Source of the DNA: Asticcacaulis sp. ZE23SCel15
GTDB taxonomy: Bacteria > Pseudomonadota > Alphaproteobacteria > Caulobacterales > Caulobacteraceae
NCBI RefSeq assembly: GCF_030505395.1
Contig: NZ_CP130044.1
Span: 2,217,001-2,281,000, forward strand
Direction of reading: 5' to 3'
DNA length: 64,000 nt
Positions 1 to 64,000 of the stretch are shown here, in pieces. The position numbers and the translations under genes are program-made. The notes under the pieces were generated by a model that was given only the letters and a program-made list of their open reading frames with translations, was not told the origin of the DNA and made no database searches. The first letter of the stretch is position 1; the number at the start of each line of letters is the position of its first letter.

Positions 1-1248
1 CATGATGACATTGAACAACTGCGGCAGTTCATCAAGGCTGGTCTTCCGAATAATCCGGCCGATGCGGGTCACGCGCTCGTCGCCAGCAGTCACTTGCTGA
101 GACGCGGTCGCATCTTCGGCATCGGTGCGCATGGAGCGGAATTTCCACACCATAATAGCTTCGTTATTAAAGCCGTGGCGGCGTTGACGGAAGAAGACCG
201 GGCCGGGGCTGTCCAGCTTAATCAGGGCGGCAATCACCACCATGATCGGTGCAAACACGATCAGGGCGGTCACCCCGATCAGCATATCCTGAATACGCTT
301 GTTGAAGGCACGCTTATCGTCCTCGGTAATGCCGGACACACGCGCCAAAGGCTGATCGGCCATGCGCGACAGAGCGGCTTCGCGGCCTTCGTCATTATGC
401 ATGTCAACCAGCAGCGACACTTCGTTGGGCAGGCTTTTGAGGCGGGTGATGATGTCCTTGACGCGCGCCTTGGCCGACGGATCAAGCGCCACCACGATCT
501 GATCGACATAGGGGGTGATCTTATGGCTGAGTAAGGCCTTGGTGTCGCCCAGCACCGGCACGCCCAGAACCGTATCCGGATTGCGCGCCAGCCGGTCGTC
601 GAAAATACCCAATATATTGACATCGCGCCGCGCCAGAGCCCCGTCAATCAGGCGCTGGGCGTGCTTGGTCGCGCCTACAATCACGATGTTCGGCGTCAGG
701 CGCCCTTGCCTACGCCAGCGCGCCACGGTGGTAAACCACAGCAGATGCAGCAGGCTGAAAAACGCCAGTGTCGCCGCCGCCCACATCTCAAGGGCCGGGG
801 GAAAGGCCGTGGCCCCGCTGATCAGACTGGTGACGGCAAAGCCAGCGATAGCCCCCATCCCGACGGAACCGGCGACCTTCATCAGCCGTTCCCACAGCTT
901 TTCGGTGCGGTTGAGGCGGTAAAGCCCGAACGCCGACAGGGTCATGGCGACCGTAATTGTGGCGCACAGAAACGGCAGGACATCACCGACCGGCAGCGCC
1001 AGTATCTGACCGGCAGAATGGGCACTGATGCCCAGAAATCCAAAGAAAACAAGGGCGCAGATATCAACCATACGGAACACATAGGCCGCCCAGTAGCCGC
1101 TCTTGCGTTCACGCAAAGACACCAGCCGCTGCGGGCGGAACGGCCCGCGCCGGACGTGCAGGGCTTCGGTCAGGCGGGCGCGTTGATCTGCCTGCGTCTG
1201 GCTTGGGCCCGCATTTGTCGCTTCAGGCCGAATAAGGTCGATAAGCAT
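1..1248 (-). CDS. Polyprenyl glycosylphosphotransferase (WcaJ/ExoY type), 3' end missing
   Basis: The frame is open from an ATG at 1248 to the window edge, giving 416 codons without a stop. It reads as a membrane sugar-phosphate transferase that loads the first sugar onto undecaprenyl phosphate for exopolysaccharide synthesis. The first half has about four hydrophobic segments (residues ~55-170), then a nucleotide-binding-like CoA-binding/Rossmann stretch beginning NIVIVGATKHAQRLIDGA. After a further membrane segment comes the catalytic domain with DSPGPVFFRQRRHG, KFRSMRTDAED and TRIGRIIRKTSLDELPQL, hallmarks of the bacterial sugar transferase family. The C-terminal remainder lies outside the window. 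The family call is secure; the exact sugar (glucose or galactose) cannot be read. Confidence 0.9.
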   Translation of the reverse strand, partial: MLIDLIRPEATNAGPSQTQADQRARLTEALHVRRGPFRPQRLVSLRERKSGYWAAYVFRMVDICALVFFGFLGISAHSAGQILALPVGDVLPFLCATITVAMTLSAFGLYRLNRTEKLWERLMKVAGSVGMGAIAGFAVTSLISGATAFPPALEMWAAATLAFFSLLHLLWFTTVARWRRQGRLTPNIVIVGATKHAQRLIDGALARRDVNILGIFDDRLARNPDTVLGVPVLGDTKALLSHKITPYVDQIVVALDPSAKARVKDIITRLKSLPNEVSLLVDMHNDEGREAALSRMADQPLARVSGITEDDKRAFNKRIQDMLIGVTALIVFAPIMVVIAALIKLDSPGPVFFRQRRHGFNNEAIMVWKFRSMRTDAEDATASQQVTAGDERVTRIGRIIRKTSLDELPQLFNVIM

Positions 1249-1488
1249 CTTGGGGCGAAACCATCACAAGCGTTTTTATTTTACACTACGAATACCATAC
1301 ATCCCTTATGGCGGCGTTAACGCACATGCGTCAGGGGAATTAATGCAATTTAAAGTTGATTTTGATCGTCTTCAGGATGCTGTGCCGGGGTTTTGAGCCC
1401 TAGCGATATAAAACTATAACGGCGACTTGTGTACAATTTATCGCAGGCCGTTGCCTTTTGGAAACGGACACGCTAAATCAGCCATAAC
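1249..1488. other. AT-rich intergenic region between glycosyltransferase and tRNA-Ser
   Basis: This stretch separates the divergent glycosylphosphotransferase and tRNA gene. It presumably carries both promoters. I see no convincing open frame or strong inverted repeat in it. Confidence 0.5.
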
Positions 1489-1580
1489 GGAGACGTGGCC
1501 GAGTGGCTGAAGGCAACGGTTTGCTAAATCGTCGTACCCTGTAAGGGGTACCCAGGGTTCGAATCCCTGCGTCTCCGCCA
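1489..1580 (+). tRNA. tRNA-Ser (anticodon GCT)
   Basis: The sequence folds as a class II tRNA. The acceptor arm pairs GGAGACG (1489-1495) with CGTCTCC (1570-1576), the anticodon loop TTGCTAA has GCT at 1523-1525, there is a long variable arm (GTACCCTGTAAGGGGTAC) and a T-arm with GGTTCGAATCC. A 3' CCA is encoded at 1578-1580. It reads AGC/AGU serine codons. The long variable arm and the GCT anticodon agree on serine. Confidence 0.97.
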
Positions 1581-1878
1581 TTTCCCGCATTATGTATTTG
1601 ATTTTATTAAGTTTTAGAATTTTTAATTGCTTAACCCAAGCGGTTTTGGCGGTTTGAGACGGATAAAAGCGGACACTTCTTGCTTTCGGTGTGCTGTTGA
1701 CGCAACGCTTTTTAAGGCTGGTTTTGGTTTGGAGTCACGTCTGCTCTCTATGCAGAGAGGCCAGTTTCCAGAAATCTGATAAGGTCGGCGCGCATGATGA
1801 GGTCATCCCCTTGGGGCTGCGCTGGCACGCTACTCTGGCGGAGCGTTATCTGGCCGCCTGATCTATATAGGCCAGTTT
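1581..1878. other. Intergenic region downstream of tRNA-Ser, possible coding remnant
   Basis: About 300 bases lie between the tRNA and the copper operon. On the + strand a frame without a good start stays open from about 1668 to a TGA at 1860-1862. Its tail (GLRWHATLAERYLAA) looks protein-like, so it may be the stump of a lost gene. No ribosome-binding site or known domain is visible. No integrase or direct repeat of the tRNA 3' end is present in the window. Confidence 0.3.
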
Positions 1879-2811
1879 TTACAGTGCTGATATCGGTTCC
1901 AGCATGCCCAAAATCGCTACAATAACCAGCACCGCCATGCCCGCCGCAGTTTCCAAAATCAAACTATGGCGCAGGGCTTTGAGGGCATCATCGACATAGC
2001 CGGACTGGGCATGGTCAAGGCTGCCTTCAAACTGTGGCGTCAGTTGAAAACGGTTGAGTGCGGCCAGAACCAGCATCCCGATAAAGATGGCTAACTTGGC
2101 CAATAACCACAGACCATAGGGCGAGGTGGTGATCAGTGACAGGCGGTCAAGTCCTATCAGGAACAGGCTGTTGATCACGCCACTGAGAACTAAAACCGCC
2201 ACTAAGGCTGTGCCCATGCCGGAAAAACCATACAGGGCTTCGTAAAGCGCCTTTTGATGGTGAGCGGGTTGTGTGTTGGTGGTCAGCAGCAAGATCAGAA
2301 ACGCCATCAGTGCCCCGATCCACAAAGCGGCAGCCAACAAATGGGCGATATCGCTGATCAGATGGATCATGGCCCCACGACCTTCGGTGGCCGCACCATG
2401 GCCGGTCCAGGCAAAGCTAATCATGATCAATGCGCCTGTGACGGCACTAACCCACCATAAACGCTGGGCGGCGGGGAGGGTAAACAGGCAAATCAGTAAG
2501 AACAGACCAAGGCCGATGCGCGCGCCTATCCCGGCTCCCCAGGAAGTGCCGGTTAAGACGATATCAATGGCGGCCCAATCCAGTTGCGACAGGGACACAC
2601 CGTTCATCATCGCCGCTTGCGAGGCAAGGGACAGGGCGGCCCCTATCAACAGTATTATTGCGCAAGCACGCAGGAATGGACGTGGCCAGCCCAGACGGCT
2701 GGCGGCGGCATCGCCCTGTTTAGGCAGGAAAGCGATGAAAAACACCGCCGTGCCAAACAGGCCGCTGGCCGCGGCATATTGCAGAAACCGTGCAAGACTG
2801 GCCAATTCCAT
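1879..2811 (-). CDS. copD: Copper resistance protein CopD (inner membrane)
   Basis: A 310-residue polytopic protein with about eight hydrophobic segments throughout, typical in length for CopD/PcoD. In the family CopD works with periplasmic CopC in copper movement across the inner membrane. Conserved-looking His positions include SWTGHGAATEGRG and ISDIAHLLAAALWIGAL. It starts 10 bases after the copC stop and is the last gene of the cop operon, so it is translationally close to copC. Confidence 0.9.
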   Translation of the reverse strand: MELASLARFLQYAAASGLFGTAVFFIAFLPKQGDAAASRLGWPRPFLRACAIILLIGAALSLASQAAMMNGVSLSQLDWAAIDIVLTGTSWGAGIGARIGLGLFLLICLFTLPAAQRLWWVSAVTGALIMISFAWTGHGAATEGRGAMIHLISDIAHLLAAALWIGALMAFLILLLTTNTQPAHHQKALYEALYGFSGMGTALVAVLVLSGVINSLFLIGLDRLSLITTSPYGLWLLAKLAIFIGMLVLAALNRFQLTPQFEGSLDHAQSGYVDDALKALRHSLILETAAGMAVLVIVAILGMLEPISAL

Positions 2812-2821
2812 TATCGTTGAC

Positions 2822-3184
2822 CTATTTCACGGTGAAGGTGAACTCGCCGGTGACCCGGTGGCCATCGGACGTGACCGCGTGCCAGTTGACCTTATAAAGG
2901 CCGGGGGCCAGTGGTGCCTTGGGCTTGGCCGTCATCATCATGCCGCTGGAATCCACGGTCGGCGTGACATCAACCTTGGTGCCATCGGCGGTCGTGACGT
3001 CAAAGCTCGACAGCTTGGCGGCCATCTTTTCATTGAAGTGCAGCATGATGGTCTTGGGTGAAGGCCCTGTTGACCCCGTCGCCGGCATTGCGGTTTGCAA
3101 CTTGGCGTGGGCCAAAGCCTGCGTCGAAACGGTAGCGGCGACCATCAGGGTGGCGGCCGCGATCAGGTTCATCAACTTTTTCAT
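2822..3184 (-). CDS. copC: Periplasmic copper-binding protein CopC
   Basis: A 120-residue protein with a Sec signal peptide (MKKLMNLIAAATLMVAATVSTQALA), so the mature protein begins HAKLQTAMPA. The N-terminal His of mature CopC is a known Cu(II) ligand, and this is preserved. The mature domain ends with the family signature GLYKVNWHAVTSDGHRVTGEF, which has two further His. It lies between copB and copD, and the signal peptide places it in the periplasm. Confidence 0.95.
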   Translation of the reverse strand: MKKLMNLIAAATLMVAATVSTQALAHAKLQTAMPATGSTGPSPKTIMLHFNEKMAAKLSSFDVTTADGTKVDVTPTVDSSGMMMTAKPKAPLAPGLYKVNWHAVTSDGHRVTGEFTFTVK

Positions 3185-3208
3185 AGAGATATCCTTTCAA
3201 TTCAAAAA

Positions 3209-3925
3209 TTAAAACAGCCAGCGAATGCCGACATTAAGAGAGAGGGTTTCAGACTTTTCGCCCTCAGCGCGGGCAAACTCAGCGGTGTCGCCAAATTTGC
3301 GCTCGTAACGAAGGTCGACATAGGGCGCAAAACGGCGGCTGAATTCGTACCGGGTTTGCAGACCGATTTCGGCTGACGTCAGGCCGGAGCCCAGACCGAT
3401 CAGGGCATCCTCTTTGGCGTTAAGATTGACCTCGGCATAGGGCTGCATAATCAGGCGATTGGTCAGCAGCCATTCGTTTTCCTGACGCAGACGCGCGCTG
3501 ACCGCGCCATCGTCCCGAACGAACAAATGGGCGCCGGTTTCAAAGAAATAGGGAGCGAGGCCTTCAACGCCTGCCGTAAGGTAAGTATGGCCCTTGGGTT
3601 CGGCATCATACCTTAAGCCGACCTGTGCATCCCAGAAGGTGGCGACATTGCGGCTGTAGAGGCCCCAGACTTCGGCCTTTTCAAGATCGCCGTCGGTGAG
3701 TTCCCCTTCGCTGATCAGTTTCAGCTTATGGGTATCGCCGCCGAACCAGGCGTCTACGTCCCACGACGCAGTATCCGTATTTTTAGTGCGCCCAAAATCC
3801 GTTTCCAGTTTGACCGCATGATAGGTCGCGCCCACATGATCGTGGGTGGCGTTTTCTGCGGCATTACTGAGGCCGGGCAGGGCCATCAGGGCCGCGGCCA
3901 TCAGGGTTTTAGTTATGATGGTCAT
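3209..3925 (-). CDS. copB: Copper resistance protein CopB (outer-membrane)
   Basis: A 238-residue protein with a signal peptide (to about residue 22, SNA|AENATHDH) followed by a beta-strand-rich body and a C-terminal aromatic residue (IRWLF), as in CopB/PcoB outer-membrane proteins. It is shorter than many CopB proteins because the Met/His-rich N-terminal extension is nearly absent; only THDH remains. The ATG overlaps the end of copA by 17 bases, indicating translational coupling. Confidence 0.9.
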   Translation of the reverse strand: MTIITKTLMAAALMALPGLSNAAENATHDHVGATYHAVKLETDFGRTKNTDTASWDVDAWFGGDTHKLKLISEGELTDGDLEKAEVWGLYSRNVATFWDAQVGLRYDAEPKGHTYLTAGVEGLAPYFFETGAHLFVRDDGAVSARLRQENEWLLTNRLIMQPYAEVNLNAKEDALIGLGSGLTSAEIGLQTRYEFSRRFAPYVDLRYERKFGDTAEFARAEGEKSETLSLNVGIRWLF

Positions 3926-5552
3926 GGCCAGCCTCCTTATGAGGAGACGCTTCGGGTGATGCGATGGGCACCCCCTGTTTATGGACGATAAAGCTGGTCA
4001 TCATGCCCGACGACATGTGGTAAAGCAGGTGACAATGCAGCGGCCAGTTGCCGACCTCATTAGCGGTCAACAGCACCGAAGCGCTTTGCCCCGGTGGGAC
4101 GATCAGGGTATGCTTATTGGGCAGAGAGCCCATCGACTGACCGTTTTCCAATTGCACGAACATGCCGTGCAGGTGGACGGGATGGGCCATCATGGTTTCG
4201 TTGATGTAGATGATGCGCACCCGCTCATTGAAGGTGGTCTCAATACCATCCTTCGGATCAAAGGTCTTGCCGTTGATCGTCCAGATATAGCGCTCCATAT
4301 TGCCGCCCAATCGCACGGTGATTTCGCGGGTAGGTTCGCGGGTATCGGTCTGAGGTGTCAGGCTTTCCAGATCACTGTAACTCAATACCTTAGTGCCTTC
4401 AGGTGCGCCCGTTTGTGCCCAGCCGCTATCGGCCATGTCAGACATGTCCATGTCTGGATCATCGCGCATCATTATTTCCATGTTCATGTCTGACATGGTC
4501 AGGGTAGCGCGCGGACGTTGAGCCGGGATATCGCCACGCAGTCCTTCGCGCGGAGCGAGGGTGCCCAGGGCAAAGCCTTCACGGTCAAGGGACTCGGCTG
4601 CAATGGTATAGGCCTTATCATCCTTGGGCTCGACAATTACGTCATAGGTTTCGGCATTGCCAAAGCGGAACTCGTCGACCTCGACCGGCACGACGGGCTG
4701 GCCATCAGCCGCGACGACCGTCATCTTTAGCCCCGGAATACGTATATCGTACATGGTCATGGCCGAAGCATTGATGAAGCGCAGTCGTACCTTTTCGCCG
4801 GGGGTAAACATCCCAGTCCAGTTCTGATCATTGGTCATGCCATTGACCAGAAAATGATAGCCGGTGACGTCGGACAGGTCAGATGGCAACATGCGCATCT
4901 TGCCCCACTCACCGGAGGTTTTCAGCGCTTTGGAAAATCCCTGCCGGCGGACATCGTTGAAAAAATCACCGACCGTGCGGCGCTTGTATTGATAATAATC
5001 TGAGGATTTTTTGAGGTTGCCGAGAATTTGATCGGCCGTTTCACGATTAAAATCCGACAGCAATACGACATAATCGCGGTCAGCTTTAATAGGCTCCGGT
5101 ATCTTTGGATCAATAACAATGCCCGCATAAAGGCCTTCCTGTTCCTGCCCCATGGTGTGCGCGTGATACCAGTAGGTGCCGGATTGACGAATAGGGAAGC
5201 GGTAGGTGAAGGTTTCACCGGGCTGAATGCCTTTAAAGCCATTATAGCCGGGCGCGCCGTCCATCAGGCCGGGCAGCAGAACGCCGTGCCAGTGCACAGA
5301 GGTCGCTTCACGCTTCATGGCGTTTTTGACGTGGATGACCGCGTCATCGCCCTCGCTAAAGCGCAGCACCGGCCCCGGAATAGTGCCGTTGACGGTAATC
5401 TTACTCAGCTTTTCACCGGTGATGGTGACATCCTGACGGTCGATCGTCAGGGTATATTCGCGGGTTTCAGCGGTGGCAATGACGGGCATAAGCGCCAGCC
5501 CCCACAGCCCCATGTTCCATAAACAAAGGCCCGCAATAATTGCGTGTTTCAT
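3909..5552 (-). CDS. copA: Multicopper oxidase CopA (periplasmic copper resistance)
   Basis: A 547-residue multicopper oxidase that probably oxidises Cu(I) in the periplasm. All four copper-ligand motifs are visible: HWHGVLLPG, WYHAHTMGQ, HPVHLHGMF and the C-terminal HCHLLYHMSSGM. A Met-rich insert (MSDMNMEIMMRDDPDMDMSDM) lies between the second and third, as in PcoA. I chose the ATG at 5552 because it begins a signal peptide (MKHAIIAGLCLWNMGLWGLALM); the longer frame back to 5708 adds 52 residues with no family character. Oddly, the N-terminus has no twin-arginine motif, although CopA-type oxidases are usually Tat-exported. Confidence 0.93.
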   Translation of the reverse strand: MKHAIIAGLCLWNMGLWGLALMPVIATAETREYTLTIDRQDVTITGEKLSKITVNGTIPGPVLRFSEGDDAVIHVKNAMKREATSVHWHGVLLPGLMDGAPGYNGFKGIQPGETFTYRFPIRQSGTYWYHAHTMGQEQEGLYAGIVIDPKIPEPIKADRDYVVLLSDFNRETADQILGNLKKSSDYYQYKRRTVGDFFNDVRRQGFSKALKTSGEWGKMRMLPSDLSDVTGYHFLVNGMTNDQNWTGMFTPGEKVRLRFINASAMTMYDIRIPGLKMTVVAADGQPVVPVEVDEFRFGNAETYDVIVEPKDDKAYTIAAESLDREGFALGTLAPREGLRGDIPAQRPRATLTMSDMNMEIMMRDDPDMDMSDMADSGWAQTGAPEGTKVLSYSDLESLTPQTDTREPTREITVRLGGNMERYIWTINGKTFDPKDGIETTFNERVRIIYINETMMAHPVHLHGMFVQLENGQSMGSLPNKHTLIVPPGQSASVLLTANEVGNWPLHCHLLYHMSSGMMTSFIVHKQGVPIASPEASPHKEAGHDHHN

Positions 5553-6003
5553 ATGATGATTCCAGAAAACAGATAGGTTTGCCGCCTGTAAGGGACGGCT
5601 TGCAATCGATAGAGTTCTGGTCAGGATCTGGGGGGCGCTCCAGAGCATCCACCATGCGACCGCGGACATGTGAGTTGTCGCGGTGTGGCAAAGACAGGGG
5701 GTTCGCATAAATCATCGGTGACTTACCCAGCAGGGGTGATCCCATAAGACCGGTTGTCGCCGGGCAGTGGGTGAGAGCGCAATCGCAGGAATTGGCGCAG
5801 TCAGATGATGATTGGGAAGACGACGACTTAGCTGGAGCGTGCGTTTTCATCGACGCAGCGTCCATGTCATGGCACGGGGAGGTGGCCTCAGTTGCGTGAT
5901 GAACCATTTCGATAGGAGCGGGGGTATGCGCATGCGTCGTCGATGACATGGCCACGAAGGCGAACATCACCAAGGTCAACAAACCGGATAGACGCTTTAG
6001 CAT
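5467..6003 (-). CDS. Cys/His-rich secreted protein preceding copA
   Basis: A 178-residue frame starts with a signal peptide (MLKRLSGLLTLVMFAFVAMSSTTHA). A short His/Met/Cys-rich segment follows, with TSPCHDMDAASMKTH and DCANSCDCALTHCPA, which would suit copper binding. Similar small leader genes (CopL-like/DUF2946-like) commonly precede copA. The family-like part ends at ALERPPDPDQN (about residue 125); the remaining 50 residues overlap the first 86 bases of copA in another frame and may be spurious read-through. It is probably the first gene of the cop operon. The function is inferred from composition and position. Confidence 0.65.
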   Translation of the reverse strand: MLKRLSGLLTLVMFAFVAMSSTTHAHTPAPIEMVHHATEATSPCHDMDAASMKTHAPAKSSSSQSSSDCANSCDCALTHCPATTGLMGSPLLGKSPMIYANPLSLPHRDNSHVRGRMVDALERPPDPDQNSIDCKPSLTGGKPICFLESSYETRNYCGPLFMEHGAVGAGAYARHCHR

Positions 6004-6109
6004 GGTTTATATTAGGCCCACTATGCTGTCTTGCAAACCTGTATTTAAACGCACAGACAGCATATTCGGTTTATTGCAGGTTCTTATACAGTCATCCCTG
6101 CGAAAAGGT

Positions 6110-6463
6110 TCAGGCGATAACCCAGATTTTGCGCACGGTTTCAATCGTCCGCCATGTGCCGGTGTACCCTGGCTTCATGATGAAATAATCGCCGGCACGG
6201 TAAGTGATAGGCTCATGGTCGTCTTCGGTGATCTCCGCCACGCCTGACAATATGGCGCAAAATTCCCAGGCCTCCCCCTTGATTGAGCGGTTGGTGCCGG
6301 GGGTTGACTTGAATATTCCAGCACGCACGGCCCCGTCTTTGGCACTGTCGATATCCCAGTTTCGACAAATAATGTCGCCTTCGATCACCCGATCGGCCGG
6401 CGGCGTATATTCACGCGGTTCACCCAGATTGTCGAGATTGAAGGTAATAAGGCGTCGGGTCAT
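6110..6463 (-). CDS. Small cupin-domain protein (cupin_3/DUF861-like)
   Basis: A 117-residue single-domain cupin. The core reads GEAWEFCAILSGVAEITED then YRAGDYFIMKPGYTGTW, matching the EutQ/DUF861 type of beta-barrel used as sugar- or amino-acid-related enzymes or sensors of unknown substrate. I place the start at 6463 because GGAG stands 8 bases upstream and the cupin begins there. The frame is open back to 6667, where a strong AGGAGG precedes an ATG, but the extra 68 residues look non-coding. It may be independent of the cop operon, from whose first gene it is 106 bases away. Confidence 0.75.
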   Translation of the reverse strand: MTRRLITFNLDNLGEPREYTPPADRVIEGDIICRNWDIDSAKDGAVRAGIFKSTPGTNRSIKGEAWEFCAILSGVAEITEDDHEPITYRAGDYFIMKPGYTGTWRTIETVRKIWVIA

Positions 6464-6811
6464 GGGCACGGCTCCGGTCACACTCTGATGTTGCTCGCTT
6501 CTATAAGTCGGTGGGGGCGGCATTGGCTTTTGAAAACAGGGCGTCTTCGGCATAAGCTTCTGTATTGGCCATTTTTTGTCGTTCCAGTACCGTTTCCGAC
6601 CTCCCATGCTGACAGCAGGGTGCATTATCGGCTTCAGATGTGGCGACAGCTTATGCTCGTGTGACATTGTCGCCTCCTACTCGTGATCCTTGAGAAGAGC
6701 CATGATCTCGGCAAGTTGCTTGTCATGCGTCGTAGTCTTTATGGCGCTGCGGTCTCCATGATTTTACTTAAGGCGGTGGCTTTGGTGATTATGGCCGCCG
6801 GTATGACTTCA
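6464..6811 (-). other. Patch of broken coding frames (probable gene remnants)
   Basis: On the minus strand several short, codon-like stretches sit in different frames. One reads SGLFVEVIPAAIITKATALS and ends at a TAA near 6738; one reads TTHDKQLAEIMALLKDHE and ends at a TAG about 6683. After a perfect AGGAGG and an ATG at 6667 comes MSHEHK, and a shifted frame continues with APCCQHGRSETVLERQKMAN and ends at a TAG near 6494. The pattern suggests one or two small genes broken by indels, possibly metal-related given Cys and His. I cannot name a family. Confidence 0.35.
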
Positions 6812-6846
6812 ACGAAAAGACCGCTTTGTCACAGGGACAAAGCGGT
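6812..6846 (-). terminator. Intrinsic terminator of the pectinesterase gene
   Basis: An 11-bp perfect stem pairs 6820-6830 (ACCGCTTTGTC) with 6836-6846 around a five-base loop. On the minus strand it is followed by CTTTTCG. It lies about 43 bases past the pectinesterase stop. Confidence 0.75.
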
Positions 6847-6888
6847 TGAGTTTGGACGCATCAACGGGGAAGAAGCGTCGGATCGTGA

Positions 6889-8004
6889 TTAAGGGGCGGA
6901 TGCTTCGGGCCAGCCAGGGGACAGGTGGCGGCGCACGGCTTTGATATCCAGCGCGTCTTTCCAGGTGATACCAATATCGCGGTGGGCCGCACCGGGGCCT
7001 GTGGAGCCGGTTTCAAAAAAGCGTGAGTTTTGGGGGTGGAAAATGGCAGTTTTGGTGCCGTCGCGGGCGGTGCCATTCATGCTGGTCCAGTGGTCGGGAT
7101 GGATGTGCGCGTCCATAACGCAGTCAATGAACGAAGCCTGTCCAACGGCATACGGATCGGCGTAGCGGCCATCGGCAAAGGTGGTGGTCGGATGCCATGG
7201 GCGACCAAGGGCTACCGAATGATCGGGGACACCGGCTTCACGGGTAAGCTTTGAGCGATAGACCACAATCCCGACCGGCTGGCTAAGGGGCGTAGAGGGG
7301 GCCAGCAGATAGGAATGAAACTCACCGGGCGCTATGGCCACAGCGCGGTTGCGCGTGCGGATTTCGCTGTCTTCGATCAGAACCTGACCATTGCCGAAAA
7401 TGAAGTCGATATTACCAGAGATCAGGCTGTCGCGGATCACGGCGCGCTTGCCATTGGCAAACAGGGTGTCCTGATAGCCGATGAGGGCCGCGTCACGGAT
7501 CAGCACCCGGTCGCTGTCGATATCGAGCAGAACGGCGACGCCTTGGGAATTGGAAATCTTCTTCGGTTCGGCATCGGGCAGGGCGTCGTTGGTCAGATAA
7601 TCGAAGGTGTTCTCTACTGTGATACCTTCGACCGTAACCTGATCGGCATTGATAGTTAAGGTGGCAGAACCCGGCGTGCCCCAGTTGCGGCGGTGATATT
7701 TGCCTGCGGTCTCGGCCACAGCATCGTAATGCAGGCGGGTGTGAACGGGGCCAGCGCCTATGAGGCGGATTTTATGGCGGCTGATCGTGACTTTTTCATA
7801 GTAATCGCCCGCCGCGACCTTGATGGTAATCCACTGATCGCTGGTATCGGCCTTGGCGGTATCCAGTGCGGATTGCAGGCGGGTAAAGCAGTGCTTTTGA
7901 TCCCCGCAAGACGGGCTAACGGTATAGTGCGTATCGGCCATCGCCGGAGCGGCAAAAGCCAGAGCTGCCAGAAAGGGGATAAGGCGGGCGGTGCGTCGCG
8001 ACAT
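6889..8004 (-). CDS. Secreted pectinesterase (carbohydrate esterase family 8)
   Basis: A 371-residue protein with a signal peptide (cleavage near AMADTHYT) and a right-handed beta-helix body. It removes methyl esters from homogalacturonan. The CE8 signature residues are present: GYQDTLF (176-182; Gln and Asp), SGNIDFIFG (196-204, Asp200) and LGRPW (266-270, Arg and Trp). It follows an esterase by 11 bases and ends with a terminator, so the two form the end of a pectin-degradation unit whose TBDR is upstream on the same strand. Confidence 0.95.
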   Translation of the reverse strand: MSRRTARLIPFLAALAFAAPAMADTHYTVSPSCGDQKHCFTRLQSALDTAKADTSDQWITIKVAAGDYYEKVTISRHKIRLIGAGPVHTRLHYDAVAETAGKYHRRNWGTPGSATLTINADQVTVEGITVENTFDYLTNDALPDAEPKKISNSQGVAVLLDIDSDRVLIRDAALIGYQDTLFANGKRAVIRDSLISGNIDFIFGNGQVLIEDSEIRTRNRAVAIAPGEFHSYLLAPSTPLSQPVGIVVYRSKLTREAGVPDHSVALGRPWHPTTTFADGRYADPYAVGQASFIDCVMDAHIHPDHWTSMNGTARDGTKTAIFHPQNSRFFETGSTGPGAAHRDIGITWKDALDIKAVRRHLSPGWPEASAP

Positions 8005-8015
8005 AGTATAAAGCC

Positions 8016-8969
8016 TTATTTTTCGGACAGGAATGAATTGATCTGGTCAACGATCTGTCCGAACCACGGGTCGAACAGCCAGATATCATGCGGGGCATTT
8101 TCAAAGGCCGTGTAGCGGTAACGAATGCCCTGCGCTTTGAGCTTGGCCTCGACGATTTCCCGACCGGCGGTGAAACGCGGGATGCCGCTGCTGATGACCA
8201 GAGTAGGCGGCGACTGCGGACCGGCATGTTGGGCCGCACTGGCTTCGCGCCAGCGGTCGGGGACATCTTCCGTCGCCCCGCCCAGCCACAGACCGGCGGC
8301 CGAACTTTTTCCGGCGGCGTTCTCAAACTGCAGGGCCAGAGGCGTGGTAAAATCCAGCACGCCGTCGATATCAATCAGCGCGCTGACCCGCGTGTCGTCG
8401 CTGGGCGTGGTCTTGAACAGGGGCTTATCGGCGGTGTAGGCCAGCAATGCCGCCATCTGGCCGCCGGATGAGGCCCCGCCGATCGCCAGCTTATTGCGGT
8501 CGATGCCAAAGCTGTCGGCCTGAGATTTCACCCACACAAGGGCGTCATTGACATCCATCAGCCCCGCCGGATAGGGCGCTTCGGGTGACAGGCGAAACTC
8601 CGGCAGGAAGACCGCATAACCCTTTTGCGCCAGCCGGTTGGCCAGACCGTAGAAATGGGATTTGCTGCCCGAACGCCAGCCCCCGCCATGCACCAGAACA
8701 ATGCCTTTGCCGTTTTTGACTTCGGGCGCAGGCAGGAACACATCGATATGCAGTTCGCGCGCACCGACCGACTTATAGTGGCGGTCAAACAGGACTTGCT
8801 GGCCGGTCTGGAACGTCGAGACGGGCCAGGTGATGCCCGCATACTCATTCTTATAGCGCTCATAGCGCTGGGAAATCGTATAGCTGTCGTCAACGGGGAT
8901 AAGCTCACCCGCCAGCACGGGGCCGGACAGGGCCATAACCACAGCCAGTTTCGTCAAAAACAAACGCAT
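8016..8969 (-). CDS. Secreted alpha/beta-hydrolase, carbohydrate acetylesterase-like
   Basis: A 317-residue protein with a signal peptide (to about GPVLAGE). It has the HGGGW oxyanion motif (residues 94-98), nucleophile elbow GASSGG (Ser167) and a C-terminal NAPHDIW that would supply the catalytic His. This is the hormone-sensitive-lipase/BD-FAE-like class found as sugar-ester deacetylases in polysaccharide loci. Position between a pectinesterase and a TBDR suggests removal of acetyl groups from pectin. The substrate is inferred from context only. Confidence 0.85.
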   Translation of the reverse strand: MRLFLTKLAVVMALSGPVLAGELIPVDDSYTISQRYERYKNEYAGITWPVSTFQTGQQVLFDRHYKSVGARELHIDVFLPAPEVKNGKGIVLVHGGGWRSGSKSHFYGLANRLAQKGYAVFLPEFRLSPEAPYPAGLMDVNDALVWVKSQADSFGIDRNKLAIGGASSGGQMAALLAYTADKPLFKTTPSDDTRVSALIDIDGVLDFTTPLALQFENAAGKSSAAGLWLGGATEDVPDRWREASAAQHAGPQSPPTLVISSGIPRFTAGREIVEAKLKAQGIRYRYTAFENAPHDIWLFDPWFGQIVDQINSFLSEK

Positions 8970-8988
8970 TGTATACCCCGTGAAAGGT

Positions 8989-9019
8989 GCGGCCTCCGAT
9001 GATATCCACCGGAGGCCGC
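8989..9019 (-). terminator. Hairpin after the pectin-locus TBDR gene
   Basis: A 10-bp stem pairs GCGGCCTCCG (8989-8998) with CGGAGGCCGC (9010-9019). It sits just past the TBDR stop and before the esterase gene, with no strong U-run. It may be a partial terminator or an mRNA-stability element that lowers hydrolase expression relative to the receptor. Confidence 0.5.
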
Positions 9020-9029
9020 ATTCAGTCTA

Positions 9030-12000
9030 TCAGTACTTATAACGCAGGCCCAAGATCCACTGGGCACCGGTGTGGGTATATTCGCGTGTCAGGTCCATGC
9101 TGCCGGTGTCGCCGGTGCCATAGATGCGTTCGACCTCATCGGTAATGTTGATGCCCTCAAAGGTCAGGGTCAGCCGGGGCGTGACATTGTAGAACGACGC
9201 CAGATCGACATGGGTCGGGCCGTATTTACGCTCCTGAACGTGACCGTTGCCGCCCGGTTCACTCAGCAGGTAGTCGTCGCGCTTATTGACCGACAGACGG
9301 GCCCCGAAGGTTTCGGTGTCGTAGTACAGCGTCATATTGTACGAATTGGGCGACAGGCCGGTCGAATCCTCGGCCTCGACATGGGTGTAGTTGGAGGCGA
9401 CCCCGAAGTTCGACCAAATCCCCGGCAGGAAGGTAAAGGGCTGGTTATAGGTGATTTCAAAGCCCTTGACGTTATTGCCGTCATCATTGTTGACCGGGAT
9501 GGTGAAGGTATAGGGCACGGCCGCCGGGTCGGCATTATAGGACGTGTCATAGAGCGGATCGGCATAGATGGCGGGCCAGAACGACGGATCGATCATCTGG
9601 GTGACGACATCCGTCCGCAATGAGCGCACGATGTCTTTGTTGAACACGGTCAAAGCCAGAAGGCCTTCGCTGCCGAAGTACCACTCGACACCCAGATCAA
9701 GGTCATTGGACTCATAGGGCTTAAGCGACGGGTTGCCGACATTGCCGACCGTGCGGGTGGTGTAACCAAACACAGGTCCTGCGATGTTCAGGGTGCTCAG
9801 GCCCGGACGGGTCATGCTGCGGCCATAGGAAGCGCGTACCACCAGATCGCTGCGGACATCAAGGGCGGCATTGATCGACGGCAGGTAGTTGTCATAGGAG
9901 ACATTGACCTCAACCGGCGTGCCGCTGACCAGAGCCTGAGAGGTCACATTGGTCTTGACGTACCGCAAGCCCGCATTGGTGCGCAGCGGCATACCGGCGA
10001 TGTCAAATTCGGCATTGATCTCGCCGTAGGCACCGATGGTTTCTTCGCCCACCTTCCAGGCGGCACCGGCATTGTTGGTATAGCCTGCCGGGATAATGCC
10101 TGCGGCGGCAATGGCGTCGAAATCAGCCACGCGGAAGGGCAGGAGGCCGGGGCCGTCCAGACCGTCACCGAAATCGGACACGGGGAACGGCTTGGTGTAG
10201 TCCGACGGATCAAAGGTGGGGGCCGCACCTAAGCCTTCGGTATAGCTGACCGTGCGGTCATTATAGCTCAGGCCCGCCTTGAGTGACAGACGATCCACCG
10301 CATAGGTGGCGTCAAACCGTGAGGTGAAGTTTTCCTTCTTGACGGTATTGATGCGGTTGGAAGCGGTCTGGGCGTTGATATAGTTGTCGGCATTGTTCGG
10401 GTCATAGCTGCCGAAGCTGATTTCCGGCACATATTCGTTGCCGCTGTAGTCATAGGCGTAATAGTGCGGCACCGACCGGTAATAGAAACGCAGTTCCGAG
10501 CGGTCGGCGTCATCGACCGCCTTACCGATCATGGCCTCCAGCGTCAGGCTGTCACTGACATTATACTTGCCCGACAGGACGACCTGATCAAAGGCTGACT
10601 CTGACTTCTGATGACGGCTTTCGTACCAGGAGGTGACATCATCGAAGGCGGCGGCCACCAGAGTTTTGCCATCGGCACCAACCGTAAAGGACCGTGGCGT
10701 TTGGCCGGTATAGTTGCCGGCCACACCGTGGGTCAGCAGCCATTCCATCGAATTATAGCTTAGGCGATCATTAGTCAGTTCCGAATGGAGCACATCCAGC
10801 GTGATCAGCAGATCGTCCGAAGGCCGGTACTGAAAGGAGCCGGTCAGGCCGACCCGTTTCTGGTCATTGCCGAAATAGTCGGCGCGCGGCAGGCGCGGGG
10901 CCCACAGGCAATCGAGCGGATCGGCGGCACCGCAGTCGCCGGACGGCGTGCCGGTGACGGTCGGATTGGTGTCGGCCCAGGAATTGCCGTTGACGAACGG
11001 CGAGGTCCAGCGAACGCTGGAATAGCCTTCCTGATGCACGGTGCGCTCAGACGCCGCGACCGAGACCAGGGCCCCGAACTTTCCGTCGGCAAAGGTCTTG
11101 CTGACCAGAAGGGCGACGCGGGGATCAATCTTTTTGTTCAGGGTATTGTAATTGCCTTGGGCCGAGGCCGAGACGGTGAAGTCTTTGCGGAAATCGAACG
11201 GGCGGGCCGAATAGAGATTGACCGTACCAGCAATGCCGCCTTCTTCGGTGGAAGCCTTCTGGCTTTTTTCGATGTCGATGCGGTTAAAAAGCTCAGAGGC
11301 AAACAGATGGAAATCAAAGGCGCGTCCGGCATTCAGCGTGACGCCGCCGGTATCGAGGCCGTCACTGCTGGCGGGCACTTCCATACCGTTAAGCGTGGTG
11401 CGGGTAAAGTCAGGGCCAAAGCCGCGCAGGGTGATGTTACGGCCTTCGCCACCTTCGCGGGACATGGCCACGCCGGGAACGCGCTGAATGGATTCGGCCA
11501 GATTGAGGTCGGGCATCTTGCCGATGTCCTCAGCGACGATGCTCTCAATCGCGTTCGGTGCCCGGCGCTTGATGGAGCGCGCCTTGCTGAGCGAGCCGCG
11601 AATACCGGTGACGATAACTTCGGTGACATCGCCGTCACTGACCGGCTCGTCAGCAGCGGTCGCGGTCGCCTCATAGGCGGTCTTGATGACGGACGGCGCG
11701 CGGGCCGCAGGCACCGAGGTGTTTTCGGCTAAAACAATGATATTGTTGGACTGGGTAACCGGTGTCAGGTTGGTGCCTGCCAGCAGGCGCTCTAAGCCTT
11801 CGCGCACCGGCATATTGCCTTCAACCGCCGCGGTCTGCTTGCCCTTGACCAGTTTTTCCGGAGCCATGAGCTGGATATTGGCCTGCTGGGCGAACTGAGG
11901 TATCCCTTTTTCAGCCGCTTGCGCCGGTACACTAAATGACTTGACCGCGTTCTGAGCCAGAACAGGCGAAGCCGAAACCATAAGCAACGTCCCACTGGCG

Positions 12001-12044
12001 AGCAGCAAAGGGCCGTTAAACGCGCGCATAAATGCATTCGTCAT
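9030..12044 (-). CDS. TonB-dependent receptor with STN signalling domain (pectin locus)
   Basis: A 1004-residue outer-membrane receptor. After a signal peptide (ASPVLA|QNAVKSF) comes a secretin/TonB N-terminal (STN) domain (about 35-110), as in receptors that signal to a FecR anti-sigma protein. A TonB-box-like stretch DVTEVIVTGIRGSLSKARSI and a plug (ESIQRVPGVAMSREGGEGRNITLRG) follow, then a 22-strand-type barrel ending in WILGLRYKY. It is directly downstream of FecR and ECF sigma genes and upstream of two pectin-active esterases, so it probably imports pectic oligosaccharides. The substrate is inferred. Confidence 0.93.
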   Translation of the reverse strand: MTNAFMRAFNGPLLLASGTLLMVSASPVLAQNAVKSFSVPAQAAEKGIPQFAQQANIQLMAPEKLVKGKQTAAVEGNMPVREGLERLLAGTNLTPVTQSNNIIVLAENTSVPAARAPSVIKTAYEATATAADEPVSDGDVTEVIVTGIRGSLSKARSIKRRAPNAIESIVAEDIGKMPDLNLAESIQRVPGVAMSREGGEGRNITLRGFGPDFTRTTLNGMEVPASSDGLDTGGVTLNAGRAFDFHLFASELFNRIDIEKSQKASTEEGGIAGTVNLYSARPFDFRKDFTVSASAQGNYNTLNKKIDPRVALLVSKTFADGKFGALVSVAASERTVHQEGYSSVRWTSPFVNGNSWADTNPTVTGTPSGDCGAADPLDCLWAPRLPRADYFGNDQKRVGLTGSFQYRPSDDLLITLDVLHSELTNDRLSYNSMEWLLTHGVAGNYTGQTPRSFTVGADGKTLVAAAFDDVTSWYESRHQKSESAFDQVVLSGKYNVSDSLTLEAMIGKAVDDADRSELRFYYRSVPHYYAYDYSGNEYVPEISFGSYDPNNADNYINAQTASNRINTVKKENFTSRFDATYAVDRLSLKAGLSYNDRTVSYTEGLGAAPTFDPSDYTKPFPVSDFGDGLDGPGLLPFRVADFDAIAAAGIIPAGYTNNAGAAWKVGEETIGAYGEINAEFDIAGMPLRTNAGLRYVKTNVTSQALVSGTPVEVNVSYDNYLPSINAALDVRSDLVVRASYGRSMTRPGLSTLNIAGPVFGYTTRTVGNVGNPSLKPYESNDLDLGVEWYFGSEGLLALTVFNKDIVRSLRTDVVTQMIDPSFWPAIYADPLYDTSYNADPAAVPYTFTIPVNNDDGNNVKGFEITYNQPFTFLPGIWSNFGVASNYTHVEAEDSTGLSPNSYNMTLYYDTETFGARLSVNKRDDYLLSEPGGNGHVQERKYGPTHVDLASFYNVTPRLTLTFEGINITDEVERIYGTGDTGSMDLTREYTHTGAQWILGLRYKY

Positions 12045-12151
12045 TAAAATAATCCCTGTATGTTTGCGCTGTGTCGCGCTTTTTTATTTTCGAAGACTTT
12101 AGGCCTTCTTTAACTACGATGTCTTGCCCGCGCACTTCCGTACGCCGTTAT

Positions 12152-13120
12152 TCATTTTTTTGTCCCTATGAGGATTATTTTTTCGGTTCGGCTTATGTTA
12201 GCACCATAAGCTTGCTGGATCGCATTGGAAAACGCCTCCGGATCATTGGCGCTTAAGCGGCCAATCAGGCGCTCTTTGGCCAGATCACTGTCCTGAATGA
12301 CAATCTTGATCTGGTTGTAGCGATTGAACTCGCCCGCCACCTCTGACAGGCTCTTGCCGTTCAGGGCAATCTGGCCTTCACGCCAGGCCAGATCGTCGTC
12401 AATATCATCGGGGGCGTGGCGAATGTGCGCGGGCTTATGATCGCTGATGATCGTGCGGTCACCGGCATTCAGCCGTATCGCCCGCTCATCGCCGCCATCT
12501 TGGGTGGACCAGGCCATGACCGTGCCTTCGGTCACCAGAACCTCAACGCCGTCCTCAAGCTTCTTGACCGAAAAAGCCGTGCCGACCGCCCTGACGCGGG
12601 CGGTGCCGGCCGCGACAATAAAGGGCCGCTCTTTGTTTTTGGCGACCTTGAACCACGCTTCGCCCTTGACCAGTTCGATGCGGCGCTCAGCCTCGGCCAT
12701 GTCGATGCGCAACCGGCTTTCGGTGTTCATAGCGGCGATTGATCCGTCACTCATGGGCAGGCGGCGGATTTCTCCCGTATGGGTCATAGTCTCATGTGTC
12801 CTGAGCCCGATGACAGCCAGTACACTGGCGGCCACCAGCCCAAGCCCGCCCGCGACGGCAAAAGCCCGACGACGGGACAGGTTAGGCACCGGCAACCGTG
12901 AGCCCCCCTGCCATTCCGCCGACGGCCCAAGTGCCCGCGCCCGTGACAGGGCATGCCAGCCCGCCTGCGCCCGCAACAGCGCGCCCCGACGGCGTGGATC
13001 GCCCGCCAGCCAGTCTTGCAAGACGGCCTCGTCATCAGGGGACAAAGGATAGTCCTTTACCGCCCATAGACTGGCCGCGTGCTCAATTTGCTCGCTAGTT
13101 TCGACCGGCGTCGGTGCCAC
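12152..13120 (-). CDS. FecR-family transmembrane anti-sigma regulator
   Basis: A 322-residue protein. The N-terminal cytoplasmic part (1-85) carries the WLAGDPRRRGALLRAQAGW motif of FecR/DUF4880. One membrane segment (about 87-107, AFAVAGGLGLVAASVLAVIG) precedes the periplasmic FecR domain with GEIRRLPMSDGSIAAMNTES and GTAFSVKKLEDGVEVLVTEG. In this family the protein passes the signal of a loaded STN-TBDR to the ECF sigma. Its start overlaps the sigma gene by 26 bases, and the cognate TBDR follows. Confidence 0.93.
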   Translation of the reverse strand: MAPTPVETSEQIEHAASLWAVKDYPLSPDDEAVLQDWLAGDPRRRGALLRAQAGWHALSRARALGPSAEWQGGSRLPVPNLSRRRAFAVAGGLGLVAASVLAVIGLRTHETMTHTGEIRRLPMSDGSIAAMNTESRLRIDMAEAERRIELVKGEAWFKVAKNKERPFIVAAGTARVRAVGTAFSVKKLEDGVEVLVTEGTVMAWSTQDGGDERAIRLNAGDRTIISDHKPAHIRHAPDDIDDDLAWREGQIALNGKSLSEVAGEFNRYNQIKIVIQDSDLAKERLIGRLSANDPEAFSNAIQQAYGANISRTEKIILIGTKK

Positions 13121-13670
13121 GCTTAAACTCCTTTTGGGGTTGGAAACGGCTGTCCTCGGACGCTATCTCTTTCATGATAAGCCGAAGGGCCTTGGCCGCA
13201 TCATTTTCAACAATATGTTCACTCAGGCCCATGATCCGGGCGATTTCCTTTTGAGGCAGGCCTTCAATCCGGCGCATCTCAAATATCTGGCGGCAGCGTG
13301 TCGGCAGGCCTGCGATCACCCGCTTAAGACGGGCCAGATCTGACCGGGCCACCGTCACCTGCTCCGGCGAGGGCAGATCGCTGCTGATCTCCAGCCGGTC
13401 GATTTCATCCACCGACTCCATGCTCACGATCCGCGCACGCCTTAAGCGCATCAGGGCGATGTTCCGGGCGACCGTAAAAAAATAGGCTCGCGGCGACGAA
13501 ATGTGATCCACGCTTATCAGTTCCGCCATCCGGCAGTAGGATTCCTGAAGGATGTCTTCGATGTCATCGCGTCCCAAACGGGCGCGCAGCAGCCAACGTC
13601 GCACATCAGCCTCATGCGGCAAAATCTGAGTACCTACCCAGCTTACAATGTGTCCCGGCGCAGAAACCAT
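13095..13670 (-). CDS. ECF RNA polymerase sigma factor (FecI-like)
   Basis: A 191-residue sigma factor with region 2 (DDIEDILQESYCRMAELISVDHISSPRAYFFTVARNIAL) and region 4 (LPTRCRQIFEMRRIEGLPQKEIARIMGLSEHIVE). The second half matches FecI-type sigmas. It is the first gene of the sigma-FecR-TBDR unit and is divergent from a LacI gene. It should switch on the receptor and perhaps the esterases once pectic ligands bind the TBDR. Confidence 0.93.
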   Translation of the reverse strand: MVSAPGHIVSWVGTQILPHEADVRRWLLRARLGRDDIEDILQESYCRMAELISVDHISSPRAYFFTVARNIALMRLRRARIVSMESVDEIDRLEISSDLPSPEQVTVARSDLARLKRVIAGLPTRCRQIFEMRRIEGLPQKEIARIMGLSEHIVENDAAKALRLIMKEIASEDSRFQPQKEFKRGTDAGRN

Positions 13671-13859
13671 AAAAGCCTCCTACCTAGACGATGCCTGAGA
13701 CGAGAGGTTCCGTAAAATTATCTTTTCAAAAAATGAGTGCCGCTGACGTTTACGTCACTATGCGCTGAGCGTGCGCGATGCGGTTGAGGCGCGCCTTGTC
13801 TAAGACGTAAATTGCTCTATCCTGTTCTGGCACGCCAAACGGCGTTACAGGGATAAATA
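13671..13859. promoter_or_regulatory. Divergent promoter region, ECF sigma / LacI
   Basis: Between the two divergent regulators. The LacI start at 13860 is preceded by ACAGGGATAAATA. A near-palindrome GTGACGTAAACGTCA (minus-strand reading, 13744-13758) lies here and could be an operator; no second copy was found in the window. Confidence 0.35.
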
Positions 13860-14885
13860 ATGACCGGAAAACGGCCAACGTCTTTTGATATAGCGGCCCT
13901 TGCGGGGGTTTCTCAGGCGACGGTGTCGCGCGCGCTCAGTCAGGGCGGGGTGGTCAGTGAGGCGGTGCGCCAGCGCGTGGTCGATGCCGCCGCACAATTG
14001 AATTACACCGTCGATGTCAATGCCCGAAAACTGCGCTCCAAAAAGATCAACACGATCGCGGTGCTGATTTCCGAGGATATGGAAAAATCCGATAGCCCGA
14101 TCAATCCGTTCTTTATGCCGCTGATCGGATCGATCCTGAAATATGCCGGATCAAAAGGCTATGACGTGCTGGTGTCGCTTCAGAAACAAAGTGATAACTG
14201 GGGCTCGGATTACGGCCATGCGCGCCGGGCCGATGGCATCATTTTCCTGGGCTACAACGATTATGATACCTACACCAAAAAGGTCGCGGTGCTTGGGGAA
14301 ATGGGGGAGCCGTGGGTGCTGTGGGGGCCGGTCATCCCTGAACACCCCAATCTGGTCATCGGCTCTGATAACGAAGGCGGGGCCTATAGCGCGGTCAAGC
14401 ACCTGATCGGTCTGGGGCGTCGCCGGATTGCCTTTCTGGGCGAGCCATCGGCCAGTCATCTGGAATATAAGGAACGCTTTGAAGGCTATGTCCGCGCTTT
14501 GACCGAGGCCGGGATTACACCAGACCCGGAACTGATGATCGACTGCTTTATTTCGCGTGAGGACGGTGTGGCGGCGATTGAGCGCCTGATGTCGGAAGGC
14601 GTCGCGTTTGATGCGGTGTTTGCTGTAGCTGACCTTCTGGCGGTGGGGGCCATCCAGCAATTGCTGCGGGCCGGACGGTCAGTGCCAAAGGACGTGTCGG
14701 TGATGGGTTTTGACGACCTGTGGGTCTGCACCTGCACCAGCCCGATGCTGTCGACCGTGCGGCAGGATACGACCGAGGCCGCCCATGTGCTGGTCGATGC
14801 GCTGGATGTGCTGATCAGCGGTCACCCGGTAGAGTTAAAACGCATCCCAACTCAGTTGATCATTCGGGAATCCTGCGGGGGATAG
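13860..14885 (+). CDS. LacI-family transcriptional regulator (alpha-glucan locus, first)
   Basis: A 341-residue LacI repressor. The helix-turn-helix is at residues 8-28 (FDIAALAGVSQATVSRALSQ) followed by a hinge (NARKLRSKKINTIAVLIS) and a periplasmic-binding-protein-like sugar domain ending in VELKRIPTQLIIRESCGG. It converges with the glucoamylase gene and is the nearest LacI gene to the GAATACGTATTC operators, so it is a candidate for the regulator of that set. The effector is unknown; maltooligosaccharide is the natural guess. Confidence 0.93.
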   Translation: MTGKRPTSFDIAALAGVSQATVSRALSQGGVVSEAVRQRVVDAAAQLNYTVDVNARKLRSKKINTIAVLISEDMEKSDSPINPFFMPLIGSILKYAGSKGYDVLVSLQKQSDNWGSDYGHARRADGIIFLGYNDYDTYTKKVAVLGEMGEPWVLWGPVIPEHPNLVIGSDNEGGAYSAVKHLIGLGRRRIAFLGEPSASHLEYKERFEGYVRALTEAGITPDPELMIDCFISREDGVAAIERLMSEGVAFDAVFAVADLLAVGAIQQLLRAGRSVPKDVSVMGFDDLWVCTCTSPMLSTVRQDTTEAAHVLVDALDVLISGHPVELKRIPTQLIIRESCGG

Positions 14886-14890
14886 ATTAA

Positions 14891-15018
14891 CTCCCTCTCC
14901 CCGCAAGCGGGGAGAGGGTTAGGGGCAAAACGGGGGGCTTAGTCAAGCTTTCTAAGTTATTTACCCCCTCTTTCATTTGATCAAGACCAAATGAAAGCTC
15001 CCCCTCCAAGAGGGGGAG
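14891..15018. repeat. Cluster of three hairpins between convergent genes
   Basis: Three inverted repeats lie in a 130-base gap. A 12-bp stem is at 14893-14904/14907-14918 (CCCTCTCCCCGC with GCGGGGAGAGGG). A 10-bp stem is at 14970-14979/14988-14997 (CTTTCATTTG with CAAATGAAAG). An 8-bp stem is at 14998-15005/15011-15018 (CTCCCCCT with AGGGGGAG). They look like a mosaic of interspersed intergenic palindromes and probably stop transcription from both sides. I see no second copy in the window. Confidence 0.6.
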
Positions 15019-15029
15019 TTCTAAAGCAG

Positions 15030-17444
15030 CTATTTTTCCAACTGATCCGCCACGACCGGGTAATAATCCCAGACTTTGCGGTCGCGGACCGAGCGCAGCA
15101 GCTTGACATATTCGGCATGGCTCCAGGCCAGAGGCGTGGCACTGTCGGTGCCGTCACCCACCGCATAGCCGTGCGGTGAGGGCGCGCCCATCCCGTCCCA
15201 GACCTGCTCAGGCAGCATCAGGCCGTCATTGGCGAAATATTCCATCGCCGCCACATAGGTCTGACGGATGCGGGTGATATCGGTATCCGTTGCCCCTTTG
15301 GCCGCCGCCAAAGCGACTTCGTAGTGCCCGCGTTCGCCGGTAAAGATCGGCCACACCCGTCCACGCTGGTTGGGTGAGCTTTGGCCAAAGACGGCGTAAT
15401 TGCCACCGGTGACCTGATCCTCACCGTAGCCGTCATTGCCATAGCGGCGGAAGCCCGGATACTTGCCCTCAAACGTGTATTTGACGCGCAGGTTTTCCGC
15501 GAGGCTTTCATCATCAATGACAGTCAGAGACTGGGCGATTTTCGCATCAGTGGCCGGCCGCACGCCGTAGCGCACCAGTTCTAAGAATCCGGCATCGATG
15601 ACCTTGTCGCCGCGCAGGCCGACCCGGCCGTTACGCTCATCCTGCGCGCCGGGATTATTGGCGTCCTCAGACCGGCTGATGCGCAGATAGTAAGATTGCG
15701 GGCTGCCGGTGACTTCGCCCTTGGTGGTGTAAAGGCGCTGATCCAGCTTAGCCGAATAGTCGAGCGCTTTGGATTTATAGGTCGCGGCAGAGGTGGCATC
15801 ACCGGCCTGTGTGGCGATATCGGACGCCACCAACAGGCCTGCGATCACGGCGGCGGTGGTGGAGGGCGAATGGCCTTCCTGTTCTTCCCAACGCTCCTGC
15901 TGGCTATAGGGTGGAGTGATTTTCTGGTTGTTCCAGCCGAGGTTGGGGGTGCCGCCAAAGCTCAGGAAATCGGCAGCCTTTTTGAGCGACGTTTTGTATG
16001 AGCCGACCAATTCTGCTTTCGAGATCAGGCCAAGGTTTTCTAGCTTCCAGCCGAGCATGATCGGCATGGCCGTCTGATCTAGCTGAACGCCGACCCATTC
16101 GGGCGTGCCGTCGACATGGGCTTTTTGCAGATACCAGCCGCCGTCGCCCTTATTGCCCGGTGTGTGCGGGCCGACCTGAACCTTGGGCAGATAACGGAAG
16201 GCGGCAACCGGCGTTTCCTTATCGCCCAGAGCGGCCATCGCCATCGCCACCTGATAGAAGTCGCGGGGCCAGACCGCCTTATAGCCGGTGGCCCCAACCT
16301 TGGGCGTTGTCGTATCGCCCCACGGATTAGACAGAGAGGCAATCAGGGCGCCGGAATAGGTGCGGTCTTCCTGAACCTTAAGCGCCAGTGCCGACGCATA
16401 GATCAACTTACCGTTATCCTCGGTCACCGGAATGAGGGATTTCAACTCGCTCAGTGAGGCCAGATAGTCTTCCCAGCCGATGGCCGCCCCTTCGCCATTA
16501 TAATTGGCCAGAACCTTAGTGTAGCCGGTCTTTAGGGTCGCGGCAGCCTCAGCATCAGCGGCGGCAGGGGTCGCGCCAAAGCCCAGAGCGACATCAAAGG
16601 TCGTGCTTGAGTTGACCGGCGACAACTCACCGATCAGGCGGATATTGCCTTTGACGCCGCCGGTGTCTGACGACAGTTTGCCGAGTTTTTTGGCCGCCAG
16701 TAAGTCGGTCAGGCCATCCTTACCGGTAAAACCAACCGTAGCCTTTTTGAAGGGCGCGCTGGCTTTCAGCGACAAAGCGGCTTTGCCTTCAAACGCCTGC
16801 AAGGCAGTGGTGGTGGCGCGGCCCTGATCATCGCCAGAGGTATTGGCCACTGAGGGATCAAGCACGATATAGGGCGTGACCGGGCCCTTCAGCGCGGTCA
16901 CCGTTATGCGCATCATTAGGGTCTGGTGATCCGGATCGGTGAAGATGTCTTTCACGATCACAAACCGGCCCTGTTTATCAGTATTGGTCAGGCGATAGGC
17001 GGGCGACAGCGGCCGGCCCTCAAAGTCGGTGTGGATATATTCGATCTTTGAGGTCGTGTCGGTGGTCTCCAGCGCGACATAGCCTTTGCCGACAATGGCG
17101 ATTTGCAGTTCGCGGATCTGCGCCTCATGGATCAGGCCTGACATGGTTTCCGTGACTATGCCGTCGGCCAGTGAGAACCAAACCTTTGAGACCTTGCCGG
17201 TGGCGGCATCGTCTGAATAGTGGAAGTCCTTATAGGCCTCATAGGATGCGCCGATCCCCTGCTTGGCCGAATAGGCCCAGGGCGAAACCTCGCCGGGGCC
17301 GTCAGTCGCCTCTGTCTGCACGATCTGGTTCGGGGTGTGTGCGGCGTTGGACGCAGTGTCTTGAGCGGCGGCGGTCATGGCCAATACGCCGGTGGCGGCA
17401 CTGCACATCAGAAGGACAACGGTTTTGGATAATCTGGACGTCAT
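15030..17444 (-). CDS. Secreted glucoamylase (glycoside hydrolase family 15)
   Basis: An 804-residue enzyme with a signal peptide (VLAMTAAAQ). It has an N-terminal beta-sandwich domain (about 40-300) and an (alpha/alpha)6 GH15 catalytic domain. Family motifs include YKAVWPRDFYQVAMAMAALG, the ERWEEQEGHSPSTTAAVIAGL segment supplying the general-acid Glu, and LMLPEQVWDG with the general-base Glu. It cleaves glucose from the non-reducing ends of alpha-1,4/1,6 glucans. It is divergent from the GH97 gene, with operator-like palindromes in between. Confidence 0.93.
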   Translation of the reverse strand: MTSRLSKTVVLLMCSAATGVLAMTAAAQDTASNAAHTPNQIVQTEATDGPGEVSPWAYSAKQGIGASYEAYKDFHYSDDAATGKVSKVWFSLADGIVTETMSGLIHEAQIRELQIAIVGKGYVALETTDTTSKIEYIHTDFEGRPLSPAYRLTNTDKQGRFVIVKDIFTDPDHQTLMMRITVTALKGPVTPYIVLDPSVANTSGDDQGRATTTALQAFEGKAALSLKASAPFKKATVGFTGKDGLTDLLAAKKLGKLSSDTGGVKGNIRLIGELSPVNSSTTFDVALGFGATPAAADAEAAATLKTGYTKVLANYNGEGAAIGWEDYLASLSELKSLIPVTEDNGKLIYASALALKVQEDRTYSGALIASLSNPWGDTTTPKVGATGYKAVWPRDFYQVAMAMAALGDKETPVAAFRYLPKVQVGPHTPGNKGDGGWYLQKAHVDGTPEWVGVQLDQTAMPIMLGWKLENLGLISKAELVGSYKTSLKKAADFLSFGGTPNLGWNNQKITPPYSQQERWEEQEGHSPSTTAAVIAGLLVASDIATQAGDATSAATYKSKALDYSAKLDQRLYTTKGEVTGSPQSYYLRISRSEDANNPGAQDERNGRVGLRGDKVIDAGFLELVRYGVRPATDAKIAQSLTVIDDESLAENLRVKYTFEGKYPGFRRYGNDGYGEDQVTGGNYAVFGQSSPNQRGRVWPIFTGERGHYEVALAAAKGATDTDITRIRQTYVAAMEYFANDGLMLPEQVWDGMGAPSPHGYAVGDGTDSATPLAWSHAEYVKLLRSVRDRKVWDYYPVVADQLEK

Positions 17445-17606
17445 GATGGGTAAGCTCCCTGCCGTTCGCTAAAGCCCCGGTTTGGGCTGTGCGCGACATG
17501 TGTTTGAACTGTTTTTAATTATGGTGGGTGCTGAAAGTCACCCGTCGCGTTGTCCCTGAAAAACGCGTCTCACCTGTCATATGGATTTGGAAACCTACCG
17601 GCAATG

Positions 17607-17620
17607 TGAATACGTATGCA
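17607..17620. promoter_or_regulatory. LacI-type operator, copy 1 (GH15 side)
   Basis: TGAATACGTATGCA is a 14-base near-palindrome with a central CG, typical of LacI-family operators. It is about 160 bases upstream of the glucoamylase start and matches copies 2-4. Confidence 0.65.
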
Positions 17621-17667
17621 GGCGGGTTACAAAACCTTAAGGCTTGGTTTTCCTGTGATCTGCGGGC

Positions 17668-17705
17668 AAAAAAATACCCCCTGTCCATCGCATACGGACA
17701 AGGGG
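17668..17705 (-). terminator. Minus-strand intrinsic terminator or attenuator upstream of GH15
   Basis: Arms 17678-17686 and 17696-17705 (CCCCTGTCC with GGACAAGGGG, one bulged A) form a GC-rich hairpin. On the minus strand it is followed at once by TATTTTTTTGC. It lies about 225 bases before the glucoamylase start codon in the direction of its transcription, so it could attenuate the leader or end a small RNA. Confidence 0.6.
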
Positions 17706-17805
17706 CAGGTGTGCTGAGAAAGACGCTTACCACCCAACAGATTGAGCCGTAAACTACAGGTGCTCCTGAGTGTCACCATATGTATGGAGCCATCCATGAG
17801 CCGCA

Positions 17806-17850
17806 GGATTGACCCCTGTCGGGTGTTAACGGCACCCGCCAGATCAATCC
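17806..17850. repeat. Imperfect inverted repeat in the GH15/GH97 gap
   Basis: Outer arms GGATTGA (17806-17812) and TCAATCC (17844-17850) and inner arms CGGGTG (17820-17825) and CACCCG (17833-17838) can form a two-stage stem. It lies inside the putative minus-strand leader. Confidence 0.4.
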
Positions 17851-17967
17851 CGATACTAAAGACCGTGGCCCCACACTGTGCGAAAATGTCAGGGACAACC
17901 TTTGCGCACGGTGGGGGACCGTATCTTGGGGTTAAGCCTATTTCACTGCGGCGGGGGTTGCGCAACG

Positions 17968-17981
17968 CGAATACGTATTCA
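17968..17981. promoter_or_regulatory. LacI-type operator, copy 2
   Basis: CGAATACGTATTCA contains the perfect 12-bp palindrome GAATACGTATTC at 17969-17980. It is about 160 bases upstream of the GH97 start and only 18 bases from copy 3, a spacing that suggests cooperative binding. Confidence 0.75.
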
Positions 17982-17998
17982 CAGACGGTTGCCGGTCA

Positions 17999-18012
17999 TG
18001 AATACGTATTCA
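17999..18012. promoter_or_regulatory. LacI-type operator, copy 3
   Basis: TGAATACGTATTCA is a perfect 14-bp palindrome with central CG, 130 bases upstream of the GH97 start. Confidence 0.8.
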
Positions 18013-18141
18013 GGCGGCGTTTGCGCAAAAGCTGGTTATGTTTGCGCTTTATTACGCGCATTTTATCCAAAAACCGCTCACACTTTTTGGAATGCGCTCT
18101 AAAAGCGCCGCTCACAAAGGCGCGAAACCGTTGGAAACGTC

Positions 18142-20211
18142 ATGCGCACATCAAATCTCTCAGGCTTTTCAAAAGCTTTATGCCTGTTCGTGTTTACCCT
18201 GATCGCCAGTCTGGTGATGGCCATTAGCGCCTACGCCGATCAGGTCGCCACCGCCATATCACCCGGCGGGGAACTGTCGGTGCGGATCATGACCGGCAAT
18301 GAAGGCCACATCACCTATGCTATCGATCGCAAGGGTGTTGAAGTCATTTCGCCCTCAAAGCTGGGCTTCATTCTGGCCGATCAGCCTAAGCTGGAACGCA
18401 ACATGGCCCTGACCTCGCAGGCGCAGTCCCGTCATAATGAGACCTGGGAACTGCCGTGGGGGGAGCGGCAGTTTGTGCGCAATGATTATAACGAACTGCG
18501 CCTTGGCTTTACCGAAAAGACCGGCCTTAAGCGGCAGTTGACGGTCGTGTTCCGGCTTTATGACAATGGTTTTGGCTTTCGCTATGAGTTCCCCGATCAG
18601 CCGCAGTTAAAGACGGTGAAGATCGTTGAGGAACTGACCGAATTTACGGTAACGGAACCCGCCACCGCATGGTGGATACCGGCGGGGGAATGGAACCGTT
18701 ATGAGTATCTCTATAACAAGACCCCGCTGAGTAAGGTCAGTCAGGCCCATACGCCCATAACGCTCAAAACCACGTCCGGCCTGCACATGGCGTTTCACGA
18801 AGCCGCGCTGGTGGATTACTCGGCCATGTGGCTGCGCCGGGTGAGTGGACAAACGCTTAAGGCCAATCTGTCGCCGCATGGCGATGGCCCCAAGGTTACC
18901 CGTGCGGCCCCGTTTAACACCCCGTGGCGCACCGTGCAGATGGCCGATACGGCCGGGGGGCTGGTCGAAAATGATCTGGTGCTGAACCTCAATGAGCCCA
19001 ATGCGCTGGGGGACGTAAGTTGGGTTAAGCCCTATAAATATGTCGGCATCTGGTGGGACATGCACCTGAATAACAACACCTGGAGCTCCGGCCCAAAGCA
19101 TGGCGCCACCACGAAGAAGACCAAGAACTATATTGATTTTGCAGCCAAAAATGGCCTGCGCGGGGTGCTGGTCGAAGGCTGGAATATGGGCTGGGACGGC
19201 GACTGGTTTGCCAACGGCGATGACTTTGATTTCACCAAGGCTTATCCCGACTTCGATATCGAAGGGCTGGCCGCCTATGCCAAAAAGAAGAAGGTCCATA
19301 TCGTTGGCCACCATGAAACGGCGGGCAATATTGCCGTCTATGAGCCGCAGCTTGAGGCCGCGCTTGATCTCTATCAGCGCCTTGGCATCGACAGCATCAA
19401 GACCGGCTATGTCGCTGACGCCGGTGGGGTAAAGGCCCGCGATGCAGATGGCAATATTTTCTATACCTGGCATGACGGTCAGATCATGGCGCGTCACCAT
19501 TTGAAAGTCGTCGTTGAGGCCGCCAAACGCAAAATCGCCATCAATCCGCATGAGCCGATCAAGGATACGGGGCTGCGCCGGACCTATCCCAACTGGGTGG
19601 CGAGAGAGGGCGCGCGTGGTATGGAATATAATGCCTGGGGCCAGCCGCCCAACCCGCCGGAGCATGAGATCAATCTGGTCTTTACGCGCCTGTTGTCAGG
19701 GCCGATGGACTATACGCCGGGGATCTTAAGCCTTGAGGGCGCGGGCCAGCCCCTGCAATCAAGCGTGGCGCGGCAACTGGCGCTCTATGTCGTGATCTAT
19801 TCGCCCATTCAGATGGCGGCGGACACGATTGAGAACTACCGCAAGCACATGAAACCGTTCCAGTTCATTAAGGACGTACCGACCGACTGGGCGGACACTA
19901 AGGTGCTCAATGGTGAGGTTGGTGATTATGTCACCATCGTCCGTAAGGATAAGGCCTCAGCCGACTGGTATCTGGGGGCGGCTACCGATGAGGCAGGGCG
20001 CACGCTTGAGGTCGCGCTTAACTTCCTTGAGTCGGGTAAGGTCTATACGGCGCAAATCTATCGGGATGCGGATGATACTGACTACCGCACCGATACCCGC
20101 CACCACTATGTCATCGAGCAAAAGACGGTGACCGCCGCCGATCGCCTGACGCTTAAGCTGGCCCCCGGCGGAGGGCAGGCCATCCGGTTTGTGGCGGCAA
20201 AATCCAGATAG
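18142..20211 (+). CDS. Secreted alpha-glucosidase, glycoside hydrolase family 97 (SusB-like)
   Basis: A 689-residue enzyme with a signal peptide (AISAYADQ). The N-terminal beta-sandwich (about 32-300) and the central TIM barrel match GH97: YVGIWWDMHLNNNTWSSG, NGLRGVLVEGWNMGWDGDW, VHIVGHHETAG, KTGYVADAGG and NPHEPIKDTG. The carboxylates in AREGARGMEYNAWG suggest the inverting, SusB-type subgroup with Ca2+-binding Glu residues. It would act in the periplasm on alpha-glucan oligosaccharides. It is divergent from GH15 and followed by a LacI gene. Confidence 0.93.
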   Translation: MRTSNLSGFSKALCLFVFTLIASLVMAISAYADQVATAISPGGELSVRIMTGNEGHITYAIDRKGVEVISPSKLGFILADQPKLERNMALTSQAQSRHNETWELPWGERQFVRNDYNELRLGFTEKTGLKRQLTVVFRLYDNGFGFRYEFPDQPQLKTVKIVEELTEFTVTEPATAWWIPAGEWNRYEYLYNKTPLSKVSQAHTPITLKTTSGLHMAFHEAALVDYSAMWLRRVSGQTLKANLSPHGDGPKVTRAAPFNTPWRTVQMADTAGGLVENDLVLNLNEPNALGDVSWVKPYKYVGIWWDMHLNNNTWSSGPKHGATTKKTKNYIDFAAKNGLRGVLVEGWNMGWDGDWFANGDDFDFTKAYPDFDIEGLAAYAKKKKVHIVGHHETAGNIAVYEPQLEAALDLYQRLGIDSIKTGYVADAGGVKARDADGNIFYTWHDGQIMARHHLKVVVEAAKRKIAINPHEPIKDTGLRRTYPNWVAREGARGMEYNAWGQPPNPPEHEINLVFTRLLSGPMDYTPGILSLEGAGQPLQSSVARQLALYVVIYSPIQMAADTIENYRKHMKPFQFIKDVPTDWADTKVLNGEVGDYVTIVRKDKASADWYLGAATDEAGRTLEVALNFLESGKVYTAQIYRDADDTDYRTDTRHHYVIEQKTVTAADRLTLKLAPGGGQAIRFVAAKSR

Positions 20212-20311
20212 GCGTTAGAGATGGGTTCGGAAGGTTCTTGACGCCAATGACGGCTTGCCACTCTATAGCAGCGAGAACCGGCCCCACCTCTGAGTATTGA
20301 GCGTAAATTTC

Positions 20312-21325
20312 GTGAATAAAACCAAGACCCGTCTGGAAGATCTGGCCAAAATCGCCGGTGTGTCGGTGGCGACCGTATCGCGGGCGCTCAATGATTCACC
20401 GGCGATCAACCGTGTGACCAAACGGCGCATCTGGGATATTGCGCGCGAAAATCACTACTTTTCCGGCCATGACCTGCCTATTTCCCTAAGCGGTATTCAG
20501 GCGACAATTGCCATTGTCATTCCGCCGCCGCAGGGGCGCGAAGGGCGCTTTAACGATCCGTTTTATCTGGAACTGATCTCAGGGGTGGGGGAGGCGGCCC
20601 GTGACATGGGCTGCGATTTGTTGCTGTCGCACCTGACGCCGCGCAACCAGCATGACCTGTCGAAGCTGATGCAGAATATCCGCGCCGATGGGGTGATTTT
20701 TCTGGGCCAGAGCTATTTTCACGAACGCTTTAACCAACTGGCCAGGGGGCCGCATAAGTTCATTGTCTGGGGGGCCGAACTGAACGGGCAGACCTATTGT
20801 TCGATCGGGTCTAACAATGTGCAGGGTGGGGCGCGGGCCACGGCCCATCTGGCGCGGCTGGGGCGGCGTAAAATCGTCTTTCTGGGCGATACCGAAGCGC
20901 CGGAAATCAAGCAGCGCTATGAGGGCTATGTTAATGGCCTGAGTGACTATGGCCTTGAATTCGATCCGCGTCTGGTCGTGCCGGCGCACTTTGATATAGC
21001 CGCTGGAGAGGCTGCCATTGCGGGGTTGCTGGCCAAGGGCATTAAGATCGATGGCGTCTTTGCCGCCTCCGATGTCATTGCGGTCGGGGCCATTAAGGGC
21101 CTGACGCGGGCGGGACTTCAGGTCCCGCAAGATGTTTCGGTTGTCGGCTATGACAATATCCAGCTTTCCAGCTTTACCCATCCGGCGCTGACGACGATCT
21201 CTCAGGACTTAAGCCGCGCCGGTAAGCTGATGGTCTCCAAACTGATCGGCGCTCTGTCGAATACCGAGATCCGCTCTGAGCGTTTATCCACCGAACTGGT
21301 GGTGCGTGAGTCGTGCGGCGGATAG
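20312..21325 (+). CDS. LacI-family transcriptional regulator (alpha-glucan locus, second)
   Basis: A LacI repressor of 337 residues from the GTG at 20312; a TTG at 20297 in frame would add five residues. I prefer GTG because GAG lies 10 bases upstream. The HTH is RLEDLAKIAGVSVATVSRALNDSP and the effector domain ends STELVVRESCGG like the first LacI. It is directly followed by a 430-base AT-rich region with a TTGCAA-type palindrome, in front of the TBDR gene. It is therefore a candidate regulator of the TBDR-halogenase pair. Confidence 0.9.
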   Translation: MNKTKTRLEDLAKIAGVSVATVSRALNDSPAINRVTKRRIWDIARENHYFSGHDLPISLSGIQATIAIVIPPPQGREGRFNDPFYLELISGVGEAARDMGCDLLLSHLTPRNQHDLSKLMQNIRADGVIFLGQSYFHERFNQLARGPHKFIVWGAELNGQTYCSIGSNNVQGGARATAHLARLGRRKIVFLGDTEAPEIKQRYEGYVNGLSDYGLEFDPRLVVPAHFDIAAGEAAIAGLLAKGIKIDGVFAASDVIAVGAIKGLTRAGLQVPQDVSVVGYDNIQLSSFTHPALTTISQDLSRAGKLMVSKLIGALSNTEIRSERLSTELVVRESCGG

Positions 21326-21759
21326 TCATTTTTTAGCTTGAAAATGTTAGCGCAACCATCGTTTCCGGCGTGAAATTTTGCATGGATTTGCATAAATTTG
21401 CATTATATTGCAAAAATATTTCAAGAAATTTTAAGGCTCAAATTTGCGCTGCAATGCAGTAAATCAAACAAAATATACGATTTAAGCGCGGAAATAGGCC
21501 ATAATTGTATCCTGTTGGCCACAGGGTATGGCAAAGCGTTTCCTAAATTGTCTGTAATTTTGCAAATGCTTGCAAATTTTCGACGACCATGTAGATAAAT
21601 GCCTCATGAGGCCGCAAGAGCCTCACAAAAGCTGAGAATAAAAATACAGGGACACAGATTTTCTACGGTGCCGCCGAATGTTTCCGCCTATGTGCGGGAG
21701 GCGGTGGGTCGTCGTCTGTGTTGCGAAAAGCTTTTATAATAACAACCAGGAAGGCTCAC
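21326..21759. promoter_or_regulatory. AT-rich regulatory region upstream of the TBDR-halogenase operon
   Basis: This gap is clearly AT-richer than its surroundings. It holds several TTTGCA/TGCAAA half-sites at about 21377-21414 and a full inverted repeat at 21559-21576. The TBDR Shine-Dalgarno (AGGAAGG, 21749-21755) precedes an ATG at 21760. No open frame of merit is seen. Confidence 0.5.
21559..21576. promoter_or_regulatory. Second LacI-type operator (TTTGCAA-N4-TTGCAAA)
   Basis: TTTGCAAATGCTTGCAAA is a perfect 7+7 inverted repeat with the layout of known LacI-family TTGCAA-NNNN-TTGCAA operators. It lies about 185 bases before the TBDR ATG at 21760, next to a LacI gene. Confidence 0.6.
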
Positions 21760-21853
21760 ATGTTCTATATCTCAGGCTCTGAAATCCCCCCACATTCGTA
21801 AACCTAAAAAACTGGCAACTGCAAAACTAGCGGTCAGCGCCATCGCCCTCACC
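21760..21853 (+). other. Out-of-frame 5' end of the TBDR gene with six-C tract
   Basis: A good Shine-Dalgarno precedes ATG at 21760, but this frame stops after 13 codons (at a TAA, 21799-21801). If the six-C run at 21786-21791 had five Cs, the ATG would join the main frame. The N-terminus would then read MFYISGSEIPHIRKPKKLAT, followed by a hydrophobic signal peptide running into FSAPAFAQ. The start of the TBDR is therefore disrupted by one base in a homopolymer. Confidence 0.7.
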
Positions 21854-24571
21854 GTGGCCTGCGGGTTTTCCGCACCCGCCTTTGCGCAGGACGCTGCACC
21901 TGCGGCAGACTCCGATGTCACCGAGGTCGTCGTCACCGGCATCCGTCGGGGTATCCAGAACGCCATCGCCACCAAGAAGGGCAATTCCAACATTGTCGAA
22001 GTGGTCTCTGCCGAAGACATCGGTAAGTTGCCGGATCAGTCGATCGCCGAATCCATCGCGCGCCTGCCGGGAATCGCGGCCCAGCGCACCAATGGCCGCG
22101 CCCAGACCCTGTCGATCCGCGGCCTCGGCCCAGACTATACAGTGACCACCCTGAACGGGCGTGAGCAGGTCTCGACCAATGACAATCGCTCCGTCGAATT
22201 TGACCAGTTCCCATCCGAACTGATCAATCAGGTGCTGATCTACAAAACCCCCAATGCCGCCATGACCACCCAGGGCATTGCGGGCACCGCCGACCTGCAA
22301 ACCGTGCGCCCATTGGCCTATGGCAAACGCGCCATCGCCCTTAATGTGCGTAAGGAGTTCAACTCCGAAGATGCCGCGGTCGCGGGCCTGAGCAATGAGG
22401 GCGAGCGCTATTCGATCAACTATATCGATCAGTTTTTTAACAAGACTTTGGGCGTAGCACTCGGCTATGCCCGCACCACCTCGCCCTATCAGGTCACGCG
22501 ACTTGAGCCGTGGGGCGACGGTGATCTGCCAGCCCTGCCGACGGGTGAGTTCATCCCCGGCGGCCAGAAAAGTGCTGTTCAGTCCTCAAACCTTGAGCGC
22601 GACGGCTATATGGCGGTGGTCGAATGGCGGCCCAATGACCGCCTGCGCATGACCTTTGATGCCTACTATTCCGAATTTGAAGAATTGCAGCGCATCGCCC
22701 GCCTTGAATATCCGCTGTACTGGTCGTCGTCGGCCCTGCAACCGGGCTATACGACTGAGGGCGGCTATGTGACATCGGGTACCTTTACCGGCGTCAAGAC
22801 GGTGGTGGAAAACTACACCAACCAGCGCCAGTCGACCGTGCAGGCCTTTGGGGTCAATACGGTCTATAATCTGAACGATCAGTGGACACTTATTGCTGAT
22901 GTCTCGACCCAGAAGGTAGAACGCGACGATATCATCATTGAATCGACAGCTGGCACCGGCCCTTCGGGCAGTGGGGCTACCGACACCATCGATTTCCGCA
23001 ATACCGGTGAGAGCAACGCGTACGTGCTGTCAGGCGTGCTCGACTATTCCGACTTTAACACCGTCTTCCTGACCGATCCGGGTGGGTGGGGCGGCGTGAC
23101 CAACCGGGCGGGCTTCTTCCGGGCACCGCACGTCGAAGATGAAATGGACATCATCAAGCTGGCCGTTGAACGCACCGTCGGTGCCGGGCCGATCAATAAG
23201 GTCACCTTTGGCGCCAGCCGCAATGATCATACCAAGTCCAAGGACGACTATGCCGCCTATATGAGCTTAGGCTCGGTCGCCCAACTGGTGGTGCCTGAAA
23301 AATACCGTCTGGGTACGACCGATGCGTCCTTCCTGGGCAACACGTCGGGCATGATTTCCTATGACTCGCTGGGCATGTACCGCGACGGCCTGTTTACGCT
23401 GGTGCAATCGACCGATGCTACCGAACTGAAGCGCGACTGGTCGGTGTCGGAAACCATCGATGTCATCTTCCTTAAGGGCGATATCGACACGACTTTCTTT
23501 GGTATTCCCGTTACTGGTAATGTCGGCATTCAGGTGCAGAAGGCCGAGCAGGAAGCCACCTCACTGTTCCTCAGTGACACGGAACGCCGCATCGTCACTG
23601 ATGGTGACGACTATATGGAAACCTTGCCGAGCCTGAACCTTAACTTTCAGGTTGCCGAAGACATGACGGTGCGGGTAGGGGCGGGCACCACACTGGCGCG
23701 GCCGCGCATGGATGACATGTCGGCGGGCACCACCTACGATGCCAAGATGAATACCGAAGCGCCGGTGCTGTTCAGTGGCAATGCCTATGGCTGGTCGGGT
23801 AATGGCGGCAACGCCCAGATCCGTCCGTGGAAAGCCAATGCCTTTGATCTTTCGGTTGAGAAGTATTTCGGTCGTAAGGGCTATGTGTCGGCGGCCCTGT
23901 TCTATAAGGACCTGACCTCATTCATTTATAACCGCACGGTGCTTAAGGACTATACCGGCGCGCCGCTACCCAGCAAATGCTATGAATCCGGCACGAATAA
24001 CACGGTTCAGCGCATCGATCCGGTCACCAATATCTGGGTCTGTTCGCTGGCAGACGCCAACCGTATCGGCATCACCTCGGCGCAGGCCAATGGCGAAGGC
24101 GGCTGGATCAAGGGGGCCGAGTTCACCGTCTCGGTGCCGGGTGAGATGATCCACCCGATTCTGGATGGTTTTGGCGCCATCCTGACCGCCAGCTTCAATG
24201 ACTCGGAGATCAACCCGTCGGGCAGCGCCGTTATTCCGGTGCCGGGCCTGTCGGAAAAGATCATCAACAGCACGGTCTATTACGAAAAGCATGGCTTCTC
24301 GGCGCGGGTGTCGAGCCGTTACCGCGGCGACTTTACCGGCGAAGTGCCTGACTTCACCAATGCCCTGCAAAACCGCACGGTGCGTGAGGAAACCGTCGTC
24401 GATGCCCAGATGAGCTATACCTTCCAGGATGGCCCGTTCAAGGATCTGGCCATTTCGGTGTCCGGCTCCAACCTGACCAATGAGCCCTTCTACCTCTATA
24501 AGGGCAACAACGTGGTCAAGGAAGAAAAGTACGGTTCCACCTATCTGGTGGGCCTGAGCTACAAGTTCTAA
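21854..24571 (+). CDS. TonB-dependent receptor (alpha-glucan locus)
   Basis: The intact frame from GTG 21854 encodes 905 residues, but its N-terminus lacks the basic start of a signal peptide; the real start is probably ATG 21760 via a one-base shift (see previous entry). The TonB-box-like DVTEVVVTGIRRGIQNAI, the plug (PDQSIAESIARLPGIAAQRTNGRAQTL, split here for length) and a barrel ending in YLVGLSYKF are typical. There is no STN domain, so it does not signal through FecR. It precedes a halogenase-like gene and GH13 amylase. It probably takes up maltodextrins. Confidence 0.88.
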   Translation: MACGFSAPAFAQDAAPAADSDVTEVVVTGIRRGIQNAIATKKGNSNIVEVVSAEDIGKLPDQSIAESIARLPGIAAQRTNGRAQTLSIRGLGPDYTVTTLNGREQVSTNDNRSVEFDQFPSELINQVLIYKTPNAAMTTQGIAGTADLQTVRPLAYGKRAIALNVRKEFNSEDAAVAGLSNEGERYSINYIDQFFNKTLGVALGYARTTSPYQVTRLEPWGDGDLPALPTGEFIPGGQKSAVQSSNLERDGYMAVVEWRPNDRLRMTFDAYYSEFEELQRIARLEYPLYWSSSALQPGYTTEGGYVTSGTFTGVKTVVENYTNQRQSTVQAFGVNTVYNLNDQWTLIADVSTQKVERDDIIIESTAGTGPSGSGATDTIDFRNTGESNAYVLSGVLDYSDFNTVFLTDPGGWGGVTNRAGFFRAPHVEDEMDIIKLAVERTVGAGPINKVTFGASRNDHTKSKDDYAAYMSLGSVAQLVVPEKYRLGTTDASFLGNTSGMISYDSLGMYRDGLFTLVQSTDATELKRDWSVSETIDVIFLKGDIDTTFFGIPVTGNVGIQVQKAEQEATSLFLSDTERRIVTDGDDYMETLPSLNLNFQVAEDMTVRVGAGTTLARPRMDDMSAGTTYDAKMNTEAPVLFSGNAYGWSGNGGNAQIRPWKANAFDLSVEKYFGRKGYVSAALFYKDLTSFIYNRTVLKDYTGAPLPSKCYESGTNNTVQRIDPVTNIWVCSLADANRIGITSAQANGEGGWIKGAEFTVSVPGEMIHPILDGFGAILTASFNDSEINPSGSAVIPVPGLSEKIINSTVYYEKHGFSARVSSRYRGDFTGEVPDFTNALQNRTVREETVVDAQMSYTFQDGPFKDLAISVSGSNLTNEPFYLYKGNNVVKEEKYGSTYLVGLSYKF

Positions 24572-24600
24572 ATCCTATAAAAGACCAGAGTGAGCAGGCA

Positions 24601-24640
24601 CCTGCCGGAAGCAATTTCGGCAGGTGTTTTCTTTCTTTAA
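24601..24640 (+). terminator. Intrinsic terminator after the TBDR
   Basis: A 12-bp stem (24601-24612 with 24617-24628, one G-U pair) closes a GCAA tetraloop and is followed by TTTTCTTTCTTT. It lies about 30 bases past the TBDR stop and should reduce read-through into the halogenase gene. Confidence 0.8.
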
Positions 24641-24673
24641 TGAGGCATATTACCAAAAACAGGAAACGCGCCC

Positions 24674-26182
24674 ATGAACGATCAGGCGATTAAACGGGTA
24701 GTGATTGTTGGCGGCGGCACGGCGGGTTGGCTGTCAGCGGCCATGCTGGCGAGAGTGGTCAACCGGTCCATTGAGATTGTGTTGGTTGAGTCTGATGAGA
24801 TTGGCACGGTCGGCGTCGGCGAAGCGACCATCCCGCCGCTGGCCAATCTGTTTATCTTCCTGGGCATCCCTGAGCACCAGATGCTGGCGGCGGTTCAGGG
24901 CACCTATAAGCTGGGGATCGAATTTGTTGACTGGTACCGTAAAGGCCACCGTTACACCCACGCCTTTGGCAGTCCGGGCCGCGATCTGGGCATTGTGCCG
25001 TTTTACGAATACTGGCTGAAGGAGCATCTGGCCGGACGGGGCGGATCGCTGTGGGACTATAGCCTCAATGATCTGGCCGCTCAGGCGGGCCGGTTTGCGC
25101 CGCTGAAACAGGTGCCGAATGCGCCGATGGCAGGCCTTACCCATGCCTGGCATTTCGATGCGGGGCTGCTGGCTAAGTATCTGCGGCGGGTGTGCGAGGC
25201 CCAAGGTGTCACGCGGCGCGAAGGTATGGTCTCTGGCGTCAATTTGCGGGCTGAGGATGGCTTTATCGACAGTCTGACCCTGAGCGATGGGGCCGTAATC
25301 GAAGGCGATCTGTTTATTGACTGTTCCGGGTTTCGGGGGCTGCTGATCGAGGGCGCGCTCAAGGCCGGGTATGAGGACTGGACGCACTTTCTGCCGTGCG
25401 ACCGGGCGATTGCCGTGCCGTGCGCGTCAACGCAGACGCTGCTGCCTTATACGCGCGCCACGGCACATAGCGCGGGCTGGCAATGGCGCATTCCCTTGCA
25501 GCACCGTATCGGCAATGGTCATGTGTTCTCTAGCGCCTTTATGGCCGAGGATGAGGCGCGCGATATCCTGATGACTAATCTGGACGGCAAAGCCTTGGCT
25601 GACCCCAGAACCCTAAGCTTCACCACAGGGCGGCGCAAAGCCAGTTGGGTCAAAAACTGCGTCGCCTTTGGCCTGTCGTCCGGCTTTATGGAGCCGCTGG
25701 AATTGACCAGTATCCATCTGGTGCAATCGGGCATGACAAGGTTCCTGAAATTCTTTCCGGATAAGGGGTTTAGTGCGCTTGAGATCGCCGAATATAACCG
25801 CCTGACCCGTCATGAGTATGAGCTGATCCGCGATTTTCTGGTGCTGCACTATAAGGCGACGCAGCGCGACGACAGCGATTTCTGGAACCATTGCCGCACT
25901 ATGGCGATCCCCGACAGTCTGGCGCACAAGATCGATTACTTCCGTGAGCATGGCCGTCTCATCATCGAAGAAGCTGACCTGTTCCGCGACAGCAACTGGG
26001 CGCAGGTGCTGATCGGGCAGGGGATTATCCCGAAATCACCGTCGCCCCTGACCCTGACGGTGAGCGATGAAAAACTGGCGGAATACATGGCCAATATGCG
26101 CCAACTCCTGAGCGCCACGGTGGCGGGCTTGCCCGATCACGGCGCCTATGTGGCGCAAAATTGCCGGGCGAAAATTGATTAA
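24674..26182 (+). CDS. Flavin-dependent tryptophan halogenase family protein
   Basis: A 502-residue protein of the PrnA family. It has the FAD-binding GGGTAGW at residues 13-19, a Lys at position 79 (GTYKLGIEF) in the place of the active-site Lys of PrnA-type enzymes, the WQWRIP motif (269-274, fits WxWxIP) and MEPLELTSIH near the active-site Glu. These proteins normally chlorinate tryptophan or other indoles using FADH2. Genes of this family often sit beside TBDRs and sugar regulators in Caulobacterales and Xanthomonadales without a biosynthetic cluster. The true substrate here is unknown. Confidence 0.88.
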   Translation: MNDQAIKRVVIVGGGTAGWLSAAMLARVVNRSIEIVLVESDEIGTVGVGEATIPPLANLFIFLGIPEHQMLAAVQGTYKLGIEFVDWYRKGHRYTHAFGSPGRDLGIVPFYEYWLKEHLAGRGGSLWDYSLNDLAAQAGRFAPLKQVPNAPMAGLTHAWHFDAGLLAKYLRRVCEAQGVTRREGMVSGVNLRAEDGFIDSLTLSDGAVIEGDLFIDCSGFRGLLIEGALKAGYEDWTHFLPCDRAIAVPCASTQTLLPYTRATAHSAGWQWRIPLQHRIGNGHVFSSAFMAEDEARDILMTNLDGKALADPRTLSFTTGRRKASWVKNCVAFGLSSGFMEPLELTSIHLVQSGMTRFLKFFPDKGFSALEIAEYNRLTRHEYELIRDFLVLHYKATQRDDSDFWNHCRTMAIPDSLAHKIDYFREHGRLIIEEADLFRDSNWAQVLIGQGIIPKSPSPLTLTVSDEKLAEYMANMRQLLSATVAGLPDHGAYVAQNCRAKID

Positions 26183-26186
26183 AGGC

Positions 26187-26200
26187 TGGATACGTATTCA
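26187..26200. promoter_or_regulatory. LacI-type operator, copy 4 (GH13 side)
   Basis: TGGATACGTATTCA matches copies 1-3 at 13 of 14 positions. It lies 67 bases upstream of the amylase start, where it could cover the promoter. Confidence 0.7.
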
Positions 26201-26266
26201 TGGGCCCGCAAGGTAGGCAGCCTGCGCGCCGTATGGTTTGCTCCCTAAAACTCAGGGAGAAACATA

Positions 26267-27838
26267 ATGACGTTCAAAACTTTTGCCGCCTGTATCGGTG
26301 CGCTATGCCTTGCTGTCAACGCACAAGCCGCGCCCGCCATCGATGTCTCAACGGTCACAACTCAACCCAAAGATACCGGTCTGGGGGCAGGCTGGAATAC
26401 GCGCGCCACCTTTATGGAAATCTTCGTGCGTTCCTATCAGGACAGCGACGGGGACGGCATCGGTGATTTCAACGGCCTGACTGCGCGCCTTGACTACCTG
26501 AAAGGCTTAGGCGTGACCGGCATCTGGCTGATGCCGATCCATCCGTCAGCCGATAAGGATCATAATTACGCCGTATCTGATTACCGGGCCATCAATCCTG
26601 ATTTTGGCACTATGGCCGATTTCGAGCGCTTTCTCGCCGAGGCCCATAAGCGCGGCATTGGCGTCATCATCGACTATGTGGTCAATCATTCAGCCAATGA
26701 TAATCCGATCTTTCTGGATGCGGCGCGCTCGACCTCAAGCCACTACCGCGACTGGTACATATTCGCGGATACCGATCCGAAGTGGCAGGGCTTTTCCTGG
26801 GGGCCGTGGCGTCAGAATAAGGTCGGGGGCGGCTATTTTTACGGCCTGTTCGATGATCAGATGCCGGATTTCAACCTCAAAAACCCCAAGGCTTTGGCCT
26901 ACCATGCCGACAATTTCCGCTTCTGGCTGAATAAGGGCGTCGATGGTTTCCGTATCGATGCCGTGACCATGTTGGTGGAAAATGGCCCTACGGCCTATAT
27001 GGACCAGCCGGAAAACCTTGGGATTTTGAAACAGTTGAACACCGTCGTGAAATCCTATGGCAACCGTTACCTGATTTGCGAAGCTTCGGAACAGCCCGCC
27101 CTTTATACCGGTGAGGCCTGCACCAATTCGTTTGCGTTCGGCACCCAAAAAGAGATCAAGGACAGCGCCAAAAACGGCCGCCTGTCGGAAAAACTGGCCG
27201 CCGTGCTTTCAAGCGAAATGCGCCCGCTGATGCCGCTGGTGCTGCAAAGCCATGACGCCTATGTCGGGGATCGGCTGATCCATGAGTTTGCCGGAAATGA
27301 GGGTGCCTACCGCGTGGCGGCAGCGATTTCCATTCTGGCGTCGGACACGCCGTTTTCATACTACGGCGAAGAAATCGGCATGGCCAATAACGGCAAATAT
27401 GATGATCCGGGCCTGCGCGCACCGATGTCGTGGGATGCCACACAGGGGCACGGTTTTACGACCGCAGCCAAACCCTATCGCCCCTATGCCGTCAATGCCG
27501 CTACCCATACCGTCGCGGCGCAAACCGGCGTGAAGGACAGCCTGCTGGAATATTACCGCGCGCTTTATCTGGCCCGTCAAAACCATCCGGTGCTGGCCGA
27601 TGGGCAATTCACCCTTCTCTCCAAAGCCGGTGACGATCATCTGATCTTTGCCCGCGAAAAAGACGGCGTTCAGGCGCGGGTGTTGATCAACCTGACCGGC
27701 GCGCCAAAAACCCTGTCTGTGGCCGGGACGGGGGCGTGGACATCCGTGCTAGATACCACGCAACTGACGGCGCGGAGCGGCACGGTGGTGGTCACCTTGG
27801 CGCCCCACGGCGTCGTCGCCTATGTTCAGGTCAAGTAG
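26267..27838 (+). CDS. Secreted alpha-amylase family protein (GH13)
   Basis: A 523-residue GH13 enzyme with a signal peptide (NAQAAPA). It shows the conserved regions in order: GIGVIIDYVVNHSA (region I), GFRIDAVTML with the Asp nucleophile (II), YLICEASEQ with the general-acid Glu (III) and VLQSHDAYVGDRL with the HD pair (IV). The opening FMEIFVRSYQDSDGDGIGDF is typical of amylases and glucosidases acting on oligosaccharides. A good GGGAGA ribosome-binding site precedes it. It belongs to the alpha-glucan regulon by its operator. Confidence 0.93.
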   Translation: MTFKTFAACIGALCLAVNAQAAPAIDVSTVTTQPKDTGLGAGWNTRATFMEIFVRSYQDSDGDGIGDFNGLTARLDYLKGLGVTGIWLMPIHPSADKDHNYAVSDYRAINPDFGTMADFERFLAEAHKRGIGVIIDYVVNHSANDNPIFLDAARSTSSHYRDWYIFADTDPKWQGFSWGPWRQNKVGGGYFYGLFDDQMPDFNLKNPKALAYHADNFRFWLNKGVDGFRIDAVTMLVENGPTAYMDQPENLGILKQLNTVVKSYGNRYLICEASEQPALYTGEACTNSFAFGTQKEIKDSAKNGRLSEKLAAVLSSEMRPLMPLVLQSHDAYVGDRLIHEFAGNEGAYRVAAAISILASDTPFSYYGEEIGMANNGKYDDPGLRAPMSWDATQGHGFTTAAKPYRPYAVNAATHTVAAQTGVKDSLLEYYRALYLARQNHPVLADGQFTLLSKAGDDHLIFAREKDGVQARVLINLTGAPKTLSVAGTGAWTSVLDTTQLTARSGTVVVTLAPHGVVAYVQVK

Positions 27839-27848
27839 GGCGCAGGGT

Positions 27849-28598
27849 TTAAGGGCGCGGGGCGCTGCGTCTGAGGGTATCAAAGTGGGCCACAAGCCGG
27901 TAGCGCGTGCCGTCATAGGTCTGACGCACCGTAGTAATGCGCTCTGGCCCGCTCCAGGTGCGTCGGTCGAGCACGAGGCAGGCTTGACCTTTTTCGATCC
28001 CCAGTCGCCGCGTCAGTTCGGCATCGGCCTCGGTCGCGCTGATCTCATTTTCCACCTGCGTCCACGGCACAGCCTCCAGAAGCCAGTGACCGGGCGACAG
28101 GCGGCTGAAATCAATTGCTTCGGCTTGCGGCACAGCGGCCAGATTGATCAGCCGCTCCTCGACCGCCAGCGGTTTTCCGGACGCCAAGTGTAGCCCGGTC
28201 AGGCTTAAGACCCGGCCATCCTCTCCGGCCAGTTCGCGCTCTTTTGCGGTTACGGCGGTGCGCACACGCCGCTCGATCAATTCAAAGCCGTAAAACTCGC
28301 CGCGCGCGGTAATGTCTATCTGGATATCGGGAATGTCGATGACGGTTGAATCGAGGCGCGGCAGTTTGACAAAGGTGCCCGCCCGTTTACGGCGCTCAAT
28401 CAGGCCTGCCGCCGATAACGCCGACATGGCCTTATTCACCGTCATGCGTGAGCAGTTATAGACCGTCATCAGTTCATGCTCAAAAGCCACCTTTTGCCCC
28501 GGCATCAGCACGCCGGAGCGGATTTGATCCTCAAGGTCGCGGCGGATCTGGACATGCAGCGGTAGGGCGGGCTTACCAGGGTCGCTGAGGGCGGTCAT
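27849..28598 (-). CDS. hutC: Histidine utilisation repressor HutC (GntR/HutC family)
   Basis: A 249-residue GntR protein. The winged HTH spans about residues 10-80 (FEHELMTVYNCSRMTVNKAM, then GLIERRKRAGTFVKLPR) and a UTRA effector domain follows, including the HutC signature HWLLEAVPWTQVENEISA. In the family it binds urocanate and releases hut promoters. It overlaps hutF by 4 bases (ATGA), so it is co-transcribed behind it and autoregulated. Confidence 0.95.
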   Translation of the reverse strand: MTALSDPGKPALPLHVQIRRDLEDQIRSGVLMPGQKVAFEHELMTVYNCSRMTVNKAMSALSAAGLIERRKRAGTFVKLPRLDSTVIDIPDIQIDITARGEFYGFELIERRVRTAVTAKERELAGEDGRVLSLTGLHLASGKPLAVEERLINLAAVPQAEAIDFSRLSPGHWLLEAVPWTQVENEISATEADAELTRRLGIEKGQACLVLDRRTWSGPERITTVRQTYDGTRYRLVAHFDTLRRSAPRP

Positions 28599-29953
28599 GA
28601 CAACAGCCGCTCCATCAGGCGAGCATAGTCATCTGTGATCGCATCACGTGCCACATGCCGTCCGTCGCTGACCCATTTGCGTCCATGCCGCCAGACGCAG
28701 TCAATCGCGCCCGTTGAGGTCGCAAAAATCAGGCTGTCGATCACGTCTTTGTCCCCCTTACCCGCCAGTGAGGGATGGCGGGCGTTGAGGCTGACTATAT
28801 CCGCACTGTGGCCGACGGCAAGGCCTACGCCCGTGCCCAAAGCTTGGCCCCCGCCGGAGAGGGCCGCGCCGAATAATCGCTCTCCGGTCGAGCCACCAGA
28901 CGTCGCCAAAACATTGCGGGCGCGGTGGTGCAGGCGTTGCGGATATTCGAGCATCCGCAGTTCCTCAACCATACTGATCAGCACATTGGAATCCGAGCCA
29001 ATCCCGAACCGACCGCCGTGTTTAAGGTAATCTGCCGCCGGGAAAATGCCGTCGCCCAGATTGGCTTCGGTGATCGGGCACAGGCCGGCGACGGCTTTGG
29101 AACGGGCCAGCCGCAGGGTCTCGTCGTCAGTCATATGGGTGGCATGCACCAGACACCACTGGGCATCGACGCTGACGTGATTGAGCAGCCATTCGACCGG
29201 GCGCTGACCACTGTGGGCCACGCAGTCATCGACCTCACGCGTTTGTTCGGCGATATGAATGTGGATCGGCGCGCCTTCGGCCAAAGGGATGAGGGCGTTC
29301 AGTTCGTCACCCGTCACCGCCCGCAGGGAATGGGGGGCGATGCCGACCACGGCATCCGGCAGGTGTGCGGCGTGCCGACGCGCACCCTCAAGTAACCGTG
29401 CAAACCCGCTGATATCGTGGACGAAACGCGCCTGTCCTTCAGAGGGGGGCTGACCGCCAAAGCCCGAATGGGCATAGAAAACCGGCAACAGGGTCAGTCC
29501 CATGCCGGTCTGATCCGCCGCAGCACAGATCATGGCCGACATCTGGGCCGGATCATTAAAGGGTTGCCCGGATTGATCGTGGTGCAGGTAGTGAAATTCC
29601 CCGACGCGCGTAAAGCCGGCCTCCAGCATTTCCATATAGGCCAGCGAAGCGATAATTTTAAGCTCATCCGGCCCGATGCGGCCCTGAAGGCGGTACATCT
29701 GTTCCCGCCAGCTCCAGAACGAATCCGCGGACGGTCCCCGTCGTTCGGTCAGGCCCGCAATCACCCGCTGAAAGGCATGGCTGTGCAGGTTTGGCATCCC
29801 CGGCACACCTATGGCATGGCGCTCATCATCGGCTTCGGGCAGGGTGTCTGCCGCAATCGAAATGATCCGGCCACCCTCGATCTTAAGACGTACCCCGTGC
29901 GCCCAGCCGTGGCTCAGAAGGGCGCGGTCAAACCATAGATGCGAACGGCTCAT
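28595..29953 (-). CDS. hutF: Formimidoylglutamate deiminase HutF
   Basis: A 452-residue amidohydrolase that converts N-formimino-L-glutamate to N-formyl-L-glutamate and ammonia, the branch step of the five-step histidine pathway. The metal motif NLHSHAFQR and the signature ADSFWSWREQMY are clear, as is the distal GSDSNVLISMVEEL. It is divergent from hutI and shares the operator region at 30029-30060. The presence of hutG downstream fits this route. Confidence 0.95.
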   Translation of the reverse strand: MSRSHLWFDRALLSHGWAHGVRLKIEGGRIISIAADTLPEADDERHAIGVPGMPNLHSHAFQRVIAGLTERRGPSADSFWSWREQMYRLQGRIGPDELKIIASLAYMEMLEAGFTRVGEFHYLHHDQSGQPFNDPAQMSAMICAAADQTGMGLTLLPVFYAHSGFGGQPPSEGQARFVHDISGFARLLEGARRHAAHLPDAVVGIAPHSLRAVTGDELNALIPLAEGAPIHIHIAEQTREVDDCVAHSGQRPVEWLLNHVSVDAQWCLVHATHMTDDETLRLARSKAVAGLCPITEANLGDGIFPAADYLKHGGRFGIGSDSNVLISMVEELRMLEYPQRLHHRARNVLATSGGSTGERLFGAALSGGGQALGTGVGLAVGHSADIVSLNARHPSLAGKGDKDVIDSLIFATSTGAIDCVWRHGRKWVSDGRHVARDAITDDYARLMERLLS

Positions 29954-30028
29954 CCTGTTGTTCCACTGATGTTTACGGGTAACCTAAAAATATTTTGCAC
30001 GGCAGCATAATCGCGCTTGCCAATGGAT

Positions 30029-30060
30029 ATGTCTATACATTATCAAAAATGTCTAGACTT
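30029..30060. promoter_or_regulatory. Paired HutC operators between hutF and hutI
   Basis: ATGTCTATACAT (30029-30040) and ATGTCTAGACTT (30049-30060) are two palindrome-like boxes 20 bases apart centre to centre. They share the TGTCTA half-site with the site upstream of the TBDR at 36263-36274. They lie in the divergent promoter and should bind HutC. Confidence 0.75.
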
Positions 30061-30099
30061 ATTTTCGTCATGGTTTCCTCCTGACACAGGCTGACTGTC

Positions 30100-31308
30100 A
30101 TGCACTGCGATTGCCTCTGGAAAAATGCCCGTTTGCTGGTCACGCGACCGGATGAGACCGGCTTTGTCATCATTGACGGCGGCGTGGTGGCGGCGGCTGA
30201 TGGGCGCATTGTCTATGTCGGGCCGGCGCGGGATAATCTGCAAACTGACAGGGTTTATGACGTTGGGGGGCGGCTGATAACGCCGGGTCTGATTGATCCT
30301 CATACCCACCTTATCTACGGCGGTGACCGCGCCCATGAGTTCAAGCTGCGGCTTGAAGGCGCGTCCTATGAAGAGATCGCCCGCGCGGGCGGCGGGATCG
30401 TTTCGACCATGAAAGCGACCCGCGCGGCCAGTGAAGCGGAGCTGATCGCCCAGGCCCTGCCGCGGCTCGATGCGCTGTTGGCGGAGGGGGTATCAACCAT
30501 TGAGATCAAGTCGGGATACGGCTTGACGCTGGAGGATGAGCTTAAGATGCTGCGGGCGGCGCGAGCCCTCGAAGGATTGCGGCCCGTGCGTATCAAGACC
30601 ACGTTTCTGGGAGCGCACGCACTGCCGCCGGAATTTGCCGGTCGGGCGGATGACTACATAACTGAGGTTTGTGAGCGGATGATCCCGGCTGTGGCCGCCG
30701 AAGGGCTGGCTGATGCGGTCGATGTCTTCTGCGAAGGCGTCGGGTTTAGCCCCGCCCAAACCGAGCGGGTGTTTCAGGCGGCGCGGGCACATGGCCTCCA
30801 CATCAAACTCCATGCCGAACAGTTATCGAACCTGAGCGGGTCGGCACTGGCGGCGCGATATAGCGCCCTGTCGGCGGATCACCTTGAATATCTGGATGAT
30901 GTGGGTATTGCCGCCATGAAGGCGTCCAGCACGGTGGCGACCCTGCTGCCGGGGGCGTTTTATTTTGTGCGGGAAACCAAACTGCCGCCGGTTCAGGCTT
31001 TGCGCGACGCCCGCGTGCCTATGGCGCTGGCGACCGACTGCAATCCGGGCACGTCGCCGCTGACGTCGCTTTTGCTGGTCATGAACATGGCCGCGACCCT
31101 GTTTCGGATGACGGTCGATGAGTGTCTGCTGGGGGTGACGCTGCACGCGGCCCGCGCCTTGGGTCTGCACGCAGAAACCGGCAGCCTTGAGGCCGGTAAG
31201 GCTTGCGATCTGGCGATCTGGGACGTCGAGACACCGGAACAACTGGTCTACCGCATCGGTTTTAATCCGCTTTTCGCGCGCGTTTTCAATGGAGTACATT
31301 ATGAGTGA
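30100..31308 (+). CDS. hutI: Imidazolonepropionase HutI
   Basis: A 402-residue metal-dependent amidohydrolase that opens imidazolone-5-propionate to formiminoglutamate, the third step of histidine breakdown. The motifs [43 protein letters not shown] and [12 protein letters not shown] are all typical of HutI. It is the first gene of the + strand hut operon and overlaps hutH by 8 bases. Confidence 0.97.
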
Positions 31309-32833
31309 GTTGGTTCTGGTCGCGGGCGCGGTATCTTTGAGCGAATGGCTGGCCATCTATCGCGGGGCTACGTTCAGGCTGGATGCGGAGTGCCTGCCCA
31401 AGGTCGCCGAAAGTGCCGCTGCCATCGGTCGTATCCTCTCAAAAGGTGAGCCGGTCTATGGCATCAATACCGGGTTTGGTAAGCTGGCCTCGACGCGCAT
31501 TGACGATGCAGACCTTGCGACCTTGCAGCGTAATATCATTTTGTCCCATGCCGCCGGTGTCGGTGCGCCGTCGCCCAAATCGGTGGTGCGCTTGATGATG
31601 GCGCTTAAGCTGGTCAGTCTGGCGCAGGGCGCCTCCGGCATTCGGCCTGAGACGCTGGGGCTTATGCAGGCAATGCTCGATCACGACCTGATCCCGATTG
31701 TGCCGTGCCAGGGCAGCGTTGGCGCATCCGGCGATCTGGCACCGTTGTCGCACATGGCCGCCGCTATGATCGGTGTGGGCGACATTGATGCTTCCGGCGT
31801 GGTTATGCCCGCCATGGATGCCCTGACCTCAGCCGGTCTATCGCCGCTCGCCCCCGGCCCGAAGGAAGGTCTGGCGCTGCTCAACGGCACGCAGTTCTCA
31901 ACCGCCAACGCTCTGGCCGGTCTGTTCGAAGCCGAAGTTTTGATGCAGACGGCGCTGGTGACCGGGGCCTTATCGACCGAAGCGGCCAAGGGATCGGACG
32001 CGCCGTTTGATGCGCGTATCCACAATCTGCGCCGCCATAAGGGCCAGATCGATACGGCGGCATCTTTGCGTGAGTTGATGAGCGGGTCAGCCATCCGTGC
32101 CTCCCACCTCAAGGGCGATGAGCGCGTGCAGGACCCGTACTGCCTGCGTTGCCAGCCGCAGGTCATGGGGGCGATCCTGGATATCCTGCGTCAGGCGGCG
32201 GTGACCTTGCTGACCGAAGCCAATGGCGTGACGGATAATCCGCTGATTTTCACGGATCCGGATGAGGCGCTGTCTGGCGGGAATTTCCACGCCGAGCCGG
32301 TCGCCTTTGCGGCTGACATGATCGCCATGGCGGTCTGCGAAATCGGGTCTTTGTCTGAGCGCCGTATCGCCATGCTGGTTGATCCGGCGTTGTCAGGCTT
32401 GCCCGCGTTTCTGACCCCAAGACCGGGCCTCAATTCCGGCTTTATGATCCCGCAGGTAACGGCGGCGGCGTTGGTGTCGGAAAACAAGCAGCGCGCCTAT
32501 CCGGCCTCGGTCAATTCTATCCCTACCTCAGCCAATCAGGAAGATCACGTCTCGATGGCCGCCCACGGGGCGCGTCGGTTGATGGAGATGTGCGAAAACG
32601 CCTTTGCGGTCATCGGGATTGAGCTTCTGGCGGCGGCCCAAGGGGTTGATTTCCATGCACCTTTGACTTCATCGGACGCGCTGGAGCGGGTGCGTGATCT
32701 GACCCGCCGGGCGGTGCCTTCGCTGGATCACGACCGCCATTTCCATCCTGACATGCAAAAAGCCATTACCCTGGTGCGCTCAGGCGCGATCGCCGCAGTG
32801 GCCGAACTTAAACTGCCGGACGTGGCGGCATGA
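31301..32833 (+). CDS. hutH: Histidine ammonia-lyase HutH
   Basis: A 510-residue lyase that deaminates histidine to trans-urocanate. The Ala-Ser-Gly triad that forms the MIO prosthetic group is at residues 142-144 ([15 protein letters not shown]). [10 protein letters not shown] and NPLIF are also conserved. I chose the ATG at 31301 because it gives the standard MIO position and overlaps the hutI stop (ATGAGTGA); a longer frame to 31187 runs through hutI. It is coupled to hutG by an ATGA overlap. Confidence 0.97.
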
Positions 32834-33642
32834 CAGCGCTCGAAATTCATCGCGGCGACGCTCCGCTGATTGTCGCCTTTCCGCATACGGGTACGGACAT
32901 TCCGCCCGATATCGAAGCGCGTCTGGTTGATCCGTGGCGGGCGCGCAAAGATTGCGACTGGTGGATTGATCAGTTGTACAGCTTTGTGCGCGATATGGGT
33001 GTAACCACCGTCCGCACCACGATGTCGCGTACGGTCATTGACGTAAATCGCGATCCGTCCGGCGCGTCGCTCTATCCGGGGCAGGCGACGACGGAACTGT
33101 GCCCGACCACCACCTTTGATGGTGAGCCCTTGTATCGGCACGGCTGGGCACCGGATGAAACCGAAATCAGCCATCGCCGCACCGTTTGGTTTGATCCTTA
33201 TCATGAAGCCCTTGAGGCGGAGATCGCGCGCCTGAAAGCGGTTCATGACACGGTTGTACTCTATGATGCCCATTCGATCCGCTCAAATGTGCCGCGCCTG
33301 TTTGAGGGCGAACTGCCGCAGTTCAATATCGGCACCAATAACGACACAACTTGCGATCCGGCTTTAAGCGAAGCGGTAAAAAGCGTTTGTGAACAGAGCG
33401 GTTTCAGCCATGTCCTGAATGGTCGGTTCAAGGGTGGATGGACGACCCGCCACTATGGTCAGCCGCTTATTGGGGTACACGCTATCCAGATGGAGTTGGC
33501 CTGCCGCGGTTATATGTATGAACCATCAACAATTGATTTTGCCAACTGGCCCACGCCCTTTGACGCAGATCGCGCGCGCGCTCTGCAAACCCAGCTTTCT
33601 CATATTTTAGCCGCCGTTCTGGCGTTCGCTGCCCGCAATTAA
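32830..33642 (+). CDS. hutG: N-formylglutamate deformylase HutG
   Basis: A 270-residue zinc hydrolase (N-formylglutamate amidohydrolase family) that releases formate and glutamate. Family motifs are [39 protein letters not shown] and [14 protein letters not shown]. It starts inside the hutH stop. Together with HutF it completes the five-step route to glutamate. Confidence 0.96.
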
Positions 33643-33652
33643 GGAGTATAAA

Positions 33653-35332
33653 ATGAACTCTCATCCTACATTTCCGGGCAATGTCCGCGTCATTAAGCCC
33701 GCTACGGGCACGCAACTGTCCGCCAAAAGCTGGCTGACCGAAGCGCCCCTGCGAATGTTGATGAACAACCTGCATCCCGATGTGGCCGAACGCCCCGAAG
33801 ATCTGGTGGTTTACGGCGGGATCGGCCGCGCCGCCCGCGATTGGGACAGCTATGACAAGATCGTTGAGACCCTGCGCCGTCTGGAGGACGATCAAACTCT
33901 GCTGGTGCAGTCCGGCAAGCCGGTCGGTGTGTTTCAGACCCACGCCAATGCCCCACGCGTGCTGATCGCCAATTCCAATCTGGTGCCGAAATGGGCGAAC
34001 TGGGAGCACTTCAACGAACTCGATAAAAAGGGTTTGATGATGTACGGCCAGATGACGGCCGGATCGTGGATCTATATCGGCACGCAAGGCATCGTGCAGG
34101 GCACCTATGAGACCTTTGTCGAGATGGGCCGCCAGCATTATAACGGCTCGCTGGCAGGTAAATGGCTGCTAACCGCAGGACTGGGCGGCATGGGCGGGGC
34201 ACAACCTCTGGCGGCGGTTATGGCCGGGGCGTCGTGTCTGGCCATTGAGTGTCAGGCGTCGCGCATCGATATGCGTCTGCGTACCGGCTATCTGGATCGC
34301 TCAACCGAAAGCATTGATGAGGCGCTGGCGTGGATCGAAGAGTCGTGCGCCGCCAAAACCCCGATTTCGGTCGGCTTGCTCGGCAACGCTGCCGACATTC
34401 TGCCGGAATTATTTAAGCGTGGGGTGCGGCCTGATTTGCTGACCGATCAGACCTCGGCCCATGACCCGATCAACGGTTACCTGCCGTCAGGCTGGAGCGT
34501 GGATCAGTGGCAAACGGTGCGTGAAACCGACCCGGAATCGGTCGCCAAGGCGGCTAAGGCGTCGATGGCCCAGCATGTCCGCGCCATGCTCGATTTCGCC
34601 AAGGCTGGTGTGCCCACGACCGATTACGGCAACAATATCCGTCAGGTGGCCAAGGACGAAGGTGTGGAGAATGCCTTTGATTTTCCTGGGTTTGTGCCGG
34701 CCTATATCCGTCCGCTGTTCTGCCGCGGAGTCGGGCCCTTCCGTTGGGTGGCCCTGTCGGGCGATCCTGAAGATATCTACAAAACCGACGCCAAGGTCAA
34801 AGAATTGCTGCCCGACAACGCGCACTTGCATAACTGGCTGGATATGGCGCGCGAGAAGATCAAGTTTCAGGGCCTGCCGGCGCGGATTTGCTGGGTCGGT
34901 CTGGGCGATCGTCATCGTCTGGGTCTGGCCTTCAATGAGATGGTCAAAAGCGGTGAACTGAAAGCGCCGATCGTCATTGGCCGTGACCACCTCGATTCGG
35001 GGTCGGTCGCGTCGCCTAACCGTGAGACCGAGGCCATGAAGGACGGATCGGACGCGGTGTCTGACTGGCCGCTGCTCAATGCGCTGCTGAATACGGCGTC
35101 CGGTGCGACCTGGGTGTCTTTGCACCACGGCGGCGGGGTCGGCATGGGCTATTCGCAGCATTCGGGCATGGTCATCGTCGCTGATGGCACCGAAGATGCG
35201 GCCCAGCGTCTGGGGCGTGTGCTGTGGAACGATCCGGCTACAGGCGTCATGCGCCATGCCGATGCCGGATACGATATTGCGCTCGACTGCGCCCGCGAAA
35301 AGGGTCTCGATTTGCCCGGAATTTTGGAGTGA
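33653..35332 (+). CDS. hutU: Urocanate hydratase HutU
   Basis: A 559-residue urocanase, standard length, converting urocanate to imidazolone propionate with NAD+. The N-terminal [15 protein letters not shown] region, [20 protein letters not shown], the [12 protein letters not shown] nucleotide loop and the Cys-containing [20 protein letters not shown] are clear. It begins 10 bases after hutG and overlaps hutD by 4 bases. Confidence 0.98.
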
Positions 35333-35874
35333 TCCGCTTTCTGCCCGCCAGCGCACGCGTGCCTCAGTCGTGGAAAAACGGCGGCGGGGTCACGCGTGAG
35401 ATCACTGTGTCGCCGCCCGGTGCGTCCATGACCGATTTCGACTGGCGCATCAGCATGGCCACGGTCGATGCCGCGGGGCCGTTTTCTGCCTTTGCGGGCA
35501 TCGACCGGCATTTGACGGTGCTGGAAGGGCATTTACACCTGACGGTGGACGACTATGCGCACCCGTTACAGGCCGGGCAGGGGCTGACCTTTGCCGGTGA
35601 TGTTCCGGCGCAGGGCGAACCGCGCGGCGGGCCGGTGACCGATCTGAACGTTATGACCCGGCGGGGGCGGTTTATGGCCACGGTTACGATTGTGGCACCG
35701 CAGGCGAGACTTACGCCCTTTGCCGGGGCGACGGTTTTGCTGGCGTGCGCGACCACGGTCGTGTGCAGTCATAAGTTTAACATCTATGACGCGCTGTGGC
35801 TGGATGACTGGCCGACCGACGGTGCGGTGAACGGCGCGGGTGAGCTGATCCGCATCGATATACTGAGCGTCTGA
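35329..35874 (+). CDS. hutD: HutD-family protein
   Basis: A 181-residue cupin-like HutD. The family start is visible ([46 protein letters not shown]). HutD proteins are thought to buffer or govern histidine flux; the molecular role is not settled. I place the start at GTG 35329, which overlaps the hutU stop as GTGA and keeps the complete HutD N-terminus; an upstream ATG at 35224 would lie deep in hutU. It is the last gene of the operon, ahead of a terminator. Confidence 0.9.
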
Positions 35875-35900
35875 AATAACTATGTTTAGTCTCGAATAAG

Positions 35901-35930
35901 GGCCGCAGATTTCGATCTGCGGCCTTTTTA
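35901..35930 (+). terminator. Intrinsic terminator of the hut operon
   Basis: A 10-bp stem (GGCCGCAGAT at 35901-35910 with ATCTGCGGCC at 35915-35924) closes a TTCG tetraloop and is followed by TTTTTA. It lies 27 bases past hutD. Confidence 0.9.
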
Positions 35931-36171
35931 GTGTCCGTTTCACAGAACCCATCATGAGCGAGTTGAGTCATTTAGCCTCTGGGTTGAGCCGCGATGAGGT
36001 CACGGTTCCGCATTGTGAAAAAAATACGACGACGGTTTTCACTTATGTGTAATTAATTGTTGCGGTGCGTGACAATTGCAGTTCACGCAACTGTAAAAAG
36101 ATGAAATATCAGGTCATTGCATAAAATGACCTGTATTGTAATGAATTGAAAATAAATAATTTAATCCGAAC

Positions 36172-36183
36172 TATGTATACATA
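36172..36183. promoter_or_regulatory. HutC-like operator, distal
   Basis: TATGTATACATA is a perfect 12-bp palindrome. It resembles the HutC consensus (TGTATATACA-like) and is 91 bases centre to centre from the proximal box. Confidence 0.5.
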
Positions 36184-36262
36184 ATAAAGAATATTTGTTG
36201 CGACGGATACGGCTTCGCAGGTGCGTAAAAAGAGTTGACGATGTCTGAATGTCGTTGTGAAT

Positions 36263-36274
36263 ATGTCTAGACAT
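36263..36274. promoter_or_regulatory. HutC-like operator, proximal
   Basis: ATGTCTAGACAT is a perfect 12-bp palindrome 67 bases upstream of the TBDR start. It matches the box at 30049-30060 in the hut promoter at 11 of 12 positions and the box at 30029-30040 at 11 of 12. Confidence 0.75.
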
Positions 36275-36340
36275 AATTTCTCACGCTGTCTGATCCGGTG
36301 ATCAGTTCGGGGCTGTGGGAATCTGAAAGGGGATATTCAG

Positions 36341-38653
36341 ATGGCGACCAACACGAAAGCGTTTCACGGTATGCGCGTCCAATCTTTACGTCTGGCCTTG
36401 CTGACCACTTCTATGATGGCGGCGGCAAGTTTCGCCTATGCTAATGACGCGGCTGATCCCGCAGATGCCGTTGCCGCCGATGAACCGGTCGCGGAAGTGG
36501 TGGTCACAGCCACCAAGCGTAACACCAAGCTTCAGAAAACCCCGATGGCGATTTCGGCGGTCACCGGTGATACCCTGGCCAAGGTTGGCGCCATGACCAT
36601 GGACGAATATGTCAAGTTCGTGCCGTCGCTGAAAGTCTCCGATGACGGTCCTGGCCGTGGCCGGATCAGCCTTCGTGGTATTCAGGGCACTGGCGAAGCT
36701 CTGGTCGGCGTGTTCTACGACGAAGCCCCGATCACCGGTTCGGTCGGCGTGTCTTCGGATGCCGGTGGCCGTAACCCGGACACGACTGCGACCGACGTTG
36801 AGCGCATCGAGGTCCTGCGCGGCCCGCAAGGCACCATGTACGGCGGCTCGACCATGGGCGGCGCAGTCCGCATCATCATGAAAAAGCCGCGTCAGGTCTA
36901 TGAAGGCTTTGTCTCCGGCAATTATTCCAGCGTTGACGGCGGCAAGGCTAATCATCAGTTATCGGCCATGGCCAACGTGCCGCTGATCGAGGATAAGCTG
37001 GCGGCCCGTGTGGTGATGTATGAGCGTGAGCAGGGCGGCTGGATCGACAACCGCTACCTCGACCGCGAAGACATCAACAAAAGCACCACCAAGGGCGGGC
37101 GCCTGCTGCTGCGCTATACCCCGCTCGATAACCTGACCATCGATGCCGCGGCCTTTGTACAAAGCACGGATGCCGTGTCCAACAATAACTGGAACCCGGC
37201 CTACGGCGACTATGTGCAGGAGTCAAAGCTGCTGCTGCCTTACGAAGAGGACACCAAGGTCTATTCGCTGTCGGCCAATTGGGATATCGGTGACTACACC
37301 ATCACCGGGTCATCAAGCTATTTCGTGGCTAAGTCGATCTATGCGGCGGACGATACCGCCTATGTGGCCAGCTACCGCACGCCGGCGCGCTGCTCGGCCT
37401 ATCTGGGCGTGACCTGCGTGGCGGGCACCCAGCAATACACAGACTATCTGGCCTATGTGAATTCCTACTATCCGGCCGCGATCTACTATCCGGACGAGGT
37501 GCGTAACTGGACCAACGAAATCCGCGTCAGCTCCAACTATTCCGGGCCGATCAACTTCACGGCGGGCGTCTATTATGAAAACCGCGATCAGGACACGGTC
37601 GGTTCCGACGTTCTGGCCGATGAAGCCACGGGTGAGCTGATCAAGCCGATCAAGTTCATCTATCACCGCTATGTCGATGATCATCTGGAGCAAAAGGCGA
37701 TATTTGGTGAAGTCAATTATGACGTAACCGATAAGTTGAAGGTCACTCTGGGCGGCCGTTACTTTGAGTATGAAAAGTCCGTGGGTGGTGAGACCGATGT
37801 GCCTTGGGATCTGATCGGCGCGACCTACCGTCCGTACTATGTGCGCCGGACCAAGGAAGACGGCACCCTGCTGAAGGTCAATGCCAGCTACGAGTTCAAT
37901 GACGATATCATGGCCTATGTGAACGTGGCCGAAGGCTATCGTCCCGGCGGCGTCAACCAGACCTTTGGCCTGCCCGATGCCCTCATCCCCTATGAGTCCG
38001 ACAGCCTGACCAACTATGAGGCCGGTATCAAGACGGGCTGGTTCGACCGTACCCTGTATGTCAACGCCGCGCTCTACATGGTCAAGTGGGAGAACATGCA
38101 GGTGTCGGGCCGCACCCCCAACGGTGCGTTCAGCTTCATCTCTAATGCCGGTGCGGCTGAGGTCAAGGGCTTTGAACTGGAATCAACCTGGACGCCCCTT
38201 CCGGGCCTGACGGTCAGCGGCAACTACAGCTATAACGACGCCCAACTGACCGAAGACCAGATCAATTCATATGTGACTGCGGCTGGCCGCAAAGGCGACC
38301 GCATCACCTTCATCCCTAAGAACAAGGGCGCGATTTCGGCCGATTACAGCCGCCCGCTTACCGCTTCGCTTAAGGGCTTTGTGCGCGGTGATGTCAACTA
38401 TGTCGGCATTTCGTACTCCGAACTGTCAACGGCCAATGTCTATCGCATGAAGAACCCGGCCTATACCCTTGCCAATCTGCGCGCCGGTTTCAGCCCGCTG
38501 GACGGCAACTGGGAAGCGTCGGTGTTCGTTCATAACCTGTTCGATCATGTCGCCATCACCCGCCTGACCAATTCTTCGACCACCCCGATTGGTGGTTCGG
38601 CGGTTTCGGCCCTGCCACGCACCGTCGGCGTCAGCCTGACCAAGAAGTTCTGA
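36341..38653 (+). CDS. TonB-dependent receptor (putative histidine-peptide receptor)
   Basis: A 770-residue receptor of the classical siderophore-receptor-like type, shorter than the carbohydrate TBDRs here. The signal peptide ends near FAYANDA. A TonB-box-like EPVAEVVVTATKRNTKLQK is followed by the plug (KTPMAISAVTGDTL, IEVLRGPQGTMYGGSTMGGAVR) and a barrel ending in VGVSLTKKF. There is no STN domain. HutC-type boxes lie upstream and a large M14 carboxypeptidase follows, so I infer import of histidine-rich or other peptides. The substrate is not shown by the sequence. Confidence 0.9.
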   Translation: MATNTKAFHGMRVQSLRLALLTTSMMAAASFAYANDAADPADAVAADEPVAEVVVTATKRNTKLQKTPMAISAVTGDTLAKVGAMTMDEYVKFVPSLKVSDDGPGRGRISLRGIQGTGEALVGVFYDEAPITGSVGVSSDAGGRNPDTTATDVERIEVLRGPQGTMYGGSTMGGAVRIIMKKPRQVYEGFVSGNYSSVDGGKANHQLSAMANVPLIEDKLAARVVMYEREQGGWIDNRYLDREDINKSTTKGGRLLLRYTPLDNLTIDAAAFVQSTDAVSNNNWNPAYGDYVQESKLLLPYEEDTKVYSLSANWDIGDYTITGSSSYFVAKSIYAADDTAYVASYRTPARCSAYLGVTCVAGTQQYTDYLAYVNSYYPAAIYYPDEVRNWTNEIRVSSNYSGPINFTAGVYYENRDQDTVGSDVLADEATGELIKPIKFIYHRYVDDHLEQKAIFGEVNYDVTDKLKVTLGGRYFEYEKSVGGETDVPWDLIGATYRPYYVRRTKEDGTLLKVNASYEFNDDIMAYVNVAEGYRPGGVNQTFGLPDALIPYESDSLTNYEAGIKTGWFDRTLYVNAALYMVKWENMQVSGRTPNGAFSFISNAGAAEVKGFELESTWTPLPGLTVSGNYSYNDAQLTEDQINSYVTAAGRKGDRITFIPKNKGAISADYSRPLTASLKGFVRGDVNYVGISYSELSTANVYRMKNPAYTLANLRAGFSPLDGNWEASVFVHNLFDHVAITRLTNSSTTPIGGSAVSALPRTVGVSLTKKF

Positions 38654-38660
38654 TCTGACT

Positions 38661-38695
38661 AAGGCCCGCACGATTTGAACCGTGCGGGCCTTGTT
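38661..38695 (+). terminator. Hairpin between TBDR and M14 peptidase
   Basis: A 12-bp stem (AAGGCCCGCACG at 38661-38672 with CGTGCGGGCCTT at 38681-38692) is followed by a weak TTGTTTA. It probably allows partial read-through so that the peptidase is made at a lower level. Confidence 0.7.
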
Positions 38696-38721
38696 TATAA
38701 AAAGTAAGAGGGATCTACAAA

Positions 38722-41265
38722 ATGTTACAGCGGGTTAAACTAAAAACCTATGCGATGCTGGCTGCCTCCGTGTTGGCGCTGGCAACTGCCCCGATAGCGC
38801 TGGCAGACGTGCCGACCGCCGTCTCCGTGATCGGCTTCACGCCCGGCGATGACTATAAACTCGCCAACTATCAGGACTCGATCAAATATTTCAAAGCGCT
38901 GGCCGCCAGTTCCGACAGCATCAAGATGGTTGAGGCGGGCAAGTCTACCCAGGGCCGTGTCATGGAATATGCGGTGATTTCATCGCCCACAAACCTGGCC
39001 AAGCTTGATCACTACATCGATATCTCCAAGAAGCTCAGCGGTGCCCGTGGTCTGACCGACGATCAGGCGAAAGCCTTAGCCAAAGAAGGCAAGGTCATCA
39101 TCCACATCGACGGCGGTATGCACGCCTCCGAAGTGGCCGATCACCAGTTGCCGCTGGCTCTGGCCTATAAGCTGTTGTCGTCACCGAACGACCCCGAAGT
39201 GCAGGCCATTCTTGACAACGTCATTCTGGTGCTGTGGCCAACGCTGAACCCTGATGGTCAGGACATGGTCGTTGACTGGTATCGCAAGAACCTCGGCACC
39301 AAGTATGAAACCAGCCGCATGCCCTATCTCTATCAGGATTATGTCGGTCACGATAATAACCGTGACGGCTATATGCTGAACATGAAGGAAAGTCGCGTCG
39401 CAACCTCGGCTGCCCACGATTACGATCCGGTGATCTGGTACTCGCAGCATCAGGTAGCCCCGTTCCCGGCCCGTATCTGGATGCCGCCGTTTGCTGATCC
39501 GGTATCGTCGAACATCAGCCCCTACATGCGCATCTGGACCAGCGCCATCGGCACCAACATGATGGCCCGCTTTGAATATGAGCAAAAGCCGGGCGCGATC
39601 GCTCAGGCACGCTTTGACAACTGGTATGCCGGTTTCCTCGACTACACCCACGTCTTCCGCAATACGATCTCGTTCTTTACCGAAGTCGCCCACAATTCCG
39701 CCACGCCCAAGGTCTATGACCCCAAGGACTTCCCCAAGAAGACCCAGGATTTCAAGGCCCAGATCATGTATCCGAACCCGTGGAAGGGTGGGCTGTGGCG
39801 CCTGAAGGATTCGGTCGATTACATGATGACCGCGTCGATGTCGGTGCTCGATACCGGTGTGCGCTATAAGGAAGTCTTGCTCTATAACCGCTATCAGGCC
39901 GGACGCGACAATATCAAGAAGTTCCCGTCCGAAGGCTTGCACGGCTATGTCATCCCGGCCGGTCAGACCGATATGGGGGAAGCGGCCGAGCTGACGCAAA
40001 AATTCATCGATCTTGGCGTCGAAGTTCATCAGGCGAAATCCGAAATCACGCTTGGCGGCAAGACCTACCCGGCCGGATCGTTCGTGCTGCTGACCGATCA
40101 GCCGTTCTCCGGTCTTATTCCTGAATTGCTGGGCATCCAGAAATATCCGGACGCCATTCTGGCCGGTGACGGCACGGCGGCAGAACTGCCTTACGACACA
40201 ACCGGCTGGACCCTGCCGCTGCAGATGGGGGTAACGGCTGAGGCTGTAACCGCTCCGGTGGGTACGGCAGAACGCGGCCAACTGACCAAGATCACCACAG
40301 CTTCGGCTCCGGCGGGTGCTATCACGGGTAAGGGCAGCCGCTATGTCCTTAGCCGTAAGGTCAATGCGTCCTATGCGGCGACCAATGATGTCATTAAGGC
40401 GGGCGGCAAGCTGGCCTATGCCAAGTCGACCGGTGATTTCGTCGTCACCGGCCTGAAGCCCGCCGCCATGCAAACGATTGCCTCAAAGCATAAGCTGGCG
40501 GTCACGACCGCGGCGTTTGGCACCAGCACCAACTCGCTTAAGCCTGCCCGTATCGGCATGTACCGGCCGTGGGGTTCCAACATGGACGAAGGCTGGACGC
40601 GCTGGATTCTGGAGCAGTACAGCTATGGCCTGACCAGTGTTTATAATGGCGATGTCAAGGCCGGCGCTTTGGATGATAAGTTCGACACGATCATCCTGCC
40701 GGACATGGGTGGCCGTCGCACCGGCGCGCTCAAGTCGCTCAAGGAGGGCCTTAGCGCCGAAGACACCCCCGCAGACTATGCGGGCGGTATCGGTGACGAG
40801 GGGGCTGAAGCTCTGAAAAGCTTCGTGTCCGAAGGCGGCACCCTGGTGGTCATGAACAACACCTCCGATGCCATTATCGAGCTGTTCGGCCTGCCGGTCA
40901 CCAATGTCCTCAAGGACGTAAAGCCGGAAGTGTTCTTCTGCGCCGGGGCCTTGCTTGAGGTCGAACTGGGTGAGGCGTCTGAGGTCACCGCCGGTTTGTC
41001 GGCCAAGCCGATTATCATGTTCCAGGGCGGTCCGGCCTTTGAGGTTAAGGACGGCTTTAAGGGCAAGGTGCTGGCGTCTTACGCTAAGGATGCAAGTCCG
41101 CTGCGCTCAGGCGTTATCCACGGCCCTGAAACCATTCAGGGTAAGGCGGCGGCCCTTGAGGTCGAATACGGTAAGGGCAAGATCCTGCTGTACGGCTTTG
41201 AACCGCAATGGCGCGGCCAGACCCATAATACCTATAAGTTCGTCTTCAACAGCTTTTATAAATAA
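38722..41265 (+). CDS. Secreted M14-family zinc carboxypeptidase
   Basis: An 847-residue protein with a signal peptide (PIALADVP). The N-terminal third is an M14 peptidase domain: the zinc motif HASE is at residues 134-137 (IDGGMHASEVADHQ), LWPTLNPDGQDMV gives the conserved NPDG/R-type segment, and YSQHQVAPFPAR has a candidate third His ligand. The C-terminal half contains a glutamine-amidotransferase-like/ThuA-type fold region (for example GALKSFVSEGGTLVVMNNTS) whose role is unclear. It follows the TBDR and probably trims imported peptides in the periplasm. Confidence 0.88.
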   Translation: MLQRVKLKTYAMLAASVLALATAPIALADVPTAVSVIGFTPGDDYKLANYQDSIKYFKALAASSDSIKMVEAGKSTQGRVMEYAVISSPTNLAKLDHYIDISKKLSGARGLTDDQAKALAKEGKVIIHIDGGMHASEVADHQLPLALAYKLLSSPNDPEVQAILDNVILVLWPTLNPDGQDMVVDWYRKNLGTKYETSRMPYLYQDYVGHDNNRDGYMLNMKESRVATSAAHDYDPVIWYSQHQVAPFPARIWMPPFADPVSSNISPYMRIWTSAIGTNMMARFEYEQKPGAIAQARFDNWYAGFLDYTHVFRNTISFFTEVAHNSATPKVYDPKDFPKKTQDFKAQIMYPNPWKGGLWRLKDSVDYMMTASMSVLDTGVRYKEVLLYNRYQAGRDNIKKFPSEGLHGYVIPAGQTDMGEAAELTQKFIDLGVEVHQAKSEITLGGKTYPAGSFVLLTDQPFSGLIPELLGIQKYPDAILAGDGTAAELPYDTTGWTLPLQMGVTAEAVTAPVGTAERGQLTKITTASAPAGAITGKGSRYVLSRKVNASYAATNDVIKAGGKLAYAKSTGDFVVTGLKPAAMQTIASKHKLAVTTAAFGTSTNSLKPARIGMYRPWGSNMDEGWTRWILEQYSYGLTSVYNGDVKAGALDDKFDTIILPDMGGRRTGALKSLKEGLSAEDTPADYAGGIGDEGAEALKSFVSEGGTLVVMNNTSDAIIELFGLPVTNVLKDVKPEVFFCAGALLEVELGEASEVTAGLSAKPIIMFQGGPAFEVKDGFKGKVLASYAKDASPLRSGVIHGPETIQGKAAALEVEYGKGKILLYGFEPQWRGQTHNTYKFVFNSFYK

Positions 41266-41331
41266 CTGAACTACAGGGAAAATAATCGCGAAGTAGACTA
41301 ATCCTCAGTTAGTAAGCATAAGCGTGTGAAG

Positions 41332-41365
41332 CGGCGGGCCTCAGAAGCGTGAGGGCCGCCGTTTT
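41332..41365 (+). terminator. Intrinsic terminator after the M14 peptidase
   Basis: Arms 41332-41343 and 41350-41361 (CGGCGGGCCTCA with TGAGGGCCGCCG) pair with one mismatch around GAAGCG and are followed by TTTT. It lies 66 bases past the stop, before the convergent HutC-like gene. Confidence 0.75.
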
Positions 41366-41389
41366 GCGTTTAATATGCCGTCAGATTAG

Positions 41390-42130
41390 TTAAGCCTTTT
41401 CAACCTCGTCGCGGGTTGATCGCGCGATGAGGCGGTAGGTTTTGCTATCGAATATCTGCCGCACCGTCGTAATGCGTTCATCCGCTCGCCAGGTGCGCCG
41501 CTCAACCATCAGACAGACCATCTTACGGTCGCCCCACAGGCGACGGGCCGTGTCGGCATCGGCATTGATGGCGCTGATCTGGTTTTCCACCTGCGTCCAC
41601 GGTACGGCCTCCAGCAACCAGTGACCGGGGGATTGCGCGCTGAAATCGGCATGTTCGGCTTCTGGTACGGCGCCCAGATTGATGAGGCGGTCTTCATGGC
41701 CCATAGGCCGCTCCGCCGCATAATGCACGCCGGTAAGGTGCAGGATGCGCCCGCCTTTGCCCGCCAGTTCTATCTCGTCCGGCCCGGAGGCGGTACGAAC
41801 GGTTTTGGAGGTTAGTTCAAACCGATAGGTTTCACCACGCGCGGCCACCTCAATCTGGATGTCCGGTACATCCAGAACGGTCGAATCGACCCGCGGCAAT
41901 TTAACGAAACTGCCCGCCCGCTTGCGCCGCTCAATCAATCCCTCAGCGCTCAGAGCCGACAAGGCCTGATTGACCGTCATGCGTGCACAGCCGTATGCCT
42001 GCATCAATTCGTGCTCAAACGGGATTTTGTGGCCCGGACGTAAGGTGCCGTCGTTGATCTGCGCTTCGATATCCTGACGGATGCGCAGGTGAAGCGGACG
42101 TTTGTCGGCTGTTGGGTTATCGGTAGTCAT
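41390..42130 (-). CDS. Second HutC-like GntR/UTRA repressor
   Basis: A 246-residue paralogue of HutC at 27849. The recognition-helix region (ARMTVNQALSALSAEGLIER, then RKRAGSFVKLPR) is almost identical to that of HutC, and the UTRA motif HWLLEAVPWTQVENQISA is conserved. I infer it binds the same TGTCTA-type palindromes and responds to urocanate or a related compound. It converges on the M14 peptidase. A half-site TCTATACAG lies at its own start codon. Confidence 0.9.
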   Translation of the reverse strand: MTTDNPTADKRPLHLRIRQDIEAQINDGTLRPGHKIPFEHELMQAYGCARMTVNQALSALSAEGLIERRKRAGSFVKLPRVDSTVLDVPDIQIEVAARGETYRFELTSKTVRTASGPDEIELAGKGGRILHLTGVHYAAERPMGHEDRLINLGAVPEAEHADFSAQSPGHWLLEAVPWTQVENQISAINADADTARRLWGDRKMVCLMVERRTWRADERITTVRQIFDSKTYRLIARSTRDEVEKA

Positions 42131-42329
42131 CTATACAGCCGTCCCGGAGGGTAAATCAGACAACAGATGTAAAGGGCCCACCGAATTGAGTAAAGGACTT
42201 GTGTGCATTGACGCCGATGAGCGCCCCACGTTGCGTGAACGCCCTCGACTGCTGACGGCCCTAAAAAATGTCATACAAATAAACTAGAAGCGCCCGGACT
42301 GTGCTGTCTGACTGTGGAATGGCACTGAT
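42131..42329. promoter_or_regulatory. Divergent promoter region, HutC-like / ECF sigma
   Basis: A 199-base gap that should hold both promoters. Apart from the TCTATACAG half-site beside the HutC-like start I see no clear operator. Confidence 0.35.
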
Positions 42330-42944
42330 GTGTGTACGGCGTTAATGACCAATGATCTGATGAAGGCCCGCTGGATTGCCCAGCATATTCTGCCGCACGA
42401 AGGGGATGTGCGGGCATGGATACGCCGGTCGTTACGCAGTATCGAGGTTGATGATCTTATTCAGGAAACCTATTGCCGTATTGCCCGTCTGCCGGATCAT
42501 GGCGCGGTTCAGAACGGCCGGGCCTATTTTTTCGCCACGGCCAAAAATGTCGCCATCGATCTCAATCGCCGCGCACGGGTTGTGCGCATGGATGCTTTGG
42601 CCGAGCTTGAAATGGGCGAAATGCCAGACGACGCGCCGTCGCCTGAGCGGGCCACCGCCGGACGGCATGAACTGAGGCGGGTGGCGGGTCTTATCGAAAA
42701 CCTGCCAGGACGTTGCCAGACCATTTTCAAACTGCATAAGATTGAGGGACTGACGCAGAGAGAAATTGCAAAACGGCTGGGATTATCCGAAAATGTGGTT
42801 GAAAAACAGGTAAGCCGCGGTCTTAGGCTGATACTGGCAAGTCTTGAAAACAGCCAGACCGATCCTGCCACTGCCAAGCTTTCTGAGATTAACCTTGCGG
42901 ACCCTAAACTGAATGACCGGCCCCAAACTCATAAACGATCTTGA
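42330..42944 (+). CDS. ECF RNA polymerase sigma factor (FecI-like), second
   Basis: A 204-residue sigma factor. Region 2 reads EVDDLIQETYCRIARLP and GRAYFFATAKNVAIDLNRRA, and region 4 reads LPGRCQTIFKLHKIEGLTQR then EIAKRLGLSENVVEKQVSRG. Starts at 42330, 42345 and 42360 are all possible. It overlaps the FecR gene by 32 bases and heads a sigma-FecR-TBDR set of the same design as the pectin locus. Confidence 0.93.
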   Translation: MCTALMTNDLMKARWIAQHILPHEGDVRAWIRRSLRSIEVDDLIQETYCRIARLPDHGAVQNGRAYFFATAKNVAIDLNRRARVVRMDALAELEMGEMPDDAPSPERATAGRHELRRVAGLIENLPGRCQTIFKLHKIEGLTQREIAKRLGLSENVVEKQVSRGLRLILASLENSQTDPATAKLSEINLADPKLNDRPQTHKRS

Positions 42945-43860
42945 TCAGATAGCCGCCGACTGGGTGGCCCGTCAGGATCGGGGCATGACGGATAAGGATG
43001 AACATGAACTTCGGGACTGGCGGCAGCAGGATGACCGCCACGAAGGGGCCTATATGCGCGCACAGGCGGCGTGGGTGCTGCTGGATCGTGCCCGTGCCTT
43101 GCCCGCGACTGAAATGGTGGCGGGCCGCCACAACCGTGTGAACCGTCGCTTTATGCTGACGGCTGGAGCTGGCATAGCGGCGGCTGGGGCCGGGCTTGTT
43201 TTCGGTGTGCCCTATCTCACGCAGAAGCGTTACAGTTCGGGGCTCGGTGAAATTCGCCGGGTGCCGCTGAGCGATGGATCAAGTGTGACCCTGAATACGC
43301 TGAGCCGCGTTCGGGTGCGCATGACACCGTTGGAGCGCAGTCTGGTTCTGGAAAGCGGCGAAGCCCTGTTTGAGGTGGCCAAAGACAGTAGCCGACCGTT
43401 TACGGTATTGGCCGGCAGTGTAAAGGTGCAGGCAGTGGGGACCGCCTTTAATATTATCCGTGCCGCTGATGCTATTGATGTCATGATCACCGAAGGCACC
43501 GTCGACGTGTGGGACGAGGCCTATCCCGATTTAAAAACCATTCGGGCAAAGGCCGGAGATTTGCTGACACTGTCCGAAGGGCGGGTCAGGCTGTCGCAAA
43601 GTCTGCCGGAGGCGCAGTTTAACCGGTTAGCCTGGCGCAGTGGTCAGATTATCATGGATGGTGAGCCCTTATTGCAGGCGGTGCAGCGCTTTAACCGCTT
43701 TAACAAACGCACCCTGCGCATTGATCCACGGATTGCTGACTTAAAGGTTGTTGGCAATTTCAAGGCCCAGGACCCCGAAGGCTTTGCCGAGGCGATCAGC
43801 GCCGCCTTTGATTTAAGGGTACAGAGCAGCAAGACCGAAATCGTCCTGCGGCCGTCATAA
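42913..43860 (+). CDS. FecR-family transmembrane anti-sigma regulator, second
   Basis: A 315-residue FecR. The N-terminal DUF4880-like motif is LRDWRQQDDRHEGAYMRAQAAW. A membrane segment (about 78-97, FMLTAGAGIAAAGAGLVFGV) is followed by the periplasmic FecR domain (GEIRRVPLSDGSSVTLNTLS, VGTAFNIIRAADAIDVMITE). It should connect the STN-TBDR downstream to the sigma factor upstream. Confidence 0.93.
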   Translation: MTGPKLINDLDQIAADWVARQDRGMTDKDEHELRDWRQQDDRHEGAYMRAQAAWVLLDRARALPATEMVAGRHNRVNRRFMLTAGAGIAAAGAGLVFGVPYLTQKRYSSGLGEIRRVPLSDGSSVTLNTLSRVRVRMTPLERSLVLESGEALFEVAKDSSRPFTVLAGSVKVQAVGTAFNIIRAADAIDVMITEGTVDVWDEAYPDLKTIRAKAGDLLTLSEGRVRLSQSLPEAQFNRLAWRSGQIIMDGEPLLQAVQRFNRFNKRTLRIDPRIADLKVVGNFKAQDPEGFAEAISAAFDLRVQSSKTEIVLRPS

Positions 43861-43951
43861 AAATTTCACCATAATTTCAGAGACCTGACCGGAGGGAAGT
43901 TCGCCTTTTCGATGTCGTACTTAATATCGGCATTAATGGAGGCTGTTTTTC

Positions 43952-46826
43952 ATGTCTGGTTTCAATCTGTCCCGCGCGGCGCTTTTAGGCTCGGTCGCGA
44001 TCATCGGAGTTGTGGCTCCTCTCAGCATAGTTCAGGCGCAGTCGGCCGCGCGTGAATATAATGTACCGGCTCAAGCGGCCCAGAGCGGCCTGCAAACGCT
44101 TGGCGCTCAGAGTGGCTTGCAAATCATAGCGCCGCAGCCCGATCTGATGAATAAACGCATCAACGCAGTCGAGGGCCGCATGGATGCACAGGCGGCCTTG
44201 CGCAAAGCGATTGCCAACACCGGGCTTGAAGTCGTTTCCAATAACGGCGCCGTCGTCGTGCTGCGCGCCGCGCAAACAAAGCCGGCCACACCTTCCGCTC
44301 AACCCGTCGTCGCCCACAATGCTGCCGCCGAGGTGATCGAAGAAGTTACCGTCGTCGCAACCCCCATTCAGTACAGCCTGCGCAAATCCATTCAGGCCCA
44401 ACGCAACGCGACCAACGTCGTCAATGTTATCGCTTCTGACACTATCGGTCGTTTCCCCGATCAGACGGCGGCGGCAGCACTTTCACGTTTGCCAGGCGTT
44501 GCCGTTCAGCGTGATCAGGGTCAGGAGCGATATGTTCAGGTGCGCGGTGCCCCGGCGCGTTGGTCGTCAGTTGCCTTTAACGGCGTAGCGATCTTAGGGG
44601 CTGAAGACCGTGTGTTTCGCTTTGACAGCGTACCTTCGGCACTTATCGGTCAGCTTAATCTGAATAAGACGCTGGATGCCTCCATGCCGGCCGAGTCCCT
44701 GGCGGGCTATATCGATATCAAAACCTATTCGGCGCTGGCTAATCCGGGATTCCATGGTCAGGCCGATTTAGGTTCTGGCTTTGTCGATCTGGGTGATGGG
44801 CCGCAAACCCAGTATTCGGGGCGCGTATCGTGGGCCAATGACAAGTTTGGCGTCGTACTGGCCGGATCTCATTTTGCATTCGAGCAGCAAACCGACAATG
44901 CCGAACCACGCTATGACGCTACGGGTGTTTCACAGCTTCGTACCGCTAAGTACGTCATCCAGCGCGAAACCAATTCGCTGTCGGCGGCTTTAGAATATGC
45001 ACCGGCGGCGGGGCATAAGCTAAGCTTCACCACGCTTTATAACGAATTTATCGACGACGAAGAGCGCAATCAGTACACCTTTTACTTTAACGGCGGCACC
45101 GGTACACGCAATTTTCAGACCGCAAACCTGACCGGTGTCGAAGTGCGAGGCCTGTTCAACAAGGGCGGCCAGGAAACCTCAGTGCTCTATAATGTCGCGC
45201 ACGGTGAGCATAATCTGAACGGCTGGATACTGGATTGGGACATCGGCCATCACAAGAGCGTCCTCGAAAGCGGCAGTCCACTGATCGAACAGTTCCAGAG
45301 TGCCGGGCAGCGTCCGGGCGTCAGCTATGTGCTGGGTGAGGGTAATATTCCGACCCTTACCCTGTTCAATCCAGTGGCTCAGGGTGGCGGGCAGCGCACC
45401 AGCCTGGATCAGATGGCCTTCAGTCAGGAGCGCATTACCTGGTCGGGTTCAAAGCGCGAAACGACCGATAAGATTGTCCATGCCGATGTCTTTCGGGAAT
45501 GGACAAATTTTGGGGCGGCCGCCCGTTTCAAGGCCGGTATTCATTTCAATGATCGCAAGTTCACCGATGTCGGCAGCTATGCCAACGTAACCCCTGCCGG
45601 CGGCACCGGTATCTTCGATGCTCGCGTCGTGAGCGCGGCCCTTGGCGTTGAGTGGAACCCGAACAGCTTTGTTCAGCTTCGTCCGGTCGATGAAGATTTC
45701 AGCCGCGGCTTTACGTTCAACTATATCGACAACGCTGCCATGCGCGCCCGTTCCGAAGCGCTGATCAATGCGGCGCGGGCCGCCAATGCCAGCGGTGCCA
45801 ACTATGCCGTGCCGCAACTGTCGCCAAGCCAACGCGCCGAAATCAAGGAAAAGATGACGTCGGCCTATGCGATGAATACCTGGCAGTGGCAGACGCAGAT
45901 GCTGCAAATCGGTCTGCGGGCAGAGAAGGTTGAAACGACCTCGACCGGTACGGCGACGATCAACGGCGTGGCTCAGCCGATCGTGATTGATAACGAGTTC
46001 CACCAAGGTGTTCCCCAGCGTTCACTGGAACATGGACGTGACCCCCGATGTCAAGGTGCGGGCCGCCTATGTCAGCGGCTCAGCCCGCCCATCTTTCGGC
46101 AGCATGTCGTCCTCGGTCAGCATCAATGACGCCAACACCACCGTATCCGGCGGCAATCCGGCGCTGGAAGCTGAAACAGCGCAGGGCTTCGACGGTTCGG
46201 CAGAATGGTACTTTGCCCCGTCATCGGTTCTGTCGGCCAATGTCTTTTATCGCAAGGTGACTGACGTGCTGTTCTCGAACACGACCGTGGTGGGAGACGA
46301 CCGCTTTAACACCAGTGGCATTGATCGTTCGGCTTATAGATATTCAACCACGGTCAATGGCGATGATGGCAAATTCTACGGTCTGGAAGTGGCCTACAGC
46401 CAGCCGTGGCGGTTCCTGCCGGGTGCATTCTCCGGCCTTGGCATGGAAGCCAGCCTGACCTTCCTTGAAGGCGAGTTTACCACGCCAGCTGGCCGCGAAA
46501 CCGCATTCCCCGGTACCTCTGACCGGGTGAGCAATGTGTCGCTGTTTTATGAAAAGTACAATGTCTCGGCGCGTCTTAGCTACCAACATCGTACCGGCTG
46601 GCTTGATGAAGTCGGGGCCAGCGCGTCAGCCGACATGTGGTGGGACCCGTCCGAGCGTCTGGACTTTTCCGGTCGTTATTACATCAGTGATAACCTGTCA
46701 GTCTATGTGGACGCCAATAATCTGACGGATGAGCTGGGCCGCCGCTATCAGGGCGCAAAAGAGCGTACCTATGAACTCGAAGGCTTTGGCCGCCGCTTCA
46801 TGGTCGGCGTTCGCGCCAACTTCTGA
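43952..46826 (+). pseudogene. STN-type TonB-dependent receptor, split by a frameshift near 46000
   Basis: The first frame (43952-46129) has a signal peptide (SIVQAQSA), an STN domain (REYNVPAQAAQSGLQTLGAQ to about residue 110), a TonB-box-like EEVTVVATP and the plug with LSRLPGVAVQRDQGQERYVQ. The barrel runs on to INGVAQPIVIDNEF, after which the frame becomes nonsense. The barrel resumes in another frame with KVFPSVHWNMDVTPDVKVRA and ends RRFMVGVRANF. Removing one C from TTCC at 45998-46001 restores a 957-codon gene. It follows its sigma and FecR genes. It may be a real pseudogene or a base-calling error. Confidence 0.85.
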
Positions 46827-46844
46827 TCGGATATTCCCATAGTC

Positions 46845-46880
46845 CAAGGCCGTGTGCGCTCCCCCGTGCACGGTCTTTAC
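46845..46880 (+). terminator. Weak hairpin after the frameshifted TBDR
   Basis: CCGTGTGC and GTGCACGG can pair with two wobble pairs around a CTCCCC-type loop, followed by TCTTTA. It lies about 25 bases past the TBDR stop. Confidence 0.4.
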
Positions 46881-46941
46881 CTCGCTGTCCGGCCCGCTAC
46901 CGGATGGCGGGGTTTTTGTTTCCAGTCCAAAAGGTGCCCTT

Positions 46942-48408
46942 ATGAAACGCTTCTCTGTTCTGTTGACTATGATGACCCTTACGTCGTGGCCTGTGGCTGT
47001 GCATGCCGAACCGATGATGACCGCCGCAGCAGATACCGCGTTCCGTGAGGGGCAACGGTCCCTTGACGCGGCCCTCCGGCGTACGCCCAATACCGGCAAG
47101 GCCAAAAACATCATTCTGTTTATCGGCGATGGCATGGGCATCAACTCCGTCACCGCTGGTCGCATATTGGCGGGTCAGACCCGAGGCCTTGATGGTGCCA
47201 GCTACAGTCTGTCATTCGATGCGTTTCCCTACACCGCCCTGTCAAAGACCTACGCCGCAGATGCGTTGGTGACGGATTCCGCCAATGGTATTTCCGCCAT
47301 CACCACGGGTTTCAAAACCATCAATGGTGCCATAGGCGTTAATGGCAAGGTCAGGCCCAAGGATTGCGCAACGGGCCTTGCTAACCGGGTGAGCAACATT
47401 GCTGAGCAGGCCAAGCGTAAGGGGTTGTCGACAGGCGTAGTCACGACCTCGGCCCTGACAGATGCGACCCCTGCGGGCTTTTATGGCCATATCGCCAGCC
47501 GTGACTGGCAGGCCGATACCGATATGCCGGCTGAGGTCACAAAGGCGGGCTGTACCGATCTGGCCCGGCAGTTGGTTGAAGCCCCGGATAATGTCAGGCT
47601 GGATGTCGCTTTGGGCGGTGGCGCGGCGAAATTCCTGCCCAAGGCCGTAGGCTCCGCGGGCGCGCGTGGCGATAACCGTGACCTGACTAAGCTCTGGCGC
47701 ACACAGACGCCCGCGGCGAAGTTTGTCACCACCGCCAAGGGTTTGAACGCCGTCGAGACCAAGAACACCAATAGTCTTTTGGGCATTTTCGCCCCGTCGC
47801 ATCTTCCGTCGGTCATTGACCACGACAAATTTCCGGACACGCCATCCCTGGCGGAGATGACCTCAAAAGCTATTGAGGTTCTGTCGAAAAATCCCAAGGG
47901 GTATGTCCTGCTCGTCGAGTCGGCCTCGATCGATAAGTGGCACCACAGGAACAATGCTTACCGCGCCCTGACCGATGTCGATGAGTTGTCCAAAGCTGTG
48001 GCCGTCGCTGTAGACAAGTCCGATCCGGCTGAGACACTGATCATCGTCACGGCTGATCACAGTCATGCTCTGGCAATGTCCGGCTATGCCGCGCGTGAGG
48101 CCGATATACTTGGTCTGGCGCGGCAAAAAGGCGTCAATCAACTGGATAAGACTGGCAAACCGCGCACGATCCTGAGTTATGCGTCCGGGCCCGGCGAACA
48201 GGACCATGAGCATGAATTGACACAGGCAGAGGCCGTTGGTCCCGACTTTCTACAGCCGGCGCTGGTGCCTTTGAGCAGTGCGGCTCACGGCGGTGAGGAT
48301 GTGCCGGTTTATGCTTACGGCCCGCAGGCCCATCTGATTTCAGGGACGGTCGAGTCCAGTTACATCTATCATGTCATGGCTTATGCGCTCAGCCTATCAG
48401 AAGATTAA
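46942..48408 (+). CDS. phoA: Alkaline phosphatase (PhoA family)
   Basis: A 488-residue secreted phosphatase with a signal peptide (VAVHAEPM). The metal and active-site motifs are present: IILFIGDGMG (metal Asp), VTDSANGISAITTG with the nucleophile Ser113, and late His-containing VTADHSHALAMSGYA and SAAHGGEDVPVYAYGP. It hydrolyses phosphomonoesters in the periplasm. I chose the ATG at 46942 because it begins the signal peptide; the frame upstream to 46852 is non-family. It follows the frameshifted TBDR and may have worked on phosphorylated ligands taken up by it. Confidence 0.92.
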   Translation: MKRFSVLLTMMTLTSWPVAVHAEPMMTAAADTAFREGQRSLDAALRRTPNTGKAKNIILFIGDGMGINSVTAGRILAGQTRGLDGASYSLSFDAFPYTALSKTYAADALVTDSANGISAITTGFKTINGAIGVNGKVRPKDCATGLANRVSNIAEQAKRKGLSTGVVTTSALTDATPAGFYGHIASRDWQADTDMPAEVTKAGCTDLARQLVEAPDNVRLDVALGGGAAKFLPKAVGSAGARGDNRDLTKLWRTQTPAAKFVTTAKGLNAVETKNTNSLLGIFAPSHLPSVIDHDKFPDTPSLAEMTSKAIEVLSKNPKGYVLLVESASIDKWHHRNNAYRALTDVDELSKAVAVAVDKSDPAETLIIVTADHSHALAMSGYAAREADILGLARQKGVNQLDKTGKPRTILSYASGPGEQDHEHELTQAEAVGPDFLQPALVPLSSAAHGGEDVPVYAYGPQAHLISGTVESSYIYHVMAYALSLSED

Positions 48409-48589
48409 CTCGCGCGATCGTTACCTGTGATGGTTCTGGGGGGGGCATAGGGGGCTGAGTTATTCATGCCAGTAAGATTATGGCATACCAATAAGCTTAA
48501 GGCATAGACATATGTCTAAGGCTCAATTGTTTGTCCCCGTGAGGGCGATAGTGTGACAGGTTAATCACGCTATAGCATGGAGTCGGAAT
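48409..48589. promoter_or_regulatory. Promoter region of the M20 peptidase with palindromes
   Basis: The gap holds an ATGCC-N11-GGCAT box (48466-48486), and a perfect 14-bp palindrome TAGACATATGTCTA at 48505-48518 flanked by AAGGCA and AAGGCT. These resemble LysR-type binding sites. Confidence 0.5.
48466..48486. promoter_or_regulatory. LysR-type box upstream of the M20 peptidase
   Basis: ATGCC and GGCAT arms are separated by 11 bases, the classical LysR T-N11-A geometry. The same ATGCCTAA/TTAGGCAT words recur at the end of the LysR gene (53966-53993). Confidence 0.5.
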
Positions 48590-50041
48590 ATGTTTTTGAA
48601 CCGCAGGGGGGCCATGGCCTCGGTGGCGGCAGGGTTGGGCCTGTCGCTAATGCCTGACGTTGTCCGCGCTCAGGGCAGCAAGGTCGATGTCGCCGTTCTT
48701 CTAAAAGATCTGATACGCTTTGATACGGTCAACGCGCCGGGCGATACGCGATCGGCAGCCAATTATCTCAAGGCGCTGTTCGATCAGCACACTATCCCCA
48801 ATGAGATAATATTGGCACCTAACGGCAAGGCAGCGCACTTCATTGCCCGCTTGAAAGGGAACGGAACCAAGCGGCCAGTTCTGATTGCCGCCCATACTGA
48901 TGTCGTGCCGGTTGAGCGTGAGCGATGGAGCGTTGACCCGTTTGAGGGTGTCGAAAAAGATGGCTTCATCTATGGCCGTGGGGCGCTGGATAACAAGGCG
49001 GCCGTGGCCGTGTTCGCTCAGGCTGTATTGCGTCTGGCCAAAGAGAAACGCAAGCTGTCGCGCGACGTCATTTTCCTTGCCGAAGCCGATGAGGAGCAGG
49101 GGGCGTTCAACACCAACTGGCTCGCGGCTAATCATTGGGACAAGATCGATGCCGAGTTCTGTTTGAACGAAGGCGGACGCACGTTTATTGGCGCACAGGG
49201 CGTACGCGAGATGCAGGTGTCGTGCGCCGATAAACTCACGCTCAATCTGAAGATCAAGACGTCGGGGCCCACGGGCCATTCCTCACGTCCGTTGCCGGTT
49301 AGCGAAACCGCCAATGGGCAGCTTATTGAGGCGCTGGCCCGGCTTTCGACTTACGAGACGGAGATCATCCTGCTGCCGCAGGTCGAAGCCTATCTCAAAG
49401 CGAGCGCCAAACTTAATCCCGGCCCCTATGCCGATGCTGTAGCAGCACTGTTAAACGCCCGCGAACCCGCCGCACGCAAAGCGGCGGCGCGGCGTCTAAT
49501 CACACAAAAGGATGCGGGTTGGGGGACGGAAGGGCTTTTACGGAATACTCTGGTGATCAGCATGATCAATTCCGGCATTAAGCCCAATGTTATACCGGGC
49601 AATGCAGAAGCGGTGATGAATGCCCGACTGCTGCCCGGTCAGAAGGTCGGGCCCTTTATCGAGGAATTGAAAGCGGTTATCGGCAATCCGAAGATTGAGT
49701 TTGAAATCGTCTCCACCCGCCCGAAAGACCAGCAGATGCCATTTTTCGATGCCTATGCGAGGATTATCCCGTCTACGACAGACACGGAATTATATAAGGC
49801 GATCGAGCGGGGGGCCAAAACTGTATGGCCACAGGTGACCGTCATGCCCACTCTGCTGGTGGCATCGACCGATGCGACGCCGTGGCGGTTGCGGGGTGTT
49901 CCGGTCTATGGCCTGGGGCCGGTTCCCGTCGATGCCGATACCGCCTCACGGATACATGGTGACGATGAGCGTGTGGGTGTAGAGCCGCTGAAACAAGGGG
50001 CGCGATTTGCCTATGAGATACTGAAGACCGTCAGCGCTTAA
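48590..50041 (+). CDS. Secreted M20-family metallopeptidase
   Basis: A 483-residue zinc peptidase with an N-terminal signal (NRRGAMASVAAGLGLSLM), possibly Tat-type because of the RR. M20 motifs are AAHTDVVPV (His102, Asp104), GRGALDNKAAVAV (Asp134) and AEADEEQGAF (Glu168-Glu169). The dimerisation domain lies in the middle. The family includes carboxypeptidases and dipeptidases; the substrate here is unknown. It ends in strong terminators and converges on a TBDR. Confidence 0.9.
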   Translation: MFLNRRGAMASVAAGLGLSLMPDVVRAQGSKVDVAVLLKDLIRFDTVNAPGDTRSAANYLKALFDQHTIPNEIILAPNGKAAHFIARLKGNGTKRPVLIAAHTDVVPVERERWSVDPFEGVEKDGFIYGRGALDNKAAVAVFAQAVLRLAKEKRKLSRDVIFLAEADEEQGAFNTNWLAANHWDKIDAEFCLNEGGRTFIGAQGVREMQVSCADKLTLNLKIKTSGPTGHSSRPLPVSETANGQLIEALARLSTYETEIILLPQVEAYLKASAKLNPGPYADAVAALLNAREPAARKAAARRLITQKDAGWGTEGLLRNTLVISMINSGIKPNVIPGNAEAVMNARLLPGQKVGPFIEELKAVIGNPKIEFEIVSTRPKDQQMPFFDAYARIIPSTTDTELYKAIERGAKTVWPQVTVMPTLLVASTDATPWRLRGVPVYGLGPVPVDADTASRIHGDDERVGVEPLKQGARFAYEILKTVSA

Positions 50042-50060
50042 GAGGCAGGATATATATGTA

Positions 50061-50090
50061 AACCGCCGGAGCCCGTCTCCGGCGGTTTTG
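50061..50090 (+). terminator. Intrinsic terminator of the M20 peptidase
   Basis: A 10-bp stem (AACCGCCGGA at 50061-50070 with TCCGGCGGTT at 50078-50087) is followed by TTG and lies 20 bases past the stop. Confidence 0.85.
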
Positions 50091-50128
50091 CTATGCGACG
50101 AATGGCACAGAGTCCGCACTCAAAAAGA

Positions 50129-50158
50129 AAGCCTGCCGGAATATCCGGCAGGCTTTTG
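50129..50158. terminator. Bidirectional intrinsic terminator
   Basis: AAGCCTGCCGGA (50129-50140) pairs with TCCGGCAGGCTT (50144-50155) around ATA. A-run before and T-run after allow termination in both directions between the convergent M20 and TBDR genes. Confidence 0.85.
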
Positions 50159-50224
50159 AGCTATGGGGGAGAGGGGTTGCCTATTTAGGCGGGCTCAAGT
50201 GCAGGTCGACCCGGAGAGTCGGGC

Positions 50225-50261
50225 TTAACGGGCAGGTGTCTGAGGGGCACCTGCCCGTTAA
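50225..50261 (-). terminator. Hairpin at the 3' end of the LysR-linked TBDR
   Basis: A 14-bp stem (TTAACGGGCAGGTG at 50225-50238 with CACCTGCCCGTTAA at 50248-50261) is only four bases past the TBDR stop. There is no U-run, so it may act as an mRNA 3' stabiliser with termination at the next hairpin. Confidence 0.55.
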
Positions 50262-50265
50262 TGGG

Positions 50266-52854
50266 CTAGTACTTAACTGATAGCTTGGCATAGACGGTCC
50301 GTCCGGCCGTGCCATAGGGGGCTATGTAGGAATAGGGCAGGGTGCCGGCATTGTCGGCGCCGTTGGTGCCTGTTGCCACCGACGCAACGGTTGAGGCGAT
50401 GCGCTTTTCCGGATAGGCGTCAAAGATGTTGGACGCGCCGACCGTCAGGTTAACATGGTCGGTAACCGCATAGGTGACATCCAGATCGGTAACGATATCA
50501 GACTGGTAGGTCTGAATGATCGAATAGGTCGATCCGGTCTGAACCAGGGTCGTGTAGTACTTTCCGGCGGGCAGAAGCGCATTGACCTGCGCCAAAGTTT
50601 TACCGGTCATGGACACTTCCGAGACTTCGCCATAGCGCGTAGCCGTAAGTGCGACGTTGAATTTGTTGCGCTTCCAGTTCAGCCCGACGGTCTGCTTATC
50701 CTTGGGGCGGGCATCGGTCAGGGTGACCTGCTGCGTCAGGTCAAACAGTGTAGTATTGATGCCCAGCGCCGTGATTTGCGGCGGCGTACCGGAAATACGG
50801 TCGATCTCGGTTTCGTTGAAATTGGCCGCAAAGGTGGCGCTTAAAGATCCCCACGCCCCCAGGTCATGACGGTACTGGGCGGTGAGATCGACGCCTTCGG
50901 TAGTGGTGTCGACGGCATTGGTCAGAAACGTCACGCCGACCACATCAGGCTGGCCATTGGCAGCCATGAAGGCTGACAAAGTGCCGCCCTGAAACGTGGA
51001 TGATGAGACGATCCGGTCGGTGACCTCAACCTTGTAATAGTCGATCGCGCCGGTAAAGCCGCCGAAGCGGAAGACTACACCTGCGGATATATCTTCGGAC
51101 TCTTCGGGGCTTAATGGCTGGGCGCCCAGTTGTGGTGCCACCGGATCATAGACCGAAATCCCGCGCACCCGTACCGGCAGACCGTTGATGAAGGTGACAT
51201 TGGTGCGGCTGAAATAGGACTGAGCCAGGGACGGCGCTCTGAAACCCGTACCCACTGATCCGCGCAAGGCCAGATGGTCGTTGATTTCAAACCGGCTGGC
51301 CAGTTTGTAATTGGTGGTCGAGCCAAAGTCGGAGAAATCCTCGTGACGACCGGCCGCTATCACCTGCCAGCGATCAAAGAAGGTCTTGTCCAGTTCGACA
51401 TAGAGCGCCTTGGAGTCGCGGCTGCCATCCAGGGCATCGTCCGGGCGGATGCCGCCGCCGGGTTGGGCACCGGCCGGGGCTGGGCGTCCGGCATTGGGGC
51501 CATCGAGAATAGGCACACCACCGAAGGCGTAGGAGTCAGGCTCGCCGGGCGAGGTATTGTAGTTCTCTTCACGGTATTCGAGGCCCATCGCGAATTTCAG
51601 CGGACTGGCGCCCATCTCGATCTCGCGGGTGACATCAAAGTTGAACGAGGTTTGGTCGATAGCATACTGACCGCGATAGAAGCTGGTTTTCGAGGCCGCC
51701 CCTTGCGAGACGTTGGCGGCGTTTTCGTATCCAAAGTCCTGAAGGTTCTTGCCGTAATTGACCGACAGATCCCAGCTAAACCCAAACAGGTCGTCGCCCT
51801 TGATCCCGGCGGCGGCGGCGTGGTTTTCCATCTCGATGATCTGAAGCGGCAGGAAGCCATCCGGATAAAGGGCGCGCACGGTTTCATCCTGACCGGCCCT
51901 GCGGAAGAAATTGTAGCTGTTGCCTGTGAGTTTGTTGATGCCGCCGAAGCTATAGGCTTCGATGCCCTCGCTCACCGGCAGTTCAGCGCTGAAAAACAGG
52001 GCGTTGTTGATATATTCCGGATCGTTCGACACCCACATATTGCGGTCGATGGTGGCTTCGCGCGGATCAAGTGTGCCATTGGACGGCGTCAGGCCCGTAC
52101 CGGAACCATAGTTGGCCGAGGGCAGTCGGGTGCCGTTTGAGCCGAAATACTGCTGGCGGGTATCGGGTGTGGCGCGGTCGGTCTTGGTGTGATCCGAGTG
52201 CATGAAGGAGACGCGAAGCACGCCGTCATTCAGGATCGGCAGGCCGTAGCTTAAGCCGATATCAATGGCTTCCCCATCACCTTGTGAGGTTTCGCCGTAG
52301 CGGGCTTCACCCTTAAAGCCGGTCGTGTCGTCCAGCCCCAGATTGATGACGCCCGCAATGGCATCGGAGCCATACTGAGCGCCGGCACCATCACGCAGAA
52401 CCTCGACCCGTGACAGGGCAATCGACGGAATGGCATTGATATCATAGGCGACATCGCCGCCGCCAGTGGCCGACGTTACCCGGCGCTTGCCGTTCAGCAG
52501 CAACAGGACGTGGCCGGTCGACAGGCCCCGCAAGGACGGATTGGCCATGAAGTCATTGACGCCCGCCGCATAGTTATTGGTGATCGAAAAGCTCGGCACC
52601 AAAGTGCGCAGCTTGCCCTTAAGTTCGGGTGAGCCTGCCCGCTCAAGGTCTTCCTGACGGATCAGGTCGATGGGTGTGGCCGACTGGGCGACGACCCGTC
52701 CGAAGCGCGAGCCGGTCACAACGACTTCGGTGACTTCGGAAGTTTCGGATGTGGTCTCTTGGGCGCTTGCCGATATCGTCAGGCTGCCCGTCAGGACGCC
52801 GATAATCGAAGAGGCAAGCAGTAAGCGTTTATACTCTATAGGTCTGCGTTTCAT
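50266..52854 (-). CDS. TonB-dependent receptor (LysR-linked)
   Basis: A 862-residue receptor of the oligosaccharide/peptide type. I place the start at 52854 because MKRRPIEYKRLLLASSIIGV begins the signal peptide (cleavage near ISASAQET) and AGGGG stands 8 bases before it; an in-frame ATG at 52965 is too early. The TonB box SEVTEVVVTGSRFG is followed by the plug (PSLRGLSTGHVLLLLNGKRR, SRVEVLRDGAGAQYGSDAIA) and a barrel ending in TVYAKLSVKY. It is divergent from a LysR gene that probably controls it. Confidence 0.93.
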   Translation of the reverse strand: MKRRPIEYKRLLLASSIIGVLTGSLTISASAQETTSETSEVTEVVVTGSRFGRVVAQSATPIDLIRQEDLERAGSPELKGKLRTLVPSFSITNNYAAGVNDFMANPSLRGLSTGHVLLLLNGKRRVTSATGGGDVAYDINAIPSIALSRVEVLRDGAGAQYGSDAIAGVINLGLDDTTGFKGEARYGETSQGDGEAIDIGLSYGLPILNDGVLRVSFMHSDHTKTDRATPDTRQQYFGSNGTRLPSANYGSGTGLTPSNGTLDPREATIDRNMWVSNDPEYINNALFFSAELPVSEGIEAYSFGGINKLTGNSYNFFRRAGQDETVRALYPDGFLPLQIIEMENHAAAAGIKGDDLFGFSWDLSVNYGKNLQDFGYENAANVSQGAASKTSFYRGQYAIDQTSFNFDVTREIEMGASPLKFAMGLEYREENYNTSPGEPDSYAFGGVPILDGPNAGRPAPAGAQPGGGIRPDDALDGSRDSKALYVELDKTFFDRWQVIAAGRHEDFSDFGSTTNYKLASRFEINDHLALRGSVGTGFRAPSLAQSYFSRTNVTFINGLPVRVRGISVYDPVAPQLGAQPLSPEESEDISAGVVFRFGGFTGAIDYYKVEVTDRIVSSSTFQGGTLSAFMAANGQPDVVGVTFLTNAVDTTTEGVDLTAQYRHDLGAWGSLSATFAANFNETEIDRISGTPPQITALGINTTLFDLTQQVTLTDARPKDKQTVGLNWKRNKFNVALTATRYGEVSEVSMTGKTLAQVNALLPAGKYYTTLVQTGSTYSIIQTYQSDIVTDLDVTYAVTDHVNLTVGASNIFDAYPEKRIASTVASVATGTNGADNAGTLPYSYIAPYGTAGRTVYAKLSVKY

Positions 52855-53074
52855 AGTATATCCCCTGCTATGAAATGGCCAAAATTGGGTACGCTTCGTG
52901 GTGTTTCGTCTCTTTTGTTGTTGAATATTGTTTGTGTCACTCAGGTGTCGTCTTGGATTTATCAAAACGTCATAAACTGAGACTGCGGGAGGAAACGTAG
53001 AAACACAATTGACAGAAACGCAGAGGCCTATGCATAAAAGTTATAGGTTTGCGGCGCGGCAGGGGATAATCACG

Positions 53075-53977
53075 ATGAATATACGTCAATTGGAGATATT
53101 CCGCGCCGTCATGATGGGGGGCTCGGCGTCGCGGGCGGCAGAGTTGTTGCAAATCACCCAGCCCGCGGTCAGCCGCGCGGTGGCGGAACTGGAGGATAAC
53201 CTCGGTTTCTTTCTGTTTGATCGCGTTAAGGGTCGGCTGGTGCCGACGCCCGAAGGTATTCTGTTCTTTCGTGATGTGAATGACAGCTTCATTGGCCTTG
53301 ATCGTATCCGCTCCTCGGCGGCGCGTATCCGCGATTTTGGTCTGGGTACGATCCGTATTGCCTCGCAGGCCGCCCTGGGGTCTACGCTGGTGCCGCGGGC
53401 CATCCATGCCTTTCGTAAGGTGCATCCGGACGTCGCTATAACCTTGCAGGTGTTATCGTCGGCGACGGTCCGCGACTATGTGATGTATCAGCAGTTTGAT
53501 ATCGGTCTGGCGGCCGAAGAGGTTGATCTGTCCGGGGTTGAGCATCGTTTGTTTGGCAGCTTTCGCGCCGTCTGCGCCGTGCCGCCGGGCCATGCCCTGG
53601 CAGACAAGGATATCATCCGGCCCGAAGATTTGGATGGGCTGCCGTTTATCGCTCTGTCTCCCGAAGACCGTCTGCGGGCGCAACTGACGACCATATTCGA
53701 TGAGGCGGGCGTCAAGCCGCAGGTCGTGGTCGAAACCCCCTATGCCCTGACGGTGTGCGCGCTGGTGCTGGCGGGCGTTGGAGTGGGTATCGTCAATCTT
53801 GTGGCCGCCGAAGGCTTTCCCGAACGCGGGCTTATCCTGAAGCCGTTTGAGCCTGAAATCTATTTCCGCTCCTACCTTTTGTTTCGGCCCGACACTCAAA
53901 AGGCGCAGGTCGTCAACCGTTTCGTCGGGGCCCTGCTTAGGGCGCGCTCCTACAACCGCACGCTCATGCCTAAATAG
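53075..53977 (+). CDS. LysR-family transcriptional regulator
   Basis: A 300-residue LysR regulator. The winged HTH is at the N-terminus (MNIRQLEIFRAVMMGGSASR, AAELLQITQPAVSRAVAELE) followed by a periplasmic-binding-type effector domain. I chose ATG 53075, with AGGGG 10 bases upstream, because it begins the canonical LysR N-terminus; the frame back to 53009 lacks family character. It is divergent from the TBDR, and a CCTATGCATAAAAGTTATAGG inverted repeat lies just upstream (about 53026-53047). Confidence 0.92.
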   Translation: MNIRQLEIFRAVMMGGSASRAAELLQITQPAVSRAVAELEDNLGFFLFDRVKGRLVPTPEGILFFRDVNDSFIGLDRIRSSAARIRDFGLGTIRIASQAALGSTLVPRAIHAFRKVHPDVAITLQVLSSATVRDYVMYQQFDIGLAAEEVDLSGVEHRLFGSFRAVCAVPPGHALADKDIIRPEDLDGLPFIALSPEDRLRAQLTTIFDEAGVKPQVVVETPYALTVCALVLAGVGVGIVNLVAAEGFPERGLILKPFEPEIYFRSYLLFRPDTQKAQVVNRFVGALLRARSYNRTLMPK

Positions 53978-53993
53978 TATAAGGTTTAGGCAT
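53966..53993. repeat. Inverted repeat at the end of the LysR gene
   Basis: ATGCCTAAA (53966-53974) and TTTAGGCAT (53985-53993) are perfect 9-bp arms around a 10-base loop. It overlaps the LysR stop codon and has no U-run, so it could be an operator ahead of the lipase gene rather than a terminator. Confidence 0.5.
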
Positions 53994-54077
53994 AGAGTTC
54001 TGCCTGTCCGGCATTTGTGTTTCTACCCGAAAGCCGACATGGTCATCTTATCGTCACAAACGGGATAGGGGCTGACC

Positions 54078-55331
54078 ATGAAGCGCATCGCGGGAAAATT
54101 CTCGAAACTGGCTGTAATGACAGCGCTTTTTGCGCAAGGAGCCGTCGCCCATGATGCGGTGCTGCACGCCCATACCGATATAGCTCAGGGTGATGGCCGT
54201 GTACCGGCCTTTTATAGCTGGTCGCGTCCGGTGCCGGGCCACGAAGGCGGGATGGTGGCGATGGAGACTCTGGAATCGAGCCTGAGCCTGAGCCAAGCCG
54301 GATCGGCTTATCGCATCCTTTATACCTCGAAGGATGGCGTGGACGGCGAAGATATCGTGGCGGTGTCCGGTGCGGTCTTCCTGCCCAAAGGCAAGGCGCC
54401 CGACGGCGGCTGGCCAGTGATTGCCTGGGCGCATGGCACGGTCGGTATGGCTGATGTGTGCGCACCGTCTCTGGCCGGGCGGTCAGCGCGTGACAATGCC
54501 TATCTCAATACGTGGCTCAAAGAGGGCTATGCCATTGTCGCCACGGATTATCAGGGGCTGGGCACGCCGGGCCCGCACCCTTACGTCAATGCCCGCCCGC
54601 AGGCCTATAGTGTTCTGGACTCTATTCGCGCCGCTCAGCGCGGCTTTCCGGTTCTGTCGCCCAAAACTGTGATTGTGGGGCAATCTCAGGGCGGTCAGGC
54701 GGCGGTGGCGGCCGCGGCCTATGCGCTGGCTTACGCGCCCGAACTGGACATCCGCGGTACGGTCGCGACCGGCACGCCCTATAAATTCAGTCAGTCATTG
54801 CAGGTTGCTGGGCAGGTCAGTGGGAAGCTTGACCCCAAGGTGGCAAAAGCGGCTGATCCGACCATCTACTACATGTTCTACGGCTTACTGATGGCTCAGC
54901 AAACTCAGCCTGATCTCAAGGTGGCTGATATTGTATCCCCCGAAGCGCTGCCGCTGTTTGAACAAGCGAAATCCGTCTGCAATACCCGGCTTGACGCCGA
55001 TATTCGCGGGGCCATGCTGACACGGGATATGACGTTCAACACTGAAGCCTATAATGCGGCCATGACGCCGGTTCTGGCAAAACTGGACTATCCGGGTCTC
55101 AAATTCAAAAGTCCGCTTTTCTTAGGTATCGGCGGCAAAGACGCAGAGGTGCCGTCGTCTGCTCAGTTGGCGCTGGCCAAGGATGCCTGCGCTGAAGGTT
55201 CAGTGGTGGTGACGAAACTCTATCCCGAACTTAGCCATTCCGGTGCGGTCAATGGCTCATTGCCGGACAGCCTGCCGTTCGTAAAGGCAGCGTTCGAGGG
55301 CAAGCCCATTGCCCCGCAGTGTCCGAAATAA
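54078..55331 (+). CDS. Secreted lipase-like alpha/beta-hydrolase
   Basis: A 417-residue protein with a signal peptide (AQGAVAHDA). The nucleophile elbow is GQSQGG with Ser203, preceded by an oxyanion-type WAHGTVGM and DYQGLGTPGPHPY; HSGAVNGS near the end would supply the catalytic His. This pattern fits secretory lipases (LIP family, PF03583 type). The substrate is unknown. It lies between the LysR gene and the metC-aap operon. Confidence 0.85.
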   Translation: MKRIAGKFSKLAVMTALFAQGAVAHDAVLHAHTDIAQGDGRVPAFYSWSRPVPGHEGGMVAMETLESSLSLSQAGSAYRILYTSKDGVDGEDIVAVSGAVFLPKGKAPDGGWPVIAWAHGTVGMADVCAPSLAGRSARDNAYLNTWLKEGYAIVATDYQGLGTPGPHPYVNARPQAYSVLDSIRAAQRGFPVLSPKTVIVGQSQGGQAAVAAAAYALAYAPELDIRGTVATGTPYKFSQSLQVAGQVSGKLDPKVAKAADPTIYYMFYGLLMAQQTQPDLKVADIVSPEALPLFEQAKSVCNTRLDADIRGAMLTRDMTFNTEAYNAAMTPVLAKLDYPGLKFKSPLFLGIGGKDAEVPSSAQLALAKDACAEGSVVVTKLYPELSHSGAVNGSLPDSLPFVKAAFEGKPIAPQCPK

Positions 55332-55555
55332 GTATCTATTTTACGCGATATTGATGCCGAAAACCGCGCACACTTTTCGGCATATCGCTCTATCCTTCCG
55401 GAGTTTACCAGGGGTGGTTCTCCGGGCGGGCGATAGCGGCGGCGGTTCTTCCCCTTGAGCACACCCGCCGCCGTTACCGTATTGTGCCGGAATGGCAGTG
55501 ATTGTTTTTTTGAAATAACGGCTCATGCTTGGGCCGAATAGTCTGAGGCCTTGAA
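55332..55555. promoter_or_regulatory. Intergenic region ahead of the metC-aap operon
   Basis: A 224-base gap without a clear frame. It should carry the operon promoter. No strong palindrome is visible. Confidence 0.35.
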
Positions 55556-56749
55556 ATGAAAGATTTGTCGCGCGTCGTGCATCCGCCGGAACCCAATATG
55601 GACGGTTTCAAATCCTTGAGCGTGCCGATCTATCGGGCCTCGACCATCGTGTTTGACGATGCGCAGGCCTATGCCAACCGCAAGTATCGCGGGCCGGACG
55701 GCTATACCTACGGCCTGCATGGCACACCGACGACTAAGGCCCTTGAAGAGCAACTGACCGCCCTCGAAGGCGGGACCCGCACAGTCATCGTCCCGTCGGG
55801 TCAGGCGGGCATTACCATCGTCTTCCTGACGGTACTGTTGCCGGGCGATCATGTGCTGATACCTGATACGGCCTATCCGCCGGTGCGGGGGTTCTGCGAG
55901 AACTACCTGAAGCCGCGTGGCATCCACTATACGGTCTATGATCCGATGATCGGGGCCGGCGTGGCTGACCTGATGCAGGCTAACACCAAGCTGGTGTGGA
56001 TGGAAAGTCCCGGCTCGACCACGATGGAGTTCCAGGATGTCCCCGCCATCATCGCCGCGGCCCATGCCAAGGGCGCGCTGGTCGGGGCCGATAATACCTG
56101 GGCGACGCCTTTGTTGTTCAAGCCGCTCATGCACGGCGCCGATTTCGTGATGGAAGCCCTGACCAAATATGTCGGGGGTCATTCCGATATATTGCTGGGC
56201 TCGATCAGCGTGCGCGACGTCGAACTTCACCGCGCGCTTAAGGCCACGACCCGCATGATCGGCATTGGGGTTTCGCCTGATGACTGCGCGCTGGCCCTGC
56301 GCGGGATGCAGACCATGGGCGTGCGTCTGGCACATATGGGTAAGGTCTCGACTGAATTTGCCGAGCGTCTGGTGGGTTTGTCGTCGGTGGAGCGTGTCCT
56401 GCATCCCGCGCTTACGTCCTGTCCCGGCCATGACTATTTCAAGCGCGATTTCGTCGGTGCCTCCGGCGTGTTTTCCGTGGTGCTGAAACCAGCGGCCAAT
56501 GCGGCGGTGGATGCCGCCCTTGATACGCTCAAAACCTTTTCGATCGGGGCGTCATGGGGCGGCACGCGCAGCCTGATCGTGCCCATGGACATCAGGCCAG
56601 ATCGCGTGGCCGTGCCGTGGAAAGAGGATGGCCTGATCCTGCGCATTTCAGTTGGGCTCGAAGATCCTGCCGATCTGTGGGCCGATCTGGAGGTGCTGTT
56701 CGCGCATCTCAATACGGCGGTTGACGCGTCTGATATTGCGGCGGAATGA
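55556..56749 (+). CDS. metC: Cystathionine beta-lyase (PLP, Cys/Met metabolism family)
   Basis: A 397-residue PLP enzyme that cleaves cystathionine to homocysteine, pyruvate and ammonia, or acts on related thioethers. The PLP Lys is at 204 in ALTKYVGGHSD. YGLHGTPTT, PSGQAGI, ADNTWATP and SWGGTRSLI are typical of MetC-type enzymes. It ends 4 bases before the solute-binding protein gene of an amino-acid ABC transporter, so the two are one operon, an unusual pairing that suggests the transporter supplies a sulfur amino acid. Confidence 0.9.
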   Translation: MKDLSRVVHPPEPNMDGFKSLSVPIYRASTIVFDDAQAYANRKYRGPDGYTYGLHGTPTTKALEEQLTALEGGTRTVIVPSGQAGITIVFLTVLLPGDHVLIPDTAYPPVRGFCENYLKPRGIHYTVYDPMIGAGVADLMQANTKLVWMESPGSTTMEFQDVPAIIAAAHAKGALVGADNTWATPLLFKPLMHGADFVMEALTKYVGGHSDILLGSISVRDVELHRALKATTRMIGIGVSPDDCALALRGMQTMGVRLAHMGKVSTEFAERLVGLSSVERVLHPALTSCPGHDYFKRDFVGASGVFSVVLKPAANAAVDAALDTLKTFSIGASWGGTRSLIVPMDIRPDRVAVPWKEDGLILRISVGLEDPADLWADLEVLFAHLNTAVDASDIAAE

Positions 56750-56753
56750 TCTG

Positions 56754-57818
56754 ATGGGGCGCAGGGGATTAGTCATCATCGGATTTACCGCCGCACTTTC
56801 TGGGGCGCTGGCCGCCTGTTCACCGGCGCCGAAACCGGCAAGTGATGCCGCACCGGCGGGTAAGGCCGGATCGACTCTGGCGACCGTGCAAAAGCATGGC
56901 TATGTGTCGTGCGGCGCGTCTCAGGCCAATGCCGGGTTCTCTCTGCCCGATGACAAAGGCTACTGGCGCGGGCTTGATATCGACATGTGCCGGGCGGTGG
57001 CAGCGGCGGTTCTGGGCGATCAGGATAAGGCGCGCTTTGTGCCCCTGACCGGCCAGCAGCGGCTGACCGCCTTGCAGACGGGCGAGATCGACCTTCTGCC
57101 GCGCACCACGACCTGGACGATGGCGCGTGATGCCAATGGCGTCAATTTCACCTTTCCCAACTATTATGACTATACCGGCTTCATGGTGCGGGCGGCGACG
57201 GGGGCGACCAAACCGGCTGATATCAAGGGCGCGTCCGTGTGTGTTCAGACCGGATCGATCACCGAAGTGATCTTTGCCGATGTGTCGTGGCGGCAGAAAC
57301 TCGACCTCAAACCCGTCATTTTCGACAATGTATCGGCCACGCGTCAGGCGTTTTTCTCCGGCCGGTGCGATGCCCTGATCACTGACGCTTCGTCGCTCTA
57401 TTCGGTGCGGGCGACCCAGTCCAAAAATCCTGATGACTATGTGATCTTTGCGGCCAATGACGAAGCTAACCCCCTGACGCCTGCGGTTCGCCACGGCGAT
57501 GATCAGTGGTTTGATATCGTTAAATGGGTGTTTCAGGCGCAGATCACCGCCGAATATCTGGGTATCACCAGTGCCAATGTCGATGAGATGCTAAAATCCG
57601 AAGACCCGGCCATTCGCCGCTTGCTGGGGGTTGAAGCCGGTTACGGCAAGGCGCTGGGTCTGCGCGAAGACTGGGCCTATCAGATCATCAAACAGGTCGG
57701 CAATTACGGCGAAGTCTATGACCGCAATGTCGGCAAAGACTCAAAGCTTAAGATCGAGCGCGGCCTGAACCGCCTGCAAAGGGACGGGGGGCTTATGGTG
57801 CCCCTGCCGTTTAGCTAA
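56754..57818 (+). CDS. aapJ: Amino-acid ABC transporter, substrate-binding lipoprotein (AapJ-like)
   Basis: A 354-residue protein with a lipoprotein signal (GALAACSP, lipobox Cys). It belongs to the bacterial extracellular solute-binding family 3: YVSCGASQANAGFSLPDDKG, YWRGLDIDMCRAVAAAVLGD, LTGQQRLTALQTGEIDLLPR and VCVQTGSITEVI. Length and flanking genes match AapJ/BztA of broad-range L-amino-acid transporters. I chose ATG 56754 because it starts the lipoprotein signal; an upstream ATG at 56652 lies inside metC. Confidence 0.9.
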   Translation: MGRRGLVIIGFTAALSGALAACSPAPKPASDAAPAGKAGSTLATVQKHGYVSCGASQANAGFSLPDDKGYWRGLDIDMCRAVAAAVLGDQDKARFVPLTGQQRLTALQTGEIDLLPRTTTWTMARDANGVNFTFPNYYDYTGFMVRAATGATKPADIKGASVCVQTGSITEVIFADVSWRQKLDLKPVIFDNVSATRQAFFSGRCDALITDASSLYSVRATQSKNPDDYVIFAANDEANPLTPAVRHGDDQWFDIVKWVFQAQITAEYLGITSANVDEMLKSEDPAIRRLLGVEAGYGKALGLREDWAYQIIKQVGNYGEVYDRNVGKDSKLKIERGLNRLQRDGGLMVPLPFS

Positions 57819-57819
57819 G

Positions 57820-58788
57820 ATGGTGTGGTGGCGGGACCAAAAATTCAGGGCGATTGCCTTTCAGCTATTGGCGGCCAGCGCCTTCATCGGCCTGATCCTG
57901 TGGCTGACCGGTAATACGGCGGCCAATCTGGCCAAACGCGGACTGACCGTCGGGTTTGACTTTTTGGGCCGGGCGGCGCGCTTTCCGATTTCCGAAAGTG
58001 TCTTAAGCTACAGCCCAACCGATCATTTCTGGTGGGCCTATACGGTCGGGCTTGGCAACACCCTATTTATCACGGTGATCGTAGCGATTACAGCGACGGT
58101 TCTGGGGCTAATGCTGGCCATATTGCGCCGTGAGGATAACCCGCTGGCGCAAGGGGCAGGCACGACCTATGTCGAGTTTTTCCGCAACACGCCGCTGGTG
58201 GTGCAGCTTCTGTTTTGGTACGCTTTGGTCACCGTTGGACTACCATCGATCGACGCGCCGCTTAATCCGCTGCCGGGAGTCTATCTGACCGAGCGCGGGC
58301 TTTACCTGCCGGCGCTGTCGTTGAACGGCCTTGATATGCCGGTTCGGGCGAAGTTCAATTTTGAAGGCGGGCTTAATCTGTCGCCGGAATTTGTCGCCAT
58401 GTATCTGGGGCTTAGTCTCTATGCGGCGGCCTTCATCGGTGAGATCATCAGGGGCGGACTTGAGGCGGTCGCTAAAGGCCAGACGGAGGCGGCCCTCGCG
58501 CTGGGGCTGGCACCTAAGCAGGCCCTTAATCTGGTGCTGATCCCGCAGGCCCTGCGTATCATTATCCCGCCCATGACCAGCCAGTATATCAACATTCTCA
58601 AAAACTCGACACTGGCGCTGGTGGTTGGATATCCGGATATCTCGTTTGTGACCGCCACGACTATTAACCAGACGGGGCAGGCCCTGGAAGGGATTTTCAT
58701 CCTGATGCTGGTGTTCTTTACCATCAGCATCGCAACCTCGGTCGCCATGAACCTCTATAACGCTCGCGTGGCTCTGAAGGTCCGATGA
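57820..58788 (+). CDS. aapQ: Amino-acid ABC transporter permease (AapQ-like)
   Basis: A 322-residue inner-membrane permease. It has the His/Glu/Gln/Arg/opine permease signature (GLGNTLFITVIVAITATVLG) and the coupling loop GGLEAVAKGQTEAALALGLA. A long loop between the early membrane segments, NPLPGVYLTERGLYLPALSL, is a known feature of AapQ/BztB. It starts one base after the aapJ stop and overlaps aapM by 4 bases (ATGA). Confidence 0.92.
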   Translation: MVWWRDQKFRAIAFQLLAASAFIGLILWLTGNTAANLAKRGLTVGFDFLGRAARFPISESVLSYSPTDHFWWAYTVGLGNTLFITVIVAITATVLGLMLAILRREDNPLAQGAGTTYVEFFRNTPLVVQLLFWYALVTVGLPSIDAPLNPLPGVYLTERGLYLPALSLNGLDMPVRAKFNFEGGLNLSPEFVAMYLGLSLYAAAFIGEIIRGGLEAVAKGQTEAALALGLAPKQALNLVLIPQALRIIIPPMTSQYINILKNSTLALVVGYPDISFVTATTINQTGQALEGIFILMLVFFTISIATSVAMNLYNARVALKVR

Positions 58789-59873
58789 CAGGCTTTGTTC
58801 AAACCCAATCCATCGATGCCCGGACGGCACCCTTGGCCGCGCGCCGCAACCTGTTTCGGGTGCTGTTCGGGGATGTCTTAAGCACGGTCTCGACGCTCGC
58901 TATACTGTTTGCCGTCATAGCCCTGGCGCCCAAGCTGGTGTCATGGGGCCTCTTCAACGGCATCTGGGCCGACGAGGGCTCGCAGTGTAGCGGTGCCGGC
59001 GCGTGCTGGGCGTTCCTGCGCGCCAAATATCCGTTCATTCTGTTCGGCATCTATCCGCCGGGGCAATACTGGCGGCCGATTGGGCTGATCGTGATTTTTA
59101 TCGGGCTTACGCTTTATTCCCTGCCGCCGAAGAACTGGAAGACCTCGACCCTGTGGGCGTGGGTGATCGGCACGGTGGTCGCGTTAGCTCTGATGGCGGG
59201 CGGTGTGTTGGGCCTTGAGGCTGTGCCGACCGACACCTGGGGCGGGCTGCCGGTGACGCTGATCCTGACCGTTTTATCATTGGGGCTGGGCTTTCCGCTG
59301 GCGATTGCGTTGGCGCTGGGGCGGCAGTCGGACCTTAAGACCGTCAAATATATCTGCGTGGCCGTTATTGAGGGTATTCGCGGCCTGCCGCTGTTGAGCT
59401 TGCTGTTCATCGTCTCGATCCTGTTGCCGCTGATGCTGCCGGACGGACTTAAGATTGATAAGCTGCTGCGCGCTCTGGTCGCCATGACCGTTTTCTCCGC
59501 CGCCTATCTGGCCGAGGTGCTTCGGGGCGGCCTGCAAGGTCTGCATAACGGGCAGGGGGAAGCTGCTGATGCTTTGTCGCTGTCGTGGTGGTCTAAAACG
59601 CGTCTGATCATCCTGCCGCAAGCCATATCCAAGGTCATACCGCCGCTGACCAACACGGTCGTGGTCATGGTCAAGAACACGTCGCTGGTACTTATTGTCG
59701 GGCTATACGACCTGTTGAGTGCCGGACGCGCGGCACTGGCTGATCCGGCATGGCCCGCGCCCTTTGCAGAAACCTATGGTTTCATTGCCTTAATCTATTT
59801 CATCATCTGCTTTTCGATCACGCGCTACACCCACTGGATCGAGCGGCAGAACCTGTTCGGAGTGAACCGCTGA
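58785..59873 (+). CDS. aapM: Amino-acid ABC transporter permease (AapM-like)
   Basis: A 362-residue permease. [20 protein letters not shown] near the N-terminus and [20 protein letters not shown] are hallmarks of AapM/BztC. The coupling loop is [20 protein letters not shown]. It ends with TGATG shared with the ATPase gene. Confidence 0.93.
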
Positions 59874-60604
59874 TGGCCTTTATCGAACTGAACGGCGTCA
59901 ATAAATGGTACGGACAATACCATGCCCTGCGCGATGTCACCTTGAGCGTCGATAAGGGCGAACGCATCGTCATCTGCGGCCCGTCGGGTTCAGGTAAGTC
60001 AACCCTGATCCGCTGCATTAACGCGCTGGAGGGCCACCATCAGGGTACGATCTCAGTCGGCGGCACGGCCCTGACCTCGGACATTAAAGCGGTCGAAGGT
60101 GTGCGCAAAAGTGTTGGTATGGTGTTTCAGAGCTTCAATCTGTTTCCGCATTTGACGATCCTGGAAAACTGCACACTGGCGCCCATCCACGTCAAAAAAA
60201 TGAAGAAGGCTGAGGCCGAAGCCCTGGCTATGTCCTTGCTGGAGCGTGTGCGCATCGGTGAGCAGGCGCTGAAATATCCGGGTCAGCTTTCAGGCGGACA
60301 GCAGCAGCGCGTGGCCATCGCACGGGCCTTATGTATGCAGCCGGACGTCATGCTCTTTGATGAGCCGACTTCCGCGCTGGATGCCGAAATGGTCAAGGAA
60401 GTGCTCGATATCATGGTCGATCTGGCGGGCTCTGGCATGACTATGTTGTGTGTCACCCACGAAATGGGCTTTGCCCGTCAGGTTGCTGACCGCGTGGTCT
60501 TTATGGACGCCGGACAGATTATCGAGATGAACACGCCGGATGCCTTTTTCAGAGCCCCGCAGCATGACCGGACACGGCAGTTCCTGAGCCAGATTTTGCA
60601 TTAG
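59873..60604 (+). CDS. aapP: Amino-acid ABC transporter ATP-binding protein (AapP-like)
   Basis: A 243-residue ABC ATPase. Walker A is GPSGSGKST (36-44), the signature is LSGGQQQR and Walker B is [12 protein letters not shown]. It powers the AapJQMP importer. I chose ATG 59873 (shared with the aapM stop) because it begins [20 protein letters not shown]; an ATG at 59750 lies inside aapM. Confidence 0.95.
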
Positions 60605-60662
60605 GCCCGTGCGACGGGTTCAGACGCATAGTGCGCGATCTCCGTCGAAAATAAGAGAAAGA

Positions 60663-60690
60663 GACGCATCCTCACAAGGAGGATGCGTCC
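60663..60690. terminator. Hairpin between aapP and nagA
   Basis: An 11-bp stem (GACGCATCCTC at 60663-60673 with GAGGATGCGTC at 60679-60689) closes ACAAG. On the minus strand it is followed by TCTTTCTCTT, so it mainly terminates the nag operon; it may also stop aap transcripts. Confidence 0.7.
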
Positions 60691-60748
60691 AAGGGCACTG
60701 AGGACTCGAAAACCCTAAGAGTAACGGGGTAAACGCTTCCGTGAGTCA

Positions 60749-61915
60749 TCAGGCGGCAGTAAGGTTGGCGGCGCGGCCGCCATGGCGCTGGCCGGCAAGC
60801 CAGACACCACGTAAATTCAGATCGGCATCCATCCAGACCAGATCGGCACGCAGCCCGTGCCTGATCTCGCCGGTAATATCAGACACGCCGACAAAGGCGG
60901 CCGGCGCGGTGGCGGCCATAAAGGCCGCGTCGCGAACACTCACGCCCACCACAGTGACGGCGTAGCGGAAGGCCGACGCCATATCGAGATCAGATCCGGC
61001 CAGGGTTCCATTGTCATCGATGCAGACACCGTTTTCAACGCGGATGGTCTTGCCGTTAAGTGTGAAGGTCTTGTGGGCCATACCGACCGTCGGCATGGCA
61101 TCTGTGACCAGCATGAAGCGCTCGACCGGACGGGCCGCGAAGGCGATGCGGGCGGCGGCCGGGTGGACGTGCTGGCCATCGAGGATGATCCCGCAATAGG
61201 CCTTCTGGTCTTCAAGCGCGGCCCCGGCCACGCCGGGCGCGCGATGGCTGAACGGGGACATGGCGTTAAACAGGTGGGTGAAGCCGCTGACCCCGGCTGA
61301 AAGGGCTTCGAGCGTCTCACCGTAGGTCGCGTTGGTATGGCCTGCCGCCACGATGACGCCCTTGGCCACGAGGTCGCGGATGTCGTCCGGCGTGCATTTC
61401 TCCGGTGCCAGCGTCACCATGGTCTTAGCGCCGGTCGGGCGCGACAGGAGCGCTTTTGACGCGGCGTCAAGGGTGCGGAAGACCTCCGCGTTATGTATGC
61501 CCTTGCGCTCGGCATTGAGGAACGGGCCTTCGAGGTGGACACCGAGCACGCCGGGGATGCCTGCGTCAATGGCCTCTTTCGTGGCGTTAAGGGCCGCATC
61601 CACTACATCAAGGCGATCGCTGATCAGGGTGGTCATGAAGCCGGTCGTACCATAGGCTGCGTGGGCCTCACCGATAGCCGCGATGGCGGCCTTTGTCGGA
61701 GTGTCGTTGAACAGAACGCCGCCGCCGCCATTGACCTGGGTATCGATAAAGCCCGGCAACAGATAGCCGCCGTCAAGGTCGATGATCTCACCCTGGGGCG
61801 TGGCGGGCGCACTGGAGACGGAGGCAATGATGCCATTGTCGATGATAACGTGGCCCGTCTCGACTATGCCATCAGCCGTGACGATACGGCCGTTAATGAA
61901 GGTAAAAACTGACAT
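60749..61915 (-). CDS. nagA: N-acetylglucosamine-6-phosphate deacetylase NagA
   Basis: A 388-residue amidohydrolase that removes acetate from GlcNAc-6-phosphate. The metal site HLEGPF is at 127-132, GHTNATYGE supplies a second His, and VTDAMPTVG carries the catalytic Asp. GFIDTQVNGGGG is also conserved. It is the last gene of the nag operon, starting 2 bases after the SIS-domain gene. Confidence 0.96.
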   Translation of the reverse strand: MSVFTFINGRIVTADGIVETGHVIIDNGIIASVSSAPATPQGEIIDLDGGYLLPGFIDTQVNGGGGVLFNDTPTKAAIAAIGEAHAAYGTTGFMTTLISDRLDVVDAALNATKEAIDAGIPGVLGVHLEGPFLNAERKGIHNAEVFRTLDAASKALLSRPTGAKTMVTLAPEKCTPDDIRDLVAKGVIVAAGHTNATYGETLEALSAGVSGFTHLFNAMSPFSHRAPGVAGAALEDQKAYCGIILDGQHVHPAAARIAFAARPVERFMLVTDAMPTVGMAHKTFTLNGKTIRVENGVCIDDNGTLAGSDLDMASAFRYAVTVVGVSVRDAAFMAATAPAAFVGVSDITGEIRHGLRADLVWMDADLNLRGVWLAGQRHGGRAANLTAA

Positions 61916-61917
61916 GA

Positions 61918-62979
61918 TTACCGGGTCCGGGTCACTTTGTTAAGGTGCGGCGGGCTGTCGGGGTCCAGACCGCGCGCGATGGACAGGGCATTGGCCAGCC
62001 GGTAAAACGACGCGACCATCAAAATGGGTTCAAGCACGGCTTCGGCGGCAAGGGCGGGCAGATTGCCCTGACCCTCACCTTGGCCCTTAGTGTCGGCCAG
62101 CCAGACATCGGCCCCACGGCCTGAAAATTCGGCAGCAACGGCGCGGACGTCGTCGCCAGCGCTATCGGACGGCGCAAAGGCGATGATGGGGAAACCTTCA
62201 CCGACAATGGCCATCGGGCCGTGCCTGACTTCGGCGGCGGAAAAGGCTTCGGCGTGCAGGGCGCAGGTTTCCTTAAGCTTCAAGGCCGCTTCCTGAGCGA
62301 CCGCAAAGCTGTAGCCACGCCCGATGACGAACAGGTTGCGGGCGGCGGTCAGGGTCGGCAAAGCGCCTGACCAGTCCAGATCAAACGCCTGCGTCAGGTG
62401 CTGCGGCAGGCGGTTCACCCCGTCTTTGAGGGCGGCATGATCGGCCCAGTGGGCCACAAGGGCAGCCAGTGCGGCCAATGAGGTGATGTAGGACTTTGTG
62501 GCCGCCACCGACAGCTCCGGGCCCGCGCACAGGGGCAGGGCCTCATCAGCAAGCTCAGCCAGCGGTGAGGTGAAATCATTGACCAGAGCGATCACAAACG
62601 CGCCGGACGCCTTATGGGCCTTGACCGAAGTGAGCAGGTCAGGGCTGCGGCCCGACTGGGAAATGGCGATGCACAGGGTATCGGCGGCAAAGACGGGAGC
62701 GTCATAAAGGGATGACACCGACAGGGCCGCGGTTGATGTCGGGATACCGATCAGGGTCTCGATCAGGTATTTGCCGTAGGTGGCGGCATGGTCGGATGAT
62801 CCGCGCGCGCAAGTCGTCACGGAGCGCGGCGGGTTCGTCTTCAGGCGCGTCACAATCTGGGCGATGGTGTCAAGATTGGTGTCTAAAAAACGCGCGACGG
62901 CATCGCCGCTTTCGCGGGCCTCACGGAACATGAGGGTGTCTTCGGGGCGTTTCAGCGGCTGACTGAGGGAAGCGGACAT
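61918..62979 (-). CDS. SIS-domain glucosamine-6-phosphate deaminase (NagB-II type)
   Basis: A 353-residue protein with two SIS domains related to the isomerase half of GlmS but without the N-terminal glutaminase domain. TCARGSSDHAATYGKYLIE and CIAISQSGRSPDLLTSVKAH are the sugar-phosphate sites of the first SIS, and VIGRGYSFAVAQEAALKLKE marks the second. In NagA operons such proteins act as NagB-II, converting glucosamine-6-phosphate to fructose-6-phosphate and ammonia. The context supports this role over an aminotransferase. Confidence 0.88.
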   Translation of the reverse strand: MSASLSQPLKRPEDTLMFREARESGDAVARFLDTNLDTIAQIVTRLKTNPPRSVTTCARGSSDHAATYGKYLIETLIGIPTSTAALSVSSLYDAPVFAADTLCIAISQSGRSPDLLTSVKAHKASGAFVIALVNDFTSPLAELADEALPLCAGPELSVAATKSYITSLAALAALVAHWADHAALKDGVNRLPQHLTQAFDLDWSGALPTLTAARNLFVIGRGYSFAVAQEAALKLKETCALHAEAFSAAEVRHGPMAIVGEGFPIIAFAPSDSAGDDVRAVAAEFSGRGADVWLADTKGQGEGQGNLPALAAEAVLEPILMVASFYRLANALSIARGLDPDSPPHLNKVTRTR

Positions 62980-63018
62980 TATGATAACTCTTTAAAAATG
63001 GCGGTATTAAATCAGGGA

Positions 63019-63819
63019 TCAGAACCCGTAGGTCAGATTGCCCAGTTCATTGACTTCGGCGATCACGTCATAGGCGTCGCCGCGATAATAGGAGTGGTTA
63101 AGCTCGCAGGTCAGGCCATCGCTTAAGAACCCGCGCCGTTCGATAAACAGGCCGGGGGTGCCGGGGGGCACCTGAAGGCGATCTGCCTGTTCGCCGGTCA
63201 GGGCGACGGCGCGCAGACGCTGCAAGGCGCGCACGGGGCGATGGCCGGTGCGGCTTAAGGCCTCATAGAGCGAATCCCCGACCTCATCGAGGGTCGGCAG
63301 GGCAAAGGCCGGCAGGGTGGTATATTCCAGCGCCATGATCATCCCGTCGGCATAGCGCAGACGTTGAAACCGGCACACCTGAGAGCCCGGTGACAGACCC
63401 AGCGACAGGGATTCTTCGGGGGTGACGACGCCGTGGGTCTTGCTGATCCACTCCGAATGGGGCTTACGCCCGCGCGAGATCATGTCCTCAGAGAAGGACG
63501 ACAGGCGCGACAGGCTTTTCTCAAACCGGCTGGCAACATAGGTGCCGGAACCCTGACGGCGGACCAGCAAGCCCTCAGACACCAGCCCGTCGATCGCCTT
63601 ACGCACCGTGATGCGCGACACATCGAAATCATCGGCCAAATCGCGCTCCGGCGGGATGGCTTCGGAGGCGGTGATAATCTGACTATGGATCGCGGTGCGC
63701 AGCAGTTTCTGGAGTTGCTGATAGAGCGGGGTCGGCTCGTCCTTATTCAGCGTACCGATCTGGTGCGCGAAGGCTGGACGGGCGATCTGTAGCTTGGCGG
63801 CGGGGGTGTGATGGATCAT
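63019..63819 (-). CDS. GntR/UTRA transcriptional regulator of the nag operon (NagR/NagQ-like)
   Basis: A 266-residue HutC-subfamily GntR protein. The winged HTH reads TPLYQQLQKLLRTAIHSQII, IPPERDLADDFDVSRITVRK and GLLVRRQGSGTYVASR, and a UTRA sensor domain follows. In the family it senses glucosamine- or GlcNAc-6-phosphate. I chose the ATG at 63819, 4 bases after the kinase stop, over an ATG at 63855 inside the kinase gene. It is the second gene of the nag operon. Confidence 0.9.
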   Translation of the reverse strand: MIHHTPAAKLQIARPAFAHQIGTLNKDEPTPLYQQLQKLLRTAIHSQIITASEAIPPERDLADDFDVSRITVRKAIDGLVSEGLLVRRQGSGTYVASRFEKSLSRLSSFSEDMISRGRKPHSEWISKTHGVVTPEESLSLGLSPGSQVCRFQRLRYADGMIMALEYTTLPAFALPTLDEVGDSLYEALSRTGHRPVRALQRLRAVALTGEQADRLQVPPGTPGLFIERRGFLSDGLTCELNHSYYRGDAYDVIAEVNELGNLTYGF

Positions 63820-63823
63820 GGGA

Positions 63824-64000
63824 CTATGCCGGAATACGCGCAGAGCCCAAGCCACCGCCTATGCCGCCACCAAGACCGGTGCCTGCCCCTTGCGCCAGCA
63901 GCAGCGCGCCTTCGACGGCATCGCTTTCGGGCTCGCTGAGGAGGGCGGCGTCACGGCCTGACAGCCAAGGGCGGATCGGCTCCGACAGCCCGCCGACGAG
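63824..64000 (-). CDS. BadF/BadG-type N-acetylglucosamine kinase, C-terminal end
   Basis: Only the last 58 codons and the TAG stop (63824-63826) lie in the window. The frame reads LVGGLSEPIRPWLSGRDAAL and then AVEGALLLAQGAG, the C-terminal pattern of GlcNAc kinases of the BadF/BadG/BcrA/BcrD ATPase family, with a Gly-rich tail. As the first visible gene of the operon it would phosphorylate imported GlcNAc to the substrate of NagA. Confidence 0.75.
   Translation of the reverse strand, partial: LVGGLSEPIRPWLSGRDAALLSEPESDAVEGALLLAQGAGTGLGGGIGGGLGSARIPA

What the first reader, a model, noticed from the sequence alone, without database searches (positions are those of the whole stretch)
27849..42130. 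A hut-linked peptide scavenging system: two HutC repressors, shared operators, a TBDR and a large M14 carboxypeptidase
Seen in sequence: palindromes with TGTCTA half-sites at 30029-30040 and 30049-30060 (hutF/hutI promoter) and at 36263-36274 (67 bases before a TBDR gene), plus a perfect TATGTATACATA at 36172-36183. Also seen: a second HutC-like protein (41390-42130) whose recognition region differs from HutC by only a few residues. Known: HutC binds such palindromes and is released by urocanate. Inferred: the TBDR and M14 peptidase are induced together with histidine breakdown, so the module imports and trims histidine-containing peptides whose histidine feeds HutH. I know of no described system with this make-up.
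Basis: partly seen in the sequence, partly recalled or inferred. Interest (0 to 1): 0.75.

Follow-up and report, generated by a model that had tools for sequence, protein, structure and literature searches.

The report
Histidine-linked outer-membrane importer and peptidase
Next to its histidine-breakdown genes this bacterium carries an outer-membrane importer and a secreted carboxypeptidase that appear to be controlled by the same repressor, a link already predicted for an importer of this kind but, as far as I found, not for the peptidase or for the extra copy of the repressor.

Summary
Three of the four reported palindromes fit the HutC operator (one with a mismatch). The fourth (36172-36183) has the wrong spacing and is not conserved. 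The second HutC is real: it passes the HutC equivalog cut-off. Comparison supports the TBDR-M14 pair as a HutC-regulon module. I found 16 genomes with an M14 orthologue of about 54% identity or more (Asticcacaulis and other Caulobacteraceae, sphingomonads, Shewanella mangrovi). All 16 have hut genes or hutC within about 16 kb, and 14 have the TBDR next to the M14. Upstream of the module 13 have an exact box and 3 a one-mismatch box; controls gave 0 of 26 TBDRs and 1 of 77 M14s. Of 72 more distant M14 loci, one has a HutH-like neighbour and none another hut gene. A HutC-controlled TBDR in Caulobacterales and Sphingomonadales was already predicted by Leyn et al. 2016. I found no mention of the peptidase or of a dedicated extra HutC. 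HutC2 is an in-genus paralogue under purifying selection; a similar TBDR-M14-HutC row, unlinked to hut, occurs in one sphingomonad. Histidine peptides as cargo are inference. Verdict: new variant of a known kind, moderately interesting.

The parts
27849..28598 (-). hutC1, histidine-utilisation repressor
   Evidence: TIGR02018 266.6 bits (cut-off 220), GntR+UTRA
28595..29953 (-). hutF, formimidoylglutamate deiminase
   Evidence: NF006683 and TIGR02022 over cut-off
30029..30040 (.). HutC-type operator ATGTCTATACAT (hutF/hutI divergent promoter)
   Evidence: exact box between hutF and hutI in most hut loci fetched
30049..30060 (.). second, weaker operator ATGTCTAGACTT, 20 bases from the first
   Evidence: one mismatch to TGTNTANACA; a pair of exact boxes 20-21 bases apart in the related loci L024-L032 and L042
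30100..31308 (+). hutI, imidazolonepropionase
   Evidence: TIGR01224 484.7 bits
31301..32833 (+). hutH, histidine ammonia-lyase
   Evidence: TIGR01225 667.3 bits
32830..33642 (+). hutG, N-formylglutamate deformylase
   Evidence: TIGR02017 429.6 bits
33653..35332 (+). hutU, urocanate hydratase
   Evidence: TIGR01228 983 bits
35329..35874 (+). hutD
   Evidence: PF05962 158.4 bits
35898..35927 (+). strong terminator-like hairpin with T tract after hutD, probably separating the hut transcript from the TBDR
   Evidence: fold -21.7 kcal/mol, z -5.46; sequence; not listed by the simple terminator scan
36263..36274 (.). perfect HutC-type palindrome ATGTCTAGACAT upstream of the TBDR
   Evidence: only TGTCTAGACA in the genome; identical in 5 of 5 loci of the window clade, one-mismatch form at the same place in A. 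tiandongensis
36341..38653 (+). TonB-dependent receptor, 770 aa (Plug + barrel)
   Evidence: in each of 8 other genomes the best match is the hut-linked TBDR
38661..38692 (+). hairpin between TBDR and M14, possible attenuator or processing site
38722..41265 (+). M14 metallocarboxypeptidase, 847 aa, N-terminal signal-like sequence (by eye)
   Evidence: PF00246 70.8 bits; H134, E137, N213, R214, H243, E321 invariant in 48 rows; carboxypeptidase A fold, Foldseek E 5.8e-9
41326..41367 (+). hairpin between the convergent M14 and hutC2 genes
   Evidence: fold -31.7 kcal/mol, z -5.2
41390..42130 (-). hutC2, second HutC
   Evidence: TIGR02018 265.1 bits; in-genus paralogue; dN/dS 0.05-0.09; no box within 300 bp upstream

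Best explanation
The TBDR and the M14 carboxypeptidase form an accessory supply module of the histidine-utilisation (hut) regulon. HutC repressor bound at 36263-36274 blocks the TBDR-M14 promoter and at 30029-30060 blocks the divergent hutFC/hutIHGUD promoter. When histidine is being broken down, urocanate releases HutC and both units are expressed. The TBDR then brings histidine-yielding substrates, most likely short peptides, into the periplasm. The exported M14 enzyme removes C-terminal residues there, and the released histidine enters the HutH-HutU-HutI-HutF-HutG route. HutC2 arose by duplication within the genus and most likely shares the operators with HutC1, giving the module its own repressor. 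Shown: the genes, the boxes, their conservation, the linkage, the M14 fold and active-site residues, and the paralogy. Inferred from known HutC biology: urocanate release and promoter blocking. Inferred only from genomic context: peptides as cargo, and the role of HutC2.
For: Hut-type M14 orthologues (about 54% identity or more) come from three sources: 8 of 80 loci; 6 of 149 Caulobacteraceae genomes (where 45 of 149 have any match at 1e-60); and 5 of 298 genomes of the Sphingomonas family sample (where a sixth, G681 at 38%, is not counted). Without overlaps they make 16 genomes. hutC or hut genes lie within about 16 kb in 16 of 16 and a TBDR is adjacent in 14 of 16, the exceptions being G005 and G594. 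The box upstream of the module is exact in 13 of 16 and has one mismatch in 3 of 16. Controls: 0 of 26 non-hut TBDRs, and of 77 non-hut M14s 1 exact and 3 with at most one mismatch. In G594, which lacks the adjacent TBDR, the box lies directly before an M14-hutC pair. Gene order differs among Asticcacaulis, sphingomonads, G701 and Shewanella, so this is not one inherited order. G608 carries TBDR-M14-HutC with a box before the TBDR, far from its hut operon. In each of 8 genomes with 30-131 first-look TBDR candidates, the hut-linked TBDR is the best match. Known HutC site TGTA-N2-TACA (PMC12977541, passages).
Against: Neither binding nor expression was tested. Five of the 16 genomes are the window's own close clade, so the 16 are not independent. 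G005 has no TBDR next to its M14, which lies about 16 kb from hutC, and its box has one mismatch. The terminator-like hairpin between TBDR and M14 may reduce or prevent read-through. The promoter scan listed no sigma-70-like site at the TBDR box. The peptide cargo rests on context alone. In the Caulobacteraceae sample 75 of 149 genomes have a HutC match but only 6 of 149 the M14 orthologue, so the module is optional for histidine use.
Confidence: 0.68

Rival explanations
1. The TBDR imports free histidine, or a histidine-metal complex, across the outer membrane, as Leyn et al. suggest for histidine uptake. The M14 enzyme serves general peptide turnover and merely shares the promoter.
For: Leyn et al. 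2016 name their TBDR as potentially involved in histidine uptake. Other HutC paralogues in G088 and G793 sit near TBDRs and PepSY-TM proteins, fused in G088 to flavodoxin reductase domains, a make-up that hints at metal handling. The window TBDR's best sequence matches among solved structures are the pesticin receptor and siderophore receptors.
Against: Hut-type M14 orthologues are hut- or hutC-linked in 16 of 16 genomes and TBDR-adjacent in 14 of 16. G594 keeps the M14 behind a box without an adjacent TBDR. Related TBDRs also sit near M14 paralogues away from hut, which points to peptides for this TBDR group.
Confidence: 0.22
2. HutC2 no longer acts on the hut boxes. It is a diverged repressor for another target, for example the adjacent fecI-fecR-TBDR cluster, or senses a different ligand.
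For: HutC2 carries a K-to-Q change in the recognition helix (ARMTVNQA) seen in all 5 HutC2 rows and in none of the other 31 rows aligned. No exact box lies within 300 bp upstream of hutC2. hutC2 is divergent from fecI. One genome, G531, has an extra HutC over the cut-off with no hut, TBDR or M14 hit in the 20 kb fetched, so an extra HutC need not serve such a module.
Against: Ten of 12 residues of the recognition stretch and the PWTQVEN segment of the effector domain are kept. hutC2 lies beside the module in all 5 loci that have it. G608 has a TBDR-M14-HutC arrangement with a canonical box.
Confidence: 0.25
3. The boxes and the neighbourhood are chance.
For: In the window alone, TGTNTANACA with one mismatch is no commoner than in shuffles, and the genome has fewer exact places than its reversed control.
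Against: Conserved position across genera with clean controls; linkage in different gene orders.
Confidence: 0.03

Closest known systems
HutC regulon of Caulobacterales and Sphingomonadales as reconstructed by Leyn et al. 2016 (PMC5343134)
   Same: HutC, hut enzymes with HutF, HutG and HutD, and a HutC-controlled TonB-dependent outer-membrane transporter (passages read)
   Different: The passages read mention no M14 peptidase and no second HutC.
HypR (proline/hydroxyproline) regulon of Alteromonadales, same paper
   Same: An amino-acid catabolic GntR repressor whose regulon is extended to a TBDR, secreted collagenases and peptidases (passages)
   Different: Different repressor and amino acid; collagenases and proline peptidases instead of an M14 enzyme.
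Pseudomonas HutC-hut system (PMC12977541, abstract and passages)
   Same: GntR/UTRA repressor, TGTA-N2-TACA operator, histidine/urocanate response
   Different: The main text has no match for the words TonB or peptidase; the passages read speak of one HutC per genome.
M14 carboxypeptidases A and T (PDB 2ctb, 1obr)
   Same: Fold; conserved zinc-site and Asn-Arg residues (roles recalled)
   Different: 10-16% identity in the listed matches; large extra C-terminal part; linked to hut.
RagAB peptide importer of Porphyromonas gingivalis (PMC11817032, search listing with start of abstract only)
   Same: TonB-dependent import serving a proteolytic lifestyle
   Different: A TBDR with a separate lid protein; no lid protein was noticed here, though none was searched for.

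Membership tests
HutC (TIGR02018) | score over curated cut-off with GntR and UTRA domains | tested here: met
   266.6 and 265.1 bits against 220; PF00392 and PF07702. Both score far below the cut-off of the enterobacterial-type model NF011575.
HutC (TIGR02018) | binds TGT-N4-ACA operators and is released by urocanate | not testable with these tools
   operators of this form present; no binding data
HutC operator (30029, 30049, 36263) | TGTA-N2-TACA geometry (10-mer, TGT-N4-ACA) | tested here: met
   30029 and 36263 boxes exact for TGTNTANACA; 30049 box has one mismatch
HutC operator at 36172-36183 | same geometry and conservation | tested here: not met
   TGT-N2-ACA; changed in 3 of 5 other loci aligned
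five-step hut pathway with HutF and HutG | HutH, HutU, HutI, HutF, HutG all present | tested here: met
   all over NCBIfam cut-offs
TonB-dependent receptor | Plug and beta-barrel domains | tested here: met
   PF07715 64 bits, PF00593 138.7 bits
TonB-dependent receptor | substrate identity | not testable with these tools
   best solved sequence matches are the pesticin receptor and siderophore receptors
M14 metallocarboxypeptidase | CPA fold, HxxE...H zinc site, catalytic Glu, Asn-Arg carboxylate site | tested here: met
   the roles of the residues are from recalled carboxypeptidase A knowledge
HutC regulon with TBDR (Leyn et al. 2016) | HutC box upstream of a TBDR in Caulobacterales/Sphingomonadales | tested here: met
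   identity of their TBDR with this one not checked
histidine-peptide utilisation system | growth on histidine peptides dependent on TBDR and M14 | not testable with these tools
   bench test only

The most novel reading that the evidence does not exclude
HutC has repeatedly been duplicated to run dedicated substrate-capture modules: TBDR-M14-HutC here and, separately, in G608; TBDRs with PepSY reductases and an S9 peptidase in G088; a TBDR in G035; and, with a single HutC, TBDR, PepSY, M20 and CstA genes in G793. Each module-bound HutC would tune its module to a different histidine source, in this window histidine-containing peptides, perhaps by sensing a ligand other than urocanate. This would be a peptide counterpart of polysaccharide-utilisation loci, centred on one amino acid.
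Probability: 0.3. Interest if true: 0.65.

Novelty: new variant of a known kind. Interest (0 to 1): 0.43.

Why it matters
TBDRs are numerous in these bacteria (30-131 first-look candidates per genome; 21-60 in the listed members of the window's genus), and by general knowledge few have a known cargo. A TBDR-M14 pair tied by operator and linkage to one catabolic pathway gives a specific, testable cargo prediction. It would extend the idea, described for HypR, that amino-acid repressors recruit outer-membrane import and proteolysis. The extra HutC copies offer a natural case for studying how a paralogous repressor is kept beside a shared operator.

Tried and rejected
Tried and rejected: (1) the 36172 palindrome as a HutC box, for its spacing and lack of conservation. 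(2) Further HutC targets in this genome: besides the two places in the locus, TGTCTATACA occurs just before a CheA-like open frame and inside a NuoM-like one (gene labels by eye); taken as chance. Of the other 11 exact places only one was looked at (L009). (3) A sequence match of the M14 to a solved structure: none; the fold search gave the answer instead. (4) A box before hutC2: none in 300 bp. (5) Import of hutC2 from outside the genus: the tree puts both HutCs in one 100/100 genus group, though the order inside it is open and the root is a midpoint root.

Limits: the large genome searches scored only the best few first-look candidates (2-7 per genome), so absences are soft, for example, G005 is listed only with a TBDR of 42% elsewhere. 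In the class-wide sample 1 of 385 genomes, the window's own, had the M14 orthologue. Of 19 genomes with a TBDR match I fetched the surroundings of 10. Many of the 72 distant M14 loci are short contigs (some 4-8 kb), so missing neighbours there mean less; L049 among them has a 58% partial segment. The M14 alignment used 47 loci plus the window; I listed 49 of 80 loci and dropped 2 for stops or frame. The HutC tree used 36 of 37 hits, one duplicate dropped. In the box control I left out L136/L147, a TBDR with an exact box and a HutC nearby but no M14, and the duplicates L026/L149. The chance estimate is a base shuffle, not a dinucleotide shuffle. L126-L130 were fetched because TBDR and M14 hits lay near each other, so they show that such pairs exist, not how common they are; among 12 non-hut TBDR loci chosen by TBDR score alone (L131-L133, L135-L137, L139-L144), 5 have an M14. 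Paper searches cover open-licence PMC papers only; one search found 24 papers and listed 10. Papers seen: passages of PMC5343134, PMC12977541 (with abstract), PMC3400609 and PMC4830024 (the last two held nothing on HutC and histidine-linked TBDRs); the rest as listings.
Full report
The window is 2,217,001-2,281,000 of a 3.77 Mb single-contig genome. Its proteins at this locus are 88-100% identical to those of Asticcacaulis sp. UBA2476 (L041), so the organism is an Asticcacaulis or a very close relative (inference).

Anatomy. On the minus strand lie hutC1 (27849-28598) and hutF (28595-29953). Divergent on the plus strand lie hutI, hutH, hutG, hutU and hutD (30100-35874). A strong terminator-like hairpin follows hutD (35898-35927). 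Then come the TBDR (36341-38653) and M14 (38722-41265), and the convergent hutC2 (41390-42130). Family results are; both HutCs pass the TIGR02018 equivalog cut-off.

Operators. Three places fit the HutC geometry TGT-N4-ACA, described for Pseudomonas as TGTA-N2-TACA (PMC12977541, passages): 30029, 30049 (one mismatch) and 36263. The fourth, 36172, does not. By count alone such boxes are not rare in this genome: 15 exact places, 20 for the reversed control. The better test is conservation. In five loci of the window clade the 36263 box is identical and starts 78-79 bases before the TBDR start. In A. tiandongensis, whose TBDR is 73% identical and whose promoter is otherwise diverged, a one-mismatch box starts at -78.

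Linkage beyond the genus. The 8 most similar (54-98% on the best segment: Asticcacaulis x2, Novosphingobium x2, Sphingomonas x2, Sphingobium, Shewanella mangrovi) have the TBDR orthologue directly upstream and hut genes beside it in 8 of 8. The other 72 (37-47% in the table) show no hutC, hutF, hutI, hutG, hutU, hutD or TBDR hit at 1e-10; one, L055, has a HutH-like neighbour. Samples of whole genomes gave 6 of 149 Caulobacteraceae, 5 of 298 of the Sphingomonas family sample and 1 of 385 across the class, the window's own. Removing overlaps leaves 16 genomes: the window, G060, G068, G089, UBA2476, A. tiandongensis, G005, the six other named ones, G608, G594 and G701. Gene order differs. In Asticcacaulis it is hut-TBDR-M14. 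In the named sphingomonads it is TBDR-M14 ahead of a convergent hutC-hutF. In G701 it is hutF-hutC-TBDR-M14 on one strand. In Shewanella it is TBDR-M14-hutF-hutC, then a Na+/H+-antiporter-type permease on the other strand (PF03553) and hutIHGU. G594 has M14-hutC about 9 kb from the hut genes without an adjacent TBDR. G005 has its M14 about 9 kb from hutD and 16 kb from hutC, without an adjacent TBDR.

Box test. Upstream of the first gene of the module, 13 of 16 have an exact box and 3 of 16 (A. tiandongensis, S. mangrovi, G005) a one-mismatch box. Controls: TBDRs of non-hut loci 0 of 26, even with one mismatch; M14s of non-hut loci 1 of 77 exact and 3 of 77 with at most one mismatch. Five of the 16 are the window's close clade, so the count is not of independent cases. 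In Shewanella there are similar degenerate sites before hutF and hutI that I read by eye from the printed sequence. For G594 the box is directly before the M14. I take this as good evidence that TBDR and M14 are HutC targets; it is not proof of binding.

The peptidase. In the 48-row alignment (47 loci and the window) H134, E137, N213, R214, H243 and E321 are invariant. By recalled carboxypeptidase A knowledge these are the zinc ligands, the site for the substrate's C-terminal carboxylate and the catalytic glutamate. The model (mean pLDDT 89.1) matches carboxypeptidase A (E 5.8e-9). The protein starts with a signal-like sequence (read by eye). Hut-type enzymes share the string DY(T/I)HVFR before the catalytic Glu in 9 of 9 rows (window, L041-L047, L076); none of the other 39 rows has it.

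TBDR-M14 pairs are a wider theme. TBDR homologues of 39-44% identity lie near more distant M14 paralogues (27-37% identity) in five Caulobacteraceae loci, four of them with fecI/fecR, and in five sphingomonad loci, without hut genes or exact boxes (L126-L130 and L139-L143; how these were chosen is told under limits). I therefore read the window's pair as one branch of a general import-plus-peptidase pairing that came under HutC.

HutC2. Both HutCs lie in one 18-row genus group with 100/100 support (midpoint root). HutC2 forms its own branch (100/99) made of the window, G060, G089, G068 and UBA2476; A. tiandongensis has the module with a single HutC. dN/dS of HutC2 is 0.054 and 0.087 in two comparisons, like HutC1 (0.056 and 0.084), so it is kept under purifying selection. 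It has no box within 300 bp upstream. Its recognition helix has a K-to-Q change unique among the 36 rows. A separate case supports the idea of a module-bound HutC: G608 has one HutC with its hut operon and another, 3.2 Mb away on a 4.1 Mb contig (about 0.9 Mb if circular), in a TBDR-M14-HutC row with a box before the TBDR. Other extra HutCs over the cut-off stand near TBDRs in G088 (two) and G035; in G793 the only HutC over the cut-off stands near a TBDR. Against a general rule, an extra HutC in G531 has no hut, TBDR or M14 hit in 20 kb.

What is known. Leyn et al. 2016 (PMC5343134; passages) predicted a novel TonB-dependent transporter in HutC regulons of Caulobacterales and Sphingomonadales, potentially for histidine uptake, and described an expansion of HypR regulons to collagenases, peptidases and a TBDR. 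I saw no paper on a HutC-linked M14 peptidase or on paired HutCs in the listings, which do not cover subscription journals.

Mechanism and confidence. HutC repression and urocanate release are taken from the Pseudomonas literature. The 36263 box lies 22 bases after a TTGACG (36235-36240, by eye) that is conserved in the alignment, so blocking of the promoter is plausible, though the sigma-70 scan listed no site there. A hairpin stands between TBDR and M14 in 6 of 6 Asticcacaulis loci folded (another sequence in A. tiandongensis, changed but still paired in G068); in G701, NFR15 and Sphingobium wenxiniae none as strong was seen. It may make the TBDR in excess over the M14. Cargo remains open: histidine peptides are favoured because of the constant carboxypeptidase partner; free histidine or histidine-metal complexes are the main rival.

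Noticed in passing
window 43952-47000: A second TBDR gene after fecI-fecR appears frame-shifted near 46000: a TBDR-like reading continues in another frame to about 47000. It could be a pseudogene or a sequence error.
   Followed up: partly
window 36110-36133: An inverted repeat with 9-base arms (CAGGTCATT...AATGACCTG) upstream of the TBDR, unchanged in UBA2476, one base changed in G060 and less alike elsewhere; it may be a site for another regulator.
   Followed up: no
window 38661-38692 and relatives: A strong hairpin between TBDR and M14, present in some form in 6 of 6 Asticcacaulis loci folded, with changed but still paired stem in G068.
   Followed up: partly
L153 (unnamed Caulobacteraceae genome G088): Two HutC paralogues over the HutC cut-off among TBDRs, PepSY-flavodoxin reductase-like proteins and an S9 peptidase, with six exact HutC-type boxes: an import cluster perhaps under HutC.
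   Followed up: partly
L136/L147 (G793): HutC near a TBDR (box upstream), a PepSY protein, and a divergent M20 peptidase, RidA-like (by eye) and CstA set with another box.
   Followed up: partly
L126-L130, L139-L143: TBDR and M14 genes near each other, four of ten with fecI/fecR, away from hut: an apparently general pairing with unknown cargo.
   Followed up: partly
hutF/hutI intergenic region in L024-L032 and L042: Two exact boxes 20-21 bases apart at the hut promoter in these relatives of the window's genus, mostly single boxes in the other hut loci fetched: possible cooperative binding.
   Followed up: no
L055: A Gemmatimonadota MAG with a HutH-like gene (36%) directly before a related M14 gene.
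   Followed up: no
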